From the NCBI GenBank assembly GCA_004293445.1, contig RDYP01000006.1, positions 1-64,000 of the forward strand: a DNA stretch of 64,000 nucleotides, in the 5' to 3' direction. The stretch is from Verrucomicrobiota bacterium. Its GTDB lineage: Bacteria; Verrucomicrobiota; Verrucomicrobiia; Verrucomicrobiales; Akkermansiaceae. The position numbers were made by a program, and so were the translations under genes. Positions 1 through 64,000 of this stretch are shown one piece after another. Each line of letters starts with the position of its first letter. The first letter of the stretch is position 1. The notes beneath the pieces are model-generated. The model had not been told where the DNA came from and searched no databases. It was given only the letters and a program-made list of their open reading frames with translations.

Positions 1-172
1 CTGGTGCGGTCGAGGGATTCGCCATTCCGTACCAGTTCAAACAGTCGTACCAGTCTTTTATGCCCAGTTTCGGCAATTATTTTTGGCAACCGGTCTAAAC
101 GTCAAGTCTCAGCCGCCAGCTTGGATTCCTCAACGAATCCAGCTTTGAATTCCGGCCCCGCGCTCCCGCTCC

Positions 173-2176
173 CTACACCTCCGCCGTCTCCTTCACCGCG
201 GCCGGGGTCTTCTCCTTCTTCGCCCGCTTTTCCAGCCAGCAGGCGATGCCGCCCCAGAGGATGAAGGTCCACATGACCGCGTAGAAGGCATACACCGCGC
301 CGACTTTCTCGGCGGCGAAGCCGTAGTTGTGCAGGCCCACGCCGAGGAAATTCACGTGCCACCAGGAGAAGCCGACGACCATCGCGCCGAAGATCGAGGC
401 GAGGTGGAGGCCCCATTCCTTGATGTAGCCACCGAGCCGCGCGTGGAGGATGGCGAGCGACCAGAGCACGATCATCAGCGCGCCGTTCTCCTTGGGATCC
501 CAGCCCCAGAAGCGGCCCCACGAGTCATTCGCCCAGATCCCACCGAGCACGGTACCGATCAGCGAAAGGGTCAGCGTCAGCGCCACGCAGCCGTACACCG
601 CGCGGGTGATCGAACGCCGCAACGAGGCATCGCCGCCGTCCAAGCCCAGGCTGCGCAGCAGGACGTAAACGATCGACAGCAGCGCGGTGATCAACCCGCT
701 GGCGTAACCAAGAGTGATGGTGATGACGTGGGTGCTCAGCCAGTAGTTCGACCTCAGTACGGCGATCAGCGGATTCAGGTGGTCCTTGCCCTCGCCGACC
801 TCGAAGCGTCGCGCCAATACGATCAGGAAGGCGGCGACGATGGGCGTGATGCCGAGGACGAAGCGCTTGCGCGTCATCCACTCCACCAGCAGGGCGAAGA
901 TGACGATCGCCATATCGATAAAGATGATGGTGTCGTAGAGATTCCCCACCGGCGGGCGTTCCATGATGATGGATCTTTTGACGATCGGGATGACCAGGTA
1001 AATGAGGCCGAGCACCAGGAAAACCACGGTGGCCCAGTGGCTGATCCGCCCGGCGAGGGTACGGCCGGTGAAGAACATTACCCCGGCGCTGAGCACCGCG
1101 AGCAGGAACCAGACGAGGGCGTAGATGAACCAGTTTTTGCGGAAGTAATCGGCCTCCAGCGGCACCGAGCGGTACTCGCCGCGCTCCTTGGCGCGGGAAA
1201 CGATGCCGGCCTCGAACTTCGCGAACTCTTCGCGGAACTTCGCCTCGCCGCCATCGAGCGAGCGCGCCAGCGTCTCGAGCGAGCGAATGTCATCGATCGC
1301 CTGCTGCGGTTCGCGGGTGGTGCCGGTGAAGACGTGGTAGATCCGGTTACCGGCACTCAGCCACTCGGTGTCCTCCTGGTTCGGCGGCGGGAAGAAGAAC
1401 AGGCTGTTCTTGGAGGAATTCGCGGCCTGCTCGACCAGGCCCATGATGGTCTGGACCTCGGACGAGGGCGGCTTGCCGGTGTTGCGGCTGGCTTCCATCT
1501 CCGACCGCAGCTTGCCGGCGGCCTTCATCGTTTCGCTGAGGTCGAGCAGCTTGCCCTCCGGCGACGCGCCGCCGAGCAGCCCGCCGCGGGCGAAGCCGAG
1601 GTAGCCGACCAGCGACTCGAAAATCTGGACGTTGCCGTCGAGGTCCATCGTCTGCTGCTCCACCGGCTTGAGCAGCTTGGGGTCGCGGCGGGCGATCTCG
1701 CGGTAGGAATTCGACAACTGGAACAGCTTCTCGCGACCGGCGCTGAGGTCGCGGTAACTGTAGCGGTCGCGGCGGCTCTTCGACTTGATGCCCGCGGCGT
1801 CGAGCACCTCGGAATTGTCGACGCGGAAAGTCGGCAGATCCACCGCCAGCGAAGGGCGGAACAGACAATCCATCATCCAGTCGAGCGGCTTGAGCCGGAC
1901 CTTCGCGCCATCCTTGCCAAGAATCTCCATCGAGCGCGCGCCGTGCAGGCGCAGCATCGTGAACCCGGCATAGGTACCCAACGGCTTGACCCGCCCGCCG
2001 TCCTGGATCGGCAACAAGGAGGCGACCTCGATCGTTTCCTTCTCCCAGGGCTTGTAGTCCTTCACACTGCGGACGCCGCCCTCGGGGCGACTGTCACGCA
2101 AAGCGGTCATAACAATCCATCCGACAGCCGAGAGGCCGAGGGCGAAGATGATCCAACGTCCGACGACGGTCTTCAT
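173..2176 (-). CDS. ccsA: Cytochrome c biogenesis protein CcsA/ResC (System II haem handling)
   Basis: This integral membrane protein would carry haem across the membrane and, with ResB, attach it to CXXCH motifs of c-type cytochromes outside. From the chosen start it has 667 residues. A first membrane segment lies at about 8-27, a large extracytoplasmic part of about 330 residues follows, and then come several membrane helices. The tryptophan-rich haem-binding signature reads WGRFWGWDPKE at about residue 550, and a later WWHVNFLG segment is also typical. I chose the ATG at 2176, which begins one base after the TGA of resB and suggests translational reinitiation; an in-frame GTG at 2203 is the alternative. 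The long N-terminal soluble part is larger than in minimal CcsA proteins. The window holds at least fourteen CXXCH motifs that need this system. Confidence 0.93.
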   Translation of the reverse strand: MKTVVGRWIIFALGLSAVGWIVMTALRDSRPEGGVRSVKDYKPWEKETIEVASLLPIQDGGRVKPLGTYAGFTMLRLHGARSMEILGKDGAKVRLKPLDWMMDCLFRPSLAVDLPTFRVDNSEVLDAAGIKSKSRRDRYSYRDLSAGREKLFQLSNSYREIARRDPKLLKPVEQQTMDLDGNVQIFESLVGYLGFARGGLLGGASPEGKLLDLSETMKAAGKLRSEMEASRNTGKPPSSEVQTIMGLVEQAANSSKNSLFFFPPPNQEDTEWLSAGNRIYHVFTGTTREPQQAIDDIRSLETLARSLDGGEAKFREEFAKFEAGIVSRAKERGEYRSVPLEADYFRKNWFIYALVWFLLAVLSAGVMFFTGRTLAGRISHWATVVFLVLGLIYLVIPIVKRSIIMERPPVGNLYDTIIFIDMAIVIFALLVEWMTRKRFVLGITPIVAAFLIVLARRFEVGEGKDHLNPLIAVLRSNYWLSTHVITITLGYASGLITALLSIVYVLLRSLGLDGGDASLRRSITRAVYGCVALTLTLSLIGTVLGGIWANDSWGRFWGWDPKENGALMIVLWSLAILHARLGGYIKEWGLHLASIFGAMVVGFSWWHVNFLGVGLHNYGFAAEKVGAVYAFYAVMWTFILWGGIACWLEKRAKKEKTPAAVKETAEV

Positions 2177-2177
2177 A

Positions 2178-3431
2178 TCAAGCTTTCGTAGAGGGGGTGG
2201 CACGGCCGCGGAAGAGGAAGATCCACAGTTTCATGAGGAAATGCAGGCAGAGGCCGAAACCCGACAGGTAGATGCTGTATTCCGGCCACTTGTCCGACGG
2301 ATTGCGCACGACCTCGAAGCCGGAAATCGTGGCCTGGCGCTCCGAATCCATCGCGCCATTCATCATGGTTCGCTGATAGAAGGTCAGGCCGGCGTGGCGC
2401 ATCGGTTCGTTCATCTCAATGAAGACCTTCGATTCCCGGCCGTCCTCGATGCGGACGATGTCGCTCTCGAACTTCTTCGCGAGCATCGTATTCGGATGAT
2501 ACTCGGAGCGGGCATCCGTCAGGCGAACTTGAAACGGCACCGGCCAGACCCGCTTGTCGAGGCGGATCACGAAGGTCCGTCCGTCAACGTCCACAGTGTG
2601 CGGCGGGCGCGGAAAAACCGGCACCGAAAGCAAGAAAGGCTCGCTTCGTTGTCCATCGCGCGAGAGCACCCGCGCGTGCAAGCCGGGCGTGTCCCGCTCG
2701 GTTTCCTTCTCGGGATCGAGCGCGAACAAAAACCAACCATCGACCACCGGCTCGCCGCGCTGCGGAGCCATGCTCGAAGCGGACATCGGCCGCGAATTCT
2801 GGAGATAGGTCTGAAGCTCCAAGTCGAAAGGCAACTTCGGGAGACGCACCGTGCGACGCTGATCGCCCTCCAAATCGAGGTAGTAGGCATCCTTCACCAA
2901 GTGGACCGGCCCGACCACCTTGCCGTCCTTGATTTCGGTGATTTCCACCGTCGTCTCCGTGAAAGATTGAGCGAAATCGGCGACCTGCGGATAAACGTCG
3001 CCCTCCTTCTCGCTGAGCATCATGACGCCACGCTCTTCCTGGAGCTGCGCCACGCCGCCCGCCACGATCATCAGGATGATTCCGAAATGCGCCATCAAGA
3101 CACCCGCCGTCTTCCAACCCTTCCTCATTCGGATCACTCCGCCGAGCGTGAGGTTTAGCACCAGCAGAGCGCAGACCCAGTAGCCACCCAACAGCGGCGG
3201 CAGACGCTTCCCGACAAGGTCCGCCGAAATCACCCCGGCGTCCGGGAAGACCAGGAACTCCTTGTAGTGGAAATACTTGTTGAGCGTCGAATGCAGGCCG
3301 AAATGAACCTGCTCCAGCGTCGCAAGCCAAGTGAGCACCATCAGCAGCACCAGCAGGGTCGTGGCGAGGCCGAACCCGGACAGCAGCTTGAAAACGCGGA
3401 GCGGGATCGATGATTTAGCGGAGGAACTCAT
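2178..3431 (-). CDS. resB: Cytochrome c biogenesis protein ResB/Ccs1
   Basis: This is the ResB partner of CcsA in System II cytochrome c maturation. The 417-residue protein shows the ResB layout: a first helix near residues 15-35, a helix pair near 82-130 (the second containing GVLMAHFGIILMIVAGGV), a long extracytoplasmic domain, and a last helix near 385-405. The conserved His in LMAHFG and the phrase FYQRTMM before the last helix fit the family. It sits 33 bases after a small lipoprotein gene and is followed directly by ccsA, so the three probably form one minus-strand operon. The bases before the ATG contain no purine-rich ribosome binding site. Confidence 0.9.
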   Translation of the reverse strand: MSSSAKSSIPLRVFKLLSGFGLATTLLVLLMVLTWLATLEQVHFGLHSTLNKYFHYKEFLVFPDAGVISADLVGKRLPPLLGGYWVCALLVLNLTLGGVIRMRKGWKTAGVLMAHFGIILMIVAGGVAQLQEERGVMMLSEKEGDVYPQVADFAQSFTETTVEITEIKDGKVVGPVHLVKDAYYLDLEGDQRRTVRLPKLPFDLELQTYLQNSRPMSASSMAPQRGEPVVDGWFLFALDPEKETERDTPGLHARVLSRDGQRSEPFLLSVPVFPRPPHTVDVDGRTFVIRLDKRVWPVPFQVRLTDARSEYHPNTMLAKKFESDIVRIEDGRESKVFIEMNEPMRHAGLTFYQRTMMNGAMDSERQATISGFEVVRNPSDKWPEYSIYLSGFGLCLHFLMKLWIFLFRGRATPSTKA

Positions 3432-3464
3432 CGGGACGGCTTGTTACGTGACGAGGATTGAAAG

Positions 3465-4055
3465 TTATTCACCACGATTGCGAAGACCCGCGATGAAGCT
3501 CTTCAAAGCCTCCTTTTGGGCAGCAACCTCATCCACCGGGCCCGTCATTTTCACCGTGATGATGCGGCCGCCGGCATCGGCGATGACTCCCGCGAGCGCC
3601 TGACCGGGCCGGGCCTGCTGCCCCATCCCCGGAGAATAATCACCCGTGGCCTCGACCCAGAGGCCCTCCACGCCGACGACCTCAACCTTTTCCAAGGCAT
3701 CGATGCCCGACGCATCCAGCGCCTCCGCCCCGAACTGACCCAGCCAGCGGTTGACATTCCCCGCCAGATCCCCGGACGAAATCCCCACGGCGACCTCACC
3801 ACCGGTCCCGAAACGGTAACTCAGCAAACGGAATGCGTTCGACGCTTGCGCCAACCAGCCCTCCGGAACCGTTCCTGCAAGGATCGGGCTCGTCCCCGGC
3901 TCCTCGAAACGCTCGCTACTTGTGGCGTGCAGCTTCGGCAGCGCGTCACGGGTCGTTAGCTCGCGCGTTTCCTCGACGCTTACTTCATCTGGCTTGCGGC
4001 AACTCGAAAGCAGAAGCGCCAAACCGAGCCATGCGAAAATTCCCCGGGCATTCAT
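3465..4055 (-). CDS. Small predicted lipoprotein upstream of resB
   Basis: This gene encodes 196 residues of unrecognised function. The N-terminus MNARGIFAWLG is followed by a hydrophobic stretch and a lipobox ending LLSSC, so it is probably a lipoprotein. The ORF is open 25 codons further upstream, but those codons are arginine-rich and unlike a leader, so I start at the ATG at 4055. The mature part has a run of short beta-like segments (VEVVGVEGLWVEA, GRIITVKMTGPV) and no cysteines for haem or metal. Its position immediately before resB-ccsA hints at a role in or near cytochrome c assembly, which is inference from context only. Confidence 0.7.
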   Translation of the reverse strand: MNARGIFAWLGLALLLSSCRKPDEVSVEETRELTTRDALPKLHATSSERFEEPGTSPILAGTVPEGWLAQASNAFRLLSYRFGTGGEVAVGISSGDLAGNVNRWLGQFGAEALDASGIDALEKVEVVGVEGLWVEATGDYSPGMGQQARPGQALAGVIADAGGRIITVKMTGPVDEVAAQKEALKSFIAGLRNRGE

Positions 4056-4155
4056 CGCGCGGGCGATAGCCCTGCATTCGCTCGCACGCAAGGGTATTCC
4101 CGCATCACGCCTTTCCGCTTCCCGCGCCACCCGACCCTCCCTAAGCTCCTCACCC

Positions 4156-5037
4156 GTGAGCGAAATCCGCTATTTCAACCGCCACCTGGACCGCCTCGAA
4201 ACCGAACAGGTCTACGGCGAAGGCTTCCTGAAATTTAGCTACCAAAACCCGCTCGGAGCCCTCCCACTCCACCTCATGGTCAAGCGCGCTGCCTTTTCGC
4301 GCTGGTACGGCAAACGGATGGACGACGCCGGGACCGTCGCGAAAATCGCCCCCTTCATCGAACGCTACGGACTCGATCCCGCCGAATTCGCCGAGCCGCC
4401 GACAAGCTATCGCAGCTTCAACGAATTCTTTTACCGCAAGCTGAAAGCCTCCGCCCGCCCGATCGCCGACGCGTCGGTCGTCTTCCCCGCCGATGGCCGC
4501 CACCTCGGATTCCAGCGCGCCAGCGCGATCGATGGCGTCTTCGTCAAAGGCCAACGCTTCGATCTCGGCCAACTGCTCGGCGACGATTCTCTTGCCGCCC
4601 GTTACGCCGACGGATCGCTGGTCCTCTCGCGACTCTGCCCCGTCGACTACCACCGCTTCCACTTTCCCACCGCGGGCACGCCGGGCACGGCGAAGCTCAT
4701 CAACGGTCCGCTCTTCTCCGTCTCCCCCATCGCCCTACGCCGCAAACTTTCCTACCTCTGGGAAAACAAACGTAGCATCACCCGTCTCGAAACCCCCGAG
4801 CTCGGCACCGTCCTACTGCTGGAAATCGGAGCCACCTGCGTCGGCTCCATCCTCCAAACCTACCAACCCGGCCAAGCAGTGAAAAAAGGCGATGAAAAAG
4901 GCTACTTCGCCTTCGGCGGCTCATCGACCATCACCATCTTCGAACCCGGCGCGGTGAAACTCGCGGAAGACTTGGTCACTTGGTCGTCCCGCCAAACCGA
5001 ACTCTACGCCCGCATCGGCAGCGCGATGAGCGCCTGA
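4156..5037 (+). CDS. psd: Phosphatidylserine decarboxylase proenzyme
   Basis: This enzyme decarboxylates phosphatidylserine to phosphatidylethanolamine at the inner membrane. The 293-residue protein contains the phrase DYHRFHFP with the family histidines and the self-cleavage site FGGSSTITIF near its C-terminus; the serine there would become the pyruvoyl group. SFNEFFYRKL is also characteristic. The start is a GTG at 4156; the frame stays open upstream but that sequence overlaps the divergent lipoprotein gene and reads as low-complexity. No Shine-Dalgarno sequence is visible. It converges with the KtrA gene, leaving only 26 bases between stops. Confidence 0.93.
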   Translation: MSEIRYFNRHLDRLETEQVYGEGFLKFSYQNPLGALPLHLMVKRAAFSRWYGKRMDDAGTVAKIAPFIERYGLDPAEFAEPPTSYRSFNEFFYRKLKASARPIADASVVFPADGRHLGFQRASAIDGVFVKGQRFDLGQLLGDDSLAARYADGSLVLSRLCPVDYHRFHFPTAGTPGTAKLINGPLFSVSPIALRRKLSYLWENKRSITRLETPELGTVLLLEIGATCVGSILQTYQPGQAVKKGDEKGYFAFGGSSTITIFEPGAVKLAEDLVTWSSRQTELYARIGSAMSA

Positions 5038-5063
5038 GCCCGCCACGCTCGAGCAGCCGCGAC

Positions 5064-5759
5064 TCAGGCCTCTTCGTGATCGCGCATCATCCGCCGCAGA
5101 TCCTTGCCGTGGCCGAATAACACCAAAATGTCGTCCGCCTCAAAGGCCCGCCCGGGCAGCGGAATGCCAAGCACCTTCTGGATCGACTGACGGGTGGAAC
5201 TGAGGGCCGCGGTTCCACGTCCCTTGGCAATCGTCACCAGATTCAACCCATACCTCGAACGCAGATCGAGCTCCTGCAGGGTCTTCCCAACAAATCCGGA
5301 CGGAGCCATCACCTGGGAAATCTCATAGCCCCCACCCAGGTCCAAGCTGTCTAACAAATCGGGACTCTTCAACGAACGGGCCAACCACGCCGCCGCCATG
5401 GCCTCGGGAATCATCAGTTCATCAATCTTGAGCAGCTTCAACAAGCGCCCGTGCAGAGGGTTGATAATCCGGCTGATGATCCGCTTCGCCCCCAACTGCT
5501 GAACATTCGCGGCGATCGATAGCGAGGCCTCGAAGTCTTCACCGATGGCCAGAATCACCACGTCGCACGCATCGACCGGAATCTCGTGAAAGGCATTGAG
5601 ATCCGTGCAGTCCGCCTGGATCAGATATTCAATCTCGTCCTTCAGCGCATGGATGTGTCCGGGATCGTTGTCGACCGCCACGATCTCATGCCCCTCCCTC
5701 GCCAGTTGCCGGGCCAGATGCGTGCCAAAGGTGCCAAGTCCAATGATGCAGAATTTCAT
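5064..5759 (-). CDS. ktrA: Potassium uptake regulatory subunit, TrkA/KtrA family
   Basis: This cytoplasmic RCK protein gates a potassium channel-like transporter on binding nucleotides. Its 231 residues comprise an N-terminal Rossmann fold starting MKFCIIGLGTFGTHLAR (GxGxxG) with an acidic VDND at the end of strand 2, and a C-terminal RCK-C half from about residue 145. Single-RCK length and pairing with a TrkH-like gene fit KtrA better than the two-domain TrkA. The membrane subunit lies just upstream, ending 7 bases before this ATG, so the two are co-transcribed. Confidence 0.92.
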   Translation of the reverse strand: MKFCIIGLGTFGTHLARQLAREGHEIVAVDNDPGHIHALKDEIEYLIQADCTDLNAFHEIPVDACDVVILAIGEDFEASLSIAANVQQLGAKRIISRIINPLHGRLLKLLKIDELMIPEAMAAAWLARSLKSPDLLDSLDLGGGYEISQVMAPSGFVGKTLQELDLRSRYGLNLVTIAKGRGTAALSSTRQSIQKVLGIPLPGRAFEADDILVLFGHGKDLRRMMRDHEEA

Positions 5760-5766
5760 GATGGGA

Positions 5767-7518
5767 TCAGGTGAGTAAAACGTCTTCGAAAGGCTTCCCG
5801 GACGGCGGTCGCCGATCGGGCGGAATCAGTGTGGCCAAGACCGCAAGCAGGCCGATCCGGCCGACAAACATGTTCACAATGAGCAAGACCTTGGAGCCCT
5901 CGCCCAGTTGAGGCGTCAGGTCCAGCGAGAGTCCGACGGTCGCGAAAGCACTGACCAACTCGAAAAGCAACTTGCTCTCCGGAATCCCACGGCCCGCTTC
6001 CAAAGCCAAAAGCACCATGAAATTCCCCGCCAACCAGATCCCCGCCAACACGATCAGCCCCAGCGCCTGCGCACCCGTCGCCGAGGGAATCCCCCGATGA
6101 AATACCACCATCCCCCGGGTTCCTCCACGGAGCTGATTCCAAAGATGGCCCAGCCCCACCGCAAAGGTCGTCGTCCGCAAACCACCCGCCGTGCCACCCG
6201 GCGAACCACCGATCAGCATCAACACAATCATCAACTGCGCCGTCAGCGGAGCGATCGCGGACATCGAAACCGTGTTGAAACCCGCGGTCCGCGTCGTCAC
6301 GGAATGAAACAAAGCACTCAAAACCCGCCCCCCGTTCGCCGGACCGTCCCATAGCAGATACTCGCTGAGATAGATCGCCACCGCGCCCCCCACGATCAGC
6401 ACCAAGGTCACCACGAGAACCAGGCGGGTGTGAACCCGCAAGCGGGGCTTTGCACCCTGCTTGAGCCGATGCCGCCGATACAGAGCCACCATCCAAAGCA
6501 CGATGTCCTCGCACACCAAAGCCCCCAAGCCACCGACGACAATCAGCGCCATGATCACCACCTGCCACACCCAATTTCCCGCCACCACGGAACTGGCAAG
6601 GCCATCGGGCAAGGTGGAGAAACCCGCGTTGCAAAAAGCGGAAATCGAATGGAAGACGGCATGAAACCAGCGCTCGCCCCCATCCAAGCTGCCCCCCAAC
6701 CCGCCATACAAAACCAGCGCGCCCAAGGCCTCGAACACAAAGGTCAGGATGACGATGAACGACAGCGTCCGCCCCACCCGAGCCAAACGATTTTCCTGCA
6801 ACATCCTCCCCAGCAGCAAACGATCGTGCAGCGAAATCCCTTCGAACAGCACCACCGCTGCGAAAAACGCCAAGGTCATGATGCCCAAACCTCCAATCTG
6901 GATCAGCAGCAAGATCACCACCTGACCCGTCGGCGAAAAAAACGTCGCCGTATTCTGCACCGCCAAACCCGTCACGCACACCGCACTGGTGCTGGTGAAG
7001 GCCGCGTCCAACCACGAACAAGTCACCCCTTCCACCGTGCAACGAGGCATCTTCAACAGCAAGGTGCCCACCACGATGATCGCCAAGAAAGACAGGATCA
7101 GCAGCAAGCCGGGATGGAAGGCCCTCGCCGTGAAGCGCGACTGATGATGAATCGCCGATGCCAAGCCGGACAGCAGCACCCCGAGGAGGATCCAAACGGG
7201 CAATCCCGTCGCGGCCCCGGCGCCCCACCACGACGACAGGCACAGCAGCAGCACCAAAACCGCCAACAGCCCGTGATACGACAATCGACGCCGTTCCGCC
7301 CGCTCGTCCCGCATCCGAAAAAACACCCAAACCCGCTCCGCCGCAAAAACCACCCCCAGCCACAGCGTAAGCTCACGCTGCCAAGCCGTGACCGAACCCG
7401 TCCACCCGATCACCGAGAGCAAGCAAACCGTCGCCACCAGCGCGAACAGCGGATGCAGCACCCGTCGGCAAAACTTCACCGACGCCGGCGTGGCCGCCGA
7501 TCCTTCTAGATCGTCCAT
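5767..7518 (-). CDS. ktrB: Potassium transporter membrane subunit, TrkH/KtrB family
   Basis: This protein forms the ion-conducting subunit of a potassium uptake system. The four filter regions can be read in order as CVTGL, FCNAGFS, TRTAGFN and FATVGLS, each ending a pore loop of the four-fold pseudo-symmetric fold. The 583-residue length exceeds the usual 440-480 because there are additional N-terminal helices (about residues 20-115). I start at the ATG at 7518 (MDDLEGSAA); the 25 codons above it are unlikely to be coding. It is transcribed with ktrA and diverges from the dehydrogenase gene at 7638. Confidence 0.92.
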   Translation of the reverse strand: MDDLEGSAATPASVKFCRRVLHPLFALVATVCLLSVIGWTGSVTAWQRELTLWLGVVFAAERVWVFFRMRDERAERRRLSYHGLLAVLVLLLCLSSWWGAGAATGLPVWILLGVLLSGLASAIHHQSRFTARAFHPGLLLILSFLAIIVVGTLLLKMPRCTVEGVTCSWLDAAFTSTSAVCVTGLAVQNTATFFSPTGQVVILLLIQIGGLGIMTLAFFAAVVLFEGISLHDRLLLGRMLQENRLARVGRTLSFIVILTFVFEALGALVLYGGLGGSLDGGERWFHAVFHSISAFCNAGFSTLPDGLASSVVAGNWVWQVVIMALIVVGGLGALVCEDIVLWMVALYRRHRLKQGAKPRLRVHTRLVLVVTLVLIVGGAVAIYLSEYLLWDGPANGGRVLSALFHSVTTRTAGFNTVSMSAIAPLTAQLMIVLMLIGGSPGGTAGGLRTTTFAVGLGHLWNQLRGGTRGMVVFHRGIPSATGAQALGLIVLAGIWLAGNFMVLLALEAGRGIPESKLLFELVSAFATVGLSLDLTPQLGEGSKVLLIVNMFVGRIGLLAVLATLIPPDRRPPSGKPFEDVLLT

Positions 7519-7637
7519 GAGGCGGCAGTCTAATCTCGCCACCCCACCCCATGACAAGGGGGATCCTCGGCCTCTCGATGGCGGACTTCTCACTTGTATG
7601 ACAGCTTTCCACCACTCAGAGAAATTGCCTTTCCCTC

Positions 7638-8615
7638 ATGGCCACCCGCATTCTTCTCACCACCTGCAGCTTTCAGGACACCCCAGGACCCCACCACGCC
7701 CAACTCGAAAGCCAGCGCTTCGAAATCGTCCGTGAACGCGGCCCACTCTCCGAGGCCCGGATGCTCGAACTCGCCGGCGACTTCGACGCCTTCCTCTGCG
7801 GCGACGACGCCATCACCCGCGCCGTCATCGAGAAAAGCCTGCCACGCCTCAAGGTCATCTCGAAATACGGCATCGGCCTCGACAAGATCGACGTCGCCAC
7901 CACCAAGGAACTCGGCATCCCGGTCCTCTTCACACCCGGCGTCAACCATACCACCGTCGCCGAGCACACCTTCTGCCTGCTGCTGGCGATGCAGAAAAAC
8001 CTCGTCGAAACGGTCAACGCAACCCGCCAGGGCAGGTGGCTCCGCATCACCGGGCACGAACTCTGGCGGAAACGCATCGGTCTCGTTGGCATGGGCCGCA
8101 TCGGCCAGGAAATGGCCCGCCGCGCCCACGGCTTCGACATGGAGATCCACGGCTTCGGCAATTTCTGGCCGGAAGACATCGCCGCACAATACGGCGTGAT
8201 CCGCCACGATACCGTCGAGTCGCTCTTCGCCTCGGTCGATATCATCAGCCCCCACACCAAGCTCAACGCCGCGACCCACCATCTGATCAACCGCGAGCGC
8301 CTCGCCTTGATGCCCGCAGGGTCCTACGTCGTGAACACCGGTCGCGGCGAACTTGCGGACTCCGCGGCCATCCTCGATGCCCTCGATTCCGGTCGCCTCG
8401 CCGGCTACGGGACCGACGTGATGGAAGAAGAACCTCCCGCCGCCGACCATCCGCTGCTCTCCCACCCGAAAGTCATCGTCACCGCCCACATCGGCTCACG
8501 CACCTTCGAAAGCGTCCCGCGCCAAGCGAAGAAGTCCCTCGATAACCTCTTGAACTTCCTCAATCAGTCCGGTCCCATCGCGTGCGCCAACGGCGTCATT
8601 CCCTCCGACGAATAA
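7638..8615 (+). CDS. D-2-hydroxyacid dehydrogenase (phosphoglycerate dehydrogenase-like)
   Basis: This is an NAD-dependent oxidoreductase of the D-isomer 2-hydroxyacid dehydrogenase family. The 325-residue protein has the NAD motif GLVGMGRIGQE near residue 155, and the catalytic triad is visible as Arg in NTGRGEL, Glu in the GTDVMEEEPP segment and His in TAHIGSRT. It is too short for the ACT-domain SerA type. The ATG follows a pyrimidine tract (TTTCCCTC) with no purine-rich site. A sugar kinase gene follows 65 bases downstream, so a sugar-acid substrate is plausible, but the exact substrate cannot be read from sequence. Confidence 0.88.
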   Translation: MATRILLTTCSFQDTPGPHHAQLESQRFEIVRERGPLSEARMLELAGDFDAFLCGDDAITRAVIEKSLPRLKVISKYGIGLDKIDVATTKELGIPVLFTPGVNHTTVAEHTFCLLLAMQKNLVETVNATRQGRWLRITGHELWRKRIGLVGMGRIGQEMARRAHGFDMEIHGFGNFWPEDIAAQYGVIRHDTVESLFASVDIISPHTKLNAATHHLINRERLALMPAGSYVVNTGRGELADSAAILDALDSGRLAGYGTDVMEEEPPAADHPLLSHPKVIVTAHIGSRTFESVPRQAKKSLDNLLNFLNQSGPIACANGVIPSDE

Positions 8616-8680
8616 GCCAATCTCCCGCACATTCTCTTGCTCCACTGATCACCGATCACTCGGAACTTCTTTTTCCCACC

Positions 8681-9778
8681 ATGTCCCTGACTCTCCGCAC
8701 CGCCGCCTCCTGCCAGTTCGACATCATTTCACTGGGTGAAATCATGCTCCGTCTCGATCCCGGCGACGGCCGGGTCCGCACCACCCGCAATTTCACGGCT
8801 TGGGAAGGCGGCGGCGAATACAACGTCGCCCGCGGCCTCCGCCGCTGCTTCGGCAAGCGCGCAGCCGTGGTCACCGCTTTCGCCGAAAACGACGTCGGCC
8901 GCCTCATCGAGGACTTCATCCTGCAAGGCGGCGTCGATACCCGCTTCGTCCAGTGGAAGCCCTTCGACGGTATCGGCCGCAACATTCGCAACGGCCTGAA
9001 CTTCACCGAGCGCGGCTTCGGCATCCGCGGTGCCAAGGGCACCCCCGACCGGGGCCTCACCGCCGCCAGCCAGATGAAACCCGGGGATGTCGATTGGGAC
9101 GATGTTTTCGGCAAGCACGGCGCCCGCTGGTTCCACACCGGCGGCATCTTCGCCGCGCTGTCGGAGACGACCGCCGAGCTCACCATCGAAGCCTGCAAAA
9201 AGGCCAAGGAATACGGCACCATCGTCGCCTACGATCTCAACTACCGCCCATCGCTCTGGAAGTCGATCGGCGGCCAGGCCAAGGCCCAGGAAGTGAACCG
9301 CGAAATCGCCAAATACGTGGACGTGATGATCGGCAACGAGGAGGACTTCACCGCATCCCTCGGATTCGAAGTTGAAGGCGTCAGCGAACACATCACCGGC
9401 ATCGAGGTCGACAATTTCAAGAACATGATCGAGCGCGCCGTGAAGGACTTCCCGAACTTCCAAGTCGTCGCCACCACCCTGCGCGATGTCCATAGCGCGA
9501 CCATCAACGACTGGGGTGCGATCTGCTGGCACGCCGGCGAATTCCACGAAGCGACCCACCGGCCAAAGCTCGAAATCTACGACCGCGTCGGCGGTGGGGA
9601 TTCCTTCGCCTCCGGCCTCGCCTATGGGTTTATGGAATTCAACGACGCCAAGCTCGCCGTCGAGTACGGCGCCGCCCACGGCGCATTGGCAATGACCACT
9701 CCCGGCGACACCACCATGGCAACCGTCGACGAAGTGAAGAAACTCGTCGGTGGCGGATCCGCACGCGTGGACCGCTGA
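8681..9778 (+). CDS. PfkB-family carbohydrate kinase (2-keto-3-deoxygluconate kinase-like)
   Basis: This ribokinase-fold enzyme phosphorylates a sugar or sugar acid with ATP. The 365-residue protein begins with a typical strand (FDIISLGEIMLRLDP), has GGGEYNVARGL in the substrate region and ends with the PfkB signature DRVGGGDSFASGLAYG, whose Asp in GGGD is the catalytic base. The phrase YDLNYRPSLW is common in KDG kinases. The start at 8681 is chosen because the upstream frame overlaps the preceding gene. It is probably co-transcribed with the dehydrogenase. Assignment to 2-keto-3-deoxygluconate is a family-level inference. Confidence 0.87.
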   Translation: MSLTLRTAASCQFDIISLGEIMLRLDPGDGRVRTTRNFTAWEGGGEYNVARGLRRCFGKRAAVVTAFAENDVGRLIEDFILQGGVDTRFVQWKPFDGIGRNIRNGLNFTERGFGIRGAKGTPDRGLTAASQMKPGDVDWDDVFGKHGARWFHTGGIFAALSETTAELTIEACKKAKEYGTIVAYDLNYRPSLWKSIGGQAKAQEVNREIAKYVDVMIGNEEDFTASLGFEVEGVSEHITGIEVDNFKNMIERAVKDFPNFQVVATTLRDVHSATINDWGAICWHAGEFHEATHRPKLEIYDRVGGGDSFASGLAYGFMEFNDAKLAVEYGAAHGALAMTTPGDTTMATVDEVKKLVGGGSARVDR

Positions 9779-9796
9779 GAAACGCTAAGGTGATCC

Positions 9797-9830
9797 ATCC
9801 CCGCCGCGGTTCGAACCCGCGGCGATGGGG
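9797..9830. terminator. Strong GC hairpin between convergent genes
   Basis: A near-perfect inverted repeat (CCCCGCCGCGG, loop TTCGAAC, CCGCGGCGATGGGG, with a two-base bulge) lies between the convergent kinase and RlpA-like genes. It has no clear T tract on either side, so termination is an inference from position and stability. Confidence 0.45.
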
Positions 9831-9885
9831 TTGGTAGGCGCGGGATCGTGGTGCTCGGCGGGCGAGAGGGGCCGCCCACCGTAGA

Positions 9886-10314
9886 TCAATCCCCCGCCCT
9901 TTTCAGAACCTCGACCCGCACACTCGCCACGCCCCTCGAGCGGAAACCGAGGCGCTGCGCCACTCCTTCGGTCACGTCGATCACCCGGGCTTTGGAAAAG
10001 GGACCCCGATCATTGATCCGGACCACTTCGGTTCTGCCATTGGATAAATTCGTCACCCGCACCCTCGTCCCCATCGGCAAGGTCTTATGAGCCGCAGTCG
10101 CTGCCGCATTGCTGAGACGCTCGCCACTGGCGGTTCGGGTCCCCCCGTTGCAGCGAATGCCATACCACGAGGCCTGCCCGTGCTGGACGGCCGCCACCTT
10201 CCACTCGGTCGGCGCAGAACGGGACCGAATCGACAGGATCGACGAATCGGCGCAGGAAGGAAGGAGTAGGGCTCCGGCGATGGCCAGGGCCACGGATCTT
10301 GGTTTCCGGGACAT
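9886..10314 (-). CDS. RlpA-like double-psi beta-barrel lipoprotein
   Basis: Members of this family bind or cleave peptidoglycan glycan strands lacking stem peptides. The 142-residue protein has a leader with lipobox LLLPSC and then a double-psi beta-barrel domain: QASWYG, TASGERL, AAHKTLPMGTRVRVTN, INDRGPF and VIDVTEGVAQRLGF all match the RlpA core, including the Asp in the DRGPF phrase. There is no C-terminal SPOR domain, so septal targeting as in long RlpA proteins is not expected. I chose the ATG at 10314 because the lipoprotein leader starts there. About 240 bases upstream, up to the MFS gene, contain no ORF I can support. Confidence 0.88.
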   Translation of the reverse strand: MSRKPRSVALAIAGALLLPSCADSSILSIRSRSAPTEWKVAAVQHGQASWYGIRCNGGTRTASGERLSNAAATAAHKTLPMGTRVRVTNLSNGRTEVVRINDRGPFSKARVIDVTEGVAQRLGFRSRGVASVRVEVLKRAGD

Positions 10315-10557
10315 GGTTGCTTGTCGGTGATTTTCCCCGCGCTCATCGCGGGGCACCAAGGGAAACCCCTGACCCGGTAGCCCGCAAGTTGAAACCGACG
10401 AAGCTCGTCAAGGGGTTTTTTCCTGAAAAACCAAGCCTTCAACCCATTCTATTTAAGATATCCGAAGCATTTTTTCGAAAAAAGACAGCGGCTCCACCCG
10501 CGAAATCGCCCGCCTCCCAGCCACTCCGAAGGAGAGACAGCGCTCCGTTTTACGGCC

Positions 10558-11877
10558 TCAGCCCCGCTCCGCTTGCCGACGCGATGAGAGGGCCACCCAT
10601 CCGAAAAACAGCAAAATCACTCCGGCAAAAATCGGGACCTGCCACCCCAAAGCGACCCGAAACGCCTCATCCCCCTTCGTTTCCCGCAAGCCCGCCAGCA
10701 TGCCCGAGAAACCCAGCGAACATGCCCCGTAGCCGAGATTGAAGGCCAGCCCTTTCACGCTCAGCAAGGTCGCCCGCTGTGAGGACTCGGCCGATGCGTG
10801 CAAATGCCGACTCACGGTGAAACCCACCACCCCGAGCAAGGTCATCACCAGCATCGCGGGCAGGATCCCCGCCCAAGGCCACGCAGGGACCAAGGCACCC
10901 AAACCCAAGACTCCCACCGCCGCGGCAATCCCAAGCACCCCCATCGGCGAAAAACGCTCATTGAGCCGCCGCGCCACCGTCGGCACGAAGAATCCGGTCA
11001 CGCCCACCGCCGCGCCAATAAAGCCAAAGGCCCACTCGGGAACCCCGATCAGCCGGTAATACTGGCTGTTGATCGTCGCGAAATTTCTGGCCACTCCGTC
11101 GATCAGTAGCCCACCCACGATTACCACCGCGATCGCCCTCGTTCCGAAGGCCCGCGCCGCGGTCCTCATCGTCAAGTGAAAGGCCGCCGCACAGCGCTCG
11201 CCCAGCCGACCCGCTGGACGCGGAGCCTCTTCCATCCTCCACGCGATCGCCACGCAGGCCAGCGCCTGCATCAGCACCAACGCGACCGGCAAACGATGCG
11301 CCACCGCAACCGGCAACTCCCACCCCAAGCCTGCCAACCACGACGGATCGTAGAGCAAGCCACCCAAGGCCATCACCACCAAAAAGCCCGCCGCCCGCCA
11401 ACGCATCACCGTTGCCAAAACCTCATCCCACGCCGCCGCCCGCCCCTCCTCCGGCAGGGATTCATAGGCAATCGCCTCGTCCGCCCCACTCGCAGCGGCT
11501 TCCGACGCCCCGGACAGCACGCGGTTCAACAAGCAAAGACCGAACAACCACGCCCCGCCATCCTGCGGGGCCAGCAACAGGATCCCCATTTCCACGACCA
11601 TCAGCAGGGCCGCAAACACCAAAAGCTTTCTCCGGCCGATCGTATCCGCCAAGGCTCCCGAAGGCACCTCCAGCACGAAAATCGACAGCGCCCACACCAA
11701 ATTCAAAAATACAAAACGCTCCAGCGTCAGCCCCAGATCGGTGAAAAAAATCGCCAGCACCGGATAGTAGGCACGGGCGTTGTAAAGCACCGTGAACAGC
11801 ACGTAGAGCCGCGCGTTCCGATGCACGAAAGGCCCGCTGCGACGAAGAAGAGAAAGCACGCCCCAGCAGTGCGGCAT
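10558..11877 (-). CDS. Major facilitator superfamily transporter
   Basis: This is a twelve-helix MFS permease of about 439 residues with unknown substrate. The loop 2-3 signature appears as GALADTIGRRKLLVF, and the second half begins after a basic stretch (RPAGRLGERC) and carries further pairs of helices. The first helix (LYVLFTVLYNARAYYPVLAIFF) and the helix after it resemble the DHA-like drug/metabolite exporters. The ORF is open back to 11928; I use the ATG at 11877 (MPHCWGV), but starts a few codons either way cannot be excluded. It diverges from the rhodanese gene. Confidence 0.85.
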   Translation of the reverse strand: MPHCWGVLSLLRRSGPFVHRNARLYVLFTVLYNARAYYPVLAIFFTDLGLTLERFVFLNLVWALSIFVLEVPSGALADTIGRRKLLVFAALLMVVEMGILLLAPQDGGAWLFGLCLLNRVLSGASEAAASGADEAIAYESLPEEGRAAAWDEVLATVMRWRAAGFLVVMALGGLLYDPSWLAGLGWELPVAVAHRLPVALVLMQALACVAIAWRMEEAPRPAGRLGERCAAAFHLTMRTAARAFGTRAIAVVIVGGLLIDGVARNFATINSQYYRLIGVPEWAFGFIGAAVGVTGFFVPTVARRLNERFSPMGVLGIAAAVGVLGLGALVPAWPWAGILPAMLVMTLLGVVGFTVSRHLHASAESSQRATLLSVKGLAFNLGYGACSLGFSGMLAGLRETKGDEAFRVALGWQVPIFAGVILLFFGWVALSSRRQAERG

Positions 11878-11954
11878 TCCACCACTCCGCGCAAAGCCGA
11901 TTTTACACACCCTTGACGGACAAGCCACCGCATCGCCGCCATCATGCTCCCGCC

Positions 11955-12440
11955 ATGAAAATCATCCGACTCCTCCTCTGCACCACCGCCCTCGCCACCG
12001 CGGAAGCGCCCAACCCGAAAATCGACTTCGACCACTTCGCTCGACTCACCGGCGAGCTAGCCCAACTCCGCGAGTCCCGCCGGGTATCGGAAGACGAATT
12101 CCTGCGCCTCGCCAACGAACCCGGTACCGTCATCCTCGACGCCCGCAGCCCCGAGAAATACCGACAACTCCACGTCAAAGGCGCGGTCCACCTGAACTTC
12201 GCCGACTTCACCGAAGCCTCGCTCGCCACCGTCATCCCCACCAAAACCACCCGGGTCCTGATCTACTGCAACAACAACTTCGAAGGCGCCCCCAACCTCT
12301 TCCCCAGCAAAGTCATCGCCCTCAACCTCCCGACTTTCCTCACCCTGCACGGCCACGGATACACCGAAGTCCACGAACTCGGCCCCCTGCTCGACATTGC
12401 TAAAACCAAGATTCCCTTCGCCGGCGACTCGGTGAAATGA
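11955..12440 (+). CDS. Exported rhodanese-like protein
   Basis: A signal peptide (MKIIRLLLCTTALATAEA) precedes a rhodanese-like domain of about 140 residues. The domain shows the entry phrase VILDARSPEKYRQLHVKGAVHLN and an active-site-like cysteine in LIYCNNNFEGAP, an extended loop that does not match the usual CRxGxR. A periplasmic location is predicted. Substrate and reaction are unknown; many exported rhodanese-like proteins bind rather than transfer sulfane sulfur. It lies 46 bases before a two-component system in the same direction and may share its transcript. Confidence 0.85.
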   Translation: MKIIRLLLCTTALATAEAPNPKIDFDHFARLTGELAQLRESRRVSEDEFLRLANEPGTVILDARSPEKYRQLHVKGAVHLNFADFTEASLATVIPTKTTRVLIYCNNNFEGAPNLFPSKVIALNLPTFLTLHGHGYTEVHELGPLLDIAKTKIPFAGDSVK

Positions 12441-12486
12441 GCCCACTCTTGCAGGCCCTCAGCCACTTCGTGTATCCCCCGGAACC

Positions 12487-13185
12487 ATGCCGGAAGACAC
12501 CATCCTCGTGATCGAAGACGACCCCGCGGTTCGCCGCGGGGTGATCGATGCGCTGGAATACGGGGGATATCGTACTTTGGAGGCAGCCAACGGCAGCGAG
12601 GGGCTCGAACTCGCACTCAGGGCAAACTACCGATTGCTGCTGCTCGATCTCGTCCTGCCAGGCCACGACGGTTTCTCAATCCTCAGCGAACTCAAAAAGA
12701 AACGCCCCGGCCAGGCGGTCATCATCCTCTCCGCCCGCGGCGAAGAAAACGACCGCGTTCGCGGCCTCAGCCTCGGGGCGGACGACTACGTGATGAAGCC
12801 CTTCAGCCTCCGCGAACTCCTCGCCCGCGTGGAAGCGGTGCTACGCCGAAGCTGCGAACGACCCGCCCCTTCGGAATACCACGAACTCCCCGGCGCGAAC
12901 ATCGACCTCGCCAGCGGCCGCATCCTCTTCGCCGAAGGAGAAGAAACCCAACTCTCGGAACAGGAAGGCAAGCTGCTCCGCTACTTCCTCCACGCTGCAG
13001 GACGAATCGTCACCCGAGACGAAATCCTCCGCCACGTCTGGGGGCTCGATCCCGCACGCACCGAAACCCGCACCCTCGATATGCACATCATGCACCTCCG
13101 GACCAAACTCCGCGACCGCGAACAATCCCTCCTCGTCACGGTTCGCGGCAAAGGCTGGAGATTTCATCCAGCAGCACGGCCATGA
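12487..13185 (+). CDS. Response regulator, OmpR/PhoB family
   Basis: This 232-residue DNA-binding regulator has a receiver domain with acidic pair at 11-12, phospho-acceptor Asp54 (in LLLDLVLPGHDG) and Lys104 (YVMKPF). A winged-helix domain fills the C-terminal half, ending in LDMHIMHLRTKLRD and VRGKGWRF, the recognition helix and wing of the OmpR type. The last codon overlaps the ATG of the histidine kinase gene (ATGA), so the pair is translationally coupled. The target genes and signal are not evident. Confidence 0.93.
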   Translation: MPEDTILVIEDDPAVRRGVIDALEYGGYRTLEAANGSEGLELALRANYRLLLLDLVLPGHDGFSILSELKKKRPGQAVIILSARGEENDRVRGLSLGADDYVMKPFSLRELLARVEAVLRRSCERPAPSEYHELPGANIDLASGRILFAEGEETQLSEQEGKLLRYFLHAAGRIVTRDEILRHVWGLDPARTETRTLDMHIMHLRTKLRDREQSLLVTVRGKGWRFHPAARP

Positions 13186-14891
13186 GACGCACGCGCCATC
13201 GAGGCGTGACCGCCGCACTCGCGCTTTGCGCCGCGCTGGTCCTAGGCGCCATGGGCTGGCTCACCCGCAGCGTGCTCGCGGCAGAGCACGATCGCTCACT
13301 CGCCGAAGCCCGCGCCGATCTGGAGGAACGCACCCGCCTCGCACTCTGGCGCATGGATGGCGAGGGAGCCTCCATCCTGCTGGCACGAAACGGCATGCCC
13401 GGTGCCGATCACCCCCAAGCAAGCCGCGAGGATCCCTTGGCGCATTTGCATTTCGAGGCCGATGCCGATGGCAAACTGATCTCGCTCGAAATCAGCGATC
13501 CAGCCCCACCCGCAGAAATCGCCAACTCATTCAACCACCTCCAATCCCTGCTCGCCCAACACACGCTCCAACCCGAAGCCGACGCCGTCCTGCAGTCCGC
13601 CGCCAAAACCGGCGAAGCAAACTGGCAGGCCCTTCCGAAATCCGCGGAGCATCAAAAGAAACTCAATTCCTTCTCCCGCAACCAGCTCGGCTGGTCGCAA
13701 TCGCGAAACGACACCGCCTATCAAAGCAACTCCAACGGCGTCGAACGCGCGCAACGCGCCAAAGTCATCGACCAAACCCTCGAAGCCCAAATCTTCGCAC
13801 CAAGCCCGACACCCACCGCCCTCCCCACAATGAACCCCATGCGGGCGACCTGGATCGCCGGCGAACTTTTCCTTCTCCGCCAACTCGCCGAACCAGCGGG
13901 CCACATTCAGGGCATTTGGCTGAATTCCACCCGCCTCAGCGAACGCTTGCGAGCCGAGATCTCCGACCTCCTGCCCTACGCGTCGCTCGATCCCATCGAT
14001 GCCAATGCCAGCGAGGACCCGCTCGCCCTCGTTTCCTTCCCCTTCCGCCTCCAGCGCAATGAACTGCCGAAGATCGGCCACACGAAACCTGGCGGCGCAC
14101 TCATCGCGGGCTGGATCGCCGTCCTCTGCGCCATCGCCGCCGTCGCCCTTCTCCTTCGCGGCATCCTGCAACTCAGCGAACGACGCGCCTCATTCGTCTC
14201 CGCGGTCACCCACGAACTGCGCACCCCACTCACCACCTTCCAACTCTACACCGAACTTCTACGCAAGGATGCCGTGAAACCCGAAAAACGCGGCCACTAT
14301 TTCGAAACCCTCCACCGCGAAGCGGTCCGCCTCTCCCACCTCGTGGAAAACGTCCTCGCCTTCTCACGGATCGAAAAAGGCAGTGCCCGCGCCACCCTGA
14401 GCACCCTCCGGGCAGACGATCTCATACGACCACTGATTCCCCGCCTCGAAGAGCGCCTCCGTGAAGTCGGCATGCGTCTCCACTGCGACTTGCAGGACTC
14501 GGCGTGGAGCAGCCTCGTCCGCGTCGATGCCGCTGCCGTCGACCACATCTTGACCAACCTCTGCGACAACGCCGCCAAATACGCCGCCCACTCCTCACCC
14601 GCAGAAATCACTCTCAGCGCCAAAACCACCCGCCGCACCCTCACCCTCTTCATCGCCGATCAGGGTCCGGGCATCCCGTCTGCCGAACACCGACACGTCT
14701 TTCTTCCCTTTCACAAGTCCGCCGCCAGCGCCGCCGAAACCCAACCCGGTGTCGGCCTCGGTCTATCCCTCTCCCGCCGCCTCGCCCGCAGCTTCAGCGG
14801 CGAACTCCGCCTCCACCCAACCCCCAAAGGCGCCTGCTTCGCCCTCACCCTGCCCCTCACAAAACCGTGCGATCACTTCACCAAGCCGTGA
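13182..14891 (+). CDS. Membrane sensor histidine kinase
   Basis: This 569-residue kinase pairs with the preceding response regulator. It has a membrane helix near residues 8-30, an extracytoplasmic sensor region of about 270 residues with no recognised fold, and a second helix near 305-325. The H box VTHELRTPL carries His344, the N box reads LTNLCDNAAKYA, and the ATP lid contains ADQGPGIP and GVGLGLSLSRRLA. There is no obvious HAMP domain: the H box follows the second helix after about 20 residues. The sensor region is unusually large and could not be assigned. Confidence 0.92.
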   Translation: MRRTRHRGVTAALALCAALVLGAMGWLTRSVLAAEHDRSLAEARADLEERTRLALWRMDGEGASILLARNGMPGADHPQASREDPLAHLHFEADADGKLISLEISDPAPPAEIANSFNHLQSLLAQHTLQPEADAVLQSAAKTGEANWQALPKSAEHQKKLNSFSRNQLGWSQSRNDTAYQSNSNGVERAQRAKVIDQTLEAQIFAPSPTPTALPTMNPMRATWIAGELFLLRQLAEPAGHIQGIWLNSTRLSERLRAEISDLLPYASLDPIDANASEDPLALVSFPFRLQRNELPKIGHTKPGGALIAGWIAVLCAIAAVALLLRGILQLSERRASFVSAVTHELRTPLTTFQLYTELLRKDAVKPEKRGHYFETLHREAVRLSHLVENVLAFSRIEKGSARATLSTLRADDLIRPLIPRLEERLREVGMRLHCDLQDSAWSSLVRVDAAAVDHILTNLCDNAAKYAAHSSPAEITLSAKTTRRTLTLFIADQGPGIPSAEHRHVFLPFHKSAASAAETQPGVGLGLSLSRRLARSFSGELRLHPTPKGACFALTLPLTKPCDHFTKP

Positions 14892-14907
14892 TCACCACAT
14901 CGTGAGC

Positions 14908-14983
14908 ACAAAAAATACAAAACCGCGCCTTTGGTGGCCACCCGAGCCATCAGAGACTCAACATGACGACCACCAAAGGGCGG
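14908..14983 (-). terminator. Probable terminator of the lipoprotein pair
   Basis: An inverted repeat pairs GCGCCTTTGGTGG-type sequence (14923-14937) with CCACCAAAGGGCGG (14970-14983) across a loop of about 32 bases. Read on the minus strand it is followed by a T-rich run (the A-rich bases 14908-14922), as expected after the gene ending at 15006. The long loop lowers confidence. Confidence 0.45.
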
Positions 14984-15005
14984 AATTCTCGAATCCAGAA
15001 TCGGG

Positions 15006-15398
15006 TCAGCGAACTGCCTGGATCGGCATGCCTTCCTTGTTCAAGGCAAGCTTGATACCGAAATTCCCGGAGGCATAGACCTTCCGAGGTGCTTCCCGGC
15101 CTTTCTCCCAGTAAATGCCACCTTGAGAACCCATGCTCATGCCCGAGTCCATGACTCGGATTTGCTCGCCCGGAGGGGCAAAGTAATGAGCTTTAGAGTC
15201 CTCATGGATCGGCAGGTAGTTCCCGGCAGGATAAATGAATTTCTTCATCAGAAAGCCATCACCAATCGAGAACTCAGAATTCACGACAACCGACTTTGCT
15301 GGAGGAGTCGACGTCAATGGACCTGGAGACAAACCTCCGGCACACGAAGCGAGGAATAGAGCACCCAGCAGGGCGGCGCACTTTCTGAGGGAATTCAT
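15006..15398 (-). CDS. Small predicted lipoprotein
   Basis: This 130-residue protein has a leader ending in lipobox FLASC followed by a Pro/Ser/Thr linker. I do not recognise the family. The mature part contains aromatic and glycine-rich strands (FIYPAGNYLPIHED, YFAPPGEQIRVMDSG, GGIYWEKGR) suggesting a small beta-rich domain. It lies 9 bases after a second small lipoprotein in the same direction, so the two are almost certainly one transcript. Both have lower GC content than their neighbours. Confidence 0.75.
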   Translation of the reverse strand: MNSLRKCAALLGALFLASCAGGLSPGPLTSTPPAKSVVVNSEFSIGDGFLMKKFIYPAGNYLPIHEDSKAHYFAPPGEQIRVMDSGMSMGSQGGIYWEKGREAPRKVYASGNFGIKLALNKEGMPIQAVR

Positions 15399-15407
15399 GC
15401 CGATAAA

Positions 15408-15908
15408 TTAGCGGAGGGCAACAAGCTGCGACTCAAGCTCCTTGGGGAGCTCGGAGCGATCCACAACGTGCATGATCTTGCCGTTATTCCCTTCGATAGA
15501 AGCGACAGTGGCGAAGCTAACATTCACGCTCTCAGGAAGCTTGAACATCGCACCCGTCGCCGGATCGACGATAAGCAAACCAACGAAGCCACCAAACAGG
15601 ATGTTTCCAAAGTACCATCCATCAATACCAGCCGTGAGAGGGACAATTTGCTGAGGTTGTCCTTTTTTCGAGAAAACAACTTCATATTTGGCCGGAGTGA
15701 AGAAACCCGACGATGCCGACAGAGTAACGGTCGACGGAGTGGTTCCTTGGTGGATGACGTTGCCATTTTTCTTCACCTGAACCTGAGCTCCCGACGGGGA
15801 ACTCATCAGCGAAACAGGATATTCAGATTTGGAAACAATTGAAGCGCAGCTAACGAGCATCAGCGATGCGATTCCAGTGACAGCAGTGTAAACTGATTTA
15901 TTTTTCAT
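15408..15908 (-). CDS. PEGA-like small lipoprotein
   Basis: This 166-residue protein has a leader ending in LMLVSC and a PEGA-like segment (VSLMSSPSGAQVQVKKNG, then HQGTTPSTVTL), the kind of beta domain that often binds surface structures. The later part contains a glycine-rich hydrophobic segment (GNILFGGFVGLLIVDPATGAMF) seen in many small lipoproteins with this domain. The start is the ATG at 15908; eight earlier codons are possible. The bases before the ATG are A/T-rich with no ribosome binding site. The role is unknown. Confidence 0.8.
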   Translation of the reverse strand: MKNKSVYTAVTGIASLMLVSCASIVSKSEYPVSLMSSPSGAQVQVKKNGNVIHQGTTPSTVTLSASSGFFTPAKYEVVFSKKGQPQQIVPLTAGIDGWYFGNILFGGFVGLLIVDPATGAMFKLPESVNVSFATVASIEGNNGKIMHVVDRSELPKELESQLVALR

Positions 15909-16401
15909 GTTTTTATTTTTCGATCGAGGCATCCAGCTTAGTTCGCGAACACCAAGAATTTTTCCAGTATTTTTACATTTCAGGAAAATGACATATTATT
16001 TAACCATATCCAAATGACTCATGATCATCCGAAAGAGAAAGAAAGACACTTGGATGAGCGGAACGAAACGCGAGGCGAACAGAAAGAGATAGTCACGCAT
16101 CTCCACGAAGAACGAGTGCAAGAAGAGAGTGTATAACAATGGAGATATGATCGAGCAAACGACCGCGGCTCAAGCCCCGGAGCCTGCGAGGGCTCCTTCG
16201 GACCGACTCCACTGATTACGTGCGAATTTGTGGGAGCTGCCAATCGCCTAGTCACGTGCGTCATCTCTCATCGAAAAACACCATTCGCAAGCAAATACTG
16301 CATCATCTGAACCGAAAATTATTTTTTCGAATCTACCTTGGGCTCATCTTTTGACATAGGAAGAAATCAGATGTATCGACGTTCTTGGCAGCAAATACCC
16401 C
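15909..16401. other. Gene-free, AT-rich intergenic stretch
   Basis: About 490 bases lie between the lipoprotein pair and the glycosidase-like gene. The first 110 bases are AT-rich, fit a promoter region for the minus-strand pair, and hold a perfect 10-base palindrome GTTCGCGAAC at 15941-15950. Bases 16028-16145 are strongly purine-rich on the plus strand. A small hairpin (GGAGCC, six-base loop, GGCTCC) lies at 16179-16196. A short minus-strand frame in this stretch looks random, being rich in Ser, Arg and Cys, and is not called. Confidence 0.5.
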
Positions 16402-18126
16402 TCACCGAAACAGTGCCTCAACCCCCATCGCCGACTTGCGCAGGAATTTCGGCACGACCTTGCTCTGCCCCGGGCGAAACAGCCGGAAGACCAGACTGAG
16501 CAAATTCAGGGTCAGGATGTGATCGATCAAGCGGTAGCCCCGCTGGCGCCGGAGAAAGAGGGCGGCAACCCAGCCCAAAGTGTAGCGCTTCACCCGGAAC
16601 GGTTCGAACGACAGCTTGATCCGGTAACGCTCCCGCGTCGAACTGGGCCACGCTTTCTTGTAGGCCTTCTTCGCCGCTCGGATCCGACCGACCAACTCAG
16701 GCTCGAAGGGCAGGAAATAGTAGCGCCGTGCCAAACGGAGCAGGTGGCAGAAGTCGCGCCAGTGCTCGATGTCCGCAACCGGCAAGTCCGCCGCGCGTGC
16801 CAGTTCGATCATCCGCGGGAACAGCGCATAGGCCGCCTCGCCCTCGCGCAAGGTCCGCTCGGGATCGCGCACGAAATGCCGCAGCACCTTGCGCACCGCG
16901 TGATTGATGAAGAGGCAGTCCCAGTAGACATGCAGCAAGGGGGGAATCCGCACGCGACGGAAGAACAGCTTCTGCTCGGCGAAATCCCGAATGTAGTGCA
17001 GTTCCCTCACCACCGTCTCCGAGTGACGTAGTAGTTCCAACAGCGCAGGTGCCTTAGCCGCGCCAACCACCGCCGCAACCGCATCCTCGACCGATTCCCC
17101 CTCGCGGAAAATCCGCAGTGCCACCGTGGTGTTGAGCCGCAGCCAAAAGTCGCGACCGTCGTCTTCCAGAAAGGCAAGGCGCCGAAAACGATGCCATCCG
17201 CCCGTCTGGCACCACACGGAGATCCCGACGAGATTCGCGTCGCCCTTCAACTCACGGGCATGGCGCTCGCAGTCCCAACCGATGAAGCTCGGATACTCGC
17301 CTGCGCCCTCATACTCGCGCCGCGCTTGGAGCTCGACGATCTTGCGGTGCGGCGATCGGAAAAACGCACGATTCAGCGGCAGATAACGAAAGAAATCACT
17401 CTCGCCATACTTCATCGACAAAATGAACGCCGGCGAATCGATGCCCTTCAATGCATCCGAAAGCGTTCTTCGATGCCAAATCAAGTCCCCCACCCGATGC
17501 GCGCCCACCGTCCAGGTGCGGAGGATCAAGCTGCGTCCTCTTTCCTCGAAAACCGGCAACAAGGACCGCAACAAACGATTGGTATCGGCCGCGCTCCGAA
17601 CATGCAGCCGCGTGCGAATCGGATCCTTCACGTCGACCCCGTCGCTTTCGCCGATCCGTAAGACCAGCCCACTCAACTCGGGAAAATCACGCAGGATTCC
17701 ATCGACCATGCCCCGATAGATTTCTTCCATTTTCACCCGATCGCCACCCACCGCCGCATCGATCGCCGGCGTGACGGGAAGCACGTCTGAGGTGAGATAA
17801 ATCTCCAGCCCGCCGTCGCGGATGATTCGGAACAGCTCCCTGAATTCCTCGCGAAACACCGAGATCCGCGCTGCCACATCTTTCTCATGCAACGGATGCG
17901 GGGCGAGATGCGCCAAGTCATCAAGGGTCACCGCATTGAAACCCGCAGCCGCCACCTCGCGAACAAAACGCTTCATGTCCACCTGGATCGCATCCCACTG
18001 CGAACGCCGCTCGACACCCTCGGTGGCCAGACGCACGAAGTGGATCTTCGACCAATTGATCCGACCACCCCTCTGCCCGCGAAAGAAAGGACCAATCGCA
18101 TCAACAAGAAAGATCCCGGGCGGCAT
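16402..18126 (-). CDS. Putative TIM-barrel glycoside hydrolase-like protein
   Basis: This 574-residue protein has no signal peptide. The segment FVREVAAAGFNAVTLDDLAHL followed by FREEFRELFRIIRDGGLEIYLTSD and the phrase LVLRIGESDG resemble alternating strands and helices of a (beta/alpha)8 barrel, and the overall look recalls alpha-glucuronidase-type (GH67-like) enzymes; acidic residues at strand ends (DD, SD, ESD) could be catalytic. FIGWDCERHARE and ISVWCQTGGWH follow later in the barrel. The C-terminal 200 residues are helical and very basic. The family assignment is tentative and the substrate unknown. It is followed by the gene-free AT-rich stretch. Confidence 0.6.
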   Translation of the reverse strand: MPPGIFLVDAIGPFFRGQRGGRINWSKIHFVRLATEGVERRSQWDAIQVDMKRFVREVAAAGFNAVTLDDLAHLAPHPLHEKDVAARISVFREEFRELFRIIRDGGLEIYLTSDVLPVTPAIDAAVGGDRVKMEEIYRGMVDGILRDFPELSGLVLRIGESDGVDVKDPIRTRLHVRSAADTNRLLRSLLPVFEERGRSLILRTWTVGAHRVGDLIWHRRTLSDALKGIDSPAFILSMKYGESDFFRYLPLNRAFFRSPHRKIVELQARREYEGAGEYPSFIGWDCERHARELKGDANLVGISVWCQTGGWHRFRRLAFLEDDGRDFWLRLNTTVALRIFREGESVEDAVAAVVGAAKAPALLELLRHSETVVRELHYIRDFAEQKLFFRRVRIPPLLHVYWDCLFINHAVRKVLRHFVRDPERTLREGEAAYALFPRMIELARAADLPVADIEHWRDFCHLLRLARRYYFLPFEPELVGRIRAAKKAYKKAWPSSTRERYRIKLSFEPFRVKRYTLGWVAALFLRRQRGYRLIDHILTLNLLSLVFRLFRPGQSKVVPKFLRKSAMGVEALFR

Positions 18127-18175
18127 GCTTCGTGAAGACTAGAAGCCTCACGAATGCCACGAAAAGGAACCGATT

Positions 18176-18204
18176 TTGACAGGATCGTTGCAATTCCAGA
18201 TTCG
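18176..18204 (+). promoter_or_regulatory. Possible promoter of the pseudopilin cassette
   Basis: A consensus -35 TTGACA (18176-18181) is followed after 17 bases by a weak -10 (GATTCG), about 85 bases before the first cassette gene. The -35 is convincing and the -10 is not. Confidence 0.3.
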
Positions 18205-18289
18205 CCATCCCTCATCACCCGAGTGTGTCCCACACTGTCTTCATGATGTCTTGTCGAACACCAGCAATCCGTCATCTTCCCACCATCCC

Positions 18290-18868
18290 GTGCTCCGTCG
18301 TCATCGACATCACCCGCGACACGATTCCGCTTTCAGCCTCGTCGAGATGCTCGTAGCCGTCGCGATCGTCGGCACCCTGCTGGCGCTCGGACTCTCCATC
18401 ACGGGCCGTTCGCCCGCCAACAAACGACGCGACGCCACCCAGCAATTCGCCGGGCTGGTGGAGCAAGCAAGAAGCGCAGCCATCACCCGCCGCACGACCG
18501 TGCTCCTCGCCATCGCCGCGCCGGATGCGGAGCACGATGCCACACGACTGGGACTCTTTGAGACCAGCAGCAAAGCCATCGCCGGCGAGGCCCTCGACTG
18601 CCGACAGATCCAGCGCTGGATCCGCCTGCCCGATGGCATTGCCTTCGCCAGCGGCGAGCTCGCGGGCCTTGGCAATCCGCTCGATGCTCCACCGCTGGAC
18701 CTCCGCTGGCAGGACGGCCGAAAACACGCCACCGTGCACGCCCTCGCCTTCAGCCCCCGCGGAGGCCTGACCTGGCCACCCGGTTCGACCCCCGTCGCCC
18801 TCAGCCTCGGCAACGGCACCCTGCGAATCGGCCGTGCCGTGGCCCGACCATGGGCCTTCGACGAATGA
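18290..18868 (+). CDS. GspH-like pseudopilin, Verru_Chthon cassette protein D type
   Basis: This is the first of four prepilin-like proteins. The N-terminus has a short basic leader and the type IV prepilin signature SAFSLVEMLVAVAIVGTLL, with Glu at position +5 after the predicted cleavage. I start at an in-frame GTG (18290), which gives a normal leader; there is no in-frame ATG. The 192-residue protein continues with an amphipathic helix (FAGLVEQARSAAITRR) and a beta-rich globular part, as in GspH/FimT minor pseudopilins. Its stop overlaps the next start (ATGA). Four-gene sets of this kind are annotated in Verrucomicrobia as Verru_Chthon cassettes. Confidence 0.82.
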   Translation: MLRRHRHHPRHDSAFSLVEMLVAVAIVGTLLALGLSITGRSPANKRRDATQQFAGLVEQARSAAITRRTTVLLAIAAPDAEHDATRLGLFETSSKAIAGEALDCRQIQRWIRLPDGIAFASGELAGLGNPLDAPPLDLRWQDGRKHATVHALAFSPRGGLTWPPGSTPVALSLGNGTLRIGRAVARPWAFDE

Positions 18869-19362
18869 AAGCACAGCCACCATCTAACAGAAACCCACGT
18901 GGCATTTCACTGGTGGAAGCCGTCCTCTCCATGGCCGTGCTGGCCATCGCCGCGCCGCTCGCGATCGCCGCCCTCATCCGCGGTGGCGAAACAGCCGCCG
19001 CCGCGGGCATGGAGAGCCGCGCACCCGCAATCGTCGAACACTGCCTCGCGGAAATCACCAGCGCCCGGGCCGCAGGGTCGCCCCATCTGCCCAAACTCCT
19101 ACCCGGCCAGGCCTTCGGCATCGAAGAAATCCTCTCCCTCGCCTTCCGCCGCGACGGCTCGCTGATCGGCCCCGCCAGCAGCGCAGACTACGAGGCTGGG
19201 CTCGACGGCGACGCTGCCTTTCTCGTCCGCCTCCAAGGCCGATCTCAGCCGGCGCGCCCCGGATTTCCGGCCTTGTTGAGGATCGATCTAAGCCTCGAAC
19301 ACCCCGCGACCGCCCCTCGGGATCGACGCCGCAACAAAAGCTTTCACACGCTCCTGCCATGA
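18865..19362 (+). CDS. GspI-like pseudopilin, Verru_Chthon cassette protein B type
   Basis: This 165-residue prepilin-like protein has the leader and helix RGISLVEAVLSMAVLAIAAPL with the +5 Glu. The globular remainder is small and Ala/Arg-rich. The ATG overlaps the stop of the preceding gene and its own stop overlaps the next start, so the cassette is translationally coupled throughout. By order and size it corresponds to a minor pseudopilin such as GspI. Confidence 0.8.
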   Translation: MKAQPPSNRNPRGISLVEAVLSMAVLAIAAPLAIAALIRGGETAAAAGMESRAPAIVEHCLAEITSARAAGSPHLPKLLPGQAFGIEEILSLAFRRDGSLIGPASSADYEAGLDGDAAFLVRLQGRSQPARPGFPALLRIDLSLEHPATAPRDRRRNKSFHTLLP

Positions 19363-20093
19363 TTCGCCGGGGATTCACGCTGCTGGAACTGATGGTCACC
19401 ATGGCCATCGGCGGCCTGCTCCTCGTCCTCGCCGCCAGCATCCTCGGGCAAGCGGGTCGGACCTACACCCGCGGCAGCGATGGCATCGCAGCGGAACGCG
19501 AAGCCCGCGCGGCACTCGCCCTGCTCAGTGACGATCTGGCGCAAGCGATCTGGCACACTGACAGCAAGTTTCTTTCCAGCGACAACCACGGATGGCGGCA
19601 GGACGAACTCGGCCTGCTCTCCCTGCAAGCCCCCGATGCCCAATCCACCACGGGCCGCAACGGCGACCTCTGCGCGGTCCACTACCAACTCCGCGATCTG
19701 ACCCTAGGAAACCAAGTCGTCCGATGCCTGACACGCGGTTTTCACGACAGCGGTACCGTCTTCCCCGCTCTAACAGAAAAGTCGCTGCCATCGCTCTTCG
19801 CGCCTCGGGATCAGGACGAACCGCTGGCCTTCGGTGTGGTCGCTTTCGAGGCCCACGCGCTGGTCCGCGAAGACGATGGCGAGCTGCGCGACTGGCCCCC
19901 CGACCCCACCCGCACCCGAGGGCCGGACTTTCTCCGGATCCGGCTCGTCATCGCCCGCCGCGACCTGCTGGCAAAACTCACCCGCTCCGCCGACTGGGAC
20001 GCCCACCGCTTGCTCGGCAACTCCTCGAGCGCCGCGAATCATCCGCAGCTCGAAGTCCACGAATCCCTCCTCCGCTTCGGCCATCATGACTGA
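19359..20093 (+). CDS. GspJ-like pseudopilin, Verru_Chthon cassette protein C type
   Basis: This 244-residue protein begins MIRRGFTLLELMVTMAIGG, a textbook prepilin cleavage site and helix with +5 Glu. The region after it (EREARAALALLSDDLAQAIW) is the amphipathic helix seen in GspJ/PulJ minor pseudopilins, and the rest is a beta-rich head of about 190 residues. It is coupled to the previous gene by an ATGA overlap and overlaps the next by 8 bases. Confidence 0.83.
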   Translation: MIRRGFTLLELMVTMAIGGLLLVLAASILGQAGRTYTRGSDGIAAEREARAALALLSDDLAQAIWHTDSKFLSSDNHGWRQDELGLLSLQAPDAQSTTGRNGDLCAVHYQLRDLTLGNQVVRCLTRGFHDSGTVFPALTEKSLPSLFAPRDQDEPLAFGVVAFEAHALVREDDGELRDWPPDPTRTRGPDFLRIRLVIARRDLLAKLTRSADWDAHRLLGNSSSAANHPQLEVHESLLRFGHHD

Positions 20094-22935
20094 AAAAGCG
20101 CGCCAAGCTACCCGGGGCTTCACCCTGCCCGTCGTGATGGTCGTCACCGCCGCCCTGCTGACCCTGGCCATCGGCCTGCTCGCACTGACCGGCATCGAGC
20201 GCCGCAGCGCCCTCTCGTTCTCCGATGCCAAACGCGCCGAACTTGCCGCCCGCGCCGGACTCGAGGAATTCCGCGCTCTTCTTCGGACTGAGACCGCGAA
20301 CGACGATTTCCTGATCGTCGCCGCCGACACGTCCGCCAACGACGCGGCCGATGCCTCACAACTTTTCCTCGTTCGCGGCAAAGGCGGGCCCACCCCCAGC
20401 TACCGCCACCTCCCCCTCTTCAGCAGCAGCATCCTTCCCGAACCTGCGACCTCTGCCAAACCCACGGCCATCCCTGCCAGCAGCGACCAAAGCGCTGTCA
20501 TCCAAGCCAGGCCCGGCCTTGCCGACCCACGCGTCGACTGGTTATCGATCCGCGACGAAAACGGTCGCAGCGTCGCGCGCTACGCCTACTGGGTCGAGGA
20601 CTTGCAGGGGAAAATCGATGCCCACCGCGCCGGCAATAACGTCGGACCGAACCTCACTCACCACCGCGATCCCTGGCCCATCCCCGCCGCCAATCACCCA
20701 CCCCCAACACCACAGCCAGACCCGATCGCCATCCACGTCCTCGACCCCGCCGCCACGGAGGATGGCGACGGCAGCGTCTTCGCAAAAATTTCCGCTGGCC
20801 GCGAGCACATGCTGTCTCCCGACTCCATCCTCGGTGCCATCGGCCACCCAGCACCCATCGCCCGCGATGCCCAGGGCCGACCGCTCGACCCACTCAGCGC
20901 CAGCTTGGAAAACCACAGCAGCCCCGTCATCCAGCCCTACGAGGAAGTCCCCACCGTGCCCTTCGCCTCTGGCATTTCCGCCACGGCCGCCGGCCGCCCG
21001 AAGCTCGACCTCAACGCCCTGCTCGCCAAGCCACGCCGCGAAGCCGTCGATGACTTCGCTGGCTGGATCGACCGCGCGCTGCCCGACTTCCGCCAACGAC
21101 AAGGCGGCTTCCCCGACGACTACCTCCGCACCCTCGCAGCGAATGCCCTCGACTACGCCGACGCCGACACGGACCCGACCATCGCCACCGGCAGCCATCG
21201 CGGGCTGGACGGACAACCGCTCGTCAGCGAATTCCTTATGTCCTTCCGCTGGGACGATGTCCTCCGCGAAAACGGCATCACTTACGCCATCTTCACCGTC
21301 GGCACCTTCGTCGAACTTTGGAACCTCAGCGATCAAAGGATCGAGGGCGACGCCCAGGTCAGCTTCGAGACCAAGTTCGACTTTCCCCTCGGCGCGAACC
21401 CCTCGGTCTCCTTCGAGCAAGCCTCCGTCGATCCCGCCGTCGCGACCCCGGTCGCCATCCGCAGCGATGGCTACCTGTGGCACCCGGCGCAACGGATCAG
21501 CCTCCAGCCGAACGAAATGCGGGTCATTCCCTTTCGCATCCGCCTGAAGATCGACGCAGGAGCCGGCACCTACCTCGGCAGCCCCCTGCAAATCTTCAGC
21601 GGAAACTACGATGGAAATAGTGGATACCAATTCCGCTGGAACGGCCGCGTTGTCGACCGCTCGCGCGGCCAAACTTGGAAAGTCGGCGGATCGCTGAACT
21701 ACCCGAAAAACACCAAAAAAGAACCACGTCAGTTCGTGCGAGCCACCGTGCCCGCCCTCAGCCACGCCGCCGTGCCGTCCAACTTCGGCCCTTACCAAAA
21801 CAATCCGGGCGACCCGCGGATGTCCTACTACCTCGGCACCCAACAAGCCCGCAACGACTACCCGGACAACTACAGCCCGCACCGCCGCAACGTCCGCTGG
21901 GGCACGATCTATCAAGCCGACCAAGCCCACAAACCGAAGCTCCACGGCCGCGTGCTGCCATCCGAATGGCCCGATGGCGGACACGATGCTCCCCACGGAC
22001 CGCGCCCGACGATCCCCTCCGACGACCAGCGCCTCGCGCCCGACGATCCTTCCCTGCTCGCTGCCCTGCCCACCCCACGCCGCGAACTCGCACCCATGCG
22101 CATCTCCAACCTCGGACGCTTCACCAGCGCCTCCGAACTCGGACGCTGCTACGACCCCATCATGTGGCTACCCAGCGGACAAAGCGCCAGCGTCCCTTGG
22201 CCCGACATCAGCGACAGCTCCGCGCCGAGCCCCAACCACGGCGGAGGAAACACCCTGCGCATCGGTCGCCCGGAACACCCCCGCTTCGCCAAGCCCGGCC
22301 TCCACGCCGCTCATTTGCTCGATCTCTTCCACGCCGGAAACGCTCCCGACACCGGCATCCCCCTCGCAAAAATCCACGGCCACATCAACCTGAACACCGC
22401 CAGCCCCGATGCCCTGCGCGCCCTCGCCGCCGGAACCCTGCGCCAGGACCCGCTGCTCTCCCGCGAGACTTCCACCGAACACGAAAGCAGCACCCTGATG
22501 GCACGTCCCACCGAAGCCATCTCACTCGGTGCCCCCCGCCGCAAGATCGTCGCCGACCGAATCGCCGAAGCCCTGCTCCGATCCCGCCCCTTCACCTGCG
22601 CCGCGGAAATCGCAACCGCAACCGACCGCGACGGCATTCCGATCTTCGGCAACCGCAGCACCTATCCCGAAGGCAGCTCGATCCAGTGGACCGACTCCGC
22701 CGCCGAAGAAATCTTCGCCCGCGTGCAGGACTCCGCCACCTTGCGCTCTCGCAACTTTCGCATCTGGATCATCGGCCAAGCCCTCGCCCCCGCGGCCCGT
22801 GAAGACCAGCCCCCCAGCGTCCTCGCCGAGTCCCGCAAAGTCTTCACCGTCTTCGCCAAACCGACCCGCCGCGCCGACGGCAGCATCGATCCCGCCCGCT
22901 ACCAACCCCTAGTGACCCATGAAAACGCTTTCTAA
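20086..22935 (+). CDS. Large GspK-like pseudopilin, Verru_Chthon cassette protein A type
   Basis: This 949-residue protein has a prepilin-like N-terminus GFTLPVVMVVTAALLTLAIG that lacks the usual +5 Glu, exactly as in GspK, whose leader residue pattern also differs. Near residue 770 the phrase HGHINLNTASPDALRALAAG matches the GspK helix-hairpin core. The central 500 residues are much longer than in GspK (about 320 total) and include proline-rich and beta-rich segments. I start at the ATG at 20086; the frame is open upstream inside the preceding gene. The next gene begins 17 bases before its stop. Confidence 0.83.
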   Translation: MTEKARQATRGFTLPVVMVVTAALLTLAIGLLALTGIERRSALSFSDAKRAELAARAGLEEFRALLRTETANDDFLIVAADTSANDAADASQLFLVRGKGGPTPSYRHLPLFSSSILPEPATSAKPTAIPASSDQSAVIQARPGLADPRVDWLSIRDENGRSVARYAYWVEDLQGKIDAHRAGNNVGPNLTHHRDPWPIPAANHPPPTPQPDPIAIHVLDPAATEDGDGSVFAKISAGREHMLSPDSILGAIGHPAPIARDAQGRPLDPLSASLENHSSPVIQPYEEVPTVPFASGISATAAGRPKLDLNALLAKPRREAVDDFAGWIDRALPDFRQRQGGFPDDYLRTLAANALDYADADTDPTIATGSHRGLDGQPLVSEFLMSFRWDDVLRENGITYAIFTVGTFVELWNLSDQRIEGDAQVSFETKFDFPLGANPSVSFEQASVDPAVATPVAIRSDGYLWHPAQRISLQPNEMRVIPFRIRLKIDAGAGTYLGSPLQIFSGNYDGNSGYQFRWNGRVVDRSRGQTWKVGGSLNYPKNTKKEPRQFVRATVPALSHAAVPSNFGPYQNNPGDPRMSYYLGTQQARNDYPDNYSPHRRNVRWGTIYQADQAHKPKLHGRVLPSEWPDGGHDAPHGPRPTIPSDDQRLAPDDPSLLAALPTPRRELAPMRISNLGRFTSASELGRCYDPIMWLPSGQSASVPWPDISDSSAPSPNHGGGNTLRIGRPEHPRFAKPGLHAAHLLDLFHAGNAPDTGIPLAKIHGHINLNTASPDALRALAAGTLRQDPLLSRETSTEHESSTLMARPTEAISLGAPRRKIVADRIAEALLRSRPFTCAAEIATATDRDGIPIFGNRSTYPEGSSIQWTDSAAEEIFARVQDSATLRSRNFRIWIIGQALAPAAREDQPPSVLAESRKVFTVFAKPTRRADGSIDPARYQPLVTHENAF

Positions 22936-23611
22936 CAGAATCCTTCTCCAAGTCGCCCTGCTTCTTCTCCATTTCTTCCCGCTCAGCGCCCAAGAGATGC
23001 CCGAGCTCGGCTTCATCCGCTTCGTCAACGCCGTCTCACCCGGCAGCGGCCAAGTCCACCTGCACGTCAACGGCCGCGACCTCTTCCCCCAAGGCTACCA
23101 ACTCGGCCAACGCAGCGGTGGCATCGGCCTGCCCGCCGGAACCCAGAAAATCCGCATCACCCGCGATGGGGTGGACGCCGGGGAAAGCGCTCTCACTCTC
23201 AGCACCGGCGAGACCGTCAGCCTCATCGCCTTCGCCGAAAAAATCCCCGCCGAAAAAGATACGCCACCCCACTGGACCATCAAAATCCTCCGCCTCAAAC
23301 AACGCGACGCCGCCCGCGGTTTCCGCCTCACCGTCATCAGCGTCGCCAGCGAAGCGGAAACCCTCTTCACCACCAGCCGCGACGGAGCAGCAGCACGGGA
23401 AACCGGGCGCGTGAAACGGCTCATGACCACCAGCATCGACCTCGGTAAAAAGGCCGCCGACGTCGGGCTTTATCTGCGCGATGCCGAACAAGCTCTCTGC
23501 TACTTTCGCCCCGACGCGGCAGGTAATTACGTCGTCGTCCTCTACGAAGACACCACTGGCGGCATCAAGGCCCTGTCCTTTCACGATCCGAAATTCGTGA
23601 TCGCCTCCTGA
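22919..23611 (+). CDS. Exported protein coupled to the pseudopilin cassette
   Basis: This 230-residue protein has a signal peptide (MKTLSNRILLQVALLLLHFFPLSAQ) and then two beta-rich parts: an N-terminal segment IRFVNAVSPGSGQVHLHVNG that looks like the DUF4397-type Ig-like domain and a similar repeat later. I do not recognise a catalytic motif. It overlaps the end of the large GspK-like gene and so is produced together with the cassette. It may be a partner, chaperone or cargo of the pilus-like apparatus, which is an inference from context only. Its 3' end overlaps the convergent GGCT-like gene by 31 bases. Confidence 0.75.
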   Translation: MKTLSNRILLQVALLLLHFFPLSAQEMPELGFIRFVNAVSPGSGQVHLHVNGRDLFPQGYQLGQRSGGIGLPAGTQKIRITRDGVDAGESALTLSTGETVSLIAFAEKIPAEKDTPPHWTIKILRLKQRDAARGFRLTVISVASEAETLFTTSRDGAAARETGRVKRLMTTSIDLGKKAADVGLYLRDAEQALCYFRPDAAGNYVVVLYEDTTGGIKALSFHDPKFVIAS

Positions 23612-23991
23612 AACGGGGGGCCCATTGACTCCGCCAGCCAGTCGCCCGAAACGATCCGCCCAGCCTCCTCCACCGGTCCCGTCCATTCGTAAGCCCACAC
23701 AGGCAAAGTCCCGCCACTCTCGGTGAGGAGCACGTCGACCCGGACCCGCTGGTATTCCGGCCCCTCAAAGGCATCGAGTTCCGCCAAAAGCTCAGGACCC
23801 ACACGGAAGACATCACCGCGCACCCGGCCGCTGCCACGGACCCAGCCCGGATACCAAGAAATCCGGTAAAGCCGCCCCGCCACCTCCCCGGCCCCGCACC
23901 ACTCCGCGCCCTCCATTCGGAAGGCGTTCGAAGCACCGGGACGCAAGGTGCCGTAAACAAAAACCCCATCAGACCCGGTATCCGACCTCAT
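23581..23991 (-). CDS. Gamma-glutamylcyclotransferase-like (AIG2/GGCT fold) protein
   Basis: This 136-residue protein has the fold's hallmark substrate loop VFVYGTLRPG at residues 10-19, AGRLYRISWYPG following, and LDAFEGPEYQRVRVDV in which the Glu of FEG is the conserved catalytic acid. Related proteins turn gamma-glutamyl amino acids or epsilon-(gamma-glutamyl)lysine into 5-oxoproline. The physiological substrate here is unknown. The start overlaps the 3' end of obg by 23 bases, so it is probably translated from the obg transcript. Confidence 0.87.
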   Translation of the reverse strand: MRSDTGSDGVFVYGTLRPGASNAFRMEGAEWCGAGEVAGRLYRISWYPGWVRGSGRVRGDVFRVGPELLAELDAFEGPEYQRVRVDVLLTESGGTLPVWAYEWTGPVEEAGRIVSGDWLAESMGPPFQEAITNFGS

Positions 23992-25015
23992 CGTTCAGGA
24001 AGAGCTTCAAGTCATCGAGCCCCTCTTCCAACTCCGCCGAAATCGGAATCACCCGCACCTTCGGGAAACGCTGCTGAAAGACCTTCAAATTCTCCTCGGC
24101 CCCCTCGACGTCCATCTTGTTCGCCACCACGATCCACGGGAAACGACCCAACTCCTCGTCATACTCGTTGATCTCTTTGCGCAGGATCCCAAGGTCGGAG
24201 ATGGGATCGCGGCCCTCGCTGCCCGCCATGTCGAGGACGAACAAAAGCACCCGGCAACGGGTGATGTGACGCAGGAATTCATGCCCCAAGCCGCGGTTTT
24301 CGTGGGCACCCTCGATCAAACCCGGAATGTCCGCCACCGTGCAACGGCGGAAACCACCGAACTCCACCACCCCGACCATCGGCTGAAGGGTGGTGAACGG
24401 GTAGGCCGCAATCTTAGGCTGCGCATGCGACAGCTTGCTCAGCAAGGTCGACTTCCCGGCATTCGGGAACCCCACCAAGCCGGCATCGGCGATGCGACGC
24501 AACTCGAGATAATACACCCCCGACTCACCTTCCTCTCCCGGCGTCGATTCCGTCGGCGTGCGATGCGTCGGCGTGGCGAAATTCGAGTTTCCCAGGCCAC
24601 CTTGGCCACCTTTGCAGAGGACGAACCGCTGGCCGTATTCGGTCAAATCGGCGACAGGATCGAGGTCGATCCCCTCGTCACCGCGCTCGAACTCGACCGC
24701 TTCCTGCACCGTCGTCGCATTGCTCTTATACACGACCGTGCCCGGCGGGACTTTGGCGATCACCGTGTCGCCTCCCTTTCCGGTCTTGCGCACGCCACCG
24801 CCATTGACGCCCTTCTTGGCGATCAACTTGGGATCGTAGTGGAACTGCCGGAGATTGTCGGTCGAAGGATCCACCACCAGGATCACATCGCCCCCCTTTC
24901 CACCGTCGCCGCCATCCGGACCACCGCGAGGCACGAACTTTTCGCGACGGAACGACACAGCGCCGTTCCCGCCGTCGCCAGCCTTGGCGAAGATGCGGAT
25001 GTGATCGATGAACAT
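23969..25015 (-). CDS. obg: GTPase Obg/CgtA
   Basis: This essential GTPase acts in 50S ribosome assembly and stress signalling. The 348-residue protein has the glycine-rich Obg domain in residues 1-158 (FVPRGGPDGGDGGKGGDVI and KGGQGGLGNSNF) and then the G domain with GFPNAGKSTLL (G1), DIPGLIEGAHENRGLG (G3 region) and NKMD (G4). There is no long C-terminal OCT domain, which is a usual difference between lineages. It is divergent from the AlgH-like gene. Confidence 0.96.
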   Translation of the reverse strand: MFIDHIRIFAKAGDGGNGAVSFRREKFVPRGGPDGGDGGKGGDVILVVDPSTDNLRQFHYDPKLIAKKGVNGGGVRKTGKGGDTVIAKVPPGTVVYKSNATTVQEAVEFERGDEGIDLDPVADLTEYGQRFVLCKGGQGGLGNSNFATPTHRTPTESTPGEEGESGVYYLELRRIADAGLVGFPNAGKSTLLSKLSHAQPKIAAYPFTTLQPMVGVVEFGGFRRCTVADIPGLIEGAHENRGLGHEFLRHITRCRVLLFVLDMAGSEGRDPISDLGILRKEINEYDEELGRFPWIVVANKMDVEGAEENLKVFQQRFPKVRVIPISAELEEGLDDLKLFLNDEVGYRV

Positions 25016-25225
25016 GGCGGAAATAAATGCGGAAGACGCTCAATGCGCCAGCCCGCACCTTCTCGTCCAGCCATTTCGCGGAACCCAGGTCGGCAATCAA
25101 GGAGCTCCCGAGAACTTCACCTCCCCGACCGCCTCCGCGTTGCGGCGCTGAAAATTCCCACCCGCCCAGCCGTAGACCCGATTCCCGCTGGCGAAACTCC
25201 CCGAGCCGCGTCATTTTCCCGCCCG

Positions 25226-25786
25226 ATGAACGAGCCTGCGATCGACTCTCCCATCCACCTCCAAGGGAAAATCCTGCTGGCGGAGCCGTCCTTGCACGAT
25301 GGCATTTTCGACCGCTCCGTCATCCTCCTCGCCGACCACAGCACGGAAGAGGGCGCTTTCGGTCTGATCCTCAACCAACCCACCGGCCATCATGTCGGGG
25401 ATTTCCTGAAGGAGAAAGCCTTCGACCCACTGAAACACATCGCCGTCCATCTCGGCGGACCCGTCTCCCGCGAACACCTGACCTTCTCTGCCTTCTGCTG
25501 GTCGGACGACGACCATTTGAAATGGCAGGTGCGAATCCCCGCCGAACAAGCCGTCGCATGCAGCCGCCAACCCGGCACCCTCGTCCGCGCCTTTGTGGGC
25601 TATTCCGGCTGGAGCGCCGGCCAGCTTGAAGACGAACTCCGCCGCAACACCTGGATCACCACCCGCCCGGATGCCACCCTCCTCGGACGCCCCCACGACC
25701 GCGATTTGTGGGCCGATATCCTCCGCGCGATGTCGCCCTACCATCGGATCCTCGCGGAATCCCCGCAAGATCCGCGCTCGAACTGA
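25226..25786 (+). CDS. AlgH/YqgE (UPF0301) family protein
   Basis: This 186-residue cytoplasmic protein matches the YqgE/AlgH family: LLAEPSLHDGIFDRSVILLADHS, GAFGLILNQPTG, HLGGPVSREHL and FVGYSGWSAGQLEDEL are all typical landmarks. The function of the family is unsettled; it was linked to alginate regulation in Pseudomonas. I start at the ATG at 25226; the frame remains open upstream through the antisense of obg but that part is not coding. The metX gene follows after 70 bases. Confidence 0.92.
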   Translation: MNEPAIDSPIHLQGKILLAEPSLHDGIFDRSVILLADHSTEEGAFGLILNQPTGHHVGDFLKEKAFDPLKHIAVHLGGPVSREHLTFSAFCWSDDDHLKWQVRIPAEQAVACSRQPGTLVRAFVGYSGWSAGQLEDELRRNTWITTRPDATLLGRPHDRDLWADILRAMSPYHRILAESPQDPRSN

Positions 25787-25856
25787 ACCCCACCCGCTCC
25801 CTGTCCCTTGATTCGCCTCGCCAAGTCCGCCGCAGCGGCATAGACCCGCCCCAGCC

Positions 25857-27002
25857 GTGGCCGATACCCAGACCCAGTTTTTCACCCTCCCACAGGGACC
25901 CTTCCGCCTCCGCGAAGGCGGCGAGCTGCCCAGCGCGACGCTTGCCTACGAGTGCTGGGGAGAGCTGAATGCCGACGGCTCGAACGCGATCCTTCTCTTC
26001 CACGCGCTGTCCGGCTCCCACCACGCCTGCGGCCACACGCCGGCCATCCCGGGCACCGGCCAACTCTGGCAGCCGGAAATGCAGGACGGCTGGTGGAACG
26101 AACTCATCGGCCCCGGCAAGGCGCTCGACACCTCGCGATACTTCGTTATCTGCGCCAACTACCTCGGCGGCTGCTACGGATCCACCGGCCCGGCATCGAT
26201 CAACCCAAGCACCGGCAAAGCCTACGGTTCCTCCTTCCCCAACGTCACCGCAGCCGACCAAGCGGAACTCCAAGCCAGACTGCTCGACCACCTAGGCATC
26301 GGCAAACTCCACGCCACCATCGGCCCCTCCGTGGGCGGACTGCTCGCGCTGACCTTCGCCACCCGCTTCCCCGACCGCGTCAAGCACGTGATCTCCATCG
26401 CCGCGGGCTACAAGACCACCGTCCTCAACCGACTCATCCTCTTCGAACAGATCCTCGCCATCGAAAACGACCCGCATTTCAACGGCGGTGACTACTACGA
26501 CGGCAGCGGCCCGCTCTACGGCCTCGCGCTCGCACGCATGATCTCGCACAAGACCTTCGTCCATCTCGACGCCATCGAACGCCGAGCCCGCCAGGACGTG
26601 GTCCAGTCCGACGACATCCTCGCCTGGTACCGCGTCCGCGACCAGTTCCAGAGCTACATGCTCCACCAAGGGAAAAAGTTCACCAAACGATTCGACGCCA
26701 ACACCTACTTGCGGATCATCGACATGTGGTCCCGCTACGACGGCGCCCACGAAGGCGATGCCGCCTCGCCGGAAGAACTGTTCTCGCGCTGCGCCGCCGC
26801 CGGGCAAAAGTGGCTCGTGTTCTCGATCGATTCCGATTTCTGCTTCTATCCCGAAGAGCAGACCGAACTGGTGAAGCACCTCGAACAGGCGAAGGTCAAC
26901 GTCATGCACCTCACCGTGCACTCCGACAAAGGCCACGACTCCTTTCTGCTGGAGCCGGACTTCTACACCCCACACATCGCCTGGGTACTCGGCCAAGCCT
27001 AG
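25857..27002 (+). CDS. metX: Homoserine O-acetyltransferase MetX
   Basis: This alpha/beta-hydrolase enzyme acetylates (or succinylates) L-homoserine in methionine synthesis. The 381-residue protein shows LLFHALSGSHHACG, NYLGGCYGSTGP, and the nucleophile elbow GPSVGG, with Ser as nucleophile in place of the more common GxSMGG residue order. The Asp/His pair is visible as SIDSDFCFYPEEQ and KGHDSFL. The start codon is a GTG. It converges with a phosphoesterase gene; their stop regions overlap by 4 bases. Acyl donor specificity cannot be told by eye. Confidence 0.92.
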   Translation: MADTQTQFFTLPQGPFRLREGGELPSATLAYECWGELNADGSNAILLFHALSGSHHACGHTPAIPGTGQLWQPEMQDGWWNELIGPGKALDTSRYFVICANYLGGCYGSTGPASINPSTGKAYGSSFPNVTAADQAELQARLLDHLGIGKLHATIGPSVGGLLALTFATRFPDRVKHVISIAAGYKTTVLNRLILFEQILAIENDPHFNGGDYYDGSGPLYGLALARMISHKTFVHLDAIERRARQDVVQSDDILAWYRVRDQFQSYMLHQGKKFTKRFDANTYLRIIDMWSRYDGAHEGDAASPEELFSRCAAAGQKWLVFSIDSDFCFYPEEQTELVKHLEQAKVNVMHLTVHSDKGHDSFLLEPDFYTPHIAWVLGQA

Positions 27003-27805
27003 CCTCGGACCCGCCAAACCCCGGACAACTCGCCGAAGCGGAACGAGGTCCCGCTCTCATCGACCTTGCCGCAGCGGAACCAGCCGCCATCAAAATCGGC
27101 CCACATCGCCGGACAGGGATTCATGAAGGCCCCCAGATTGACCACCAACCTGCCACGCCTGTGCCAGATCCCAGCACGGTGGAAATGACCCTTCACCACG
27201 ATCTCCGCCCGCGGGAAATAGCGCTCGGCGAAGGCCGCCGCGGCATCCGCCTGGGTTGCCCAAACCCGTAGCATTTCGAGGGCGCGACGCGGCGGTCGCA
27301 CGGCGTCAAAGGCCCGCTGCCACAGGTGCTTGCCCCGCGGATACTCGCCGGCTCGTAGCAGCAGGGCCATCTCGCGGGCCAGCACGATCCTCGCCGCCGG
27401 ATCGCCGATCACCTCCTGATAGCGCTCCCACAAGGCACCAACCCGATCCTGCCGCGTCAGCGCCTCGCGACTCCACGGCGAACCATCGGGAAAAACCGCA
27501 TCGCCATGCGTCACCAAAATCCGCCCGCCAGCCAGCTCCGCCCAGCCCGGCCCGGGCCAGCCGGGATCATGATTGCCCGAGAGAAACACGGGCTCGGCCC
27601 CCTCTTCCGCGCAGATCCTCTCGAGATCCGCCAGCATCGATCCCGACCGCTCGCGAAACAACCTCGCCAGCTCCTGCCACGTGTCGCCATTGAAAATCAC
27701 CCGGCCCGCCCCGGCGATCAGCGGACGCAGTTGCTCCGCCGACTCGATCCGCGACACCCGGTGCCCCAAATGCAAGTCGGACAAAATGCGAACGAGCGAA
27801 CTCAT
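26999..27805 (-). CDS. Calcineurin-like metallophosphoesterase
   Basis: This 268-residue protein has the calcineurin-like metal-binding set: ILSDLHLGH, FNGDTWQE in place of the usual GD motif, LSGNHDPGW, LVTHGD and VKGHFHRAG. Those motifs give the Asp, His, Asn and His residues of a dinuclear metal site. The substrate is unknown. The start is the ATG at 27805, which overlaps the last codon of the methyltransferase gene (ATGA), so it is the last gene of the efflux/methyltransferase run. Confidence 0.88.
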   Translation of the reverse strand: MSSLVRILSDLHLGHRVSRIESAEQLRPLIAGAGRVIFNGDTWQELARLFRERSGSMLADLERICAEEGAEPVFLSGNHDPGWPGPGWAELAGGRILVTHGDAVFPDGSPWSREALTRQDRVGALWERYQEVIGDPAARIVLAREMALLLRAGEYPRGKHLWQRAFDAVRPPRRALEMLRVWATQADAAAAFAERYFPRAEIVVKGHFHRAGIWHRRGRLVVNLGAFMNPCPAMWADFDGGWFRCGKVDESGTSFRFGELSGVWRVRG

Positions 27806-28404
27806 GCCTTCGCCAACCCCCGCTGGCGGACGGCTTCGTAAAGACAAACACCTGCGGAAACCGACACGTTCAAACACTCCACTTTCCCCGCCATGGGCAG
27901 CTTCGCCAGGAAATCGCAGTTTTCCTCGGTCAGCCTCCGCATCCCTTTCTCCTCCGCACCCAGCACGATCGCCAGCGGTCCCTTCAGATCGAGTTCATAG
28001 AGCAGCTTGTCCGTGTGATCGGTGGTACCGACGATCCATACCCCGGCCTTCTTCAACTGCTCCATCGTCCGCGCCAGATTCGTCACCTGCACGAAAGGAA
28101 CGTGATCCGCCGCTCCCACCGAAATCCGCCGAACCGTCTCCGTGATGCCCACCGCCTTGTCCTTCGGCGCGACCACCGCGTGCACTCCCGCCCCATCCGC
28201 GGTGCGCAGGATGGCACCCAGATTGTGGGGATCCTGCACGCAATCGAGAATCAGCAGGAAGGGAACCGGCGTCTCCGCGACGATCCTCGCCAGGTCGTCC
28301 TCGTCGAGGGCGGGCGCGGACGACGTGTTCTCTTCAACCTTGCGGACGTGGCGGTTCTCGCGGGCCTCATGCTCGCGGCGGCGGGGCTTCATGGGCGGCA
28401 GCAT
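27802..28404 (-). CDS. SPOUT-family RNA methyltransferase (TrmH/RlmB-like)
   Basis: This 200-residue enzyme would methylate a ribose 2'-OH in tRNA or 23S rRNA. The three SpoU motifs are visible as DPHNLGAILRTADG, AIVLGAEEKGMR and ECLNVSVSAGVCLYE, which bind SAM in the trefoil knot. The N-terminus is basic and short, without the RlmB N-domain. I use the ATG at 28404, preceded by the pyrimidine run CTTTCC typical in this window; a TTG at 28428 overlapping the stop of the RND gene, with GGAG nearby, is an alternative. The target site is unknown. Confidence 0.9.
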   Translation of the reverse strand: MLPPMKPRRREHEARENRHVRKVEENTSSAPALDEDDLARIVAETPVPFLLILDCVQDPHNLGAILRTADGAGVHAVVAPKDKAVGITETVRRISVGAADHVPFVQVTNLARTMEQLKKAGVWIVGTTDHTDKLLYELDLKGPLAIVLGAEEKGMRRLTEENCDFLAKLPMAGKVECLNVSVSAGVCLYEAVRQRGLAKA

Positions 28405-28424
28405 GGAAAGCCAGCGCCCACCGC

Positions 28425-31400
28425 TCAAGCCCCGTTCTCCAGCGCGTGCTCGTTGCTATCCTGAACCAGCTCCTCCTCATGACGCCGCAAGGCCTCCGGC
28501 GTCAGAAGTTTCACCCGGATGTCCTCGAACAGAGCATACACGCAGGGCACCAGCAGCATGGTGTTGAACAGATTGACCAAGCCACCAAAGGCCAGGCTGA
28601 CCGCCATCGGGATCAGGAACTTCGCCTGCACGCTGGTCTCGGTGATCATCGGCACCAGCCCGATGAAGCTGGTGACCGATGTCAGGAAAATCGGCGTGAA
28701 GCGCGCCCGTCCGCCGCGCAGCACCGCCTCGCGCACGGTGTGACCCTCGCGCCGATAGCGGTTCATGAACTCGACCAGCACCAAGCTCTCGTTGATCACC
28801 ACCCCCGCCAGCGCGATCACCCCGATGATGCTCATGACACTGAAATTCATGCCGAACAGGATGTGCCCCAGCACCGCGCCGATCATGCCGAAAGGAATCA
28901 CACTCATCACGATCAGCGGCTGGACGTAACTCCTCAAAGGCAAGGCGAGGACCATGAAAATCCCGCACAGGGCCAGCACGAAGCCTTTGGAAAGATCCGA
29001 CACACTCTCCCGCTGGTCTTTCTGCTCGCCCTGAAAACCCCACATCACCGAGGGGAAACGCTGGCTCATCCGCGGGAAAACGTCCGCCTTCATCCACTCG
29101 ACCACCTCATTCGCATTGGCGTTCGGATTGGTGCGATCGATGTCCGCGACCACGTTGATCGAACGGAAGCGATTCGCCCGCCGAATCACCGCGTAGCCCC
29201 GTCCCTCCTCGGCCACCGCCACCTCGCCGAAGGGAATCTCGGCCCCCTCGCCGCTGCGGATTCTCATGTCGGAAAGGTTCTGCAAACTACGACGTTCCTC
29301 GTACGGATAGCGGACATACACCCGCACCTCGTCGCGCCCGCGCTGGAGACGCTGGACCTCCTCGCCATAAAAGGCCTGCCGGACCTGCCGCGCGACGCCC
29401 TCCAAGCGCAGGCCGAGCGCCTCACCCTCGGGCGTGACCGACAGCTTCACCTCCCTCTTGCCGTCCAGATTGCTGTCGCCGATGTCGATCACCCCTTCCT
29501 GCGTCGCCAACTCGGCCTTCACAAACTCCGCCGCAGCGTCGAGCTCGCCCATGTCAGGCCCCGTCAATTCCAGGTCCACCGCGTTCCCACCGGCCGAGGT
29601 CTGAAGCTGGAAGGAAAGCTCCACCGCACCGGGAATCGGACCGACCCGCTTGCGCCATTCGGCAATGATCGCATCCGCCAACAACTCCGGACGATTCCGC
29701 GAGTCCGCCCCTTGCAACTCCACCGTCACCTCGCCGACGTTCACACCCTTCGGCGCACCCATGCTCAGCCCCGGCGTGTAAGGCTGCGAACCCACACTCG
29801 CGAGCAGGTGCTTGATGATCGGCCGACCTTTCTCATCACGAACCTCGCTCTGGATCGCCACCGCCGCTTGCTCGATCTTTCGGACCGCCGCCTCGGTCGT
29901 CTCCACCGGCACGCCATTCGGCAAGGTCAGCTTGGCACTGATGATCTCCGCCTCCACCCGCGGGAAGAACTCGAACTTCACCAATCGTCCGCTCGCCAAC
30001 AAGCCGAGCACGATCAACAGCACCGCGGCAAAGGCCGCCACCGTCGCATGACGCCAGCGGATCAGCACCACCAAGAGCGGCCCGTAAACATTCTTCACAA
30101 AGCGATCGAGCGACGCCGCAATCCTCTGCTGAAGACGCAGGAAGCGACTCGGGTGATTCGGATCGACCGGCTTGAGATGCGAGAGATGGGCCGGCAGGAT
30201 CAGATTCGTCTCGATCAAGGAAACGATCAGCACGGGAATGACGATCCACGGGATCTGCCGCCAGATGTTCCCACTCACCCCCTGCACGCCGAACATCGGC
30301 ATGAAGGCGATCATCGTGGTAAAGACACCGAAGGCCGCCACACTCATCACCTCCCAGGTTCCACGCGGCGCCGCAAGATGGGCCGGCTCACCCGCTTGCA
30401 GGCGCTCGTTGACCCGCTCACCGACCACGATCGCGTCGTCCGTCACAATCCCCAGCACCAGGATGAAGGCGAACAGGGAGATCATGTTGATCGAGATGTC
30501 CCCGTGCGGCAGCGCGATCAAAGCGCCTGCAAACGCGATCGGAATTCCCAAAGCAACATGGAAGGCCAGTGCGGGACGAAGGAAGAGCGCGAGCGCGATG
30601 TAAACCAAGATGAAGCCCTGAAAGCCGTCGCCCAAGAGCAGCTTGATCCGCCCCTCCAACAGCACCGACTCGTCGTTCCAAATCTCAAGGTCCACTCCCT
30701 TTGGCACATGGGCCGCCTTCTCCGCGACGAACTCGCGCACCAAGCCCGCGACCCGCAAGGTATCCTCGTCCCCCGTGCGGAAGATGTTCAACACGATCGC
30801 CGGATGCCCGTCGTAGCGGGAGTAAAGATCCTCCTCCTTGAAACCGTCCACCACGGTCGCGACATCGGACAATTTCACCACGCTGCCATCCGGGCGGGTC
30901 AAGACGGTGATCGCCTCGATCTCCGGCGCCTCATACCGGCGATTCTGCGCGCGAATCAAAATCTCGCCCGCGCCGGTGCGAACCGATCCGCCGGGCAGGT
31001 CGATCGAAGTCGAGCGCACCGCGTGGGCGACCTGCTCGAAACTCAGTCCGTATTCTTTCAGCGTGTTCTCGGAGACCTCGATCGAAATCTCATGATCACG
31101 CACGCCCGCCAGCTCGATCTGGCTGATCCGCGCCTCGCCGAGCACCGCATCCCCCAATCGTCGCTTGAGCCGATCCCACGCGGTCTTCGGAGCACTGCCG
31201 CGAAAGGCCAACAAATCGTCACGGACATCATCCGCCAAGGCCCGCAGGGTCCGCTCGTCGGTGTCCGCGGTGACCGCAAGACTCATCACCTGATTCTTGA
31301 TGAGCACGTCGGCGATGATCGGCTTCTCGACGCTCTCGGCGAAATTCTGGATCGCATCGACCCGGCTCTTCACATCATTGAGCACCTTGCGCACGTCTTT

Positions 31401-31697
31401 CCCGGCACTGACTTCGACCGTCACGAAGCCCATGCCCTCCGAACTGCTGGACGTCAGACGCTCGATGCCATCCAAGTCCTGCACCGCTTCCTCGATCGGC
31501 ACACACACCCCCTTCTCCACCTCCTCCGGGGTGGCGTTCGGATAGGCCGTTTGGACCGTGATGAAATTCGACGAGATCTCCGGGAAGATCTCCTTCTTCA
31601 ACTTGATCCACGTGTAGAGCCCGCCGATCAACAAGGCGGCCATCAGGAAATTCGCCGCGACCTTGTTGCGCGACCAAAAGAAAATAAGGCCTTTCAT
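28425..31697 (-). CDS. RND efflux transporter permease subunit
   Basis: This 1,090-residue inner membrane pump belongs to the AcrB/MdtB-type RND family. It has the twofold pattern of one helix, a large periplasmic loop and six further helices in each half. The proton-relay acidic pair in helix 4 reads GIVTDDAIVVGERV. The C-terminal half has the matching LAGVVINESLVLVEFMNRYR. Two periplasmic halves contain TSSSEGMGFVTVEVSAG and related porter phrases. It is a multidrug or small-molecule exporter; the substrate is not deducible. Its first 4 bases overlap the adaptor gene. Confidence 0.95.
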   Translation of the reverse strand: MKGLIFFWSRNKVAANFLMAALLIGGLYTWIKLKKEIFPEISSNFITVQTAYPNATPEEVEKGVCVPIEEAVQDLDGIERLTSSSSEGMGFVTVEVSAGKDVRKVLNDVKSRVDAIQNFAESVEKPIIADVLIKNQVMSLAVTADTDERTLRALADDVRDDLLAFRGSAPKTAWDRLKRRLGDAVLGEARISQIELAGVRDHEISIEVSENTLKEYGLSFEQVAHAVRSTSIDLPGGSVRTGAGEILIRAQNRRYEAPEIEAITVLTRPDGSVVKLSDVATVVDGFKEEDLYSRYDGHPAIVLNIFRTGDEDTLRVAGLVREFVAEKAAHVPKGVDLEIWNDESVLLEGRIKLLLGDGFQGFILVYIALALFLRPALAFHVALGIPIAFAGALIALPHGDISINMISLFAFILVLGIVTDDAIVVGERVNERLQAGEPAHLAAPRGTWEVMSVAAFGVFTTMIAFMPMFGVQGVSGNIWRQIPWIVIPVLIVSLIETNLILPAHLSHLKPVDPNHPSRFLRLQQRIAASLDRFVKNVYGPLLVVLIRWRHATVAAFAAVLLIVLGLLASGRLVKFEFFPRVEAEIISAKLTLPNGVPVETTEAAVRKIEQAAVAIQSEVRDEKGRPIIKHLLASVGSQPYTPGLSMGAPKGVNVGEVTVELQGADSRNRPELLADAIIAEWRKRVGPIPGAVELSFQLQTSAGGNAVDLELTGPDMGELDAAAEFVKAELATQEGVIDIGDSNLDGKREVKLSVTPEGEALGLRLEGVARQVRQAFYGEEVQRLQRGRDEVRVYVRYPYEERRSLQNLSDMRIRSGEGAEIPFGEVAVAEEGRGYAVIRRANRFRSINVVADIDRTNPNANANEVVEWMKADVFPRMSQRFPSVMWGFQGEQKDQRESVSDLSKGFVLALCGIFMVLALPLRSYVQPLIVMSVIPFGMIGAVLGHILFGMNFSVMSIIGVIALAGVVINESLVLVEFMNRYRREGHTVREAVLRGGRARFTPIFLTSVTSFIGLVPMITETSVQAKFLIPMAVSLAFGGLVNLFNTMLLVPCVYALFEDIRVKLLTPEALRRHEEELVQDSNEHALENGA

Positions 31698-32842
31698 GGC
31701 GCGTCGGGCGATTCGTTGAGCGGCTTGCCGTCACGACTGACGACCTTCACCTCCATGCCTTCGATCACCGCTGTCAAAGCAGTCACGCACAACTGTTCGC
31801 CGTCCTCGATACCGCCGGAAACCAACACGTCGTTCTTCTCCGTCCGCAAGACTTTCACCTCGCGAGTGCTGACCATATGCCCCTCGCTTACCACCAGCAC
31901 GCGATCGCTTTTTGCAAAGGCCCGCCGCGGCACGCGCACCAGACCGGGAATCACGCGACCCGCGATGACCGCGTGCACGAACTGCCCGGGCAAGGGCGCG
32001 TCAGGCATCCGCCCGTCGATCCGGGCGACCACCACGATCGAACGATCCTCCCGCCGAATCTCGCCCTCGCTGCGGTCGACCACCGCCTTCCAGGCGCGCC
32101 GCTCAGCACCCGACTCGCGGAGCACGATCTCCTGCCCGGCGAGGTCGAAGAATGCCGCATCCTGCCGCGGCACCGGCAAGCGGACCTCCAACACGTCGGT
32201 CGCATAAAACTCCGCCAAGCCCACACCCGGTGCCACGTGGGAACCAAGGTCGACCAGCTTGTGGCGCACCCGGCCATCGTAGGGCGCACGCAGCTTCGTC
32301 CGCTCCAAATCGCGCTGCGCCTTGTCCACCGCCGCCTGCGAAGCCTCCACCCGCGCCCGCGCCGCGGCGAGTTGCGGAACCCTCAAGACCAGATCGCTCG
32401 CTCGCCGACCCGGAGTCCCGATCCTCTCCCAATCTCTCCCAGCCTGCTCGGACTTCATCTCCTCCTGGGCCAACAACAAGCGGGCATCCGCCAACACCAC
32501 CTCCGCCTGCGCCAGCGCGGCCTTGTAGTCGGCGGGATCGATCTCTAACAGCACGTCGCCCGTCTTGAAATTCCCGCCCGCCTCGAACTCTGGCGAAACC
32601 GCGATCACCGCGCCCTCCACTTCCGCCGCCGCGCGAGTCACGGTGGCCGGCTCGATCGTCCCCTGGGCCGGGATCTCCACCCTCAAATCCGCCTTGCGCG
32701 CCGTGACGGTTTCCACCTCTTGGAAAGGCCGCGGCGGATTCGCCGGCAAGGGCGTTTTCTTCAACTTCGCCAACAGCACGCAGAGGGCAATCCCTCCGAG
32801 CAGGATGGCGACCGCGGCAAAAATGCGAAAACTTCGTTTCAT
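31694..32842 (-). CDS. RND efflux periplasmic adaptor (membrane fusion protein)
   Basis: This 382-residue adaptor has a single N-terminal membrane segment (FAAVAILLGGIALCVLLAKL), then a barrel-sandwich half (RVEIPAQGTIEPATVTRAAAEV), an alpha-helical hairpin (about residues 100-175), and the second half RTKLRAPYDGRVRHKLVDLGSHV. It links the permease to the outer-membrane channel. No ribosome binding site is seen; the ATG follows TTTTTTCC. Confidence 0.92.
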   Translation of the reverse strand: MKRSFRIFAAVAILLGGIALCVLLAKLKKTPLPANPPRPFQEVETVTARKADLRVEIPAQGTIEPATVTRAAAEVEGAVIAVSPEFEAGGNFKTGDVLLEIDPADYKAALAQAEVVLADARLLLAQEEMKSEQAGRDWERIGTPGRRASDLVLRVPQLAAARARVEASQAAVDKAQRDLERTKLRAPYDGRVRHKLVDLGSHVAPGVGLAEFYATDVLEVRLPVPRQDAAFFDLAGQEIVLRESGAERRAWKAVVDRSEGEIRREDRSIVVVARIDGRMPDAPLPGQFVHAVIAGRVIPGLVRVPRRAFAKSDRVLVVSEGHMVSTREVKVLRTEKNDVLVSGGIEDGEQLCVTALTAVIEGMEVKVVSRDGKPLNESPDAP

Positions 32843-32851
32843 GGAAAAAAT

Positions 32852-34261
32852 TCAGGGATCGTGCAGAACCACATCGCCACCCAGAGCCAGATGAAGTTGC
32901 ACCCGATTGGCCAGCAACTGACCCCGAAGTGCGACCCACGCCGCAGCGGCTGCCACCTCGCGATCCCGCGCCGCTAGATAGGTCAGCACGCCGCCCGTGC
33001 CATCGCGAAATTCCTCGTCGGCCCGCTGCGCTGCCTCGCGTGACAGCTCGACCGCCCGTGCCAGCTCGACCTCCTGCCGACGCAGATGCGCCTCGGCGAC
33101 AAGCGCCTGCTCCACTTCGCCGAAAGCATCCAGCACGACGCGCTGCAAATTCGCTGCCGCCTCCCGCTCTTCGGCATCGACCCGCTGAACCCCCGCACGC
33201 AGTTTACCCCCCTGGAAAAGCGGCTGCGTGAGCCCCGCACCAAGCGACCAGACACCCGCCGAACTGCCTAAAATCTCGCCCAACTCATCGGTCGCGCCCC
33301 CCAGCCCGCCGCTCAGCCGGATGCTCGGATAAAGCGCCTTCGCCGCTTGCTCGGACCGACGCCCCGCCGCCGACAATCGACGCTCCGCCGCCAGCACATC
33401 CGGTCGCCGCAAGAGCAACTCGGAAGGCAGGCCCGCCGGCGGAACCGGCGGCAATTTCGGCAAACGCGCCGAACCCGCCACGTGACCAGAAGGATAGCGA
33501 CCCAAGAGCAATTCCAACTGCCGCAAAGCGCGCTCACGCTCGCCCCGACGACGCTCCAGCTCCGACTTCGACGCCGCCCATTCCGTCTCGCTCAACCTCA
33601 CCTGCGCCGCCGATCCCCCATCATCGGCGATCGCCCGCTCAAAGCGCTCACGCACCAAAAGCGCCGCCTCCGCTCGCGACTTCACCGCCCGCTCCGCCAA
33701 AACCACCTGCTCGTTCGATTCGGCCACCGCCAACCATGCCTTCGCGACCTGCCCGGCGAGCGATGCACGCAGCGCCCGATCCGCCTGCAGTCCCGCTTCG
33801 GCATCTGCTCCCGCCGCCTCCGCTCCGGCACGGACCCGACCCCACAAATCCAGTTCCCACGCCGCGTCCAATGACACCCCGAAACTGCGACTCGTTGACG
33901 AACCTCCCCCCCCGGGCAAGCCGATGAAATTCTGCTTCTGTCGGATCGCCTGCGCCCCCGCGCCCAGACTCGGAAAACGGTCCGCTCCAGCCCATTTCGC
34001 CAGCGCGGCAGCCTGCTCGACCCGCGCCGCCGATGCCTTCAAAATCGGGTTCGCCCGCTGTGCTTCATCCACCAGAGCCACCAAATCGCCACCGCCGATC
34101 CCTCTCACCCAGTGCTGGTCCACGCCCGACCTTGCCTCCCGGGTCGCCGACCAGGCCCCCGGCACCACCCCCGCCTCACCCATCCGCGAAAGCGGCGAAC
34201 GCACGGCACAACCAACCCCAAAACCAGCCATCGCCAGAACACACGCGCGGAAGAAATTCAT
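32852..34261 (-). CDS. Outer-membrane efflux channel, NodT/OprM-like lipoprotein
   Basis: This 469-residue TolC-family protein has a leader (MNFFRACVLAMAGFGVGC) with a lipid-modifiable Cys and two related halves of alpha-helical barrel and beta strands. LVDEAQRANPILKASAARVEQAAAL and LLLRRPDVLAAERRLSAAG are the phrases that recur in OprM/NodT proteins. It is the first structural gene of the efflux operon, 11 bases downstream of the TetR gene. Confidence 0.92.
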   Translation of the reverse strand: MNFFRACVLAMAGFGVGCAVRSPLSRMGEAGVVPGAWSATREARSGVDQHWVRGIGGGDLVALVDEAQRANPILKASAARVEQAAALAKWAGADRFPSLGAGAQAIRQKQNFIGLPGGGGSSTSRSFGVSLDAAWELDLWGRVRAGAEAAGADAEAGLQADRALRASLAGQVAKAWLAVAESNEQVVLAERAVKSRAEAALLVRERFERAIADDGGSAAQVRLSETEWAASKSELERRRGERERALRQLELLLGRYPSGHVAGSARLPKLPPVPPAGLPSELLLRRPDVLAAERRLSAAGRRSEQAAKALYPSIRLSGGLGGATDELGEILGSSAGVWSLGAGLTQPLFQGGKLRAGVQRVDAEEREAAANLQRVVLDAFGEVEQALVAEAHLRRQEVELARAVELSREAAQRADEEFRDGTGGVLTYLAARDREVAAAAAWVALRGQLLANRVQLHLALGGDVVLHDP

Positions 34262-34272
34262 GCCCGGATCGC

Positions 34273-34977
34273 TCAAAACGAGAATTCCACCTGCGGCCCC
34301 TGCGACCGCGACTCTTCGCGCGGCTCATCCGCCCCCTGCCGCATGCCCGCCGCCGCGAAACGAATGAAACGCGACAAGGTTTGCTCGATACCCGGCGTAC
34401 CGGAATCCCCGCCCGAAACCCGCTGCAAGGTATCGGCCTGCGCCATCGTGTGAATCATCGCACCCGCCATCAGGTGCATTCTCCACCAGATCTCCTCCAC
34501 CGCCAGGCCTGGCAGCGATTTTGCAAAGGCTCGCTGAAAGCGCCCCATCACCGTCACGAAAAGAGCCTCCACCACCGGCGGCAACTCCCCCCCTTGCTGG
34601 CCAAACATGCGGCCCATCAGCTTGAAGAATAATTTCTCCGACAACTCCGAACGCCGGACCTGCGTCGCAAAGGGCCGCACGAAGGCATCGAGCACTTCTT
34701 CCACCGGCAGCGCCTTCCCTCCAATTTTCCGCTCCAGCGCATCCAAGCGCGCCAGCCGCTCCTCGTTGACCGGATTGATCTGGCGCGCCATGACCAAGGC
34801 CAGCAAACCCTCGCGACTGCCGAAATGGTAGTTCACCGCCGCCACGTTCGCACCCGCCCGGGTCGTAATGTCGCGCACCGAGACCCGATCAAAACCCTCG
34901 TCCGCGAATAAGGCCTCCGCGGCCTCAACCAGCTTCTGCTTGGTGCCCGCCTTCGAATTTCCCGCAACCGCGCTCAT
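34273..34977 (-). CDS. TetR-family transcriptional regulator
   Basis: This 234-residue protein has an N-terminal helix-turn-helix (KLVEAAEALFADEGFDRVSVRDITTRAGANVAAVNYHF, with conserved AGAN and YHFG phrases; positions about 15-60) and a helical ligand-binding part of about 160 residues. As the first gene of the efflux operon, with a candidate operator overlapping its -10 region, it probably represses itself and the pump. The inducing compound is unknown. Confidence 0.92.
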   Translation of the reverse strand: MSAVAGNSKAGTKQKLVEAAEALFADEGFDRVSVRDITTRAGANVAAVNYHFGSREGLLALVMARQINPVNEERLARLDALERKIGGKALPVEEVLDAFVRPFATQVRRSELSEKLFFKLMGRMFGQQGGELPPVVEALFVTVMGRFQRAFAKSLPGLAVEEIWWRMHLMAGAMIHTMAQADTLQRVSGGDSGTPGIEQTLSRFIRFAAAGMRQGADEPREESRSQGPQVEFSF

Positions 34978-35010
34978 GCCCGGAAACGCTTGAGCCCACC
35001 CTCGGAGCTG

Positions 35011-35032
35011 TCAAACGATTGATTCAATTTTA
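35011..35032 (-). promoter_or_regulatory. Candidate operator/promoter of the TetR-efflux operon
   Basis: The minus strand carries a -10-like TAAAAT (35027-35032) beside an inverted repeat ATTGATTCAAT (35018-35028) and TCAA-N4-TTGA, about 40-55 bases before the regulator ATG. Such overlap of operator and -10 is typical of autoregulating TetR proteins. The -35 is weak, so this is only a candidate. Confidence 0.3.
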
Positions 35033-35161
35033 CCCGGTTCGCTCCACACAATCCATTATCATCCAAATGCTTGCGCACTTCCGAAAAAGCCCGCGGAAGC
35101 TGCCTCCACCGCTCCAAAAACCACGGGAGACCGAAAGAAATCTCAAGCCCGCCTGATCCGC

Positions 35162-35188
35162 ACGTGGCCCGGACCATCCGGGCCACGT
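35162..35188 (-). terminator. Perfect hairpin after RNase P RNA
   Basis: An 11-base perfect stem (ACGTGGCCCGG / CCGGGCCACGT) with a five-base loop lies 15 bases beyond the 3' end of rnpB. It lacks a T tract on the minus strand; termination is inferred from stability and position. Confidence 0.45.
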
Positions 35189-35203
35189 TTCGAGAAAATT
35201 CGG

Positions 35204-35587
35204 CCGCTCTCCTGTAAGCCGGATTCTGTCCCTCCCGCCTGCGCGGGATTGGGCGATCATTTCTCTCCCCGCTTGCGCGGGAGCCCGCTTGCGCGGAACT
35301 GCGACTAATACCCGGGGATACGACGGGCGGGCAACCCTTCCCCTGTTCTGTCTTGCACCACGCGGGGTTTACCGTGCCACGCCGGTTGCCCGGACGCGCG
35401 GTGGGCTCTTACCCCACCCTTTCACCCTTACCTGATCCCTCGCGGGCCATCGGCGGTTTGCTCTCTGCTGCACTGTCCGTCCAGTGGCCTTGACGCCACC
35501 GTCCCCCTCTTTCGAGAGGCGCGTTGCCCTGCGGTGTCCGGACTTTCCTCGACCTTGCAAGCAAGACCGCGATCGCCCGGAGAGCGG
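35204..35587 (-). ncRNA. rnpB: RNase P RNA, bacterial class A
   Basis: The minus strand contains the hallmark 5' element GAGGAAAGTCCGGAC near the start, and the 3' element ACAGAATCCGGCTTAC near the end. The ends pair as helix P1: CCGCTCTCC at the 5' end (plus-strand complement 35579-35587) with GGAGAGCGG at the 3' end (35204-35212). Further elements between them (a large GC-rich P12-like arm and repeated GCGGG hairpins) fit a type A RNA of about 384 nucleotides. It is the catalytic RNA that matures tRNA 5' ends. Short frames inside it are not genes. Confidence 0.96.
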
Positions 35588-35680
35588 CAGGGAAAAGCTA
35601 AGCACGGAACTTCCTCCTGAGAAGAGCCAAGTGACAAAAAGACGGAGGCTCCAAGCGTTCCGGCGCCCCCGCCGGCAATC

Positions 35681-36211
35681 TCAACCGATCCAAAAGCAAT
35701 CCACCACGAACCACGCCAGCATCGCCACACCGATCACAAGCCTGATGCCCATCCCGGCGACCGTTCCAAGCACCGACCCGACGCCAGAACTCGCGGCAGG
35801 CTTGAACTCCTGTTTGGCAAAAAACTTCTCGAAAGCGAAGGCCCCGACCAGCGGGCCGAGGATCAAACCGAGGGGAAAGAAAAACATTCCCACCAAGCCA
35901 CCCACGACAGCGCCGCACGCACCCCAGCGCGTCCCGCCGAACCAACGCACCCCAGCCGCTCCCGCTGCAAATTCGAATATCTGCGAAAGCACCATCAACA
36001 CGCCGAGAACCACAAAAGTCCACCACTCCATTCCCGATGCCTCCCGCCCCAACATCAGCCGGTGCGCGATCGCTGCGAACAAAAGAATCAAATGCCCCGG
36101 CAGGATCGGAATCAGACAACCCAGAAACCCCAGCACCAGCAGACCAATGGTCACGGCCCACGCCAAACCGCTGCCGGCCAGCCCCAACCACTCGCTATTC
36201 ACTTCCATCAT
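35681..36211 (-). CDS. DUF456 family membrane protein
   Basis: This 176-residue protein has glycine-rich membrane segments (LGFLGCLIPILPGHLILLFAAI, then GAVVGGLVGMFFFPLGLILGPLVGAF) that are characteristic of DUF456 proteins. Its function is unknown. Two consecutive ATG codons mark the start; I use the first. It ends about 90 bases before the 5' end of rnpB and is read in the same direction. Confidence 0.85.
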   Translation of the reverse strand: MMEVNSEWLGLAGSGLAWAVTIGLLVLGFLGCLIPILPGHLILLFAAIAHRLMLGREASGMEWWTFVVLGVLMVLSQIFEFAAGAAGVRWFGGTRWGACGAVVGGLVGMFFFPLGLILGPLVGAFAFEKFFAKQEFKPAASSGVGSVLGTVAGMGIRLVIGVAMLAWFVVDCFWIG

Positions 36212-36288
36212 CGTGTCTGAAAGCTAAAGCCACCGCCTCCAGGGTCCAGCGATTCCCTCATGCAAAACCCAGGATCCTTGGGGGGAAT

Positions 36289-36318
36289 TTGACAAATGAT
36301 CCGGGGAATCGCTGTAAT
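36289..36318 (+). promoter_or_regulatory. Sigma-70-type promoter of the propeller/cytochrome pair
   Basis: A consensus -35 TTGACA (36289-36294) is followed 18 bases later by TGTAAT (36313-36318), 32 bases before the ATG of the propeller gene. Among the promoter candidates noted here this one has both boxes closest to consensus. Confidence 0.55.
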
Positions 36319-36350
36319 GCGGCGCTTCAAGACGCCACGCACCCCGGATC

Positions 36351-38600
36351 ATGCACCTTTCCCTCGCCACACTCGCCCTGGCCGCCGCTCTGCCCGCCGC
36401 CGCCGCACCTTGGTACGAAGAAATGCAAATCGGCCCGGCCTGGAGCAGCTCCTTTGCCGGGACCTTCGATGGTCAGAAGAAAATCGCAGCCATCAAGGGC
36501 ATCTTGGTCGACCTCGGGGATGGCAACCGCGCCCTCTTCGACACCGAGACCCTGCGCGTGGTCACCGCTTACAAGGGCGGCGTGCACTGGGCCAGCACCC
36601 CTTGGACCGGCGTGCACGGCGACTTGATCCGAGTCGCCAACGAGCAGAATTTCACTTTCAACACCGCCAACGGACCCGGCTGGGCGGACGAGCAGGGCAG
36701 CTTCGATGACAAACGCCCGGCAGAATTCGGCGGCAACATCACCCACGCCCAGTTCAAAGGATTCTACCGCCACGGCTCGCGCATCGTCTTCGAATACACC
36801 GTCAACGGCACCCGCGTGCTGGAACACCTGCAAGCAACACCCGGCGGATTGGTCCGCCACTTCGAGGTCGCAGCACACGACAAGCCGCTGATGCTCCTTG
36901 CCGCCGATGATTCCGCCGATTTCACGGCCGCCGCCGACAGTGCGAAATCCGCTGCCGGCCTCTCCATCGCCACCGGCGGCAGTGGTGCCGTCCTCAGCGC
37001 CGCATCCGGCAAGGCAAGCCGGCTGATCGCGACGCTGGCTCCCTCCGACAAGCCCTCCTCCTTCACCCTCTCCTATGCCCGCGGCAGCGAGGCCAAATCC
37101 ACAGAACCGCTCAACGTCGTCGAGGCGACCAAAGGCGGCGAAGGAATCTGGAAGGACATTCTGACCACCAAGGGCAAGCTTTCCACCGACACGACCTCAC
37201 CCTGGGTCACCGACACGCTCCAACTCCCGATCGACAATCCCTGGAAATCGAACCTGCGCTTCGGCGGCTTCGACTTCATCGACGAAGACACCGCAGCCCT
37301 CGCCTCTTGGAACGGCGACGTCTGGATCGTCAAAGGACTCAAGGGAGATCTCTCCAAACTCACCTGGAAACGCCACGCTGCCGGTCTCTTCGAAACGCTC
37401 GGGCTGAAAGTCGTCGACGGCAGCATCTACGTCCAAGGCCGCGACCAAATCACCCGATTGCACGACCTCAATGGCGACGGCGAGGCGGACCACTTCGAAT
37501 GCTTTTTCAACCAAGTCTCGGTGTCCCCCAACTTCCATGAATTCGCCTTCGACCTCCAAACCGACAGCGACGGCAATTTCTACTTCTCCAAAGCCGCCCC
37601 CGTCCGCAGTGGCGGCCGTGGCTTTGACCCGATCTACCCGCACCACGGCACCGTCCTGAAGGTCGCCAAGGATGGCTCCAAGGTCGATATCGTGGCGACC
37701 GGACTGCGCGCTCCCGGTGGACTCGGCATTGGCCCCAACGGCGAAATCACCACCGGCGAAAACGAAGGCACCTACCAGCCTTGCTGCAAAATCAACTTCA
37801 TTACCAAGGATCAGGCCCCCGCCTTCTTCGGCACGGAAGCCAGCCGCCAGCAGCTCAAGGACGCCCCCTACACCGAGCCGCTCTGCTACCTGCCGATGGA
37901 CGTCGACAATTCCAGCGGATCCCAAGTCTGGGTGCCCAAGGGCCATAACGGATTCGGCCTCCAAGCCGGCGAAATGCTGCACCTTTCCTACGGCAAGTCA
38001 TCGGTCTATCGCGTGCTGCCCGCCAGCAACGGCGACACCCTGCAAGGCGGCGTCGTCAAGCTGCCGATCCAGCTCGCGTCGTCCGCGATGCGCGCTCGCT
38101 TCCACCAGGACGGCTCGATGTATCTGCTCGGCTTCCGCGGATGGCAGACCAACGCCGCCAGCGAATGCGCCTTCCACCGCGTCCGCTACACCGGTGCCCC
38201 CACCCTGCTGCCGGAAAAGATGGAAATCACCGCCAAAGGGCTGCGGCTTCACTTCAGATCCAAGCTCGACGAGGAACTCGCCAATGATCCGGAAAGCTAC
38301 ACCGCCCAGCGCTGGGACTACGTCCGCGGCCCGCAGTACGGCTCCGGCGAGTTTTCCGTCGACCACCCCGACGCGGAAGCCCGCAAGCAGGCATTGGAGA
38401 AGGAATCGCAGTCCCATCGCCAACGCGACAACGTGGCCGTCACCGCTGCCCGCTTGCTCGACGACGGCAAAACCGTCGAACTCGAGCTGGATGGCCACAA
38501 GCCCTCGATGCAGCTCAAGCTGAGCTGGGATCTCGAAGACCTCGACGGCGGAATCCTCCAAGGTGACCTCCACGCCACCGTCCGTAAGCTCGGCTCCTGA
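36351..38600 (+). CDS. Exported PVC-type beta-propeller protein (DUF6797-like)
   Basis: This 749-residue protein has a signal peptide (MHLSLATLALAAALPAAAA) and an N-terminal region found in exported Verrucomicrobia/Planctomycetes proteins. A middle part contains propeller-like repeats: GDVWIVKGL, YVQGRDQITRLHDLNGDGEADHF, FDLQTDSDGNFYFSKAA and IVATGLRAPGGLGIGPNGEI recall PQQ/glucose-dehydrogenase-like blades with a calcium-type DLNGDGEAD loop. It contains no CXXCH. It is followed 10 bases later by a five-haem cytochrome, so the pair is likely a secreted dehydrogenase-like protein and its electron acceptor; the substrate is unknown. Confidence 0.78.
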   Translation: MHLSLATLALAAALPAAAAPWYEEMQIGPAWSSSFAGTFDGQKKIAAIKGILVDLGDGNRALFDTETLRVVTAYKGGVHWASTPWTGVHGDLIRVANEQNFTFNTANGPGWADEQGSFDDKRPAEFGGNITHAQFKGFYRHGSRIVFEYTVNGTRVLEHLQATPGGLVRHFEVAAHDKPLMLLAADDSADFTAAADSAKSAAGLSIATGGSGAVLSAASGKASRLIATLAPSDKPSSFTLSYARGSEAKSTEPLNVVEATKGGEGIWKDILTTKGKLSTDTTSPWVTDTLQLPIDNPWKSNLRFGGFDFIDEDTAALASWNGDVWIVKGLKGDLSKLTWKRHAAGLFETLGLKVVDGSIYVQGRDQITRLHDLNGDGEADHFECFFNQVSVSPNFHEFAFDLQTDSDGNFYFSKAAPVRSGGRGFDPIYPHHGTVLKVAKDGSKVDIVATGLRAPGGLGIGPNGEITTGENEGTYQPCCKINFITKDQAPAFFGTEASRQQLKDAPYTEPLCYLPMDVDNSSGSQVWVPKGHNGFGLQAGEMLHLSYGKSSVYRVLPASNGDTLQGGVVKLPIQLASSAMRARFHQDGSMYLLGFRGWQTNAASECAFHRVRYTGAPTLLPEKMEITAKGLRLHFRSKLDEELANDPESYTAQRWDYVRGPQYGSGEFSVDHPDAEARKQALEKESQSHRQRDNVAVTAARLLDDGKTVELELDGHKPSMQLKLSWDLEDLDGGILQGDLHATVRKLGS

Positions 38601-38610
38601 ACGCCCCCTC

Positions 38611-40569
38611 ATGAGAGCCCTCCTCCTGCTCGCTCTTCTGGGCGGCATCGCCCACGCCGAGCTTGTCGCCCGGTTCGAGTCCGGCGCGGAAAAGGACCAG
38701 CGCGCCGATCGACTGCCCGCCCTTCTCGTCCTCCCCGGCGAGGCCCCCACGCCCTTCCTCGCGGCCGGCGAATTCACCGTCACCTGGTCCGGCACCCTCA
38801 CCCTGCCCGCCCGCCAGCGCCTCGTCTTCTCCTTCGATGGCGAGGGCGATGCAAAGCTTTACGTCGGCGGCAAAGAATTGCTGAGCGAATCCGGCACCCT
38901 TGGTCAGGCCCGATCCAAAAGCACCCGCCTGAAACGCGGCGAGCACCCGATCGAAATCCACTACCGCTCCAAGCCCGACGGTTCCGGACGCTTCCGCCTG
39001 TTCTGGGAAGAGCGTTCCTTCCCGCGCCAAAGCATCCCTGCCACGGCCTTCAAGGCGGACGTCCCAGCCGACCCCGCCCGTCATGGACGTCAGCTCTTCG
39101 CCCGCCACCACTGCGCAAAATGCCATGTGCCGGCCGATGGCTTCGGCCCCTCGCCGATGGCCGAACTCCTAGAACTCGGCCCCCTGCTGCCCGCCACCGG
39201 CTCGCGGCTGAACGAAGACTGGCTCGCCCGCTGGATCGCCGATCCCGCCGCCCTCCGTCCCCAGACCCGAATGCCCGCGCTGGTCGATGCCTCGACACCG
39301 GAGGGCCGCCAGCAGGCCGCCGACCTCGCCGCTTGGCTGATGACGATGAAAATCGGCGACACCCCGCCCCCTCCCGACCCAGCCCTCGCACTCAAGGGCG
39401 GCGAGCACTTCCACCGCCTCGGCTGCGCCGCCTGCCACAGCCTCCCCGGAGGCACGCCCGATCCCGCTCGACTCTCGCTCGACGGCGTGGCCGAGAAGTT
39501 TCAGCCCGGCGCCCTGGCCGCTTTCCTGAAAAAACCCGACACCTGGTATCCTCACACCGGCATGCCCGACTTCGCACTCTCCGAGACGGAAGCGAACGAG
39601 ATCGCCGCCTGGCTGCTCGATGCCTCCGGCAAGATCGAACGCAAACGCGACGCCTTCCCCAAAGGCGACCCCACCAAGGGTGCCGCCCACGCGGCCAAAC
39701 TCCACTGCGGTTCCTGCCACGCCGGCCTCCCACTGGATCCCGCTGCCGCACCGCCGCTCGACGCGATCTTCACCAAGGACTGGAGCCGCCAAGGCTGCGC
39801 GGCTGAATCCACCAGCCCGAAAACCCCGCGCCTCAACCTTTCCTCAAGCGAACGCTCCGCCCTGCTCGCCTTTTCCCAAAAAGGCCGCAGCCCCCTCTCG
39901 CGGCACGTGCCAGCCGAGTGGACTAGCACCAAGCTCACCTCGCTGAACTGCACCGGATGCCATGGCATCGATGGCCAGACCTCCCTGCTCGACCGCGTGC
40001 ACCCGGAATCCATCGGTCTCGTCGCCCATCTCGCGGACGAGAACGAAAAGCTCGATCAAACCCGCCCGCAGCTCACCTACATCGGGGAAATGCTCCATGC
40101 CTCCGCCATCGAGTCCATGCTCAACGGCAGCGCTACCCCTCGCCCGCGGCCCTGGCTGGACATGCGGATGCCCGCTTTCCACACCGATGCCGGCCTCCTC
40201 GCGCAAGGACTCGCCCGCCTCCACGGCGTCGTCCCCGGCAAGCCCGAGACTCCCACACCGGACACCGCACTCGCCGCCATCGGCAAATCTCTCATCGGTG
40301 CCGACGGCTTCGGCTGCACCACCTGCCACGGCGTCGGCCCGCTCAAGCCCAGCGCGGCCTTCGAAGTCCAAGGGATCAATTTCGCACAGAGCCACACCCG
40401 CCTGCGACGCGAATGGTACGACCGCTGGATGGACCACCCCGCCTCCGTCACCCCCGCCACCAAAATGCCCCGTTACAGCGAAAAGGGGAAATCCCAACGC
40501 CCCGAGCTCGGCGGCGATGCCGCCAAACAATTCGACGCTATCTGGCACTACCTCCAAAAGCCGGAGTAA
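38611..40569 (+). CDS. Exported five-haem c-type cytochrome with PA14-like N-terminus
   Basis: This 652-residue protein starts with a signal peptide (MRALLLLALLGGIAHA). Residues 20-135 look like a PA14-type carbohydrate-binding domain (LVFSFDGEGDAKLYVGG, IEIHYRSKPDGSGRFRLFWEE). Five haem-binding CXXCH motifs follow at residues 168, 272, 366, 447 and 569 (CAKCH, CAACH, CGSCH, CTGCH, CTTCH). The rest is made of several cytochrome c-like domains (WLARWIADPAALRPQTRMPAL and similar). The start at 38611 is preceded by a pyrimidine run. It is 10 bases downstream of the propeller gene and probably accepts electrons from it. Confidence 0.88.
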   Translation: MRALLLLALLGGIAHAELVARFESGAEKDQRADRLPALLVLPGEAPTPFLAAGEFTVTWSGTLTLPARQRLVFSFDGEGDAKLYVGGKELLSESGTLGQARSKSTRLKRGEHPIEIHYRSKPDGSGRFRLFWEERSFPRQSIPATAFKADVPADPARHGRQLFARHHCAKCHVPADGFGPSPMAELLELGPLLPATGSRLNEDWLARWIADPAALRPQTRMPALVDASTPEGRQQAADLAAWLMTMKIGDTPPPPDPALALKGGEHFHRLGCAACHSLPGGTPDPARLSLDGVAEKFQPGALAAFLKKPDTWYPHTGMPDFALSETEANEIAAWLLDASGKIERKRDAFPKGDPTKGAAHAAKLHCGSCHAGLPLDPAAAPPLDAIFTKDWSRQGCAAESTSPKTPRLNLSSSERSALLAFSQKGRSPLSRHVPAEWTSTKLTSLNCTGCHGIDGQTSLLDRVHPESIGLVAHLADENEKLDQTRPQLTYIGEMLHASAIESMLNGSATPRPRPWLDMRMPAFHTDAGLLAQGLARLHGVVPGKPETPTPDTALAAIGKSLIGADGFGCTTCHGVGPLKPSAAFEVQGINFAQSHTRLRREWYDRWMDHPASVTPATKMPRYSEKGKSQRPELGGDAAKQFDAIWHYLQKPE

Positions 40570-40722
40570 CGTGCGATGTCCCTCCTCGCAAGCAGCTGCC
40601 TGCTACCCGCTTCGGCCTTTGCATCCACCATGATGGCAACAGCTGACACTCTCTTCGGAGTCTCCTTGCTCTTCTGTGCCCTAAGTCGCCACCGCACCTA
40701 AAGCGCGACCCACCACTTTCTT

Positions 40723-40780
40723 CCTTGGACTGCTGCAGCCTGCTGCAGCTTTCCCGGAGCCAGCCTGCTGGCCCGGGCCC
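40723..40780. repeat. Dispersed palindromic repeat (REP-like), copy at 40.7 kb
   Basis: The sequence begins CCTTGGACTGCTGCAGCC and contains two hairpins: GCTGCAGC-CT-GCTGCAGC (40732-40749) and GCCAGC-CT-GCTGGC (40759-40772). The same CCTTGGACTGC(G/T)GCAGCC start and GCCAGC hairpin recur in the array at 63.46-63.92 kb. It abuts the 14-bp tandem repeat. The short plus- and minus-strand frames crossing it are artefacts. Confidence 0.8.
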
Positions 40781-40782
40781 AC

Positions 40783-41048
40783 CCCCGACAACACATCCCC
40801 GACAACACATCCCCGACAACACATCCCCGACAACACATCCCCGACAACACACCCCCGATAACACATCCCCGACAACACACCCCCGACAACACACCCCCGA
40901 CAACACACCCCCGACAACACACCCCCGACAACACATCCCCGACAACACATCCCCGACAACACATCCCCGACAACACATCCCCGACAACACATCCCCGACA
41001 ACACATCCCCGGCAACACATCCCCGGCAACACATCCTCGGTCATCACG
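40783..41048. repeat. 14-bp tandem repeat, 18 full units plus a degenerate unit
   Basis: The unit CCCCGACAACACAT (variants end in AC, one has GATAAC, the last two CCGGCAAC) repeats without interruption 18 times from 40783 to 41034, and a degenerate nineteenth unit follows. The period is exactly 14 bases, so translated frames repeat only every 42 bases, which argues against a protein product. The rest of the gene-free stretch 40570-41206, apart from the palindrome beside the array, shows nothing I can assign. Confidence 0.95.
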
Positions 41049-41206
41049 TCACCCCCGCCAATCCCCCGCCTCCGCTGCCGCGGGTAAAGTGAGACTGCCT
41101 AGCAGTCAGTCCCTACCATTTCTCAATCCCCGACCCCCGACCCCCGACCACATCCCAGCGCTTGAGTCCTTGCCTGCCTCTCGCTTTCCAGCCCATAGTC
41201 CCGGCC

Positions 41207-42004
41207 ATGCGCAACGCGCCCTTGGGCTTTTTCGATTCCGGCGTCGGTGGCCTGACCGTCGTCCGTGCTGTTCAGCAACTGCTGCCCGCTGAGGAAATCG
41301 TTTACCTCGGCGACACCGCCCGGCTGCCCTACGGCTCCAAGAGCCCGGAAACGATTCGCCAGTTCGCCCACGAAGACGTCCGCTTCCTGATCGACCGCGG
41401 CGTCAAGATGGTGGTGGTCGCCTGCAACACCGCCACCGCTCACGCCCTGCCAGCGCTCCAGGAACAGTATCGCATTCCCATCATCGGCGTCATCGAGCCC
41501 GGTGTCGAAGCCGTCCTCGCCGATCCCGCGGCACAGCGTATCGGTATCATCGCCACCCGCGGCACCGTCGGTTCCCACGCCTACCAGCACGAACTCGCCC
41601 TGCGCCGCACCGGCCTGATCATCCACGCCACCCCCGCCCCACTGCTGGTACCATTGGTCGAGGAAGATTGGCTCGATCACCCCGCGACCCGCGCCGCACT
41701 GCATACCTACCTCGATCCGATGCTCGACCGCGGGATCGATACCCTGATGCTGGCCTGCACTCACTATCCGCTCCTCATCCCCGTCTTGAGGGATTTTCTC
41801 CCCGACGGGGTCCGGCTCGTCGACTCCGCCACGACCTGTGCCGAGCGGGTCCGAGGTCGACTCAGCGAACTCGATCTCCTCACCGCGGCCGACAGCCCCG
41901 GAAAGCTCCAGATTCATCTCACCGACCTCTCCGAGCAGTTCGAAAACCTCGCCCGCCGCTTCCTCACCCGCTCACCCGGCCGAATCGAGCGGGTAAGCCT
42001 GTAA
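41207..42004 (+). CDS. murI: Glutamate racemase
   Basis: This enzyme supplies D-glutamate for peptidoglycan. The 265-residue protein has GFFDSGVGGLTVVR with Asp10, the first catalytic cysteine in ACNTATAHA (Cys73) and the second in ACTHYPLL (Cys184), the full catalytic set. I use the ATG at 41207 rather than a start 45 bases upstream because the protein then begins with the family's usual spacing to DSGVGG. It converges with the long respiratory cluster. Confidence 0.95.
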   Translation: MRNAPLGFFDSGVGGLTVVRAVQQLLPAEEIVYLGDTARLPYGSKSPETIRQFAHEDVRFLIDRGVKMVVVACNTATAHALPALQEQYRIPIIGVIEPGVEAVLADPAAQRIGIIATRGTVGSHAYQHELALRRTGLIIHATPAPLLVPLVEEDWLDHPATRAALHTYLDPMLDRGIDTLMLACTHYPLLIPVLRDFLPDGVRLVDSATTCAERVRGRLSELDLLTAADSPGKLQIHLTDLSEQFENLARRFLTRSPGRIERVSL

Positions 42005-42053
42005 CCCGGGAAATCCCGCCCCTCGATCGCTCGATTCGTCTCGGCCGAGCCAC

Positions 42054-42089
42054 AAAAAAGCGGGAGACCCAAGACAGGCCTCCCGCTTT
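42054..42089 (-). terminator. Intrinsic terminator of the respiratory cluster
   Basis: A ten-base stem (AAAGCGGGAG / CTCCCGCTTT, 42057-42066 with 42080-42089) is followed on the minus strand by a T run (the A run 42054-42059), 16 bases after the coxB stop. This is the clearest intrinsic terminator I found here and marks the 3' end of the ACIII-oxidase transcript. Confidence 0.85.
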
Positions 42090-42105
42090 GAAAACTTGCC
42101 GGAAA

Positions 42106-42891
42106 TCAACGACTGACAGTCGCTTCTTTCGGCGCACGGGACTTCAGTGCGTTCGCGGATTCGGTGGAAGCCCAGGCGCGGAAAGCCTCGTCCGTGATCA
42201 CTTCCATCTGCCCCACCATGTTCCCGTGGCCCTCGCCGCAGAGCTGGCCGCAGACGACGCTGGTTTCAAGGGTCTTGTTCGGCGTGAACCACATCGGGAA
42301 CTCTTTCCCGGGGATGGCATCCTGTTGGATACGCATCGGAACGATGGCGTAGTTGTGGATCACATCGTTGGCCGTGATGTTGAGGATGGCAGGACGCCCC
42401 TTGGCGACTTTGAGAATGGGCGAAGTGAAGTCGTCCTGGGCGTTGGGATCATTGAAATCAATCGCTGCATCGCTGTTGCTGGTGCGGATCAAAGGTTCAA
42501 TCCGACCGAATTTCCCGTCTTCGCCGGGGTAATGATAGGTCCAGCCAAACTGCCAACCAATCACACGAACGCGAACGGGATCGAGCTTTTGAACCTGCTC
42601 CCAAGTGTCCGTCCGCTCCTTCCACAGGGGGAAGGCAAAGCCGAGGAGCAAAACCGCCTCGATGATCACCACCGCAATTTCCAAGTGGCTGGAAATGTGG
42701 TTGCGAACGCCGTGATAGGACGCCTTCGGGTTCGCCGAGGCACGGAACCGGATCAGGCAATAAATCAGGAAAATAAACCAGCCGATGCCGAGGGCGATCA
42801 TGAACCAGTGGACCACATCGATCAGGTGATCCACGCGGCCGCCGTGGGCGGAGTAGTTTTCGGGGATGCCGAGGAATTTCGAGGGACTCAT
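42106..42891 (-). CDS. coxB: Cytochrome c oxidase subunit II
   Basis: This subunit carries the CuA centre that receives electrons from cytochrome c. The 261-residue protein has two membrane helices (about 27-50 and 70-95), then the cupredoxin domain with VIHNYAIVPM and the CuA motif CGQLCGEGHGNM (Cys, Cys, His, Met). Gln instead of Glu inside the CxxxC loop is also known from ba3-type subunits. No CXXCH domain is fused. It is the last gene of the cluster, away from coxA, which is unusual. Confidence 0.93.
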   Translation of the reverse strand: MSPSKFLGIPENYSAHGGRVDHLIDVVHWFMIALGIGWFIFLIYCLIRFRASANPKASYHGVRNHISSHLEIAVVIIEAVLLLGFAFPLWKERTDTWEQVQKLDPVRVRVIGWQFGWTYHYPGEDGKFGRIEPLIRTSNSDAAIDFNDPNAQDDFTSPILKVAKGRPAILNITANDVIHNYAIVPMRIQQDAIPGKEFPMWFTPNKTLETSVVCGQLCGEGHGNMVGQMEVITDEAFRAWASTESANALKSRAPKEATVSR

Positions 42892-42903
42892 GAAAAGAAA
42901 TCG

Positions 42904-43110
42904 TTAGCGGATGGAAGGGGACGAGGGGTCGCGAAGTTCGGGATCAAGCGAGGACTCACTGCGGCGAGCAAGACGCACCATGAAAAACACCACCCCTCCG
43001 AGCACCGGAAGGATCATTGCGAGAAGAAAGAAAATCGACCAACCCATCGCGTTGGTGTGGTCCTGAAAGCTCTTTGCGCAGGTGAGGCAGGCTAGAGATG
43101 GCAAGTCCAT
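42904..43110 (-). CDS. Small membrane protein with CLTC motif
   Basis: This 68-residue protein has an N-terminal CLTC pair, one helix (MGWSIFFLLAMILPVLGGVVFFMV) and a charged tail. I recognise no family. It sits between coxB and another tiny membrane protein in the oxidase cluster (spacing 12 and 6 bases), so it could be an accessory subunit or assembly peptide. Confidence 0.65.
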   Translation of the reverse strand: MDLPSLACLTCAKSFQDHTNAMGWSIFFLLAMILPVLGGVVFFMVRLARRSESSLDPELRDPSSPSIR

Positions 43111-43116
43111 GGTCGA

Positions 43117-43317
43117 TTACAGCACGATGTTGCGGACCTTCTTGTAGAAGAAAATCCCGTAAATGGGCATTACCACCGCGCCCACCGCGCTCACCATGCC
43201 AAGCGCGCTGATGATCGGGGTGCGATCCACCGCGAAGAAGAAAGCCCATGCGGCGAGGAGTGCGAAGAAAAGCGTGCTCACGGTCACGAAGACGATGTGG
43301 AAAGCTCGTAGCGACAT
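43117..43317 (-). CDS. Small two-helix membrane protein of the oxidase cluster
   Basis: This 66-residue protein is mostly two hydrophobic helices (VFVTVSTLFFALLAAWAFFFAV and LGMVSAVGAVVMPIYGIFFY) and a basic end. The family is not recognised. Its position beside subunit IV suggests a small oxidase or supercomplex subunit. Confidence 0.65.
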   Translation of the reverse strand: MSLRAFHIVFVTVSTLFFALLAAWAFFFAVDRTPIISALGMVSAVGAVVMPIYGIFFYKKVRNIVL

Positions 43318-43383
43318 GGCGTGGAAGGTTGCGAGGTGAATGGCAGAAGAAACAAGACGGACAGACCGACGAGCTGGAACGAA

Positions 43384-43746
43384 CTATTTGGCAGTCTCGC
43401 TGCCCGGCACGCCATCGTTGAAGCCATTGTAGTGGATGGGATCCCACTTCGCCAGGCCGATGAGCACCGCCATGATGACGGCGAACACAAGCGCGCACCC
43501 GAAGACCCAATAGATGAGGCGCTTCTCATGGTTAAGGTGCATGAAGATCGCCGCCACCAGAGTGGCCTTCACCGACGCGATCGCCAGACCGAGAACCATG
43601 TCCCAGACATCGAAACCATGGCCGCCGATATCGAGAAAGGGCTGGGTGGCGACGAGAACGGTGACCACGGTGCCGACGAAAAGGACGGCGCCGATCAGCT
43701 TGTAGAGGCGGAGCGACTTCTGGATTGCTTCGGGAGAATCGGCCAT
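43384..43746 (-). CDS. Cytochrome c oxidase subunit IV-like protein
   Basis: This 120-residue protein has three hydrophobic segments, including VKATLVAAIFMHLNHEKR, the signature of the bacterial subunit IV (CyoD/CtaF type). I start at the ATG at 43746, after the pyrimidine-containing AGTATCCCAAGTC. It lies between coxC and the tiny membrane proteins. Confidence 0.85.
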   Translation of the reverse strand: MADSPEAIQKSLRLYKLIGAVLFVGTVVTVLVATQPFLDIGGHGFDVWDMVLGLAIASVKATLVAAIFMHLNHEKRLIYWVFGCALVFAVIMAVLIGLAKWDPIHYNGFNDGVPGSETAK

Positions 43747-43795
43747 GACTTGGGATACTGAAAACTTGGAATCGGGAAAACTGCGGAGGGCAGCC

Positions 43796-45442
43796 TCACA
43801 TGAGGTAGAGGATCGGGAAAAGGAAGATCCAGACGAGGTCGACGAAGTGCCAGAACAGGCCTCCAACCTCCACCCGATTGGCCAGCCACTCGGGATTGCT
43901 GAGATACATCTTTTTGCCGCAGAAGAGGTAATAAGCCAACACCAGCGCGCCGCCGATCACGTGCAGGCCGTGGAGCCCCGTCATCGTGAAGTAGATCGCA
44001 TAATAGGTATTCCAGGCGGGTGCGAACTTCGATGCGAAGAGGATCTCCTCACGCGGCACCGAAAGATGAGGGAAGGAGTGAGCAGCCTCGCGAACCTTGT
44101 AGTCAGGACCGAAGAACTCCTCCTTCAGGTCCTCCTTGACCTTGGGCATCGCATACTTGCCGGGGGTGATCTTGACCTGATCGATCGGAGTGGTCGCGTA
44201 GTAGGCCATTTCCTGCCAACCGATGCGGTATTTGTCCTTTTCCGTCGGCACACGGCCGTGGCTGGCGAGCTCCTTGGTGAGTTGGGCGAGCGCGACCTGC
44301 TGCTTGTCCCAAATTTTCTTGAGAGAAGGATTCTCCTTCAGCAGCCAGGAATTAGAGATCGCGACCTCGGGCGAGATGTTCTTCTCCTCCGCCTTCATGA
44401 CGAGGTGGCGGAAGTCGATCGCGTCGACGTAGTGGAACACCATCGGACTTTCGAGGAGCTTGCCCTTGAGTGCGGTGCCATCGCGCAGCGCGCCGGAATC
44501 GGGAGCCTCCTGGATATCCCGCGGACGGAAATGGAAGGACGTGGCGGGCTCCACATTGAAGGCGATCGAGGCCTGTTCCGGCATCAAGCGATCCGTGATG
44601 GCCGCTTGATCGACGACCACGTTTTCAGCAAATTCCCAATCGCGCTTGCCCGGATTGGCCTCCTTCGCCTTGGCCCACTGCTCGCGAAGATTCTCAGTGC
44701 GGAGGGCGGCATTGTTGGCACGGGCGGCGAGATGCGCCCGCTTGATGGCATCGAGCAATTCGAGATCGAGCGCCCTACCTGCCGCGAAGACCACTTGCTT
44801 GCCGGGTTCGGACTGGAGTTCGAGCTTGGAAGCCAGAGTGATGGTTGCCTTCTTCTCCGCCGCGCGGGCGATCATCGCCTCGACCCAAGCACGCTCGTAG
44901 CGGACGCTGTTGAAAGTGATCGAAGACGCTTCAAAATTGATGACGTTCTCCTCGATTTTGGAGCCCTTGGCATCGGTCGCGAAATCGCTCTCCGCCGGGT
45001 GATCGCCGTGGCCGACGTGGACACCGTCCTTCACCTTGTAGCCAAGGTGACCTTCCACCACGGCGTAGTCTTTCAGCCGGAGGGCCTGGTGATGGAATTT
45101 CACGTAATACTCGATCCCCTTGAGCCCCATGAAAATCCCGGAGCAGGCAATCGTGATTCCCATGAAAATCTGGAAACGTCCCCACTGCCGCATCTTCAGC
45201 GCGGCCCACGCGAATACGACCGTCACCGAAGAACCGATCAGCACGAATGTATTGATCAGACCCGGTAGCACGGGAAGCGTCCGCTCCGGCCACGGGAAGT
45301 CGGCACCAAGACGGAGGAAGATGTAGGCGGAGAAAAAGCCGCCGAAGAGCATGACTTCCGACGCGAGGAAGAGCCAAATGGCGATCTTCGAATTGAAGAG
45401 GCCCGTGTCCTTGCGCGGGGTGACAATGTAGGGGATTTCCAT
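43796..45442 (-). CDS. coxC: Cytochrome c oxidase subunit III with a large inserted domain
   Basis: The ends of this 548-residue protein are normal subunit III: helices at about 20-45 (IAIWLFLASEVMLFGGFFSAY), 61-85 and 92-115, and near the C-terminus FTMTGLHGLHVIGG and FWHFVDLVWIFLFPILYL. Between helix 3 (KGIEYYVKF, residue 116) and the helix that follows FAPAWNTYYAIYF (residue 473) lies an insertion of about 350 residues where subunit III normally has a short loop. The insertion is soluble, rich in Lys, Glu and Ala, with no CXXCH and no recognised domain. The reading frame is continuous and the gene overlaps nothing. Confidence 0.9.
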   Translation of the reverse strand: MEIPYIVTPRKDTGLFNSKIAIWLFLASEVMLFGGFFSAYIFLRLGADFPWPERTLPVLPGLINTFVLIGSSVTVVFAWAALKMRQWGRFQIFMGITIACSGIFMGLKGIEYYVKFHHQALRLKDYAVVEGHLGYKVKDGVHVGHGDHPAESDFATDAKGSKIEENVINFEASSITFNSVRYERAWVEAMIARAAEKKATITLASKLELQSEPGKQVVFAAGRALDLELLDAIKRAHLAARANNAALRTENLREQWAKAKEANPGKRDWEFAENVVVDQAAITDRLMPEQASIAFNVEPATSFHFRPRDIQEAPDSGALRDGTALKGKLLESPMVFHYVDAIDFRHLVMKAEEKNISPEVAISNSWLLKENPSLKKIWDKQQVALAQLTKELASHGRVPTEKDKYRIGWQEMAYYATTPIDQVKITPGKYAMPKVKEDLKEEFFGPDYKVREAAHSFPHLSVPREEILFASKFAPAWNTYYAIYFTMTGLHGLHVIGGALVLAYYLFCGKKMYLSNPEWLANRVEVGGLFWHFVDLVWIFLFPILYLM

Positions 45443-45481
45443 GGGGAAAAAATCAGGGATCCGGCTTCAGCGTACTGAGGC

Positions 45482-47371
45482 TCAATGGGCGGACGGGGTG
45501 GTCGGTTTTTCGGCGGGCGCACTCGCGTCGCGCTTCGGCTCGATCCACTGCGGGAGGAAATCCTCGTCGCAATCGGGGCGGCTGTATTCGTAGGGACCGC
45601 GATACACGACCGGGTCCGTGACGAAATTTCCGTGGCCGGGAGGCGTCGGGGTCGCCCACTCAAGGGTCGTCGCGTCGTAGGGATTGTCGTTCGCAACCTT
45701 GCGGCCGATCTTCCAAGAGAAGAACAGATTGATCACAAAGGGGATCTGCGCGAGAGCCATCGCCCAAGCCGCCATCGACATGATGATATTGAGGTCGATG
45801 TGCTCGGCGACGGTCTGGCCGAAAACGTTGACGCTGTCCTTGGCCTTGGCGAGATAGGCATCACCACCATTGTACCAACGACGGTGGAAGCCTGCCATCC
45901 CCTGCGTGAGCATCGGGAAGAAGATCAGGTTCATGCACACCAAGCTGGGCCAGAAGTGCAGGTGAGAAAGGAAACCGCTCATGTGGCGACCGGTCACCTT
46001 GGGATACCAATGATACACACCGGCGAAGAGACCGAAGAGAATGCCCGGAGCCACCACGTAGTGGAAGTGTCCGATCACGTAGTAGGTGTCGTGCAAGTGC
46101 AGATCGACCAGGTTGAAGGCGAGCGGCAGGCCGGTCAGACCGCCGATGCCGAACATCGGAAGGAAGGCACAGGCCCACACCATCGCAGGGGTGAAGCGGA
46201 TCGAGCCACCCCAGAGCGAGATGATCATCGAAGTGAGAAGGATCACCGAGGGAATCGAGATCAGCACCGTTGTCGTCTGGAAGAAGGTCGAAACCACTGG
46301 ACCCATGCCGGTGAGATACATGTGGTGGGCCCAGACGATGAAGGACAGGAAGCCGAGGACGAGCACGCCATAAACCATCGACTTGTAGCCCCACAGAGGG
46401 CGGCGGGTATTGACCGGGATGATCTCCGCAACGCAGGCGATCGCGGGCAGGAGCAGCACGTAAACCTCCGGGTGGCCGAGGAACCAGAACAGGTGCTGAT
46501 AGAGCAGCGGGGAACCGCCGCCGGAGAGATCCGCCAAACCTTCCTTCGCGGTGTAAAGACCGGAAGGCAGGAAGAAGGAGGAATGGGAGACGCGATCCAT
46601 CAGCTGCATGATCCCCGCGGCTTCGAGCGGTGGGAAAGCGAGCAAGAGAAGAAAGCCGGTCACCAGCATGGCCCAAACGAAGAAGGGCATGCGCATCCAG
46701 GTCATCCCCCGGGCACGGAGGTTGATGATGGTGGTGATGAAATTGACCGAACCGAGGAGGGACGAAGTGATGAGCAGAACGAGGCCGATCAACCACTGGG
46801 TCTGGCCGGCAAGCCACTGATTGACGATTTGACCGTCAGCAAAACCGGCGAGTGGCGAGTAGTTCGTCCAGCCGGACTTGGCCGCGCCGGACTCCATGAA
46901 GAACGAGGCACACATCACCAAACCACCCACCAGATAGAGCCAGTAGCTCATCATGTTCAGCTTGGGGAAGGCCATGTCGACCGCACCGATCTGGAGCGGT
47001 GTGACGTAGTTGCCGAAGGCACCGAAACCGAGGGGAACGATGCCAAGGAAGACCATGATCGTGCCGTGCATGGCACCGAACATGTTGTAGGTCTCGCCAG
47101 TCACTTTGCCGTCTTGCAGCCAGCGGGCCTTCCAGTTTTCGGAGAAGAGCCAGCTCATCCACTCGGGGAGAGGCTGGTGCGGATAGGCGATGCTCCAACG
47201 CATCACCATCATCAGATAGAAGCCGAAAGCGAGGAAGACCATGGCGGTCAACCCGTACTGGATGCCGATCGTCTTGTGATCGGTGGAAAACAGGTACTTC
47301 CGAAGGAAGCCCGGATCGTGATGGTGATCGTCGTGACCGTGATGGTCGGCGGAGGCGGCGTGTGAGCTCAT
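45482..47371 (-). CDS. coxA: Cytochrome c oxidase subunit I (aa3-type)
   Basis: This catalytic subunit (629 residues) keeps all active-site ligands: HPEVYVLLLP (CuB His and the crosslinked Tyr), the His pair in WAHHMYL, and HDTYYVIGHFHYVVAPG for haems a3 and a. It has a C-terminal extension of about 80 residues with many Pro and Lys, and a His-rich N-terminal tail (SADHHGHDDHHHD). It follows the CcoP-like cytochrome at 24 bases and precedes coxC. This is the true oxidase of the cluster. Confidence 0.96.
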   Translation of the reverse strand: MSSHAASADHHGHDDHHHDPGFLRKYLFSTDHKTIGIQYGLTAMVFLAFGFYLMMVMRWSIAYPHQPLPEWMSWLFSENWKARWLQDGKVTGETYNMFGAMHGTIMVFLGIVPLGFGAFGNYVTPLQIGAVDMAFPKLNMMSYWLYLVGGLVMCASFFMESGAAKSGWTNYSPLAGFADGQIVNQWLAGQTQWLIGLVLLITSSLLGSVNFITTIINLRARGMTWMRMPFFVWAMLVTGFLLLLAFPPLEAAGIMQLMDRVSHSSFFLPSGLYTAKEGLADLSGGGSPLLYQHLFWFLGHPEVYVLLLPAIACVAEIIPVNTRRPLWGYKSMVYGVLVLGFLSFIVWAHHMYLTGMGPVVSTFFQTTTVLISIPSVILLTSMIISLWGGSIRFTPAMVWACAFLPMFGIGGLTGLPLAFNLVDLHLHDTYYVIGHFHYVVAPGILFGLFAGVYHWYPKVTGRHMSGFLSHLHFWPSLVCMNLIFFPMLTQGMAGFHRRWYNGGDAYLAKAKDSVNVFGQTVAEHIDLNIIMSMAAWAMALAQIPFVINLFFSWKIGRKVANDNPYDATTLEWATPTPPGHGNFVTDPVVYRGPYEYSRPDCDEDFLPQWIEPKRDASAPAEKPTTPSAH

Positions 47372-47395
47372 GCTGGGAAATATGGAGTGCCTGAT

Positions 47396-48154
47396 TTACT
47401 TGGCTTCCGCCGGTTCGAGGGTGATCGGATCGAGCATCACCTTCGGATCGAGGGAGTCGCCTGCGAGATTCTTCAAGTGATCGGCGTTCAACTCATCCGC
47501 GTTGACCGCTGTGCCGACTTTTGGCCGGGCGTTGGAAATTTCAAGGGCTGCGGCACCCATTTGCTTGGTCACCACATCACCGACCTTGTTGCCGAAAGAA
47601 TTGCGAATGTAGGTCATCAAGGTCGCGAGGTCGTCGCCGCTCATGCCAGCGCCTTGGGCCGGCATCACACCAAACACCTTGCCGGTCGAGGTCGGACCGT
47701 TGAGGCCGTTGAGAATCACCATTGCAAGCCGCTCGGACTCACCGTTGACCCAGGCGGATCCCGCGAGGGAAGGATAAGCATTGCCATCGCCCTTGCCGTC
47801 GGGTCCGTGGCAGCCGATGCACTTGCCGTAGATTTTCTGTCCCTTTGCCATGTAGGCGGCGAGAGCCTCCTTTGGTGGTGGGCCGGCAGCGTCGTCGTCA
47901 GCGGGGATGATACGGACGTAACCGTCCTTCACCGTGTCCTTGTAGGAGAAGAGACGCCCCGCGTTGCCGAGAGCCCAGCCGGCCGCGAGAACCGGGATGG
48001 CGCAAAGGACCAGCACCCAGAGAGAGACGGGCTCGCGGCCGTTCTCCGAGAGCCGGTTTTCGCGGGCCGCCGCGGCGGCTTCGCGCAGGACTCGCTCGTG
48101 GGCTTCGGTGACGTTCACCGACTCCTCGAGATCGGGCTTGGAAGGATCGCTCAT
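47396..48154 (-). CDS. Membrane-anchored mono-haem cytochrome c (CcoP-like position)
   Basis: This 252-residue protein has about 42 cytoplasmic residues, one helix (SLWVLVLCAIPVLAAGWALG) and a cytochrome c domain with CIGCH at residue 112 and axial Met probably in VMPAQGAGM. It has the layout of CcoP but one haem instead of two. With the CcoN- and CcoO-like genes upstream it completes a cbb3-like trio. It could carry electrons to the aa3 oxidase. Confidence 0.85.
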   Translation of the reverse strand: MSDPSKPDLEESVNVTEAHERVLREAAAAARENRLSENGREPVSLWVLVLCAIPVLAAGWALGNAGRLFSYKDTVKDGYVRIIPADDDAAGPPPKEALAAYMAKGQKIYGKCIGCHGPDGKGDGNAYPSLAGSAWVNGESERLAMVILNGLNGPTSTGKVFGVMPAQGAGMSGDDLATLMTYIRNSFGNKVGDVVTKQMGAAALEISNARPKVGTAVNADELNADHLKNLAGDSLDPKVMLDPITLEPAEAK

Positions 48155-48173
48155 CGTTAGAAGGAATTACAGT

Positions 48174-48905
48174 TCAGCCTTGAGGTGCTGCAGCTTTGGG
48201 CGCGGTGGCCTTGACCGGGGCTGGGTTCATCGAAGCCGGAACCGTGTCGTCGCGCTTCAAGGAAAGCAGATAGTCCACCAAGGACTCGGCTTCGGGAGTG
48301 GCCACCATGACCGATCCGGCGCTCGCGGGGATCGGCAAAGGATCGGAAGGAGCCTGTCCGAGAATCGCCCGCTCCTTGAAGAGGAAGCGATGAGAAGGGC
48401 ACTTCGAAGTCGGACGCTTCGGATCGAGACGAGGATCGTAGAGATGGGTGAGCAGCCAAGTGCGAGGCGATACCGCCGCCTCCTTCGCATAAATCGCTTC
48501 GACCCGGCGACCGAGATTCGAAAGATCCGGGCCAAGACGGTTGACGCCGATTTGAGCGAACTTCTCGCCATGATAATCGAAAACATTCGATTCACGACGA
48601 GTATCGCCCCGCGCTTCATCGGCCTTCAATCCCGCCCAGTCCGCGCGTCCGAGATCGTTCCCGGCATAGGTCGGGCGGATCAGCTGGCTGTGACAGAGAT
48701 AGCATCCATTGGCAGCGTAAACCTGGGCACCATTCGCCACGCGGCCGGTCCGCTTGGGATGATAGATGCCCTCCTTACCGTCGGCGATTTCGTCGAAGGC
48801 AACCGGCTGAACCGAGCGCATCTGAAAGAAGGGCACGATCACCACAGCTACCCAAGCGAGGCCGAAGGAAGCGGTGAGACCGGAAGCGAATTGGCGGAAG
48901 GTCAT
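48174..48905 (-). CDS. CcoO-like membrane-anchored mono-haem cytochrome
   Basis: This 243-residue protein resembles CcoO: an N-terminal membrane anchor (LTASFGLAWVAVVIVPFFQM), the phrase YAANGCYLCHSQLIRPTYAG with haem motif CYLCH at residue 68, then GVNRLGPDLSNLGRR and TWLLTHLYDPR in the order known for cbb3 subunit II. The haem-binding motif is intact. Together with the next gene upstream (CcoN-like), it forms a cbb3-like pair. The C-terminus is Ala/Pro/Lys-rich. Confidence 0.87.
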   Translation of the reverse strand: MTFRQFASGLTASFGLAWVAVVIVPFFQMRSVQPVAFDEIADGKEGIYHPKRTGRVANGAQVYAANGCYLCHSQLIRPTYAGNDLGRADWAGLKADEARGDTRRESNVFDYHGEKFAQIGVNRLGPDLSNLGRRVEAIYAKEAAVSPRTWLLTHLYDPRLDPKRPTSKCPSHRFLFKERAILGQAPSDPLPIPASAGSVMVATPEAESLVDYLLSLKRDDTVPASMNPAPVKATAPKAAAPQG

Positions 48906-48939
48906 GGAAGGAAAATTTGGGATCCCGTGATCAAATGGT

Positions 48940-50448
48940 TCAGTGGGCGTGGGCGGAACCCGGGCCGGCGTTGTCGATGTCCCCCTCGGGTCCGTGGGTG
49001 CCGTCGTGCAAGTCGCCGTGATGTCCGTCGCCGAGAAGGGTCGGATGCGAGCTGCGGCGGCCGAGGCGAAGCCACATCAGGCCGAGGTGGAGGAAGAAGA
49101 AAAGATTGGAGACCAGCAGGAAGCACCAGGCGATGGTGGCTGCGACTGCATAGGGATAAGCGTAGGTCATCGCATTTTCCCAAGGCTGCTTGTAGTCCTC
49201 CTGAGCCCCACCCTGCATGAGACCGCCGAAGAGGGCGACCAATGCGACGGTGACGACCCCGTAGATCGAGAGGAAGAAGTGGAGCTTGATGAGTCCGCCG
49301 AAGAGCCACTCGCGACGGGTCAGGCGCGGCACCACGAAGTAGATCATCCCGAAGGCGACAAAACTGAAGAATCCGTAGAGCGCCAAGATGTCGAAACCGT
49401 ATCCGGAGAGACTGAATTGGCTGAGAGGCAGGAAACTAGGAACATTCAGCAAGGTACAGGCAAGGCCGAGAACCAGCAGACCCACCACGCCGGCCACGGT
49501 GAAGCGAAGCGAGGGACTGTTGACCACGGTTTCCCAAGCGCCGGCGGCGGTCTTCAGCAGGTTCACACTGGCAGCGATCGCCGGCACCGCGATGAAGATG
49601 GTGGCGGCAGCACCCAGATAGGGCAGGAAAGCGGGAATCGGAGCACCAGCCAACTTCTGCATGCCTGCCCACGGCGCGACCACCGCAAGCGACCAAAACC
49701 CGAGCAAGGAGAGGGTGTAGCTGTAAACCGGGCGACCGGTGATCTTCGGCACCAAGTAATAGGCAGCGGCAATCGCGGCGGGAGTGAAGAACAAGAAGAG
49801 CAGGCCGGAGCGGAACCAAGCATTGATCGCATTTGCCATCAGCGGGCTGCCCGAGAAGCCGTGGATCAGGAGATGAGCCGTGGCGAAAACCCATGGGAAC
49901 CAGATCAGGGCACCGAGCACATACCACTGCGAAACGAACACGTGACCGGCAGGGCGCACCTTGAACTGAACCATCGACCAGACCGCAATCGCGGCATAGG
50001 CCAGGAGCATCGGCACCCAGGCGAAGACCGGGAATTCCATCCATGGCACTCCGGTTCCCTTGCCCGCAAGAATTCCAATGGTCCCGAGTCCGATCGCGAG
50101 GTTCCAGACGTGGCCGGCGGTGAGAATGATTCCGGCGGCGCGGCACTCCTGGCGCGAGAGGCGGGCCATGAGCCAAATCAACATCCCGAAGGCGGCTTGG
50201 CAGCCCCATCCGTAAATGAGGGCGTTCATGTGGGCGGGTTGCACCCGTCCGTAAGTCAGCCACGAGCAACCGTCGAGGAAGCCCGGACTGTGAACTTTCG
50301 CAGACGAAACAATGCCGAGCAAGATGGCGACAGCCAGCCAGGCGGCACCACTGGTGAAGAAGAACATCACCGGATGGCGCAGGGAGCGGTCGATTTCCGC
50401 GCGGCGGGCCGCGTCGATCGCCGGATTCTGGGAAGAAGCTTGGGACAT
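48940..50448 (-). CDS. CcoN-like protein lacking the catalytic metal and haem ligands
   Basis: This 502-residue polytopic protein clearly belongs to the cbb3 subunit I family: TYGRVQPAHMNALIYGW (His73, the low-spin haem position), RPVYSYTLSLLGFW, WAGMQKLAG and FGMIYFVVPRLTRREW line up with CcoN. By my hand alignment the CuB histidine of GHNAVGFFLT is Ser214 (FRSGLLFLFFT), the CuB pair in WAGPHH is Gln264-Lys265, and the haem histidines in GHVHSG are Phe352 and Ile354. Only His73 of the active-site histidines remains. The protein cannot be a working oxygen reductase as such. It sits between a CcoO-like cytochrome and a mono-haem cytochrome. The C-terminal tail is His-rich (HHGDLHDGTHG). Confidence 0.85.
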   Translation of the reverse strand: MSQASSQNPAIDAARRAEIDRSLRHPVMFFFTSGAAWLAVAILLGIVSSAKVHSPGFLDGCSWLTYGRVQPAHMNALIYGWGCQAAFGMLIWLMARLSRQECRAAGIILTAGHVWNLAIGLGTIGILAGKGTGVPWMEFPVFAWVPMLLAYAAIAVWSMVQFKVRPAGHVFVSQWYVLGALIWFPWVFATAHLLIHGFSGSPLMANAINAWFRSGLLFLFFTPAAIAAAYYLVPKITGRPVYSYTLSLLGFWSLAVVAPWAGMQKLAGAPIPAFLPYLGAAATIFIAVPAIAASVNLLKTAAGAWETVVNSPSLRFTVAGVVGLLVLGLACTLLNVPSFLPLSQFSLSGYGFDILALYGFFSFVAFGMIYFVVPRLTRREWLFGGLIKLHFFLSIYGVVTVALVALFGGLMQGGAQEDYKQPWENAMTYAYPYAVAATIAWCFLLVSNLFFFLHLGLMWLRLGRRSSHPTLLGDGHHGDLHDGTHGPEGDIDNAGPGSAHAH

Positions 50449-50478
50449 GGGAAAGCGTGGGCCGTTGGGCGTGAGATA

Positions 50479-51279
50479 TCAGGGCTTGATCATATCAGCT
50501 TCGGTGAGCATCGGCTTGCCGACCTCGGAGCGGAGCATTTTGACCTGCTCGGGCAGCACGGCGGATGCCTTGTTGCCGAAGCTGTTTCGAACGTAAGTGA
50601 GCACGGCGGCGATCTGCTCGTCGCTCTGCTGGGCCAGCGGGGACATGGGGGCGGGCAGGTTGTATTGCTTGCCGCTCACGGTGATCGGGCCCGTTAGGCC
50701 GCGAAGTTGGATGCGAATCAGATTGGAAACCGGACCCGTCACCCAATCCGATGCAGCCAAGGGTGGAGCAATCGGGCCGCCTTCGCCATTCATGCCATGA
50801 CAAACGAAACAGGTCCCGGCGGTGTACTGAGCCTTGCCGGCTTCCAGCAGCGCGGGATCGATCGCAGCATCAGCCGCAGGGGTCAGCGCATCGACAGCTC
50901 CGAAGTCGGACGAGGGAGCGGCAGCTGCGGCGAGTTGACGGTCGGAGCCCGGAACGATTTGCTCCGGCTGGGCGACGGCGACGGGTTGCTCGGCGACGAG
51001 CGACTTGCCAAGGTGCGCGAAGACATCGTGCGGGGGAACTTGGACCGTTTTGCCGGCCTCCACTTCCTTGTATGCAAAAGCGGACTTTTGCGCAGCCGCC
51101 ACCGTCTCGCGGATCTCGTAGCGCTTGGCCGCAGCTGCTTCTTCGAGGGGATCCGGACGATCCGAGCCGCCGGTGAAGACCCGGATGACCAGCAAGGTCA
51201 AACCGAAGGCCGCGAAGACGCCGATCGCCCACCAGAAGGCGGCGAAACGGACCAGGGGATTGTCGCTGGGTGAGGACAT
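50479..51279 (-). CDS. Membrane-anchored mono-haem cytochrome c
   Basis: This 266-residue protein has one N-terminal helix (FAAFWWAIGVFAAFGLTLLVIRVF), a long charged linker of about 110 residues and a C-terminal cytochrome domain with CFVCH at residue 157 and candidate axial Met in PAPMSPL. The domain resembles the one in the CcoP-like gene at 47396: LTYVRNSFGNK occurs here and a near-copy there, so they are probably duplicates. It lies directly downstream of actF and could accept electrons from ACIII. Confidence 0.85.
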   Translation of the reverse strand: MSSPSDNPLVRFAAFWWAIGVFAAFGLTLLVIRVFTGGSDRPDPLEEAAAAKRYEIRETVAAAQKSAFAYKEVEAGKTVQVPPHDVFAHLGKSLVAEQPVAVAQPEQIVPGSDRQLAAAAAPSSDFGAVDALTPAADAAIDPALLEAGKAQYTAGTCFVCHGMNGEGGPIAPPLAASDWVTGPVSNLIRIQLRGLTGPITVSGKQYNLPAPMSPLAQQSDEQIAAVLTYVRNSFGNKASAVLPEQVKMLRSEVGKPMLTEADMIKP

Positions 51280-51380
51280 TGGGAAGGGCAGAGTGCCAAT
51301 GGATCAGTGATCGGTGACCAATGAAAGAAATGGCGGGGTTCAGGTCTTGTGTCTTGCGTCTTGAAGTCTTCGATCTCGTT

Positions 51381-52763
51381 TCAGTTCGAGACGTTGGCGG
51401 ATTCGAGGATGCGAGGGTCGCGATGAGGATAGACGGCAGTCTGGGTCAGGGCGCGAAGGTAGAAGAAAAGGAAACCCGAACCAATGGCGGCGAAGGCGAG
51501 GATGTCGCCCCAGAATGCGCCGGGGACGGCGGTGGTCACACCCGCGAAGGACTCGGCACCCGGCACCTTGGACATCGCCATGGCGTAGAGCGAAACCGAG
51601 CGCTCGGGAATGACGATGATGTAGTGATCGAGAACGTGCATCACCAGCGTGTAACCAGCCATGACGCTGAGCAATTTCGGATTTTTCTTCAGCCAAGCCT
51701 GGAGCAGGATCACGAAGGGAATGGCGAAGTGACCAATGACGAGCGCGATGCTGGCGATATTCCATCCGCCGGTGTTACGGATGAGATACCATGAGGTCTC
51801 TTCGGCCACGTTGGCATACCAGATCAGGAAAAACTGCGAGAAGGTGATGTAGCCCCAGAACACGGTGAAGGCGAAGAGCAGCTTGCCCATGATGTGGAAG
51901 TGCTCCGGTCCGACAACCTTCTTCATGTAACCGCCATGGATGAGCAAGGTGCAGGTGATGATGATCACCGCCATCGAGTTCAGGGCGGAGCCGGCGAAGA
52001 GATAAACGCCCCACATCGTGGAGAACCAATCGAACTTCATGCCTTGCAGGAGATCGATGCCTGCGAAGGTGATGGTGATCGCGAAAATGACCAGAGTGTA
52101 GGTCGAGTGGAAGCGGGCCTTGAAAAGATTCTTCGTGCTCGGGTTCGGATCGCTGTCCTGGGCCACGGAAAACTTGCGAAGGGCACGAATCACGAGGCCG
52201 AGGCCGATGAAATAGAAGGCGAAGCGAGCATACCAAGCGACCTGGTTCATGTACCACTGCTTGTTCACCAGCAGGGCCTGATGATCGGCCTCGAGGGCCT
52301 TCTTCATCGATTCGGTGCCGTAGAAACCAGCGAGGAAACCATCGAAGATGTCGCCACCGTTCTTCATGGCCTCGCGATGGACGTTCATCCACTCGTAGAG
52401 CCACTGCTGCACGTTCGGGCAGGCAAGCGGTAGGGCGAAAAGGGTCATCCAAGGGAAAACGGAACCGAGGTTCTCCATCACGCGACGGACGGAAGTCCCC
52501 CACCCCGAATTGGAGACGTTGTGGAGGAGTGTCCAGAAGCAGCCGCCGACCGCGAGGGTGAAGAAGAAGAAGAAGGCGAAGAGCCAGGAGTAGGCGAAGG
52601 GCGCCGAGATCTTGGCCGGAGCCATGAACAGAAGGTAGAAGCTGAGCAGCCCGAGCAGGACTGCTAGGCCGCCGGCGGCGCGCTTGGCGGTCTCGACCTT
52701 GGAATTGACGAGACGCTCGCCGTCGGCCGGGATGTCAGCGGAAGTGACGAAGTGGTGTGCCAT
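51381..52763 (-). CDS. actF: ACIII subunit ActF, membrane protein
   Basis: This 460-residue polytopic protein follows actE and has the ActF layout of about ten helices (LAVLLGLLSFYLLFMAP, FAFFFFFTLAVGGCFW, FGYITFSQFFLIWYAN-like segment, IASIALVIGHFAIPFVILL). It is the second NrfD-like membrane scaffold of ACIII. The ATG is preceded by CTTTCCCCACCGAA rather than a purine-rich site. Confidence 0.9.
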   Translation of the reverse strand: MAHHFVTSADIPADGERLVNSKVETAKRAAGGLAVLLGLLSFYLLFMAPAKISAPFAYSWLFAFFFFFTLAVGGCFWTLLHNVSNSGWGTSVRRVMENLGSVFPWMTLFALPLACPNVQQWLYEWMNVHREAMKNGGDIFDGFLAGFYGTESMKKALEADHQALLVNKQWYMNQVAWYARFAFYFIGLGLVIRALRKFSVAQDSDPNPSTKNLFKARFHSTYTLVIFAITITFAGIDLLQGMKFDWFSTMWGVYLFAGSALNSMAVIIITCTLLIHGGYMKKVVGPEHFHIMGKLLFAFTVFWGYITFSQFFLIWYANVAEETSWYLIRNTGGWNIASIALVIGHFAIPFVILLQAWLKKNPKLLSVMAGYTLVMHVLDHYIIVIPERSVSLYAMAMSKVPGAESFAGVTTAVPGAFWGDILAFAAIGSGFLFFYLRALTQTAVYPHRDPRILESANVSN

Positions 52764-52784
52764 TTCGGTGGGGAAAGCAGTGTT

Positions 52785-53474
52785 TTACTGGGCCTGGGCG
52801 GCGATGCCCTTGTCGAAGGCTTCCTTGACGGCGTCGTAAGGAGCCTTTCGGGCGGTTTGAAGGGCGCGGACGTAGGCGACGACGGCCCATCGATCGCGCA
52901 GGACGATGTTGTGCTTGTAGCCGCCCATGTTGCCCTTGCCGTTGGAGATCGTCGCGAAGAGTCGACCGTCGGGATAGACGGCGGGCAGCCAGCTGTCCTG
53001 GGTGAGATTGGCGATGCCGGGAACGCCATAGTTGCTGGTGATGCCGAGTCCGTCGCCGGATTGCCCGTGGCAGATCGCGCAGTTCACGTTGTAAACTTCT
53101 TCACCGCGCTTGAGGAAGGCACCGACGTTTTCCGCGGTGAGCTTGAGTTCGGCAGGCATGCCATTCGCGTAGTATCCGTCGAGACCGCCGGTGGCGTAGT
53201 AGCCACTGCCGCCACCGAATTCGAGCTCATGCACGCCACCGATCTCCTTGGCTCCTTCGGGATTGAAGCCCAAGGGCTGGGTGCCAGCGACCGGGAGGCG
53301 GGCGCCTTGGCCATCGGAGAAAAAGGTGTCGGGCTGCTGGGCCTTGAGCTTGTCCTGCTCATCCATGTCCGGGAACAAGCGGATGGGAGTGTTCGGGGAC
53401 TTCGCGCCACGCATCGGCATGAGGCCGATGAAGAGGGCGGCGATGATCGCGTAGGCGAGGAAGAAGTATTTCAC
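52785..53474 (-). CDS. actE: ACIII subunit ActE, mono-haem cytochrome c
   Basis: This 229-residue cytochrome begins with a hydrophobic anchor (KYFFLAYAIIAALFIGLMP) and has the haem motif CAICH at residue 132, followed by GQSGDGLGITSNYGVPG. The start is a GTG at 53474. No lipobox is present, unlike many ActE proteins, so the N-terminal helix probably serves as anchor. It would receive electrons from ActA and pass them on to the downstream cytochromes. Confidence 0.9.
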   Translation of the reverse strand: MKYFFLAYAIIAALFIGLMPMRGAKSPNTPIRLFPDMDEQDKLKAQQPDTFFSDGQGARLPVAGTQPLGFNPEGAKEIGGVHELEFGGGSGYYATGGLDGYYANGMPAELKLTAENVGAFLKRGEEVYNVNCAICHGQSGDGLGITSNYGVPGIANLTQDSWLPAVYPDGRLFATISNGKGNMGGYKHNIVLRDRWAVVAYVRALQTARKAPYDAVKEAFDKGIAAQAQ

Positions 53475-53526
53475 GGATCTGAAACTTGGAACTTGGACCT
53501 TTTGACTTGGAACCTCGGGCTAACCC

Positions 53527-54081
53527 TCAGTCCTCCTCTTCGACGAGTTCGATGCTCTTGCCGCCGATATCCTCAAGGAGGCGGCGGGTTCCTTCGGGAC
53601 TGAATTTCGGGTCGCGGGCTTCGATCGCGATGAAGAAGGCGTCGTCGGTCGCGCGGTGGAACTGGCGGCTGGCGAAGAGCGGGTGATTCAAGCGCGGGAG
53701 CTTCATCAAGCCGAGGAGGCCGAACAGCGTGGTGAAGCCCGAGAAGAGAATGGTCAGCTCGAACATGATCGGGAAGAAGGCCGGAATGGTGAAAAAGTTC
53801 GCGGGCTTCGACTGGACGACGGTTGGATAGATTTCGACCTGGGTGAAGTAGGCCAGGCTGAATCCAGTGATCAGGCCCAAGGTGCCGCCACAGAACACGA
53901 ACCATGGGAGGATCGAGCGCTTCATCCCCATCGCCCCATCGAGGCCGTGGACCGGATAAGGGCTGTGGCAGTCCCACTTGCTAAAGCCGGCATCGCGCAC
54001 TTTTTCGGCCGCCTTGAAAAGAGCGGAAGCGCTGGAAAACTCGGCGAGGTAGCCGTAAACGCGTTTGCGGGTGGTACTCAC
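53527..54081 (-). CDS. actD: ACIII subunit ActD (DUF3341)
   Basis: This 184-residue protein has two helices (LPWFVFCGGTLGLITGFSLAYFTQ and FPIMFELTILFSGFTTLFGLLGLM) joined by the conserved YPTVVQSKPANFFTIPAFFPIMFE region of DUF3341, and an N-terminal globular part with YGYLAEFSSASAL. The start is a GTG at 54081; the frame upstream of it is not plausible coding. ActD is a structural membrane subunit of ACIII. Confidence 0.92.
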   Translation of the reverse strand: MSTTRKRVYGYLAEFSSASALFKAAEKVRDAGFSKWDCHSPYPVHGLDGAMGMKRSILPWFVFCGGTLGLITGFSLAYFTQVEIYPTVVQSKPANFFTIPAFFPIMFELTILFSGFTTLFGLLGLMKLPRLNHPLFASRQFHRATDDAFFIAIEARDPKFSPEGTRRLLEDIGGKSIELVEEED

Positions 54082-54127
54082 GGTATGAAGTTCCAAGTGA
54101 AAGGTTCCAATTGCCAGAGGGTGGAGG

Positions 54128-55627
54128 TCAGGCCTTGGCGTCGGCGGAGCCCTCGGCATGGAGCTCGTGCTGATAGGCGGCGACGACCTCGGTGCCGTGG
54201 TCCGGGTGGTCGTGGTGATCGTCGTGGTGCGGATCGGACTCTTTCAGCGTCCATTTCACCTCGGCGATGTTGATGCAGGGAAGGAAGCGGAGGAAGAGAA
54301 GGAAGAGAGCGAGGAACATCCCGATCGTGCCGACAAAGAGCATGATCTCCACCCAGCTCGGGCTGTAAGTCTTCCAGTCGCCGGGAAGGAACATGCGGGC
54401 GAGAGTGCCGACGATGATGACGAAGCGCTCGAACCACATGCCAACGTTCACGCACATCGCGACGGCCAGCACGACCCAGAGATTCTCGCGACAGGCCTTG
54501 AACCAGAAAAATTGTGGGGAAAGGACGTTGCAGGACATCATCGCCACGTAGGCCCACCAGTAGGGACCGGTAATGCGGAACTTGAAGGCATCCATCTCAT
54601 ACTTCGCACCCGAGTAATAGGCGACGAAGAGCTCCATCAAGTAGGCGTAGCCGACGATGGTGCCGGTGAGCAGGATGATCTTCGCCATGTTGTCGATGTG
54701 CTTCATCGTGATCAGATCCTGCAAGCCGTAGAGCGCCCGGGCGGGGATCATGATGGTGAGCACCATCGCAAAGCCACCGAAGATGGCACCTGCGACGAAG
54801 TAGGGTGGGAAGATCGTGGTGTGCCAACCCGGGACGACCGAGGTGGCGAAGTCGAAGGACACGATCGAGTGGACCGAAAGCACCAGCGGGGTGGAAAGGG
54901 CGGCGAGGAGGAGGTAAGCCATCTCGTAGTGGCTCCACTGGCGGTTGCCGCCGCGCCAGCCGAGGGCAAAGATTCCGTAGAGCGCCTTGCGCAGGCCGGG
55001 CTTGCAGCGGTCGCGGATGGTGGCGAGGTCGGGAACCATGCCGAGATACCAGAAGATCAGCGAAATGGTGAAGTAGGTCGAAACGGCGAACACGTCCCAG
55101 AGAAGTGGCGACTTGAAGTTCTGCCAGATCGCGTTCGAGTTCGGGATCGGAGCAAGGAACCAGGCCATCCAGACGCGGCCAACGTGGAAGGCCGGGAAAA
55201 TGCCGGCGCACATCACCGCGAAAATGGTCATTGCCTCCGCGGCACGGTTGATCGAGGTCCGCCAGTTCTGCCGAGTCAGGAAAAGCACGGCGGAAATCAG
55301 GGTGCCGGCGTGGCCGATACCGATCCAGAACACGAAGTTGGTGATGTCCCAACCCCAGAAAACGCGGTTCGACATGCCCCAAACACCAACACCGGTGGAG
55401 ACCAAGTAGGTCAGGCCAAGGCCGACACCGATCATCGCGATCAGCGCGCAGGGAATGAAGAGGATCCACCAGAGGAGGGGCTGGCGGTTCTCAAGCACCC
55501 CGCAGATGCGCTCGGTGATCCAGTGATAGGAACGGCCGTTGAGGATGAGCTTCTCGCGCTCGAGGACCGGAAGTTTCGGTCCTTGGCGGGTCTGGCTCGG
55601 GGAATGGTCGTTGGCGGTGGATGCCAT
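54128..55627 (-). CDS. actC: ACIII subunit ActC, NrfD-family quinol-site membrane protein
   Basis: This 499-residue protein has about ten helices in the NrfD/PsrC pattern. [24 protein letters not shown] and [15 protein letters not shown] carry residues that line the quinol pocket in ACIII structures. A His/Asp-rich C-terminal tail ([12 protein letters not shown]) is unusual and may bind metal. It lies between actB and actD. Confidence 0.94.
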
Positions 55628-55756
55628 GATGTTCTAATCGGAGAGGGTGGCGGGGAGAAGACGCAGGACCCGAAGGTCATCGGTGGAGAACGTTTGGAAG
55701 GGTCTCGGTCATCTTCTAATTCCAGTCGTGAATCTTGCGTCTTGAGGTCTCGCGTC

Positions 55757-58700
55757 TCAATGCATGTGAATCGTGGCTTTGCCGACCCACTTGGCGTCGG
55801 GCATCTTGTCGTTCGGATTCTTGACCCGGGCGAGGTAGCTGGTGCGGGGCTTGGTGCCGATGTAGTGCAGCAGGTCGTAGGATCGATCCGAACCCTTGGC
55901 GCGAACCATCGTCGACTTGTCACCATCGAGCAGATTGCCGAAAGTGATGGCATCGGCCGGGCAGGCTTCCTGACAGGCGACCTTCACCGAATCGACCGCG
56001 ATGCGGAGGGTGGCGGTGGTCACTTCGGAATCCGGTGAGGCCTTGCCGGCGAGCAGGGCCTCCTGCTTCTGGCCGCGCTTCTGGCGGATCTTGGCGTCTT
56101 TGAGACGCTGCACGCAGTAAGTGCACTTCTCCATCACGCCGCGCATGCGGACCGAAACGTTCGGATTGCGCTGGAGATGAGGCGCGGTGCCGACCTGCTT
56201 TTCGCCGAAGGGACCCTTGTAAAGGTTGTGGGCGACCAGCGGGTTGCGCTTGTTGTAATCGAAGAAATTGAATCGGCGGGTCTTGTAAGGGCAGTTGTTC
56301 GCGCAGTAGCGCGTGCCGATGCAGCGATTGTAAGCCATCGCATTGAGGCCGTCCTCGGTGTGGACCGTGGCATTGACCGGGCAGACGGTTTCACAGGGCG
56401 CACTTTCGCACTGGACGCAGGCGACCGGCTGGGGAACCAGGGCGGGATTGCCGGGGTCGAAGTCGTTGCCGCTTTCCACCGCGTAGTAGCGGTCCATGCG
56501 GATCCAGTGCATCTCGCGGCCCTTGGCGAGCTGCTCCTTGCCGACGATTGGGATGTTGTTTTCCGCTTGGCAGGCGACAAGGCAAGCGTTGCAACCCATG
56601 CACGAAGAGAGATCAATGGTCATCGCCCACTGGTGCAGCGGGTCGCTGAGGTGGGGCTTGCCGTCCTTGCCTTCGGGCTTGTAGAGCGAAATGTTCGGCG
56701 GCGCGTGGCCGTCATTGCCCTGGAGCTTCACATTGTGGAGCTGCTCCTCGAAGCCGCCCTTGTGATCACCGGAGTCAATGGTCGAAATTTCGCGGGCGAG
56801 CGCGCGGCCATACATCGCATGGTGCTCCTGAACAACGGCCATCGGGTAGCGGCGGCCGGTCTTTTTGACGCTCGCACCGGTCGCGAAATAAGCGGTCGTG
56901 CTGCTGCGCAGCGGATAAGCGTTGAAACCCGAGTTCACGCCGACCTGGCCGACGTGGGAAGCGGGAGCCTTGCCCTGCGCGTTGCGGCCGAACTTGTCCT
57001 CGGCATCGAAACCCTGCCCGTAACCAAGCGGGATGACGACGGTATTCTCGGCTTGGCCGAAAGAGATCATCGCAGGGAACTCGAGTTCGACGCCATTGAC
57101 GGCGACGGTGATGAGCGGGGCGCTGCGATGTTCGCCTTCGCCGTCTGGACCGGTCGCGCCGTTCCAGGTTTCGAGGGCCACGATCTCGTCGTAAATTCCG
57201 AGGTTCTTGGCGGTTTCCGGAGCGATCAATGCGGCATTGTCCCAGGACTGCTTGGTGACCGGATCGGGAGCTTCTTGCAGCCAGCCATTGTCGATCCAGC
57301 GGCCGTCGTAAACCGAGGCATCGGTGGCGAACACCACTTCCACTCCCTGAGCGGCCGGAGCAGCGGCGATCGGAGCGTTGGGAATCGCAACCTCAACGGT
57401 CTCGAACGATGTTCCCGCTTGGAAACCGTCGCGTAGCAGTTTGCTCCAAGCGTCACTGCCCTTGGCTGCGATCCCTTCAAAGGTCTTGCGGACCGCATCG
57501 TGGGCAGGCGAGGGCTTGCCTTCGGCTCCTTCACCCGTGACCAGCTTGCCATCATCGGACAAAAGAGCGGAAAGGATTTCCAACTCGCTGGCGCAATCGG
57601 CGTAGAGCGGCAGGATCATCGGCTGCACCACAGTGTAAACGCCACTCTCGCTGCGGGCGTCGGACCAGCTTTCGAGATAATGACTTACGGGCACGTGCCA
57701 CGTCGCCGCGTGAGCGGTGGCGTCGGTGCGGGAACCGAGGTGGATCACCGTCTTCGCCTTGGACAAGGCTGCCGGGAAAGCGAGGTCTGCCGGGGCGTCG
57801 TAGACCGGATTGGCAGGGGTCAACAAGAAAAGGGTATCCACCGCACCAGCTTCGAGGTCCGCCTTCAGCGCGGCGATGTCGCCGAGGCCTTGGGCTTCAC
57901 TGCGAACGTGGCGCAAAGGCTTGTCATCACCGATGTTGCCGAGCTTGGCATTGATCGCAAGAACGAGCGAATGAACGGATTCCGGCAAGCGGGATCCAGC
58001 GAGGACCATCGATTTGCCCGCGGACTGCAAAAGGTCATCCGCCATCACATTCACCCACTCGAGATGCTTCGCGTCGGCAAGCGGAGCGATCTGAGCAACC
58101 AAACCTTCGAGACCGATGCGGCGAGCGATCTGTGCCGCGATCACGAGCAACTGGCTTGGGGCGACGCGCAGACGATGATCGGCCATCCCGCCTGTCATCG
58201 AGAAAGCACTCTCGACCGCGTAGAGACGGTTCATGGCCTGGGGCTGGGCTTTTCCGGCGTAGGTCTTGCCCTCGGGCTTACGGCGATCGAAGAAAGGCGT
58301 CACTGGGCCCTGCGGATCCAACGATGCGAAATCGCAGTCGAGGGAGAGGATGCGGTCCGCCTTCGAAAAATCCGCGAGCTGGCGAACACCATCACCCAGC
58401 ACCTTGGCAGCACTGCTTTCGAGCGCCTCGTAGGCGTAGAACTTGGCGGAACCGAACTTGGCGGCGAGCTCCTTCGCGAGGCGCGTGCGGGTCGGCGAGA
58501 CGTCGCGACCAAAGACAAATCCCAGTTTGGCGGCCTTGTCCCCGGCAACGGCGGCAAGCACGGCCTCAAAATCGCCACGCTTCGCGGCCTGCCCCTGACG
58601 GAGCAGGGTCTTCGAGCGCGAGGGCGAGTAAAGATCGAGCACGGAGGCCTGCGCGAAGGCATCGGTGCCGGCGGCATCCGGGTGAAGCGTATTGGCAGCG

Positions 58701-59083
58701 AGCTTGGTCGGGCGGCCTTCGAAGGTCGTGACCACCAGCGGCGTCGCGCCGGTGGCGCGGGGCATGGTGGAGGCGTAGTAGGTGGCCTTGCCGGGAATCA
58801 CCCACTCGGGCGCTTTGTTGTAGGGAACGATCTTCGTCTCCGGGCGACGGCAGGCCGCCATGCCGAAACCGGCGAGAGCGGTCGACGCCCCCATCAGCTT
58901 CATGAACGAGCGCCGGGAAGTCTCCGCGTCCGCCTCGTCGGCCATTTCGGCCACGCCTTGCGGGAATTCGCGATCAAGCCAGCTGCGGAAAGCGGGGCTG
59001 TCCTCGAGTTGGCCGACGCCACGCCAAGAGACCGTAGTCTCGCCGGCGGGAACCTCGGGATGATGCCAGATGCGTTTGCTCAT
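55757..59083 (-). CDS. actB: ACIII subunit ActB, molybdopterin-like plus four-cluster Fe-S protein
   Basis: This 1,108-residue protein has a twin-arginine-like signal inside its N-terminal part (SRRSFMKLMG at residues 56-65). Residues about 90-780 resemble the molybdopterin oxidoreductase fold but in ACIII bind no cofactor. The last 280 residues form a ferredoxin-like Fe-S domain: CMGCNACLVAC near 828, CVQCESAPCETVC near 890, CIGTRYCANNCPYK near 920, and CTYCVQRLKD near 986 with CQEACPADAITF near 1036. The Fe-S clusters would take electrons from the quinol site in ActC to ActA. Confidence 0.95.
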   Translation of the reverse strand: MSKRIWHHPEVPAGETTVSWRGVGQLEDSPAFRSWLDREFPQGVAEMADEADAETSRRSFMKLMGASTALAGFGMAACRRPETKIVPYNKAPEWVIPGKATYYASTMPRATGATPLVVTTFEGRPTKLAANTLHPDAAGTDAFAQASVLDLYSPSRSKTLLRQGQAAKRGDFEAVLAAVAGDKAAKLGFVFGRDVSPTRTRLAKELAAKFGSAKFYAYEALESSAAKVLGDGVRQLADFSKADRILSLDCDFASLDPQGPVTPFFDRRKPEGKTYAGKAQPQAMNRLYAVESAFSMTGGMADHRLRVAPSQLLVIAAQIARRIGLEGLVAQIAPLADAKHLEWVNVMADDLLQSAGKSMVLAGSRLPESVHSLVLAINAKLGNIGDDKPLRHVRSEAQGLGDIAALKADLEAGAVDTLFLLTPANPVYDAPADLAFPAALSKAKTVIHLGSRTDATAHAATWHVPVSHYLESWSDARSESGVYTVVQPMILPLYADCASELEILSALLSDDGKLVTGEGAEGKPSPAHDAVRKTFEGIAAKGSDAWSKLLRDGFQAGTSFETVEVAIPNAPIAAAPAAQGVEVVFATDASVYDGRWIDNGWLQEAPDPVTKQSWDNAALIAPETAKNLGIYDEIVALETWNGATGPDGEGEHRSAPLITVAVNGVELEFPAMISFGQAENTVVIPLGYGQGFDAEDKFGRNAQGKAPASHVGQVGVNSGFNAYPLRSSTTAYFATGASVKKTGRRYPMAVVQEHHAMYGRALAREISTIDSGDHKGGFEEQLHNVKLQGNDGHAPPNISLYKPEGKDGKPHLSDPLHQWAMTIDLSSCMGCNACLVACQAENNIPIVGKEQLAKGREMHWIRMDRYYAVESGNDFDPGNPALVPQPVACVQCESAPCETVCPVNATVHTEDGLNAMAYNRCIGTRYCANNCPYKTRRFNFFDYNKRNPLVAHNLYKGPFGEKQVGTAPHLQRNPNVSVRMRGVMEKCTYCVQRLKDAKIRQKRGQKQEALLAGKASPDSEVTTATLRIAVDSVKVACQEACPADAITFGNLLDGDKSTMVRAKGSDRSYDLLHYIGTKPRTSYLARVKNPNDKMPDAKWVGKATIHMH

Positions 59084-59122
59084 GGGCGATAGGGCGCGAA
59101 AAATCGGAGAACGGGGCGAAAA

Positions 59123-59824
59123 TCAGTGGTGGCAGGTGGCGCAAGACTCCTTCGGAGCCACCTTCCAGTGCTCCTTCAGCTTGAGTCCGAGATCGACGGT
59201 GGTCTTGACCCCGGCGTCCTTGGAATACTTGGAAACGTCGGCGTCGCTGTAGTTGAGGTTGTAAACCTCCTCGAGCGGACGGAGGTGCTTCTCAGGCGCA
59301 CGGTGGCACTCGAGGCACCATCCCATCGACAAGCTGTTTTCCTGATGAACCACTTCCATCTGGTCCACTCGGCCGTGGCAGCTCTGGCAGGAAATCCCGC
59401 GATTCAAGTGCGCGGAATGATTGAAATACACGTAGTCGGGGGCCTTGTGGATGCGGACCCACTCGATCGGCTTGCCGAAGTCCGCATGCTTGAGGGTCGG
59501 ATCCATCCGATCCCGCAGCGGCTGGAGCTTGGGGCTCTCTTTCTGCACATGCTGGTGACAGTTCCAGCAGGTATTGTTGCCCGGAACGTTCGAGTGGCCG
59601 GAAACGTCGACGAAAGAATGGCAGTAGCGGCAGTCGAGACCGAGCTGATCCACGTGGATCTTGTGCGAAAACGGGATCGGCTGGGAGGGCTGATACCCCG
59701 CCGCAAGAGTCTTCGGCGTTGCGTAGTAGGTGAAGGCAAGAACTGCGCCACCGGCGACAGCCCCGGCGCAAATGGCGATCTTCAGGGGGAGGAAATTGGT
59801 CCAGCGCGGGAAGAGATTGGCCAT
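59123..59824 (-). CDS. actA: ACIII subunit ActA, pentahaem cytochrome c
   Basis: This 233-residue protein has one N-terminal helix (LPLKIAICAGAVAGGAVLAF) and five CXXCH motifs at residues 65, 86, 146, 170 and 228 (CRYCH, CWNCH, CQSCH, CLECH, CATCH), exactly as in ActA. PIPFSHKIH is the class III-like lead-in. The ATG at 59824 is chosen because the helix starts there; upstream codons are arginine-rich. It is the first gene of the cluster, with an inverted repeat about 42 bases upstream. Confidence 0.95.
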   Translation of the reverse strand: MANLFPRWTNFLPLKIAICAGAVAGGAVLAFTYYATPKTLAAGYQPSQPIPFSHKIHVDQLGLDCRYCHSFVDVSGHSNVPGNNTCWNCHQHVQKESPKLQPLRDRMDPTLKHADFGKPIEWVRIHKAPDYVYFNHSAHLNRGISCQSCHGRVDQMEVVHQENSLSMGWCLECHRAPEKHLRPLEEVYNLNYSDADVSKYSKDAGVKTTVDLGLKLKEHWKVAPKESCATCHH

Positions 59825-59865
59825 GACGGTGATGCGTCGGGATGCTCGGCGGAGAGAGAATTGGC

Positions 59866-59887
59866 GCTTGTGAAATTTTTCACAAGC
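59866..59887. promoter_or_regulatory. Perfect CRP/FNR-type palindrome upstream of actA
   Basis: The sequence is a perfect 10-base inverted repeat with a two-base centre (GCTTGTGAAA-TT-TTTCACAAGC). It contains TGTGA-N6-TCACA (59869-59884), the consensus of CRP-type regulators. It ends 42 bases before the actA ATG, so it could serve as an activator or repressor site for the whole ACIII-oxidase cluster. No good -10 element could be found next to it, and the regulator is not in this window. Confidence 0.6.
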
Positions 59888-60036
59888 TCTTTCGGATGGC
59901 CGTGGATGCTTCCCCCGGCGCGGACCGGGAGTTTGCAAACCGCCCTCGGACTGGCAACCGGAAAAACCACCGGAATCTCAAAAAATAACAATCCTCTCTT
60001 GCGTCGGCGAATTTTCGGGGGGGGGTGGACGACCAT

Positions 60037-62076
60037 CTAGCTCCTCTGCCCCCGCGCCGACCACTCGGCAACCGTTCTCAGGGGTGCTTGGCAAATCCGC
60101 CCGTCGCAGATGATCAAGTCTCCGGTGCCCGAGGATTTCTTCCACACCGCGCGGGGTAGCCACGATCGGTTCAGGGCCGATGCCAGGGAGGCCTCCAGTT
60201 CGCCACGGACCTCGATCTTTTCCACCCCCCGCTCAAACAGGTCCAGCGCTCCAAGCAGCACCGGCACTGCGAAGCCCTGCGTCTCCGCGACCCGCGCCCC
60301 CGCACGCAGCATCGACGCCGCCCGCTCCGAATAGACCGCTTCGTCCGCCAAGACCGCCAGCTTCAGCAAATTGTCCACCTCCACGTGATTGGCCGCCGGC
60401 TCCGCTCCGTCGTAGTCCTCTCGGATCACCAACAAGGCCTCTCCGCCAAGCGTCGCCCGGATCACATACCCTCCGCGACTCTCGTCCCAGTGGTCGCGAT
60501 CCAGCGCCGCTTGCAATTCCAGCGCCCACTCGAGCCAGCGCGAATCCTCATCGACCCCTTGCATTTCGATCAAAGCAGCGATCAAAAACGCATAATCCGA
60601 GGCAAACCCCGGCGCTTCACCACGCTTGCCCCGATAGCTCCGCCTAAGCCGCCGCCCGTCCCACAACTCGCGCCGGAGGAAATCCAAAGCCGACCTCGCC
60701 GCAAGACGCAAATCCTCCCTTCCCAGCACCCTCGCCCCACGGGCCAGCGCCGCCACCATCAGGCCGTTCCACGCGACGATGATCTTGTCATCCCGATGCG
60801 GCAAAGGCCGCCTTCCGCGCGCCTCTAAAAGAACCGCGCGCGCCTTTTCCAAGATTCCGACGACCTCCACAACCGGAACGTCGAAGCGCTCCGCCAAGGC
60901 CTCCGGACCCATCGCGGCGAACAGCGTGTTGCGTCCCTCCAGTTCACCGTGGGGATCGCTCTCCGGACGCGCATTGCCCGCCTCCTCCACCCCGTATGCC
61001 GCACAAAAGATCGCCGCCGTCCGCGGATCCAACAGGCGATAAATCTCTTCCGCCCGCCAGGTCCAAAAAGCCCCTTCTTTTTTCTCTCCACCCGGCTCCT
61101 CCGCACTGTCCGCGTCCTCCGCCGCATGGAAGGCACCACCCGCATCTCGCAAATCGCGCAGCACATAGCTGAGAATGCCCTCTGCCACCTCGCGATCCCG
61201 ATCATCCCCCGCCGCCTGCCACGCCTCGAGATACAGCAAAGCCAACTGCGCCTGATCGTAAAGCATCTCCTCGTAATGCGGCACATGCCAGTAACGATCC
61301 ACCGAGTAGCGATGGAATCCACCACCCAACTGGTCCCGCATTCCACCCGCCGCCATCGCGCGCAAAGTGCGCGATACCATCTGCAAGCATGCCTCGCCTT
61401 CCTCCCCGCCGAATCGATCCACCAACTGCAAAAGCAAGCGCGGCACCACCGGACGCGGAAATTTCGGAGCCCCTCCCCAGCCGCCCAGCTCCGGATCGAA
61501 CATCGATTCACAACGATCGATGAAGTCCCCAAACACCCTCTTGTCCGGCAGCCCCAACGAATCCGCCACGACGGCGGCTTCCTGCCGCAAATGCGCCATC
61601 ATCTTCACCGCGCTCCCTTCCATCCGCGCCCGATCCTCCCCCCACAGCCGCCCGATCTCCGCGCACAGCTTCGGAAACCCCATTCGCCCGTAGCGATCCT
61701 CCGGCGGAAAATACGTCCCACCCACCACCGGCCTACCTTCCGGCGTCAGCCACACGCTCATCGGCCAGCCGCCCTGACCCGTCGTCGCCTGCACAAATGC
61801 CATGTAGGTGGCATCGATGTCCGGACGCTCTTCGCGGTCCACCTTCACGCAGATGAAATGCTCGTTCATCACCGCCGCGATCGCCTCGTTCTCGAAGCTC
61901 TCCCGCTCCATCACATGACACCAGTGGCAGGTCGAATAACCTACCGATAGAAACACCAGCTTGTCCTCCGCCCTCGCCACCGCGAAGGCCTCGTCGCTCC
62001 ACGGCCGCCACTCGACCGGGTTGTGCGCGTGCTGCAAAAGATAAGGCGAGGTTTCTTCGGCGAGGGCGTTCGGCAT
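60037..62076 (-). CDS. Thioredoxin-fold DUF255 (YyaL/SPATA20-like) protein
   Basis: This 679-residue protein has the family start [19 protein letters not shown], the redox motif [10 protein letters not shown] at residues 48-57 and GTYFPPEDR, followed by an (alpha/alpha)6-barrel like those of N-acyl-glucosamine epimerases ([21 protein letters not shown]). The substrate is unknown; family members are widespread, including the human SPATA20. It has no signal peptide, so a cytoplasmic role is likely. It ends about 210 bases before actA. Confidence 0.92.
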
Positions 62077-62210
62077 GGGTCGGGGTGCTCAAGGAGTGCG
62101 GCAGGCACGACTCAACAGCCCGCCGCTGGCGACCCGATAGCCCGAAGGCTCTCCCGACGCGAGGATCTTCCCGACCCTCTTCCGCAAAACGGAACACCCG
62201 CCCGGTCCGC

Positions 62211-63392
62211 TCAGGCCGAATACACCACCACCGGCCCCGTGCTCCCCCCCTGCACCCGACGCAGCTTTTCCACCGCCTTCTTCACCGCCTCCGCTGCGGC
62301 CATGGCCTCCTCCATCGTGTTCAGACAGGAAAAGCCGAACCTCAAGCTGCTCTTCGCCTTCGCATCCGAAAAGCCCATCGCCTTCTGCACATGCGACGGC
62401 TGCTGCTTCCCGGTCATGCACGCCGAACCCGCGGAACAGGCCACGCCGAGATCATCTAACAGAATCAACAGACCCGCCGCCTCGCATCCCGCGAACGACA
62501 AATGACTGGTCCCCGGCAATCGGTGCAACAAATCGCCATTGACCGTCACACCCTCCACCTCACCCACCAGCTTCGCCTCGAAGGCCGCCCGCAACGCGCC
62601 CGGATGCGCCCCTGCCGCCAAGCGCGCCCGCGCCATTTCAGCGGCTTTACCCAGACCTACGATGCCCGCCGTATTTTCCGTACCGCTCCTGCGGTCCCTC
62701 TCCTGTCCGCCACCGCGTACCATTGGCTCGAAACGACAGCCGCTCCGGATGTAGAGCGCGCCCACTCCCTTCGGTCCGTGGAACTTGTGCGCCGACAGCG
62801 ACAAGAAATCCACCGGCACCCCGCGAACATCCACCGGGATTTTGCCCACCGCCTGAATCGCATCCGTATGAAAAGCCAGCCCACAGCCACAGGCAATCTC
62901 GCAAGCCTCGTCCACCGGCTGAATCACCCCGGTCTCGTTGTTCGCCCACATCACCGAAGCAAAGCCGCCGCCCTCCCGTGCCGCCTCGCAAGCGGCCCGG
63001 AAATCCTCGACCCGCAAACGCCCACCACCATCCACCCCGGCACGCAAGACCGGATAACCAACATCGGCGAAGGTCTCGATCGGCCGCAGCACCGCACTGT
63101 GCTCGATCTCGCTCGTCACGACTTTCCCGTTCTTCCGCCCCACCAGTCGGGCCAGCCATTTCAGCGCCATGTTCGTGCTCTCCGTTCCGCCTCCGGTAAA
63201 CACCACCTCATCGGCATCCGCTCCGATCAACAGCGCCACCTGCTCGCGTGCGTCCTCGATCGCGCGACGCGCCTCTTTCGCTCCCGAGTAACCCGCGCTC
63301 GGATTGTGAAAACCGTCTTTCAACCAAGGCAGCATCGCATCGAGCACCTCGGGCAACAGCGGAGTCGTCGCATTGGCATCCAAATAAATCAC
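62211..63392 (-). CDS. Cysteine desulfurase, NifS/IscS family
   Basis: This PLP enzyme releases sulfur from cysteine as an enzyme persulfide for Fe-S clusters or thio-cofactors. The 393-residue protein begins VIYLDANATTP, a GTG start at 63392. It shows the PLP lysine in SAHKFHGPKG (Lys203), TGGGTESTNMAL, and the catalytic loop ACSAGSACMTGK with Cys325. The loop length fits the IscS/NifS group I type. The ACIII Fe-S protein ActB and other Fe-S enzymes would use its product. No iscU or sufBCD is next to it. Confidence 0.94.
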   Translation of the reverse strand: MIYLDANATTPLLPEVLDAMLPWLKDGFHNPSAGYSGAKEARRAIEDAREQVALLIGADADEVVFTGGGTESTNMALKWLARLVGRKNGKVVTSEIEHSAVLRPIETFADVGYPVLRAGVDGGGRLRVEDFRAACEAAREGGGFASVMWANNETGVIQPVDEACEIACGCGLAFHTDAIQAVGKIPVDVRGVPVDFLSLSAHKFHGPKGVGALYIRSGCRFEPMVRGGGQERDRRSGTENTAGIVGLGKAAEMARARLAAGAHPGALRAAFEAKLVGEVEGVTVNGDLLHRLPGTSHLSFAGCEAAGLLILLDDLGVACSAGSACMTGKQQPSHVQKAMGFSDAKAKSSLRFGFSCLNTMEEAMAAAEAVKKAVEKLRRVQGGSTGPVVVYSA

Positions 63393-63462
63393 GGCAGCAA
63401 AATAAGTCGCCGACCCATCACCCGCAAGCCCCACCACCCCAGACTTGCCTCTCTCTTCTCCT

Positions 63463-63920
63463 CCTTGGACTGCGGCAGCCCGCTGCCGCTTTCAACCCCG
63501 CAGCCCGCTGCGGGGGAGCACAAGAAAAGCCACCCCCCAGCCCAAGCACCCTCAAAATCCCCCAGCCCACCCCACCGAGCCAGCAGGCTAGCTCCGGAAA
63601 AGCCTCTTCCTTGGACTGCGGCAGCCCGCTGCCGCTTTCAGCCCCGCAGCCTGCTGCGGGGAGCACAAGAAAAGCCATCCCCCCAGCCCAAGCCCCCCCA
63701 AAAAAAATCCCCCGACTACTCCCACCGGGCCAGCAGGCCGACTCCAGCAAAGCCTCTTCCTTGGACTGCGGCAGCCCGCTGCCGCCTTCAACCCCGCAGC
63801 CTGCTGCGGGGAGCACAAGAAAAGCCAATCCCCAGCCCAGCCTCCCCCAATCCCCAGCCCACCCCACCGAGCCAGCAGGCTGGCTCCGGCAAAGCGGCAG
63901 CAGGCTGCCGCAGTCCAAGG
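63463..63920. repeat. Array of three palindromic (REP-like) repeat units with inverted ends
   Basis: Three units begin at about 63463, 63609 and 63759, each about 146-150 bases. Each starts CCTTGGACTGCGGCAGCC and contains hairpins GCGGCAGC-CC-GCTGCCGC and CCCCGCAGC-C(C/T)-GCTGCGGGG, then GAGCACAAGAAAAGCCA, a C/A-rich spacer and, at its end, a (G)AGCCAGCAGGCTGGCT-type hairpin. The last unit finishes with the reverse complement of the start (GCGGCAGCAGGCTGCCGCAG, TCCAAGG), so the array is bounded by inverted terminal copies. The short frames inside are not genes. Bases 63393-63462 and 63921-64000 show nothing I can assign. Confidence 0.9.
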
Positions 63921-64000
63921 TGCTCTCCACCCAAAGCCAACCACATGCCGCAACACAATCGTCACGTGAGGAAATCGCCACACCGAAAATAATGCGAACC

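Follow-up and report, generated by a model that had tools for sequence, protein, structure and literature searches.

CcoN relatives without haem-copper ligands in the ACIII operons of Verrucomicrobiia: probable structural and wiring parts of the respiratory chain

The CcoN-like protein encoded in the ACIII-aa3 gene cluster of the window (the whole stretch of DNA analysed here, 64,000 nucleotides) has kept one of the six metal-ligand histidines of CcoN and none of those that hold the haem-copper centre. As relatives lost the site several separate times, its present role in respiration is probably that of a structural and electron-wiring component. We lean towards the reading that this oxygen-inactive CcoN relative is a fixed membrane subunit of an ACIII supercomplex, anchoring cytochromes c that feed another oxidase (here aa3). 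The same loss recurs in ACIII operons across the class, where relatives with a complete active site also occur.

On the minus strand the genes follow in the order actA-B-C-D-E-F, monohaem cytochrome c, ccoN-like, ccoO-like, monohaem cytochrome c, coxA, coxC, COX4-type, coxB. This order confirmed the first-pass annotation, made from the letters alone, in placing a pseudo-oxidase inside an ACIII-aa3 cluster. The names ActA to ActF were assigned by gene order as we take it to run in act operons, and the listed roles of ActB and ActC are likewise presumed. The features are as follows.

59123..59938, minus strand: ActA, pentahaem (5 CXXCH)
55757..59083, minus strand: ActB, presumably the molybdopterin-like/FeS subunit, 1108 aa, by operon position
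54128..55627, minus strand: ActC, presumably the NrfD-like quinol-site subunit, by operon position
53527..54159, minus strand: ActD, by operon position
52785..53474, minus strand: ActE, monohaem (CAICH), by operon position and CXXCH
51381..52763, minus strand: ActF, ACIII membrane subunit, 460 aa, by act operon position
50479..51279, minus strand: extra monohaem cytochrome c between actF and the ccoN-like gene, 266 aa, one CXXCH (CFVCH), PF00034
48940..50448, minus strand: CcoN-like pseudo-oxidase subunit, ATG to normal stop, 502 codons (502 aa)
48174..48905, minus strand: CcoO-like monohaem cytochrome c, 243 aa, one CXXCH (CYLCH), PF02433 (FixO) at 38.1 bits
47396..48154, minus strand: monohaem cytochrome c in the CcoP position, 252 aa, one CXXCH (CIGCH), PF00034/PF13442
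45482..47371, minus strand: CoxA, aa3-type oxidase subunit I, PF00115 at 426.8 bits
43796..45442, minus strand: CoxC with a long insertion, 548 aa, PF00510 in two stretches
43384..43866, minus strand: COX4-like subunit IV, PF03626 at 39.3 bits, start unsure, overlapping coxC
42106..42891, minus strand: CoxB, CuA subunit without fused cytochrome c, PF00116, no CXXCH

ActF gave no Pfam or NCBIfam match, and the cytochrome c in the CcoP position reached 33.8 bits against TIGR00782 (cut-off 180). The CoxA translation contains HPEVY, AHHMY and GHFHY, which we take to be its haem-copper ligand motifs. The ccoN-like gene is separated by 30 nt from the cytochrome c gene upstream and by 34 nt from the ccoO-like gene. 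The usual place of an ACIII-linked CcoN-like gene is after actF; in the window the extra cytochrome c gene intervenes.

The CcoN-like protein matched Pfam COX1 (PF00115) at 139.2 bits and the NCBIfam ccoN equivalog TIGR00780 at 121.7 bits, below the cut-off of 583. Its solved relatives by sequence were cbb3 subunits I (5 distinct sequences), and Pseudomonas stutzeri (Ps) CcoN, 3mk7, was matched by phmmer at E 9.1e-27. Foldseek of an AlphaFold2 model (pLDDT 84, pTM 0.87) placed cbb3 chains on top, and VIA-align of the model gave a closer fit to 3mk7_G (Z 45.1, rmsd 2.2 Å, 442 residues, 22% identity) than to NOR 4xyd_A (Z 40.6). The predicted structure has the 12-TM CcoN fold, as the first-pass annotation had claimed from fold signatures. 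The ligand assignments that it had made by hand came out identical in the phmmer alignment to 3mk7 and in a MAFFT alignment of 115 sequences. His73 (Ps H60) is the only one of the six histidines kept; the CuB positions Ps H207, H257 and H258 are Ser214, Gln264 and Lys265, the high-spin haem b3 position Ps H345 is Phe352, and the second low-spin haem b position Ps H347 is Ile354. The position of Ps Tyr251 in TM7, presumably the active-site tyrosine of CcoN, is Ala258, and that of Ps E323 is Ala in the aligned stretch.

Histidines of the window protein are found at 25, 53, 73, 113, 169, 192, 196, 390 and 454, the rest being in the tail (468 onwards), with none in TM6, TM7 or TM10. CuB and b3 histidines were not recovered elsewhere in the protein by these alignments, an alternative ligand register was rejected, and the active site cannot be restored by any register shift. 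The haem b3/FeB histidine ligands of a NorB-type protein are also absent, despite the similar fold of 4xyd_A. The glutamate E323, part of the Ps active site, is termed mandatory in one paper (PMC5492636).

The ccoN-like gene was present in 53 of the 57 genomes examined, the window's own included, and was split into two pieces in one of them (G020). Canonical-type matches only were returned by G001 and G038, and no match by G018 and G019. Pairwise dN/dS (Nei-Gojobori, own script) was 0.091 at the median and never above 0.22 over 152 non-independent pairs with dS of 0.1-2. The gene is under purifying selection and not decaying, as had been supposed from its intact frame and neat spacing. That it is a relic on its way out has in its favour only the accelerated change that follows loss of the site; it is contradicted by the selection data (omega ~0.09, intact frames, 53/57 genomes) and is barely credible.

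The order sample comprised 115 distinct sequences, including the window's own and one half-length fragment (L130). None carried the full ligand set; one of the six histidines was left in 92, two in 15, none in 7 and three in 1. Because no sequence of the order is complete and dN/dS is low, the ligand loss is neither chance nor assembly error. In the MAFFT alignment His73 was kept in 108 of the 115, His113 in 105, His390 in 113 and His454 in 104; Gln264, Lys265 and Gly268 were kept in 101, 85 and 114, and the positions of Phe352 and Ile354 were of average or lower conservation. The constancy of Gln264, Lys265 and Gly268 could be taken to mean that O2 or NO is still reduced with a different ligand set. 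We regard this as extremely improbable, given a window protein with histidine-free TM6, TM7 and TM10 and no Tyr251, and given lineages in which the ligands have been replaced by unrelated strings (SESHFV, QQRHQQ, AAVNQQ, HSQKFI).

For the class, a profile search of 383 phylum genomes recovered related proteins, canonical CcoN included, in 146. We aligned 106 loci, 25 from the window's order and 81 from outside it; the latter represent every out-of-order class genome with a strong match, and the half gene L130 was omitted. All six histidines and Tyr251 were found in 31 loci, all outside the order. The other 75 (25 in the order, 50 outside) were ligand-lost, with one histidine left in 38, none in 26, two in 10 and three in 1, and with Tyr251 in 0/75 compared with 31/31 of the intact forms. 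Adding the 81 outside loci to the 115 order sequences gives 196 proteins, 31 intact and 165 lost. The loss is general in the order and frequent in the class. Homologues with a full ligand set, named by the first-pass annotation as something that would count against its reading, do occur outside the order (31 of the 106 loci), in the same clade and operon place. These are relatives that still have the site, so the loss in the window protein is not undone by them. Intact and lost forms group together with full support (100/100, 55 rows), to the exclusion of canonical CcoN and of other C-type relatives. The E323 glutamate was present in 0/31 of the ligand-complete relatives, so the intact ACIII-linked CcoNs are not typical cbb3 subunits either.

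Some transmembrane residues (Ps Y223, P227, K228, Y363 and H384) are conserved in lost and intact forms alike. They would be compatible with a haem-poor 12-TM fold that acts as an ion or proton channel coupling ACIII turnover to ion flow, which we consider very unlikely: E122, S240 and Y251, presumably proton-path residues, are conserved in the intact forms and often changed in the lost ones, and positive evidence for a channel is nil.

The genetic neighbourhood has been retained together with the gene. ActF was encoded upstream at 74/75 lost and 30/31 intact loci, both misses being at contig ends, and a CcoO-like protein with CXXCH at every locus of both kinds (75/75 and 31/31). One more CXXCH-bearing cytochrome c followed at 75/75 lost and 29/31 intact loci and was not found in the stretch at the other two. 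ActC was matched in 151 of the 383 phylum genomes (E <= 1e-50). Among class genomes, 107 had ActC and a CcoN-like protein, 2 ActC alone and 2 a CcoN-like protein alone, in a count that omits genus g3 and the weak match of G132; in the 14 genomes of g3 ActC is divergent and a strong match to the CcoN-like protein is lacking. From this gene order and co-occurrence, membership in a physical ACIII supercomplex is putative. The gene might instead encode an assembly or regulatory factor, for instance one that holds haem, copper or CcoO/CcoP during maturation and is not a permanent subunit. Several site-lost lineages do retain the gene in the operon, as such a factor would have it, but the constant place of the gene, with actF on one side and the cytochromes c on the other, and the clade shared with a ligand-complete subunit point to a stoichiometric subunit, and we judge this alternative distinctly unlikely.

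A single-haem role, also offered by the first-pass annotation, fared better inside the order than outside it. Here the protein would be a b-type cytochrome serving as an electron carrier or a quinone dock, its haem b bound by His73 and by a newly acquired partner, which in Verrucomicrobiales would be His113, His390 or His454. The frequencies of these four histidines in the order agree with it, and both classical low-spin histidines survive in 3/75 lost proteins (L161, L162, L129). By the transmembrane topology, however, His113, His390 and His454 would sit near the inner face of the membrane and His73 near the outer face. His390 corresponds to Ps H384, which is conserved in 31/31 intact CcoNs, and its role is therefore probably structural. 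Only 22/75 of the ligand-lost proteins of the survey have a histidine at the position of His73, where many lost relatives with a retained operon carry A, Q or F, so haem b there is not a general role. In the window's order His73 may bind a haem b; as an account of the protein, the b-type cytochrome is unlikely.

The ACIII genes were used as a yardstick for the number of losses. A tree of ActB-F covered 92 of the 106 loci (14 were omitted, including the window's own short locus, L001), and on it lost and intact branches alternate, with at least 8 changes; 12 lost-only clades would correspond to 12 separate losses if the site is not regained. Constraining 28 lost rows to one clade in a 49-locus subset was rejected (lnL difference 3249, p-AU 1.4e-97). 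For CcoN itself, a first tree of 68 rows, whose clade contained 46 lost rows and 9 intact ones, was compatible with a single loss (p-AU 0.375); it predates locus L213 and further loci. A later set of 39 rows (13 of them lost), with L213 and more intact relatives, rejected it (p-AU 1e-7). The single ancient loss is therefore rejected in two sets, both hand-picked after the trees had been seen, the 39 rows omitting many fast lost rows, and is not rejected in the third. Lost rows stand in three separate places in the 39-row tree, which sets a lower bound of three. From the interleaving on ACIII-gene and CcoN trees, we take the active site to have been lost several times, at least three and nominally 12.

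L213 is the plainest example: it has 60% identity to intact members of its own family and all seven active-site residues are gone (AAVNQQ and Gly). Against L166 its CcoN identity is 60% compared with 83% for ActB-F, whereas intact pairs of the family are nearly level (e.g. 77% vs 76%). CcoN thus evolves faster once the site is lost, which in part fits relaxed constraint. Transfer of ccoN alone between operons may lie behind the interleaving in some cases. It is weakened by the nearest rows of L213, L173, L172 and L161, which are intact CcoNs (for L161, after its sister L162), and by the placement of L213 and L180 among members of their own families on both the ActB-F and CcoN trees.

Other oxidases were counted in 79 of 80 assignable genomes (G009 was omitted). 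PF00115 matched at least twice in all 51 genomes with a lost CcoN, and wherever it matched just twice (16 genomes) one of the two scores exceeded 400 bits; PF00115 also covers NOR-type proteins, and where there were three or more matches 'another oxidase' is meant at the family level. An intact CcoN was the only PF00115 match in 2 of 28 intact genomes (G057 and G199, of one genus), in neither of which cytochrome bd was detected, and this suggests that the intact ACIII-linked CcoN is a working oxidase. The contrast is small (0/51 vs 2/28) and comes from genomes that are not independent. In the window's genome (97% complete) PF00115 matched two proteins in all, CoxA and the CcoN-like protein. 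A second, true CcoN was rejected for it, as there was neither a further PF00115 match nor a TIGR00780 match above cut-off; cytochrome bd was not found. Since this genome yielded no bd and, besides aa3, no haem-copper oxidase with its ligands, ACIII electrons for O2 should end at aa3. CoxA was encoded in the fetched stretch at 28/75 or more of the lost loci (a floor, 7/75 loci being short, the window's own included) and at 1/31 of the intact. At that frequency, hand-over to a co-encoded aa3 is hardly general.

These data fit best with a scaffold or bridge between ACIII and aa3, one of the functions first offered for the protein, though they do not prove it. Lineages without the active site possess another haem-copper protein, and the haem-c motifs are retained; both points speak for the supercomplex. 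Early in the class, actA-F and the genes of a C-type oxidase (ccoN-ccoO-cytochrome c) would have formed one operon, and the oxidase module would have stayed after its chemistry became dispensable. The dead CcoN would anchor two monohaem cytochromes c, CcoO-like and CcoP-like, beside ACIII, and in this proposal it is retained because that anchoring persists. Electrons from menaquinol would pass through ACIII to the CcoO-like and CcoP-like haems c and on to CuA of the downstream aa3, so that the bridge ends at aa3 and no longer at a haem-copper site of its own; elsewhere in the class they would go to an unlinked oxidase.

The same arrangement was found in methanotrophs. In family f8, a PmoB-type protein was present in 7/7 genomes with the ccoN-like gene, and in all seven a ligand-less CcoN (SESHFV or ADAHQT) lies beside ACIII. 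Canonical CcoN was not found in these seven, the best TIGR00780 match being 33.7 bits against 583. A further genome of the family, G063, has ActC and no CcoN-like match and stands outside the count of seven. The methanol dehydrogenase of G097 is identical over 531 residues to PDB 4mae, which we take to be that of M. fumariolicum SolV. On this evidence, the ACIII-linked CcoN of the methanotrophs is incapable of forming a haem-copper centre. In the available text of three papers, the Methylacidiphilum locus adjacent to ACIII is termed a cbb3-type terminal oxidase, and this 'cbb3' is tied to high O2 affinity or counted among three oxidase types (PMC6688271, PMC8498564, PMC10205796). From its adjacency to ACIII and the lack of another CcoN, we infer that the published 'cbb3' is the ligand-less gene found here.

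Literature searches, both on CcoN homologues lacking ligands and on ACIII-cbb3 pairing, led, as far as text was available, to papers that name the protein cbb3 and to none that mentions missing ligands; an earlier remark in subscription papers is possible. The 'unknown group' of COX1 proteins attributed to Muntyan (2015) in a legend of another paper (PMC5492636) may include the ACIII-linked CcoN-like proteins. For another member of the phylum, the three genes directly after actABCDEF are tabled as a caa3 oxidase, with cbb3 elsewhere (PMC13274419).

Taken across the class, we think it quite probable that ACIII permanently absorbed an oxidase module whose catalytic subunit repeatedly became a dead, haem-poor subunit for structure and wiring, that the methanotroph 'cbb3' is such a subunit, and that O2 affinity comes from aa3/ba3. 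If so, loss of O2 chemistry would be a recurrent evolutionary move made while the complex went on working, and with a dead 'cbb3' the O2 affinity of methanotrophs must come from their aa3/ba3 enzymes. Haem-copper subunit I is treated as a marker of aerobic respiration, and these CcoN-like proteins match the COX1 and ccoN models while most of them (165 of the 196 ACIII-linked proteins examined, 115 of these from the window's own order) are ligand-less. Genome readings for methanotrophs and other Verrucomicrobia are altered, both in counts of terminal oxidases and in claims of high O2 affinity. The operons also offer a natural experiment on the non-catalytic roles of a respiratory catalytic subunit, since one conserved operon gave rise to pseudoenzymes several times independently, in some cases with close living relatives that retain the active site.

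In cbb3 oxidases CcoO is monohaem and CcoP dihaem; the partner in the CcoP position of the window carries one CXXCH, not two. The window protein shares with P. stutzeri CcoN (3mk7) the 12-TM fold, in its predicted structure, one low-spin haem histidine and a CcoO-type partner gene, and differs in having no CuB, b3 or second low-spin ligands and no Tyr251. With the ligand-complete ACIII-linked CcoNs of other orders (31 loci) it has in common the clade, the place after actF and the partners; those proteins differ in having the six histidines and Tyr251. The ACIII-aa3 supercomplex of Flavobacterium johnsoniae, described by Sun and co-workers in 2018, is not known to include a CcoN-derived subunit. 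Binding of ACIII to a cytochrome c oxidase is the feature in common; the available text on that supercomplex does not mention a CcoN-derived subunit (PMC8361435). The Methylacidiphilum 'cbb3' would share its operon place with the window gene, to judge from its description as adjacent to ACIII; in print it is a terminal oxidase, whereas in 7/7 PmoB-bearing genomes examined here the ligands are gone.

Immediately upstream of the ccoN-like gene, the window encodes an additional cytochrome:
50479-51279, minus strand: monohaem cytochrome c, separating actF from the ccoN-like gene.
An upstream cytochrome c match was found at 13 of the 75 surveyed loci whose CcoN-like protein has lost active-site ligands, versus none of the 31 intact loci (all six histidines kept); one of the 13, at locus L125, lacks CXXCH. 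The CcoN-like proteins of three loci (L161, L162 and L129) have lost the CuB and b3 ligands and retain both low-spin haem histidines, and by their sequences are possible one-haem intermediates.

ActC, the NrfD-like subunit of ACIII, was present and a strong CcoN-like match absent in genomes G063 and G375 and in genus g3 (14 genomes, tentatively Akkermansia), whose divergent ActC has 47-49% identity among the matches listed. Judged from gene content, these may be examples of ACIII functioning without the module of CcoN-like, CcoO-like and cytochrome c genes. Outside the class, the ACIII gene group of locus L191 (genome G361) contains a ligand-complete CcoN, and the ACIII-CcoN pairing may therefore predate the class.

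Elsewhere in the window, a multihaem ORF lies upstream of a repeat array, which is flanked on its other side by the next gene:
38563-40569, plus strand: multi-CXXCH protein, 668 aa, several CXXCH haem-c motifs in the translation.
40783-41036: tandem array, 14-bp unit CCCCGACAACACAT, 18.1 copies, 97% matches.

The aa3 oxidase genes include coxC:
43796-45442, minus strand: CoxC, 548 aa, COX3 in two stretches.
A long insertion, estimated at ~350 aa, separates the two stretches. CoxC frames span 455-568 aa in relatives from the same order with aa3 in the locus; shorter forms (225-295 aa) occur at the methanotroph loci (PmoB-bearing family f8 genomes) and at L163, L164 and L183. Because ACIII is contacted by subunit III in F. 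johnsoniae (PMC8361435), the CoxC insertion may, by analogy, serve as a docking element.
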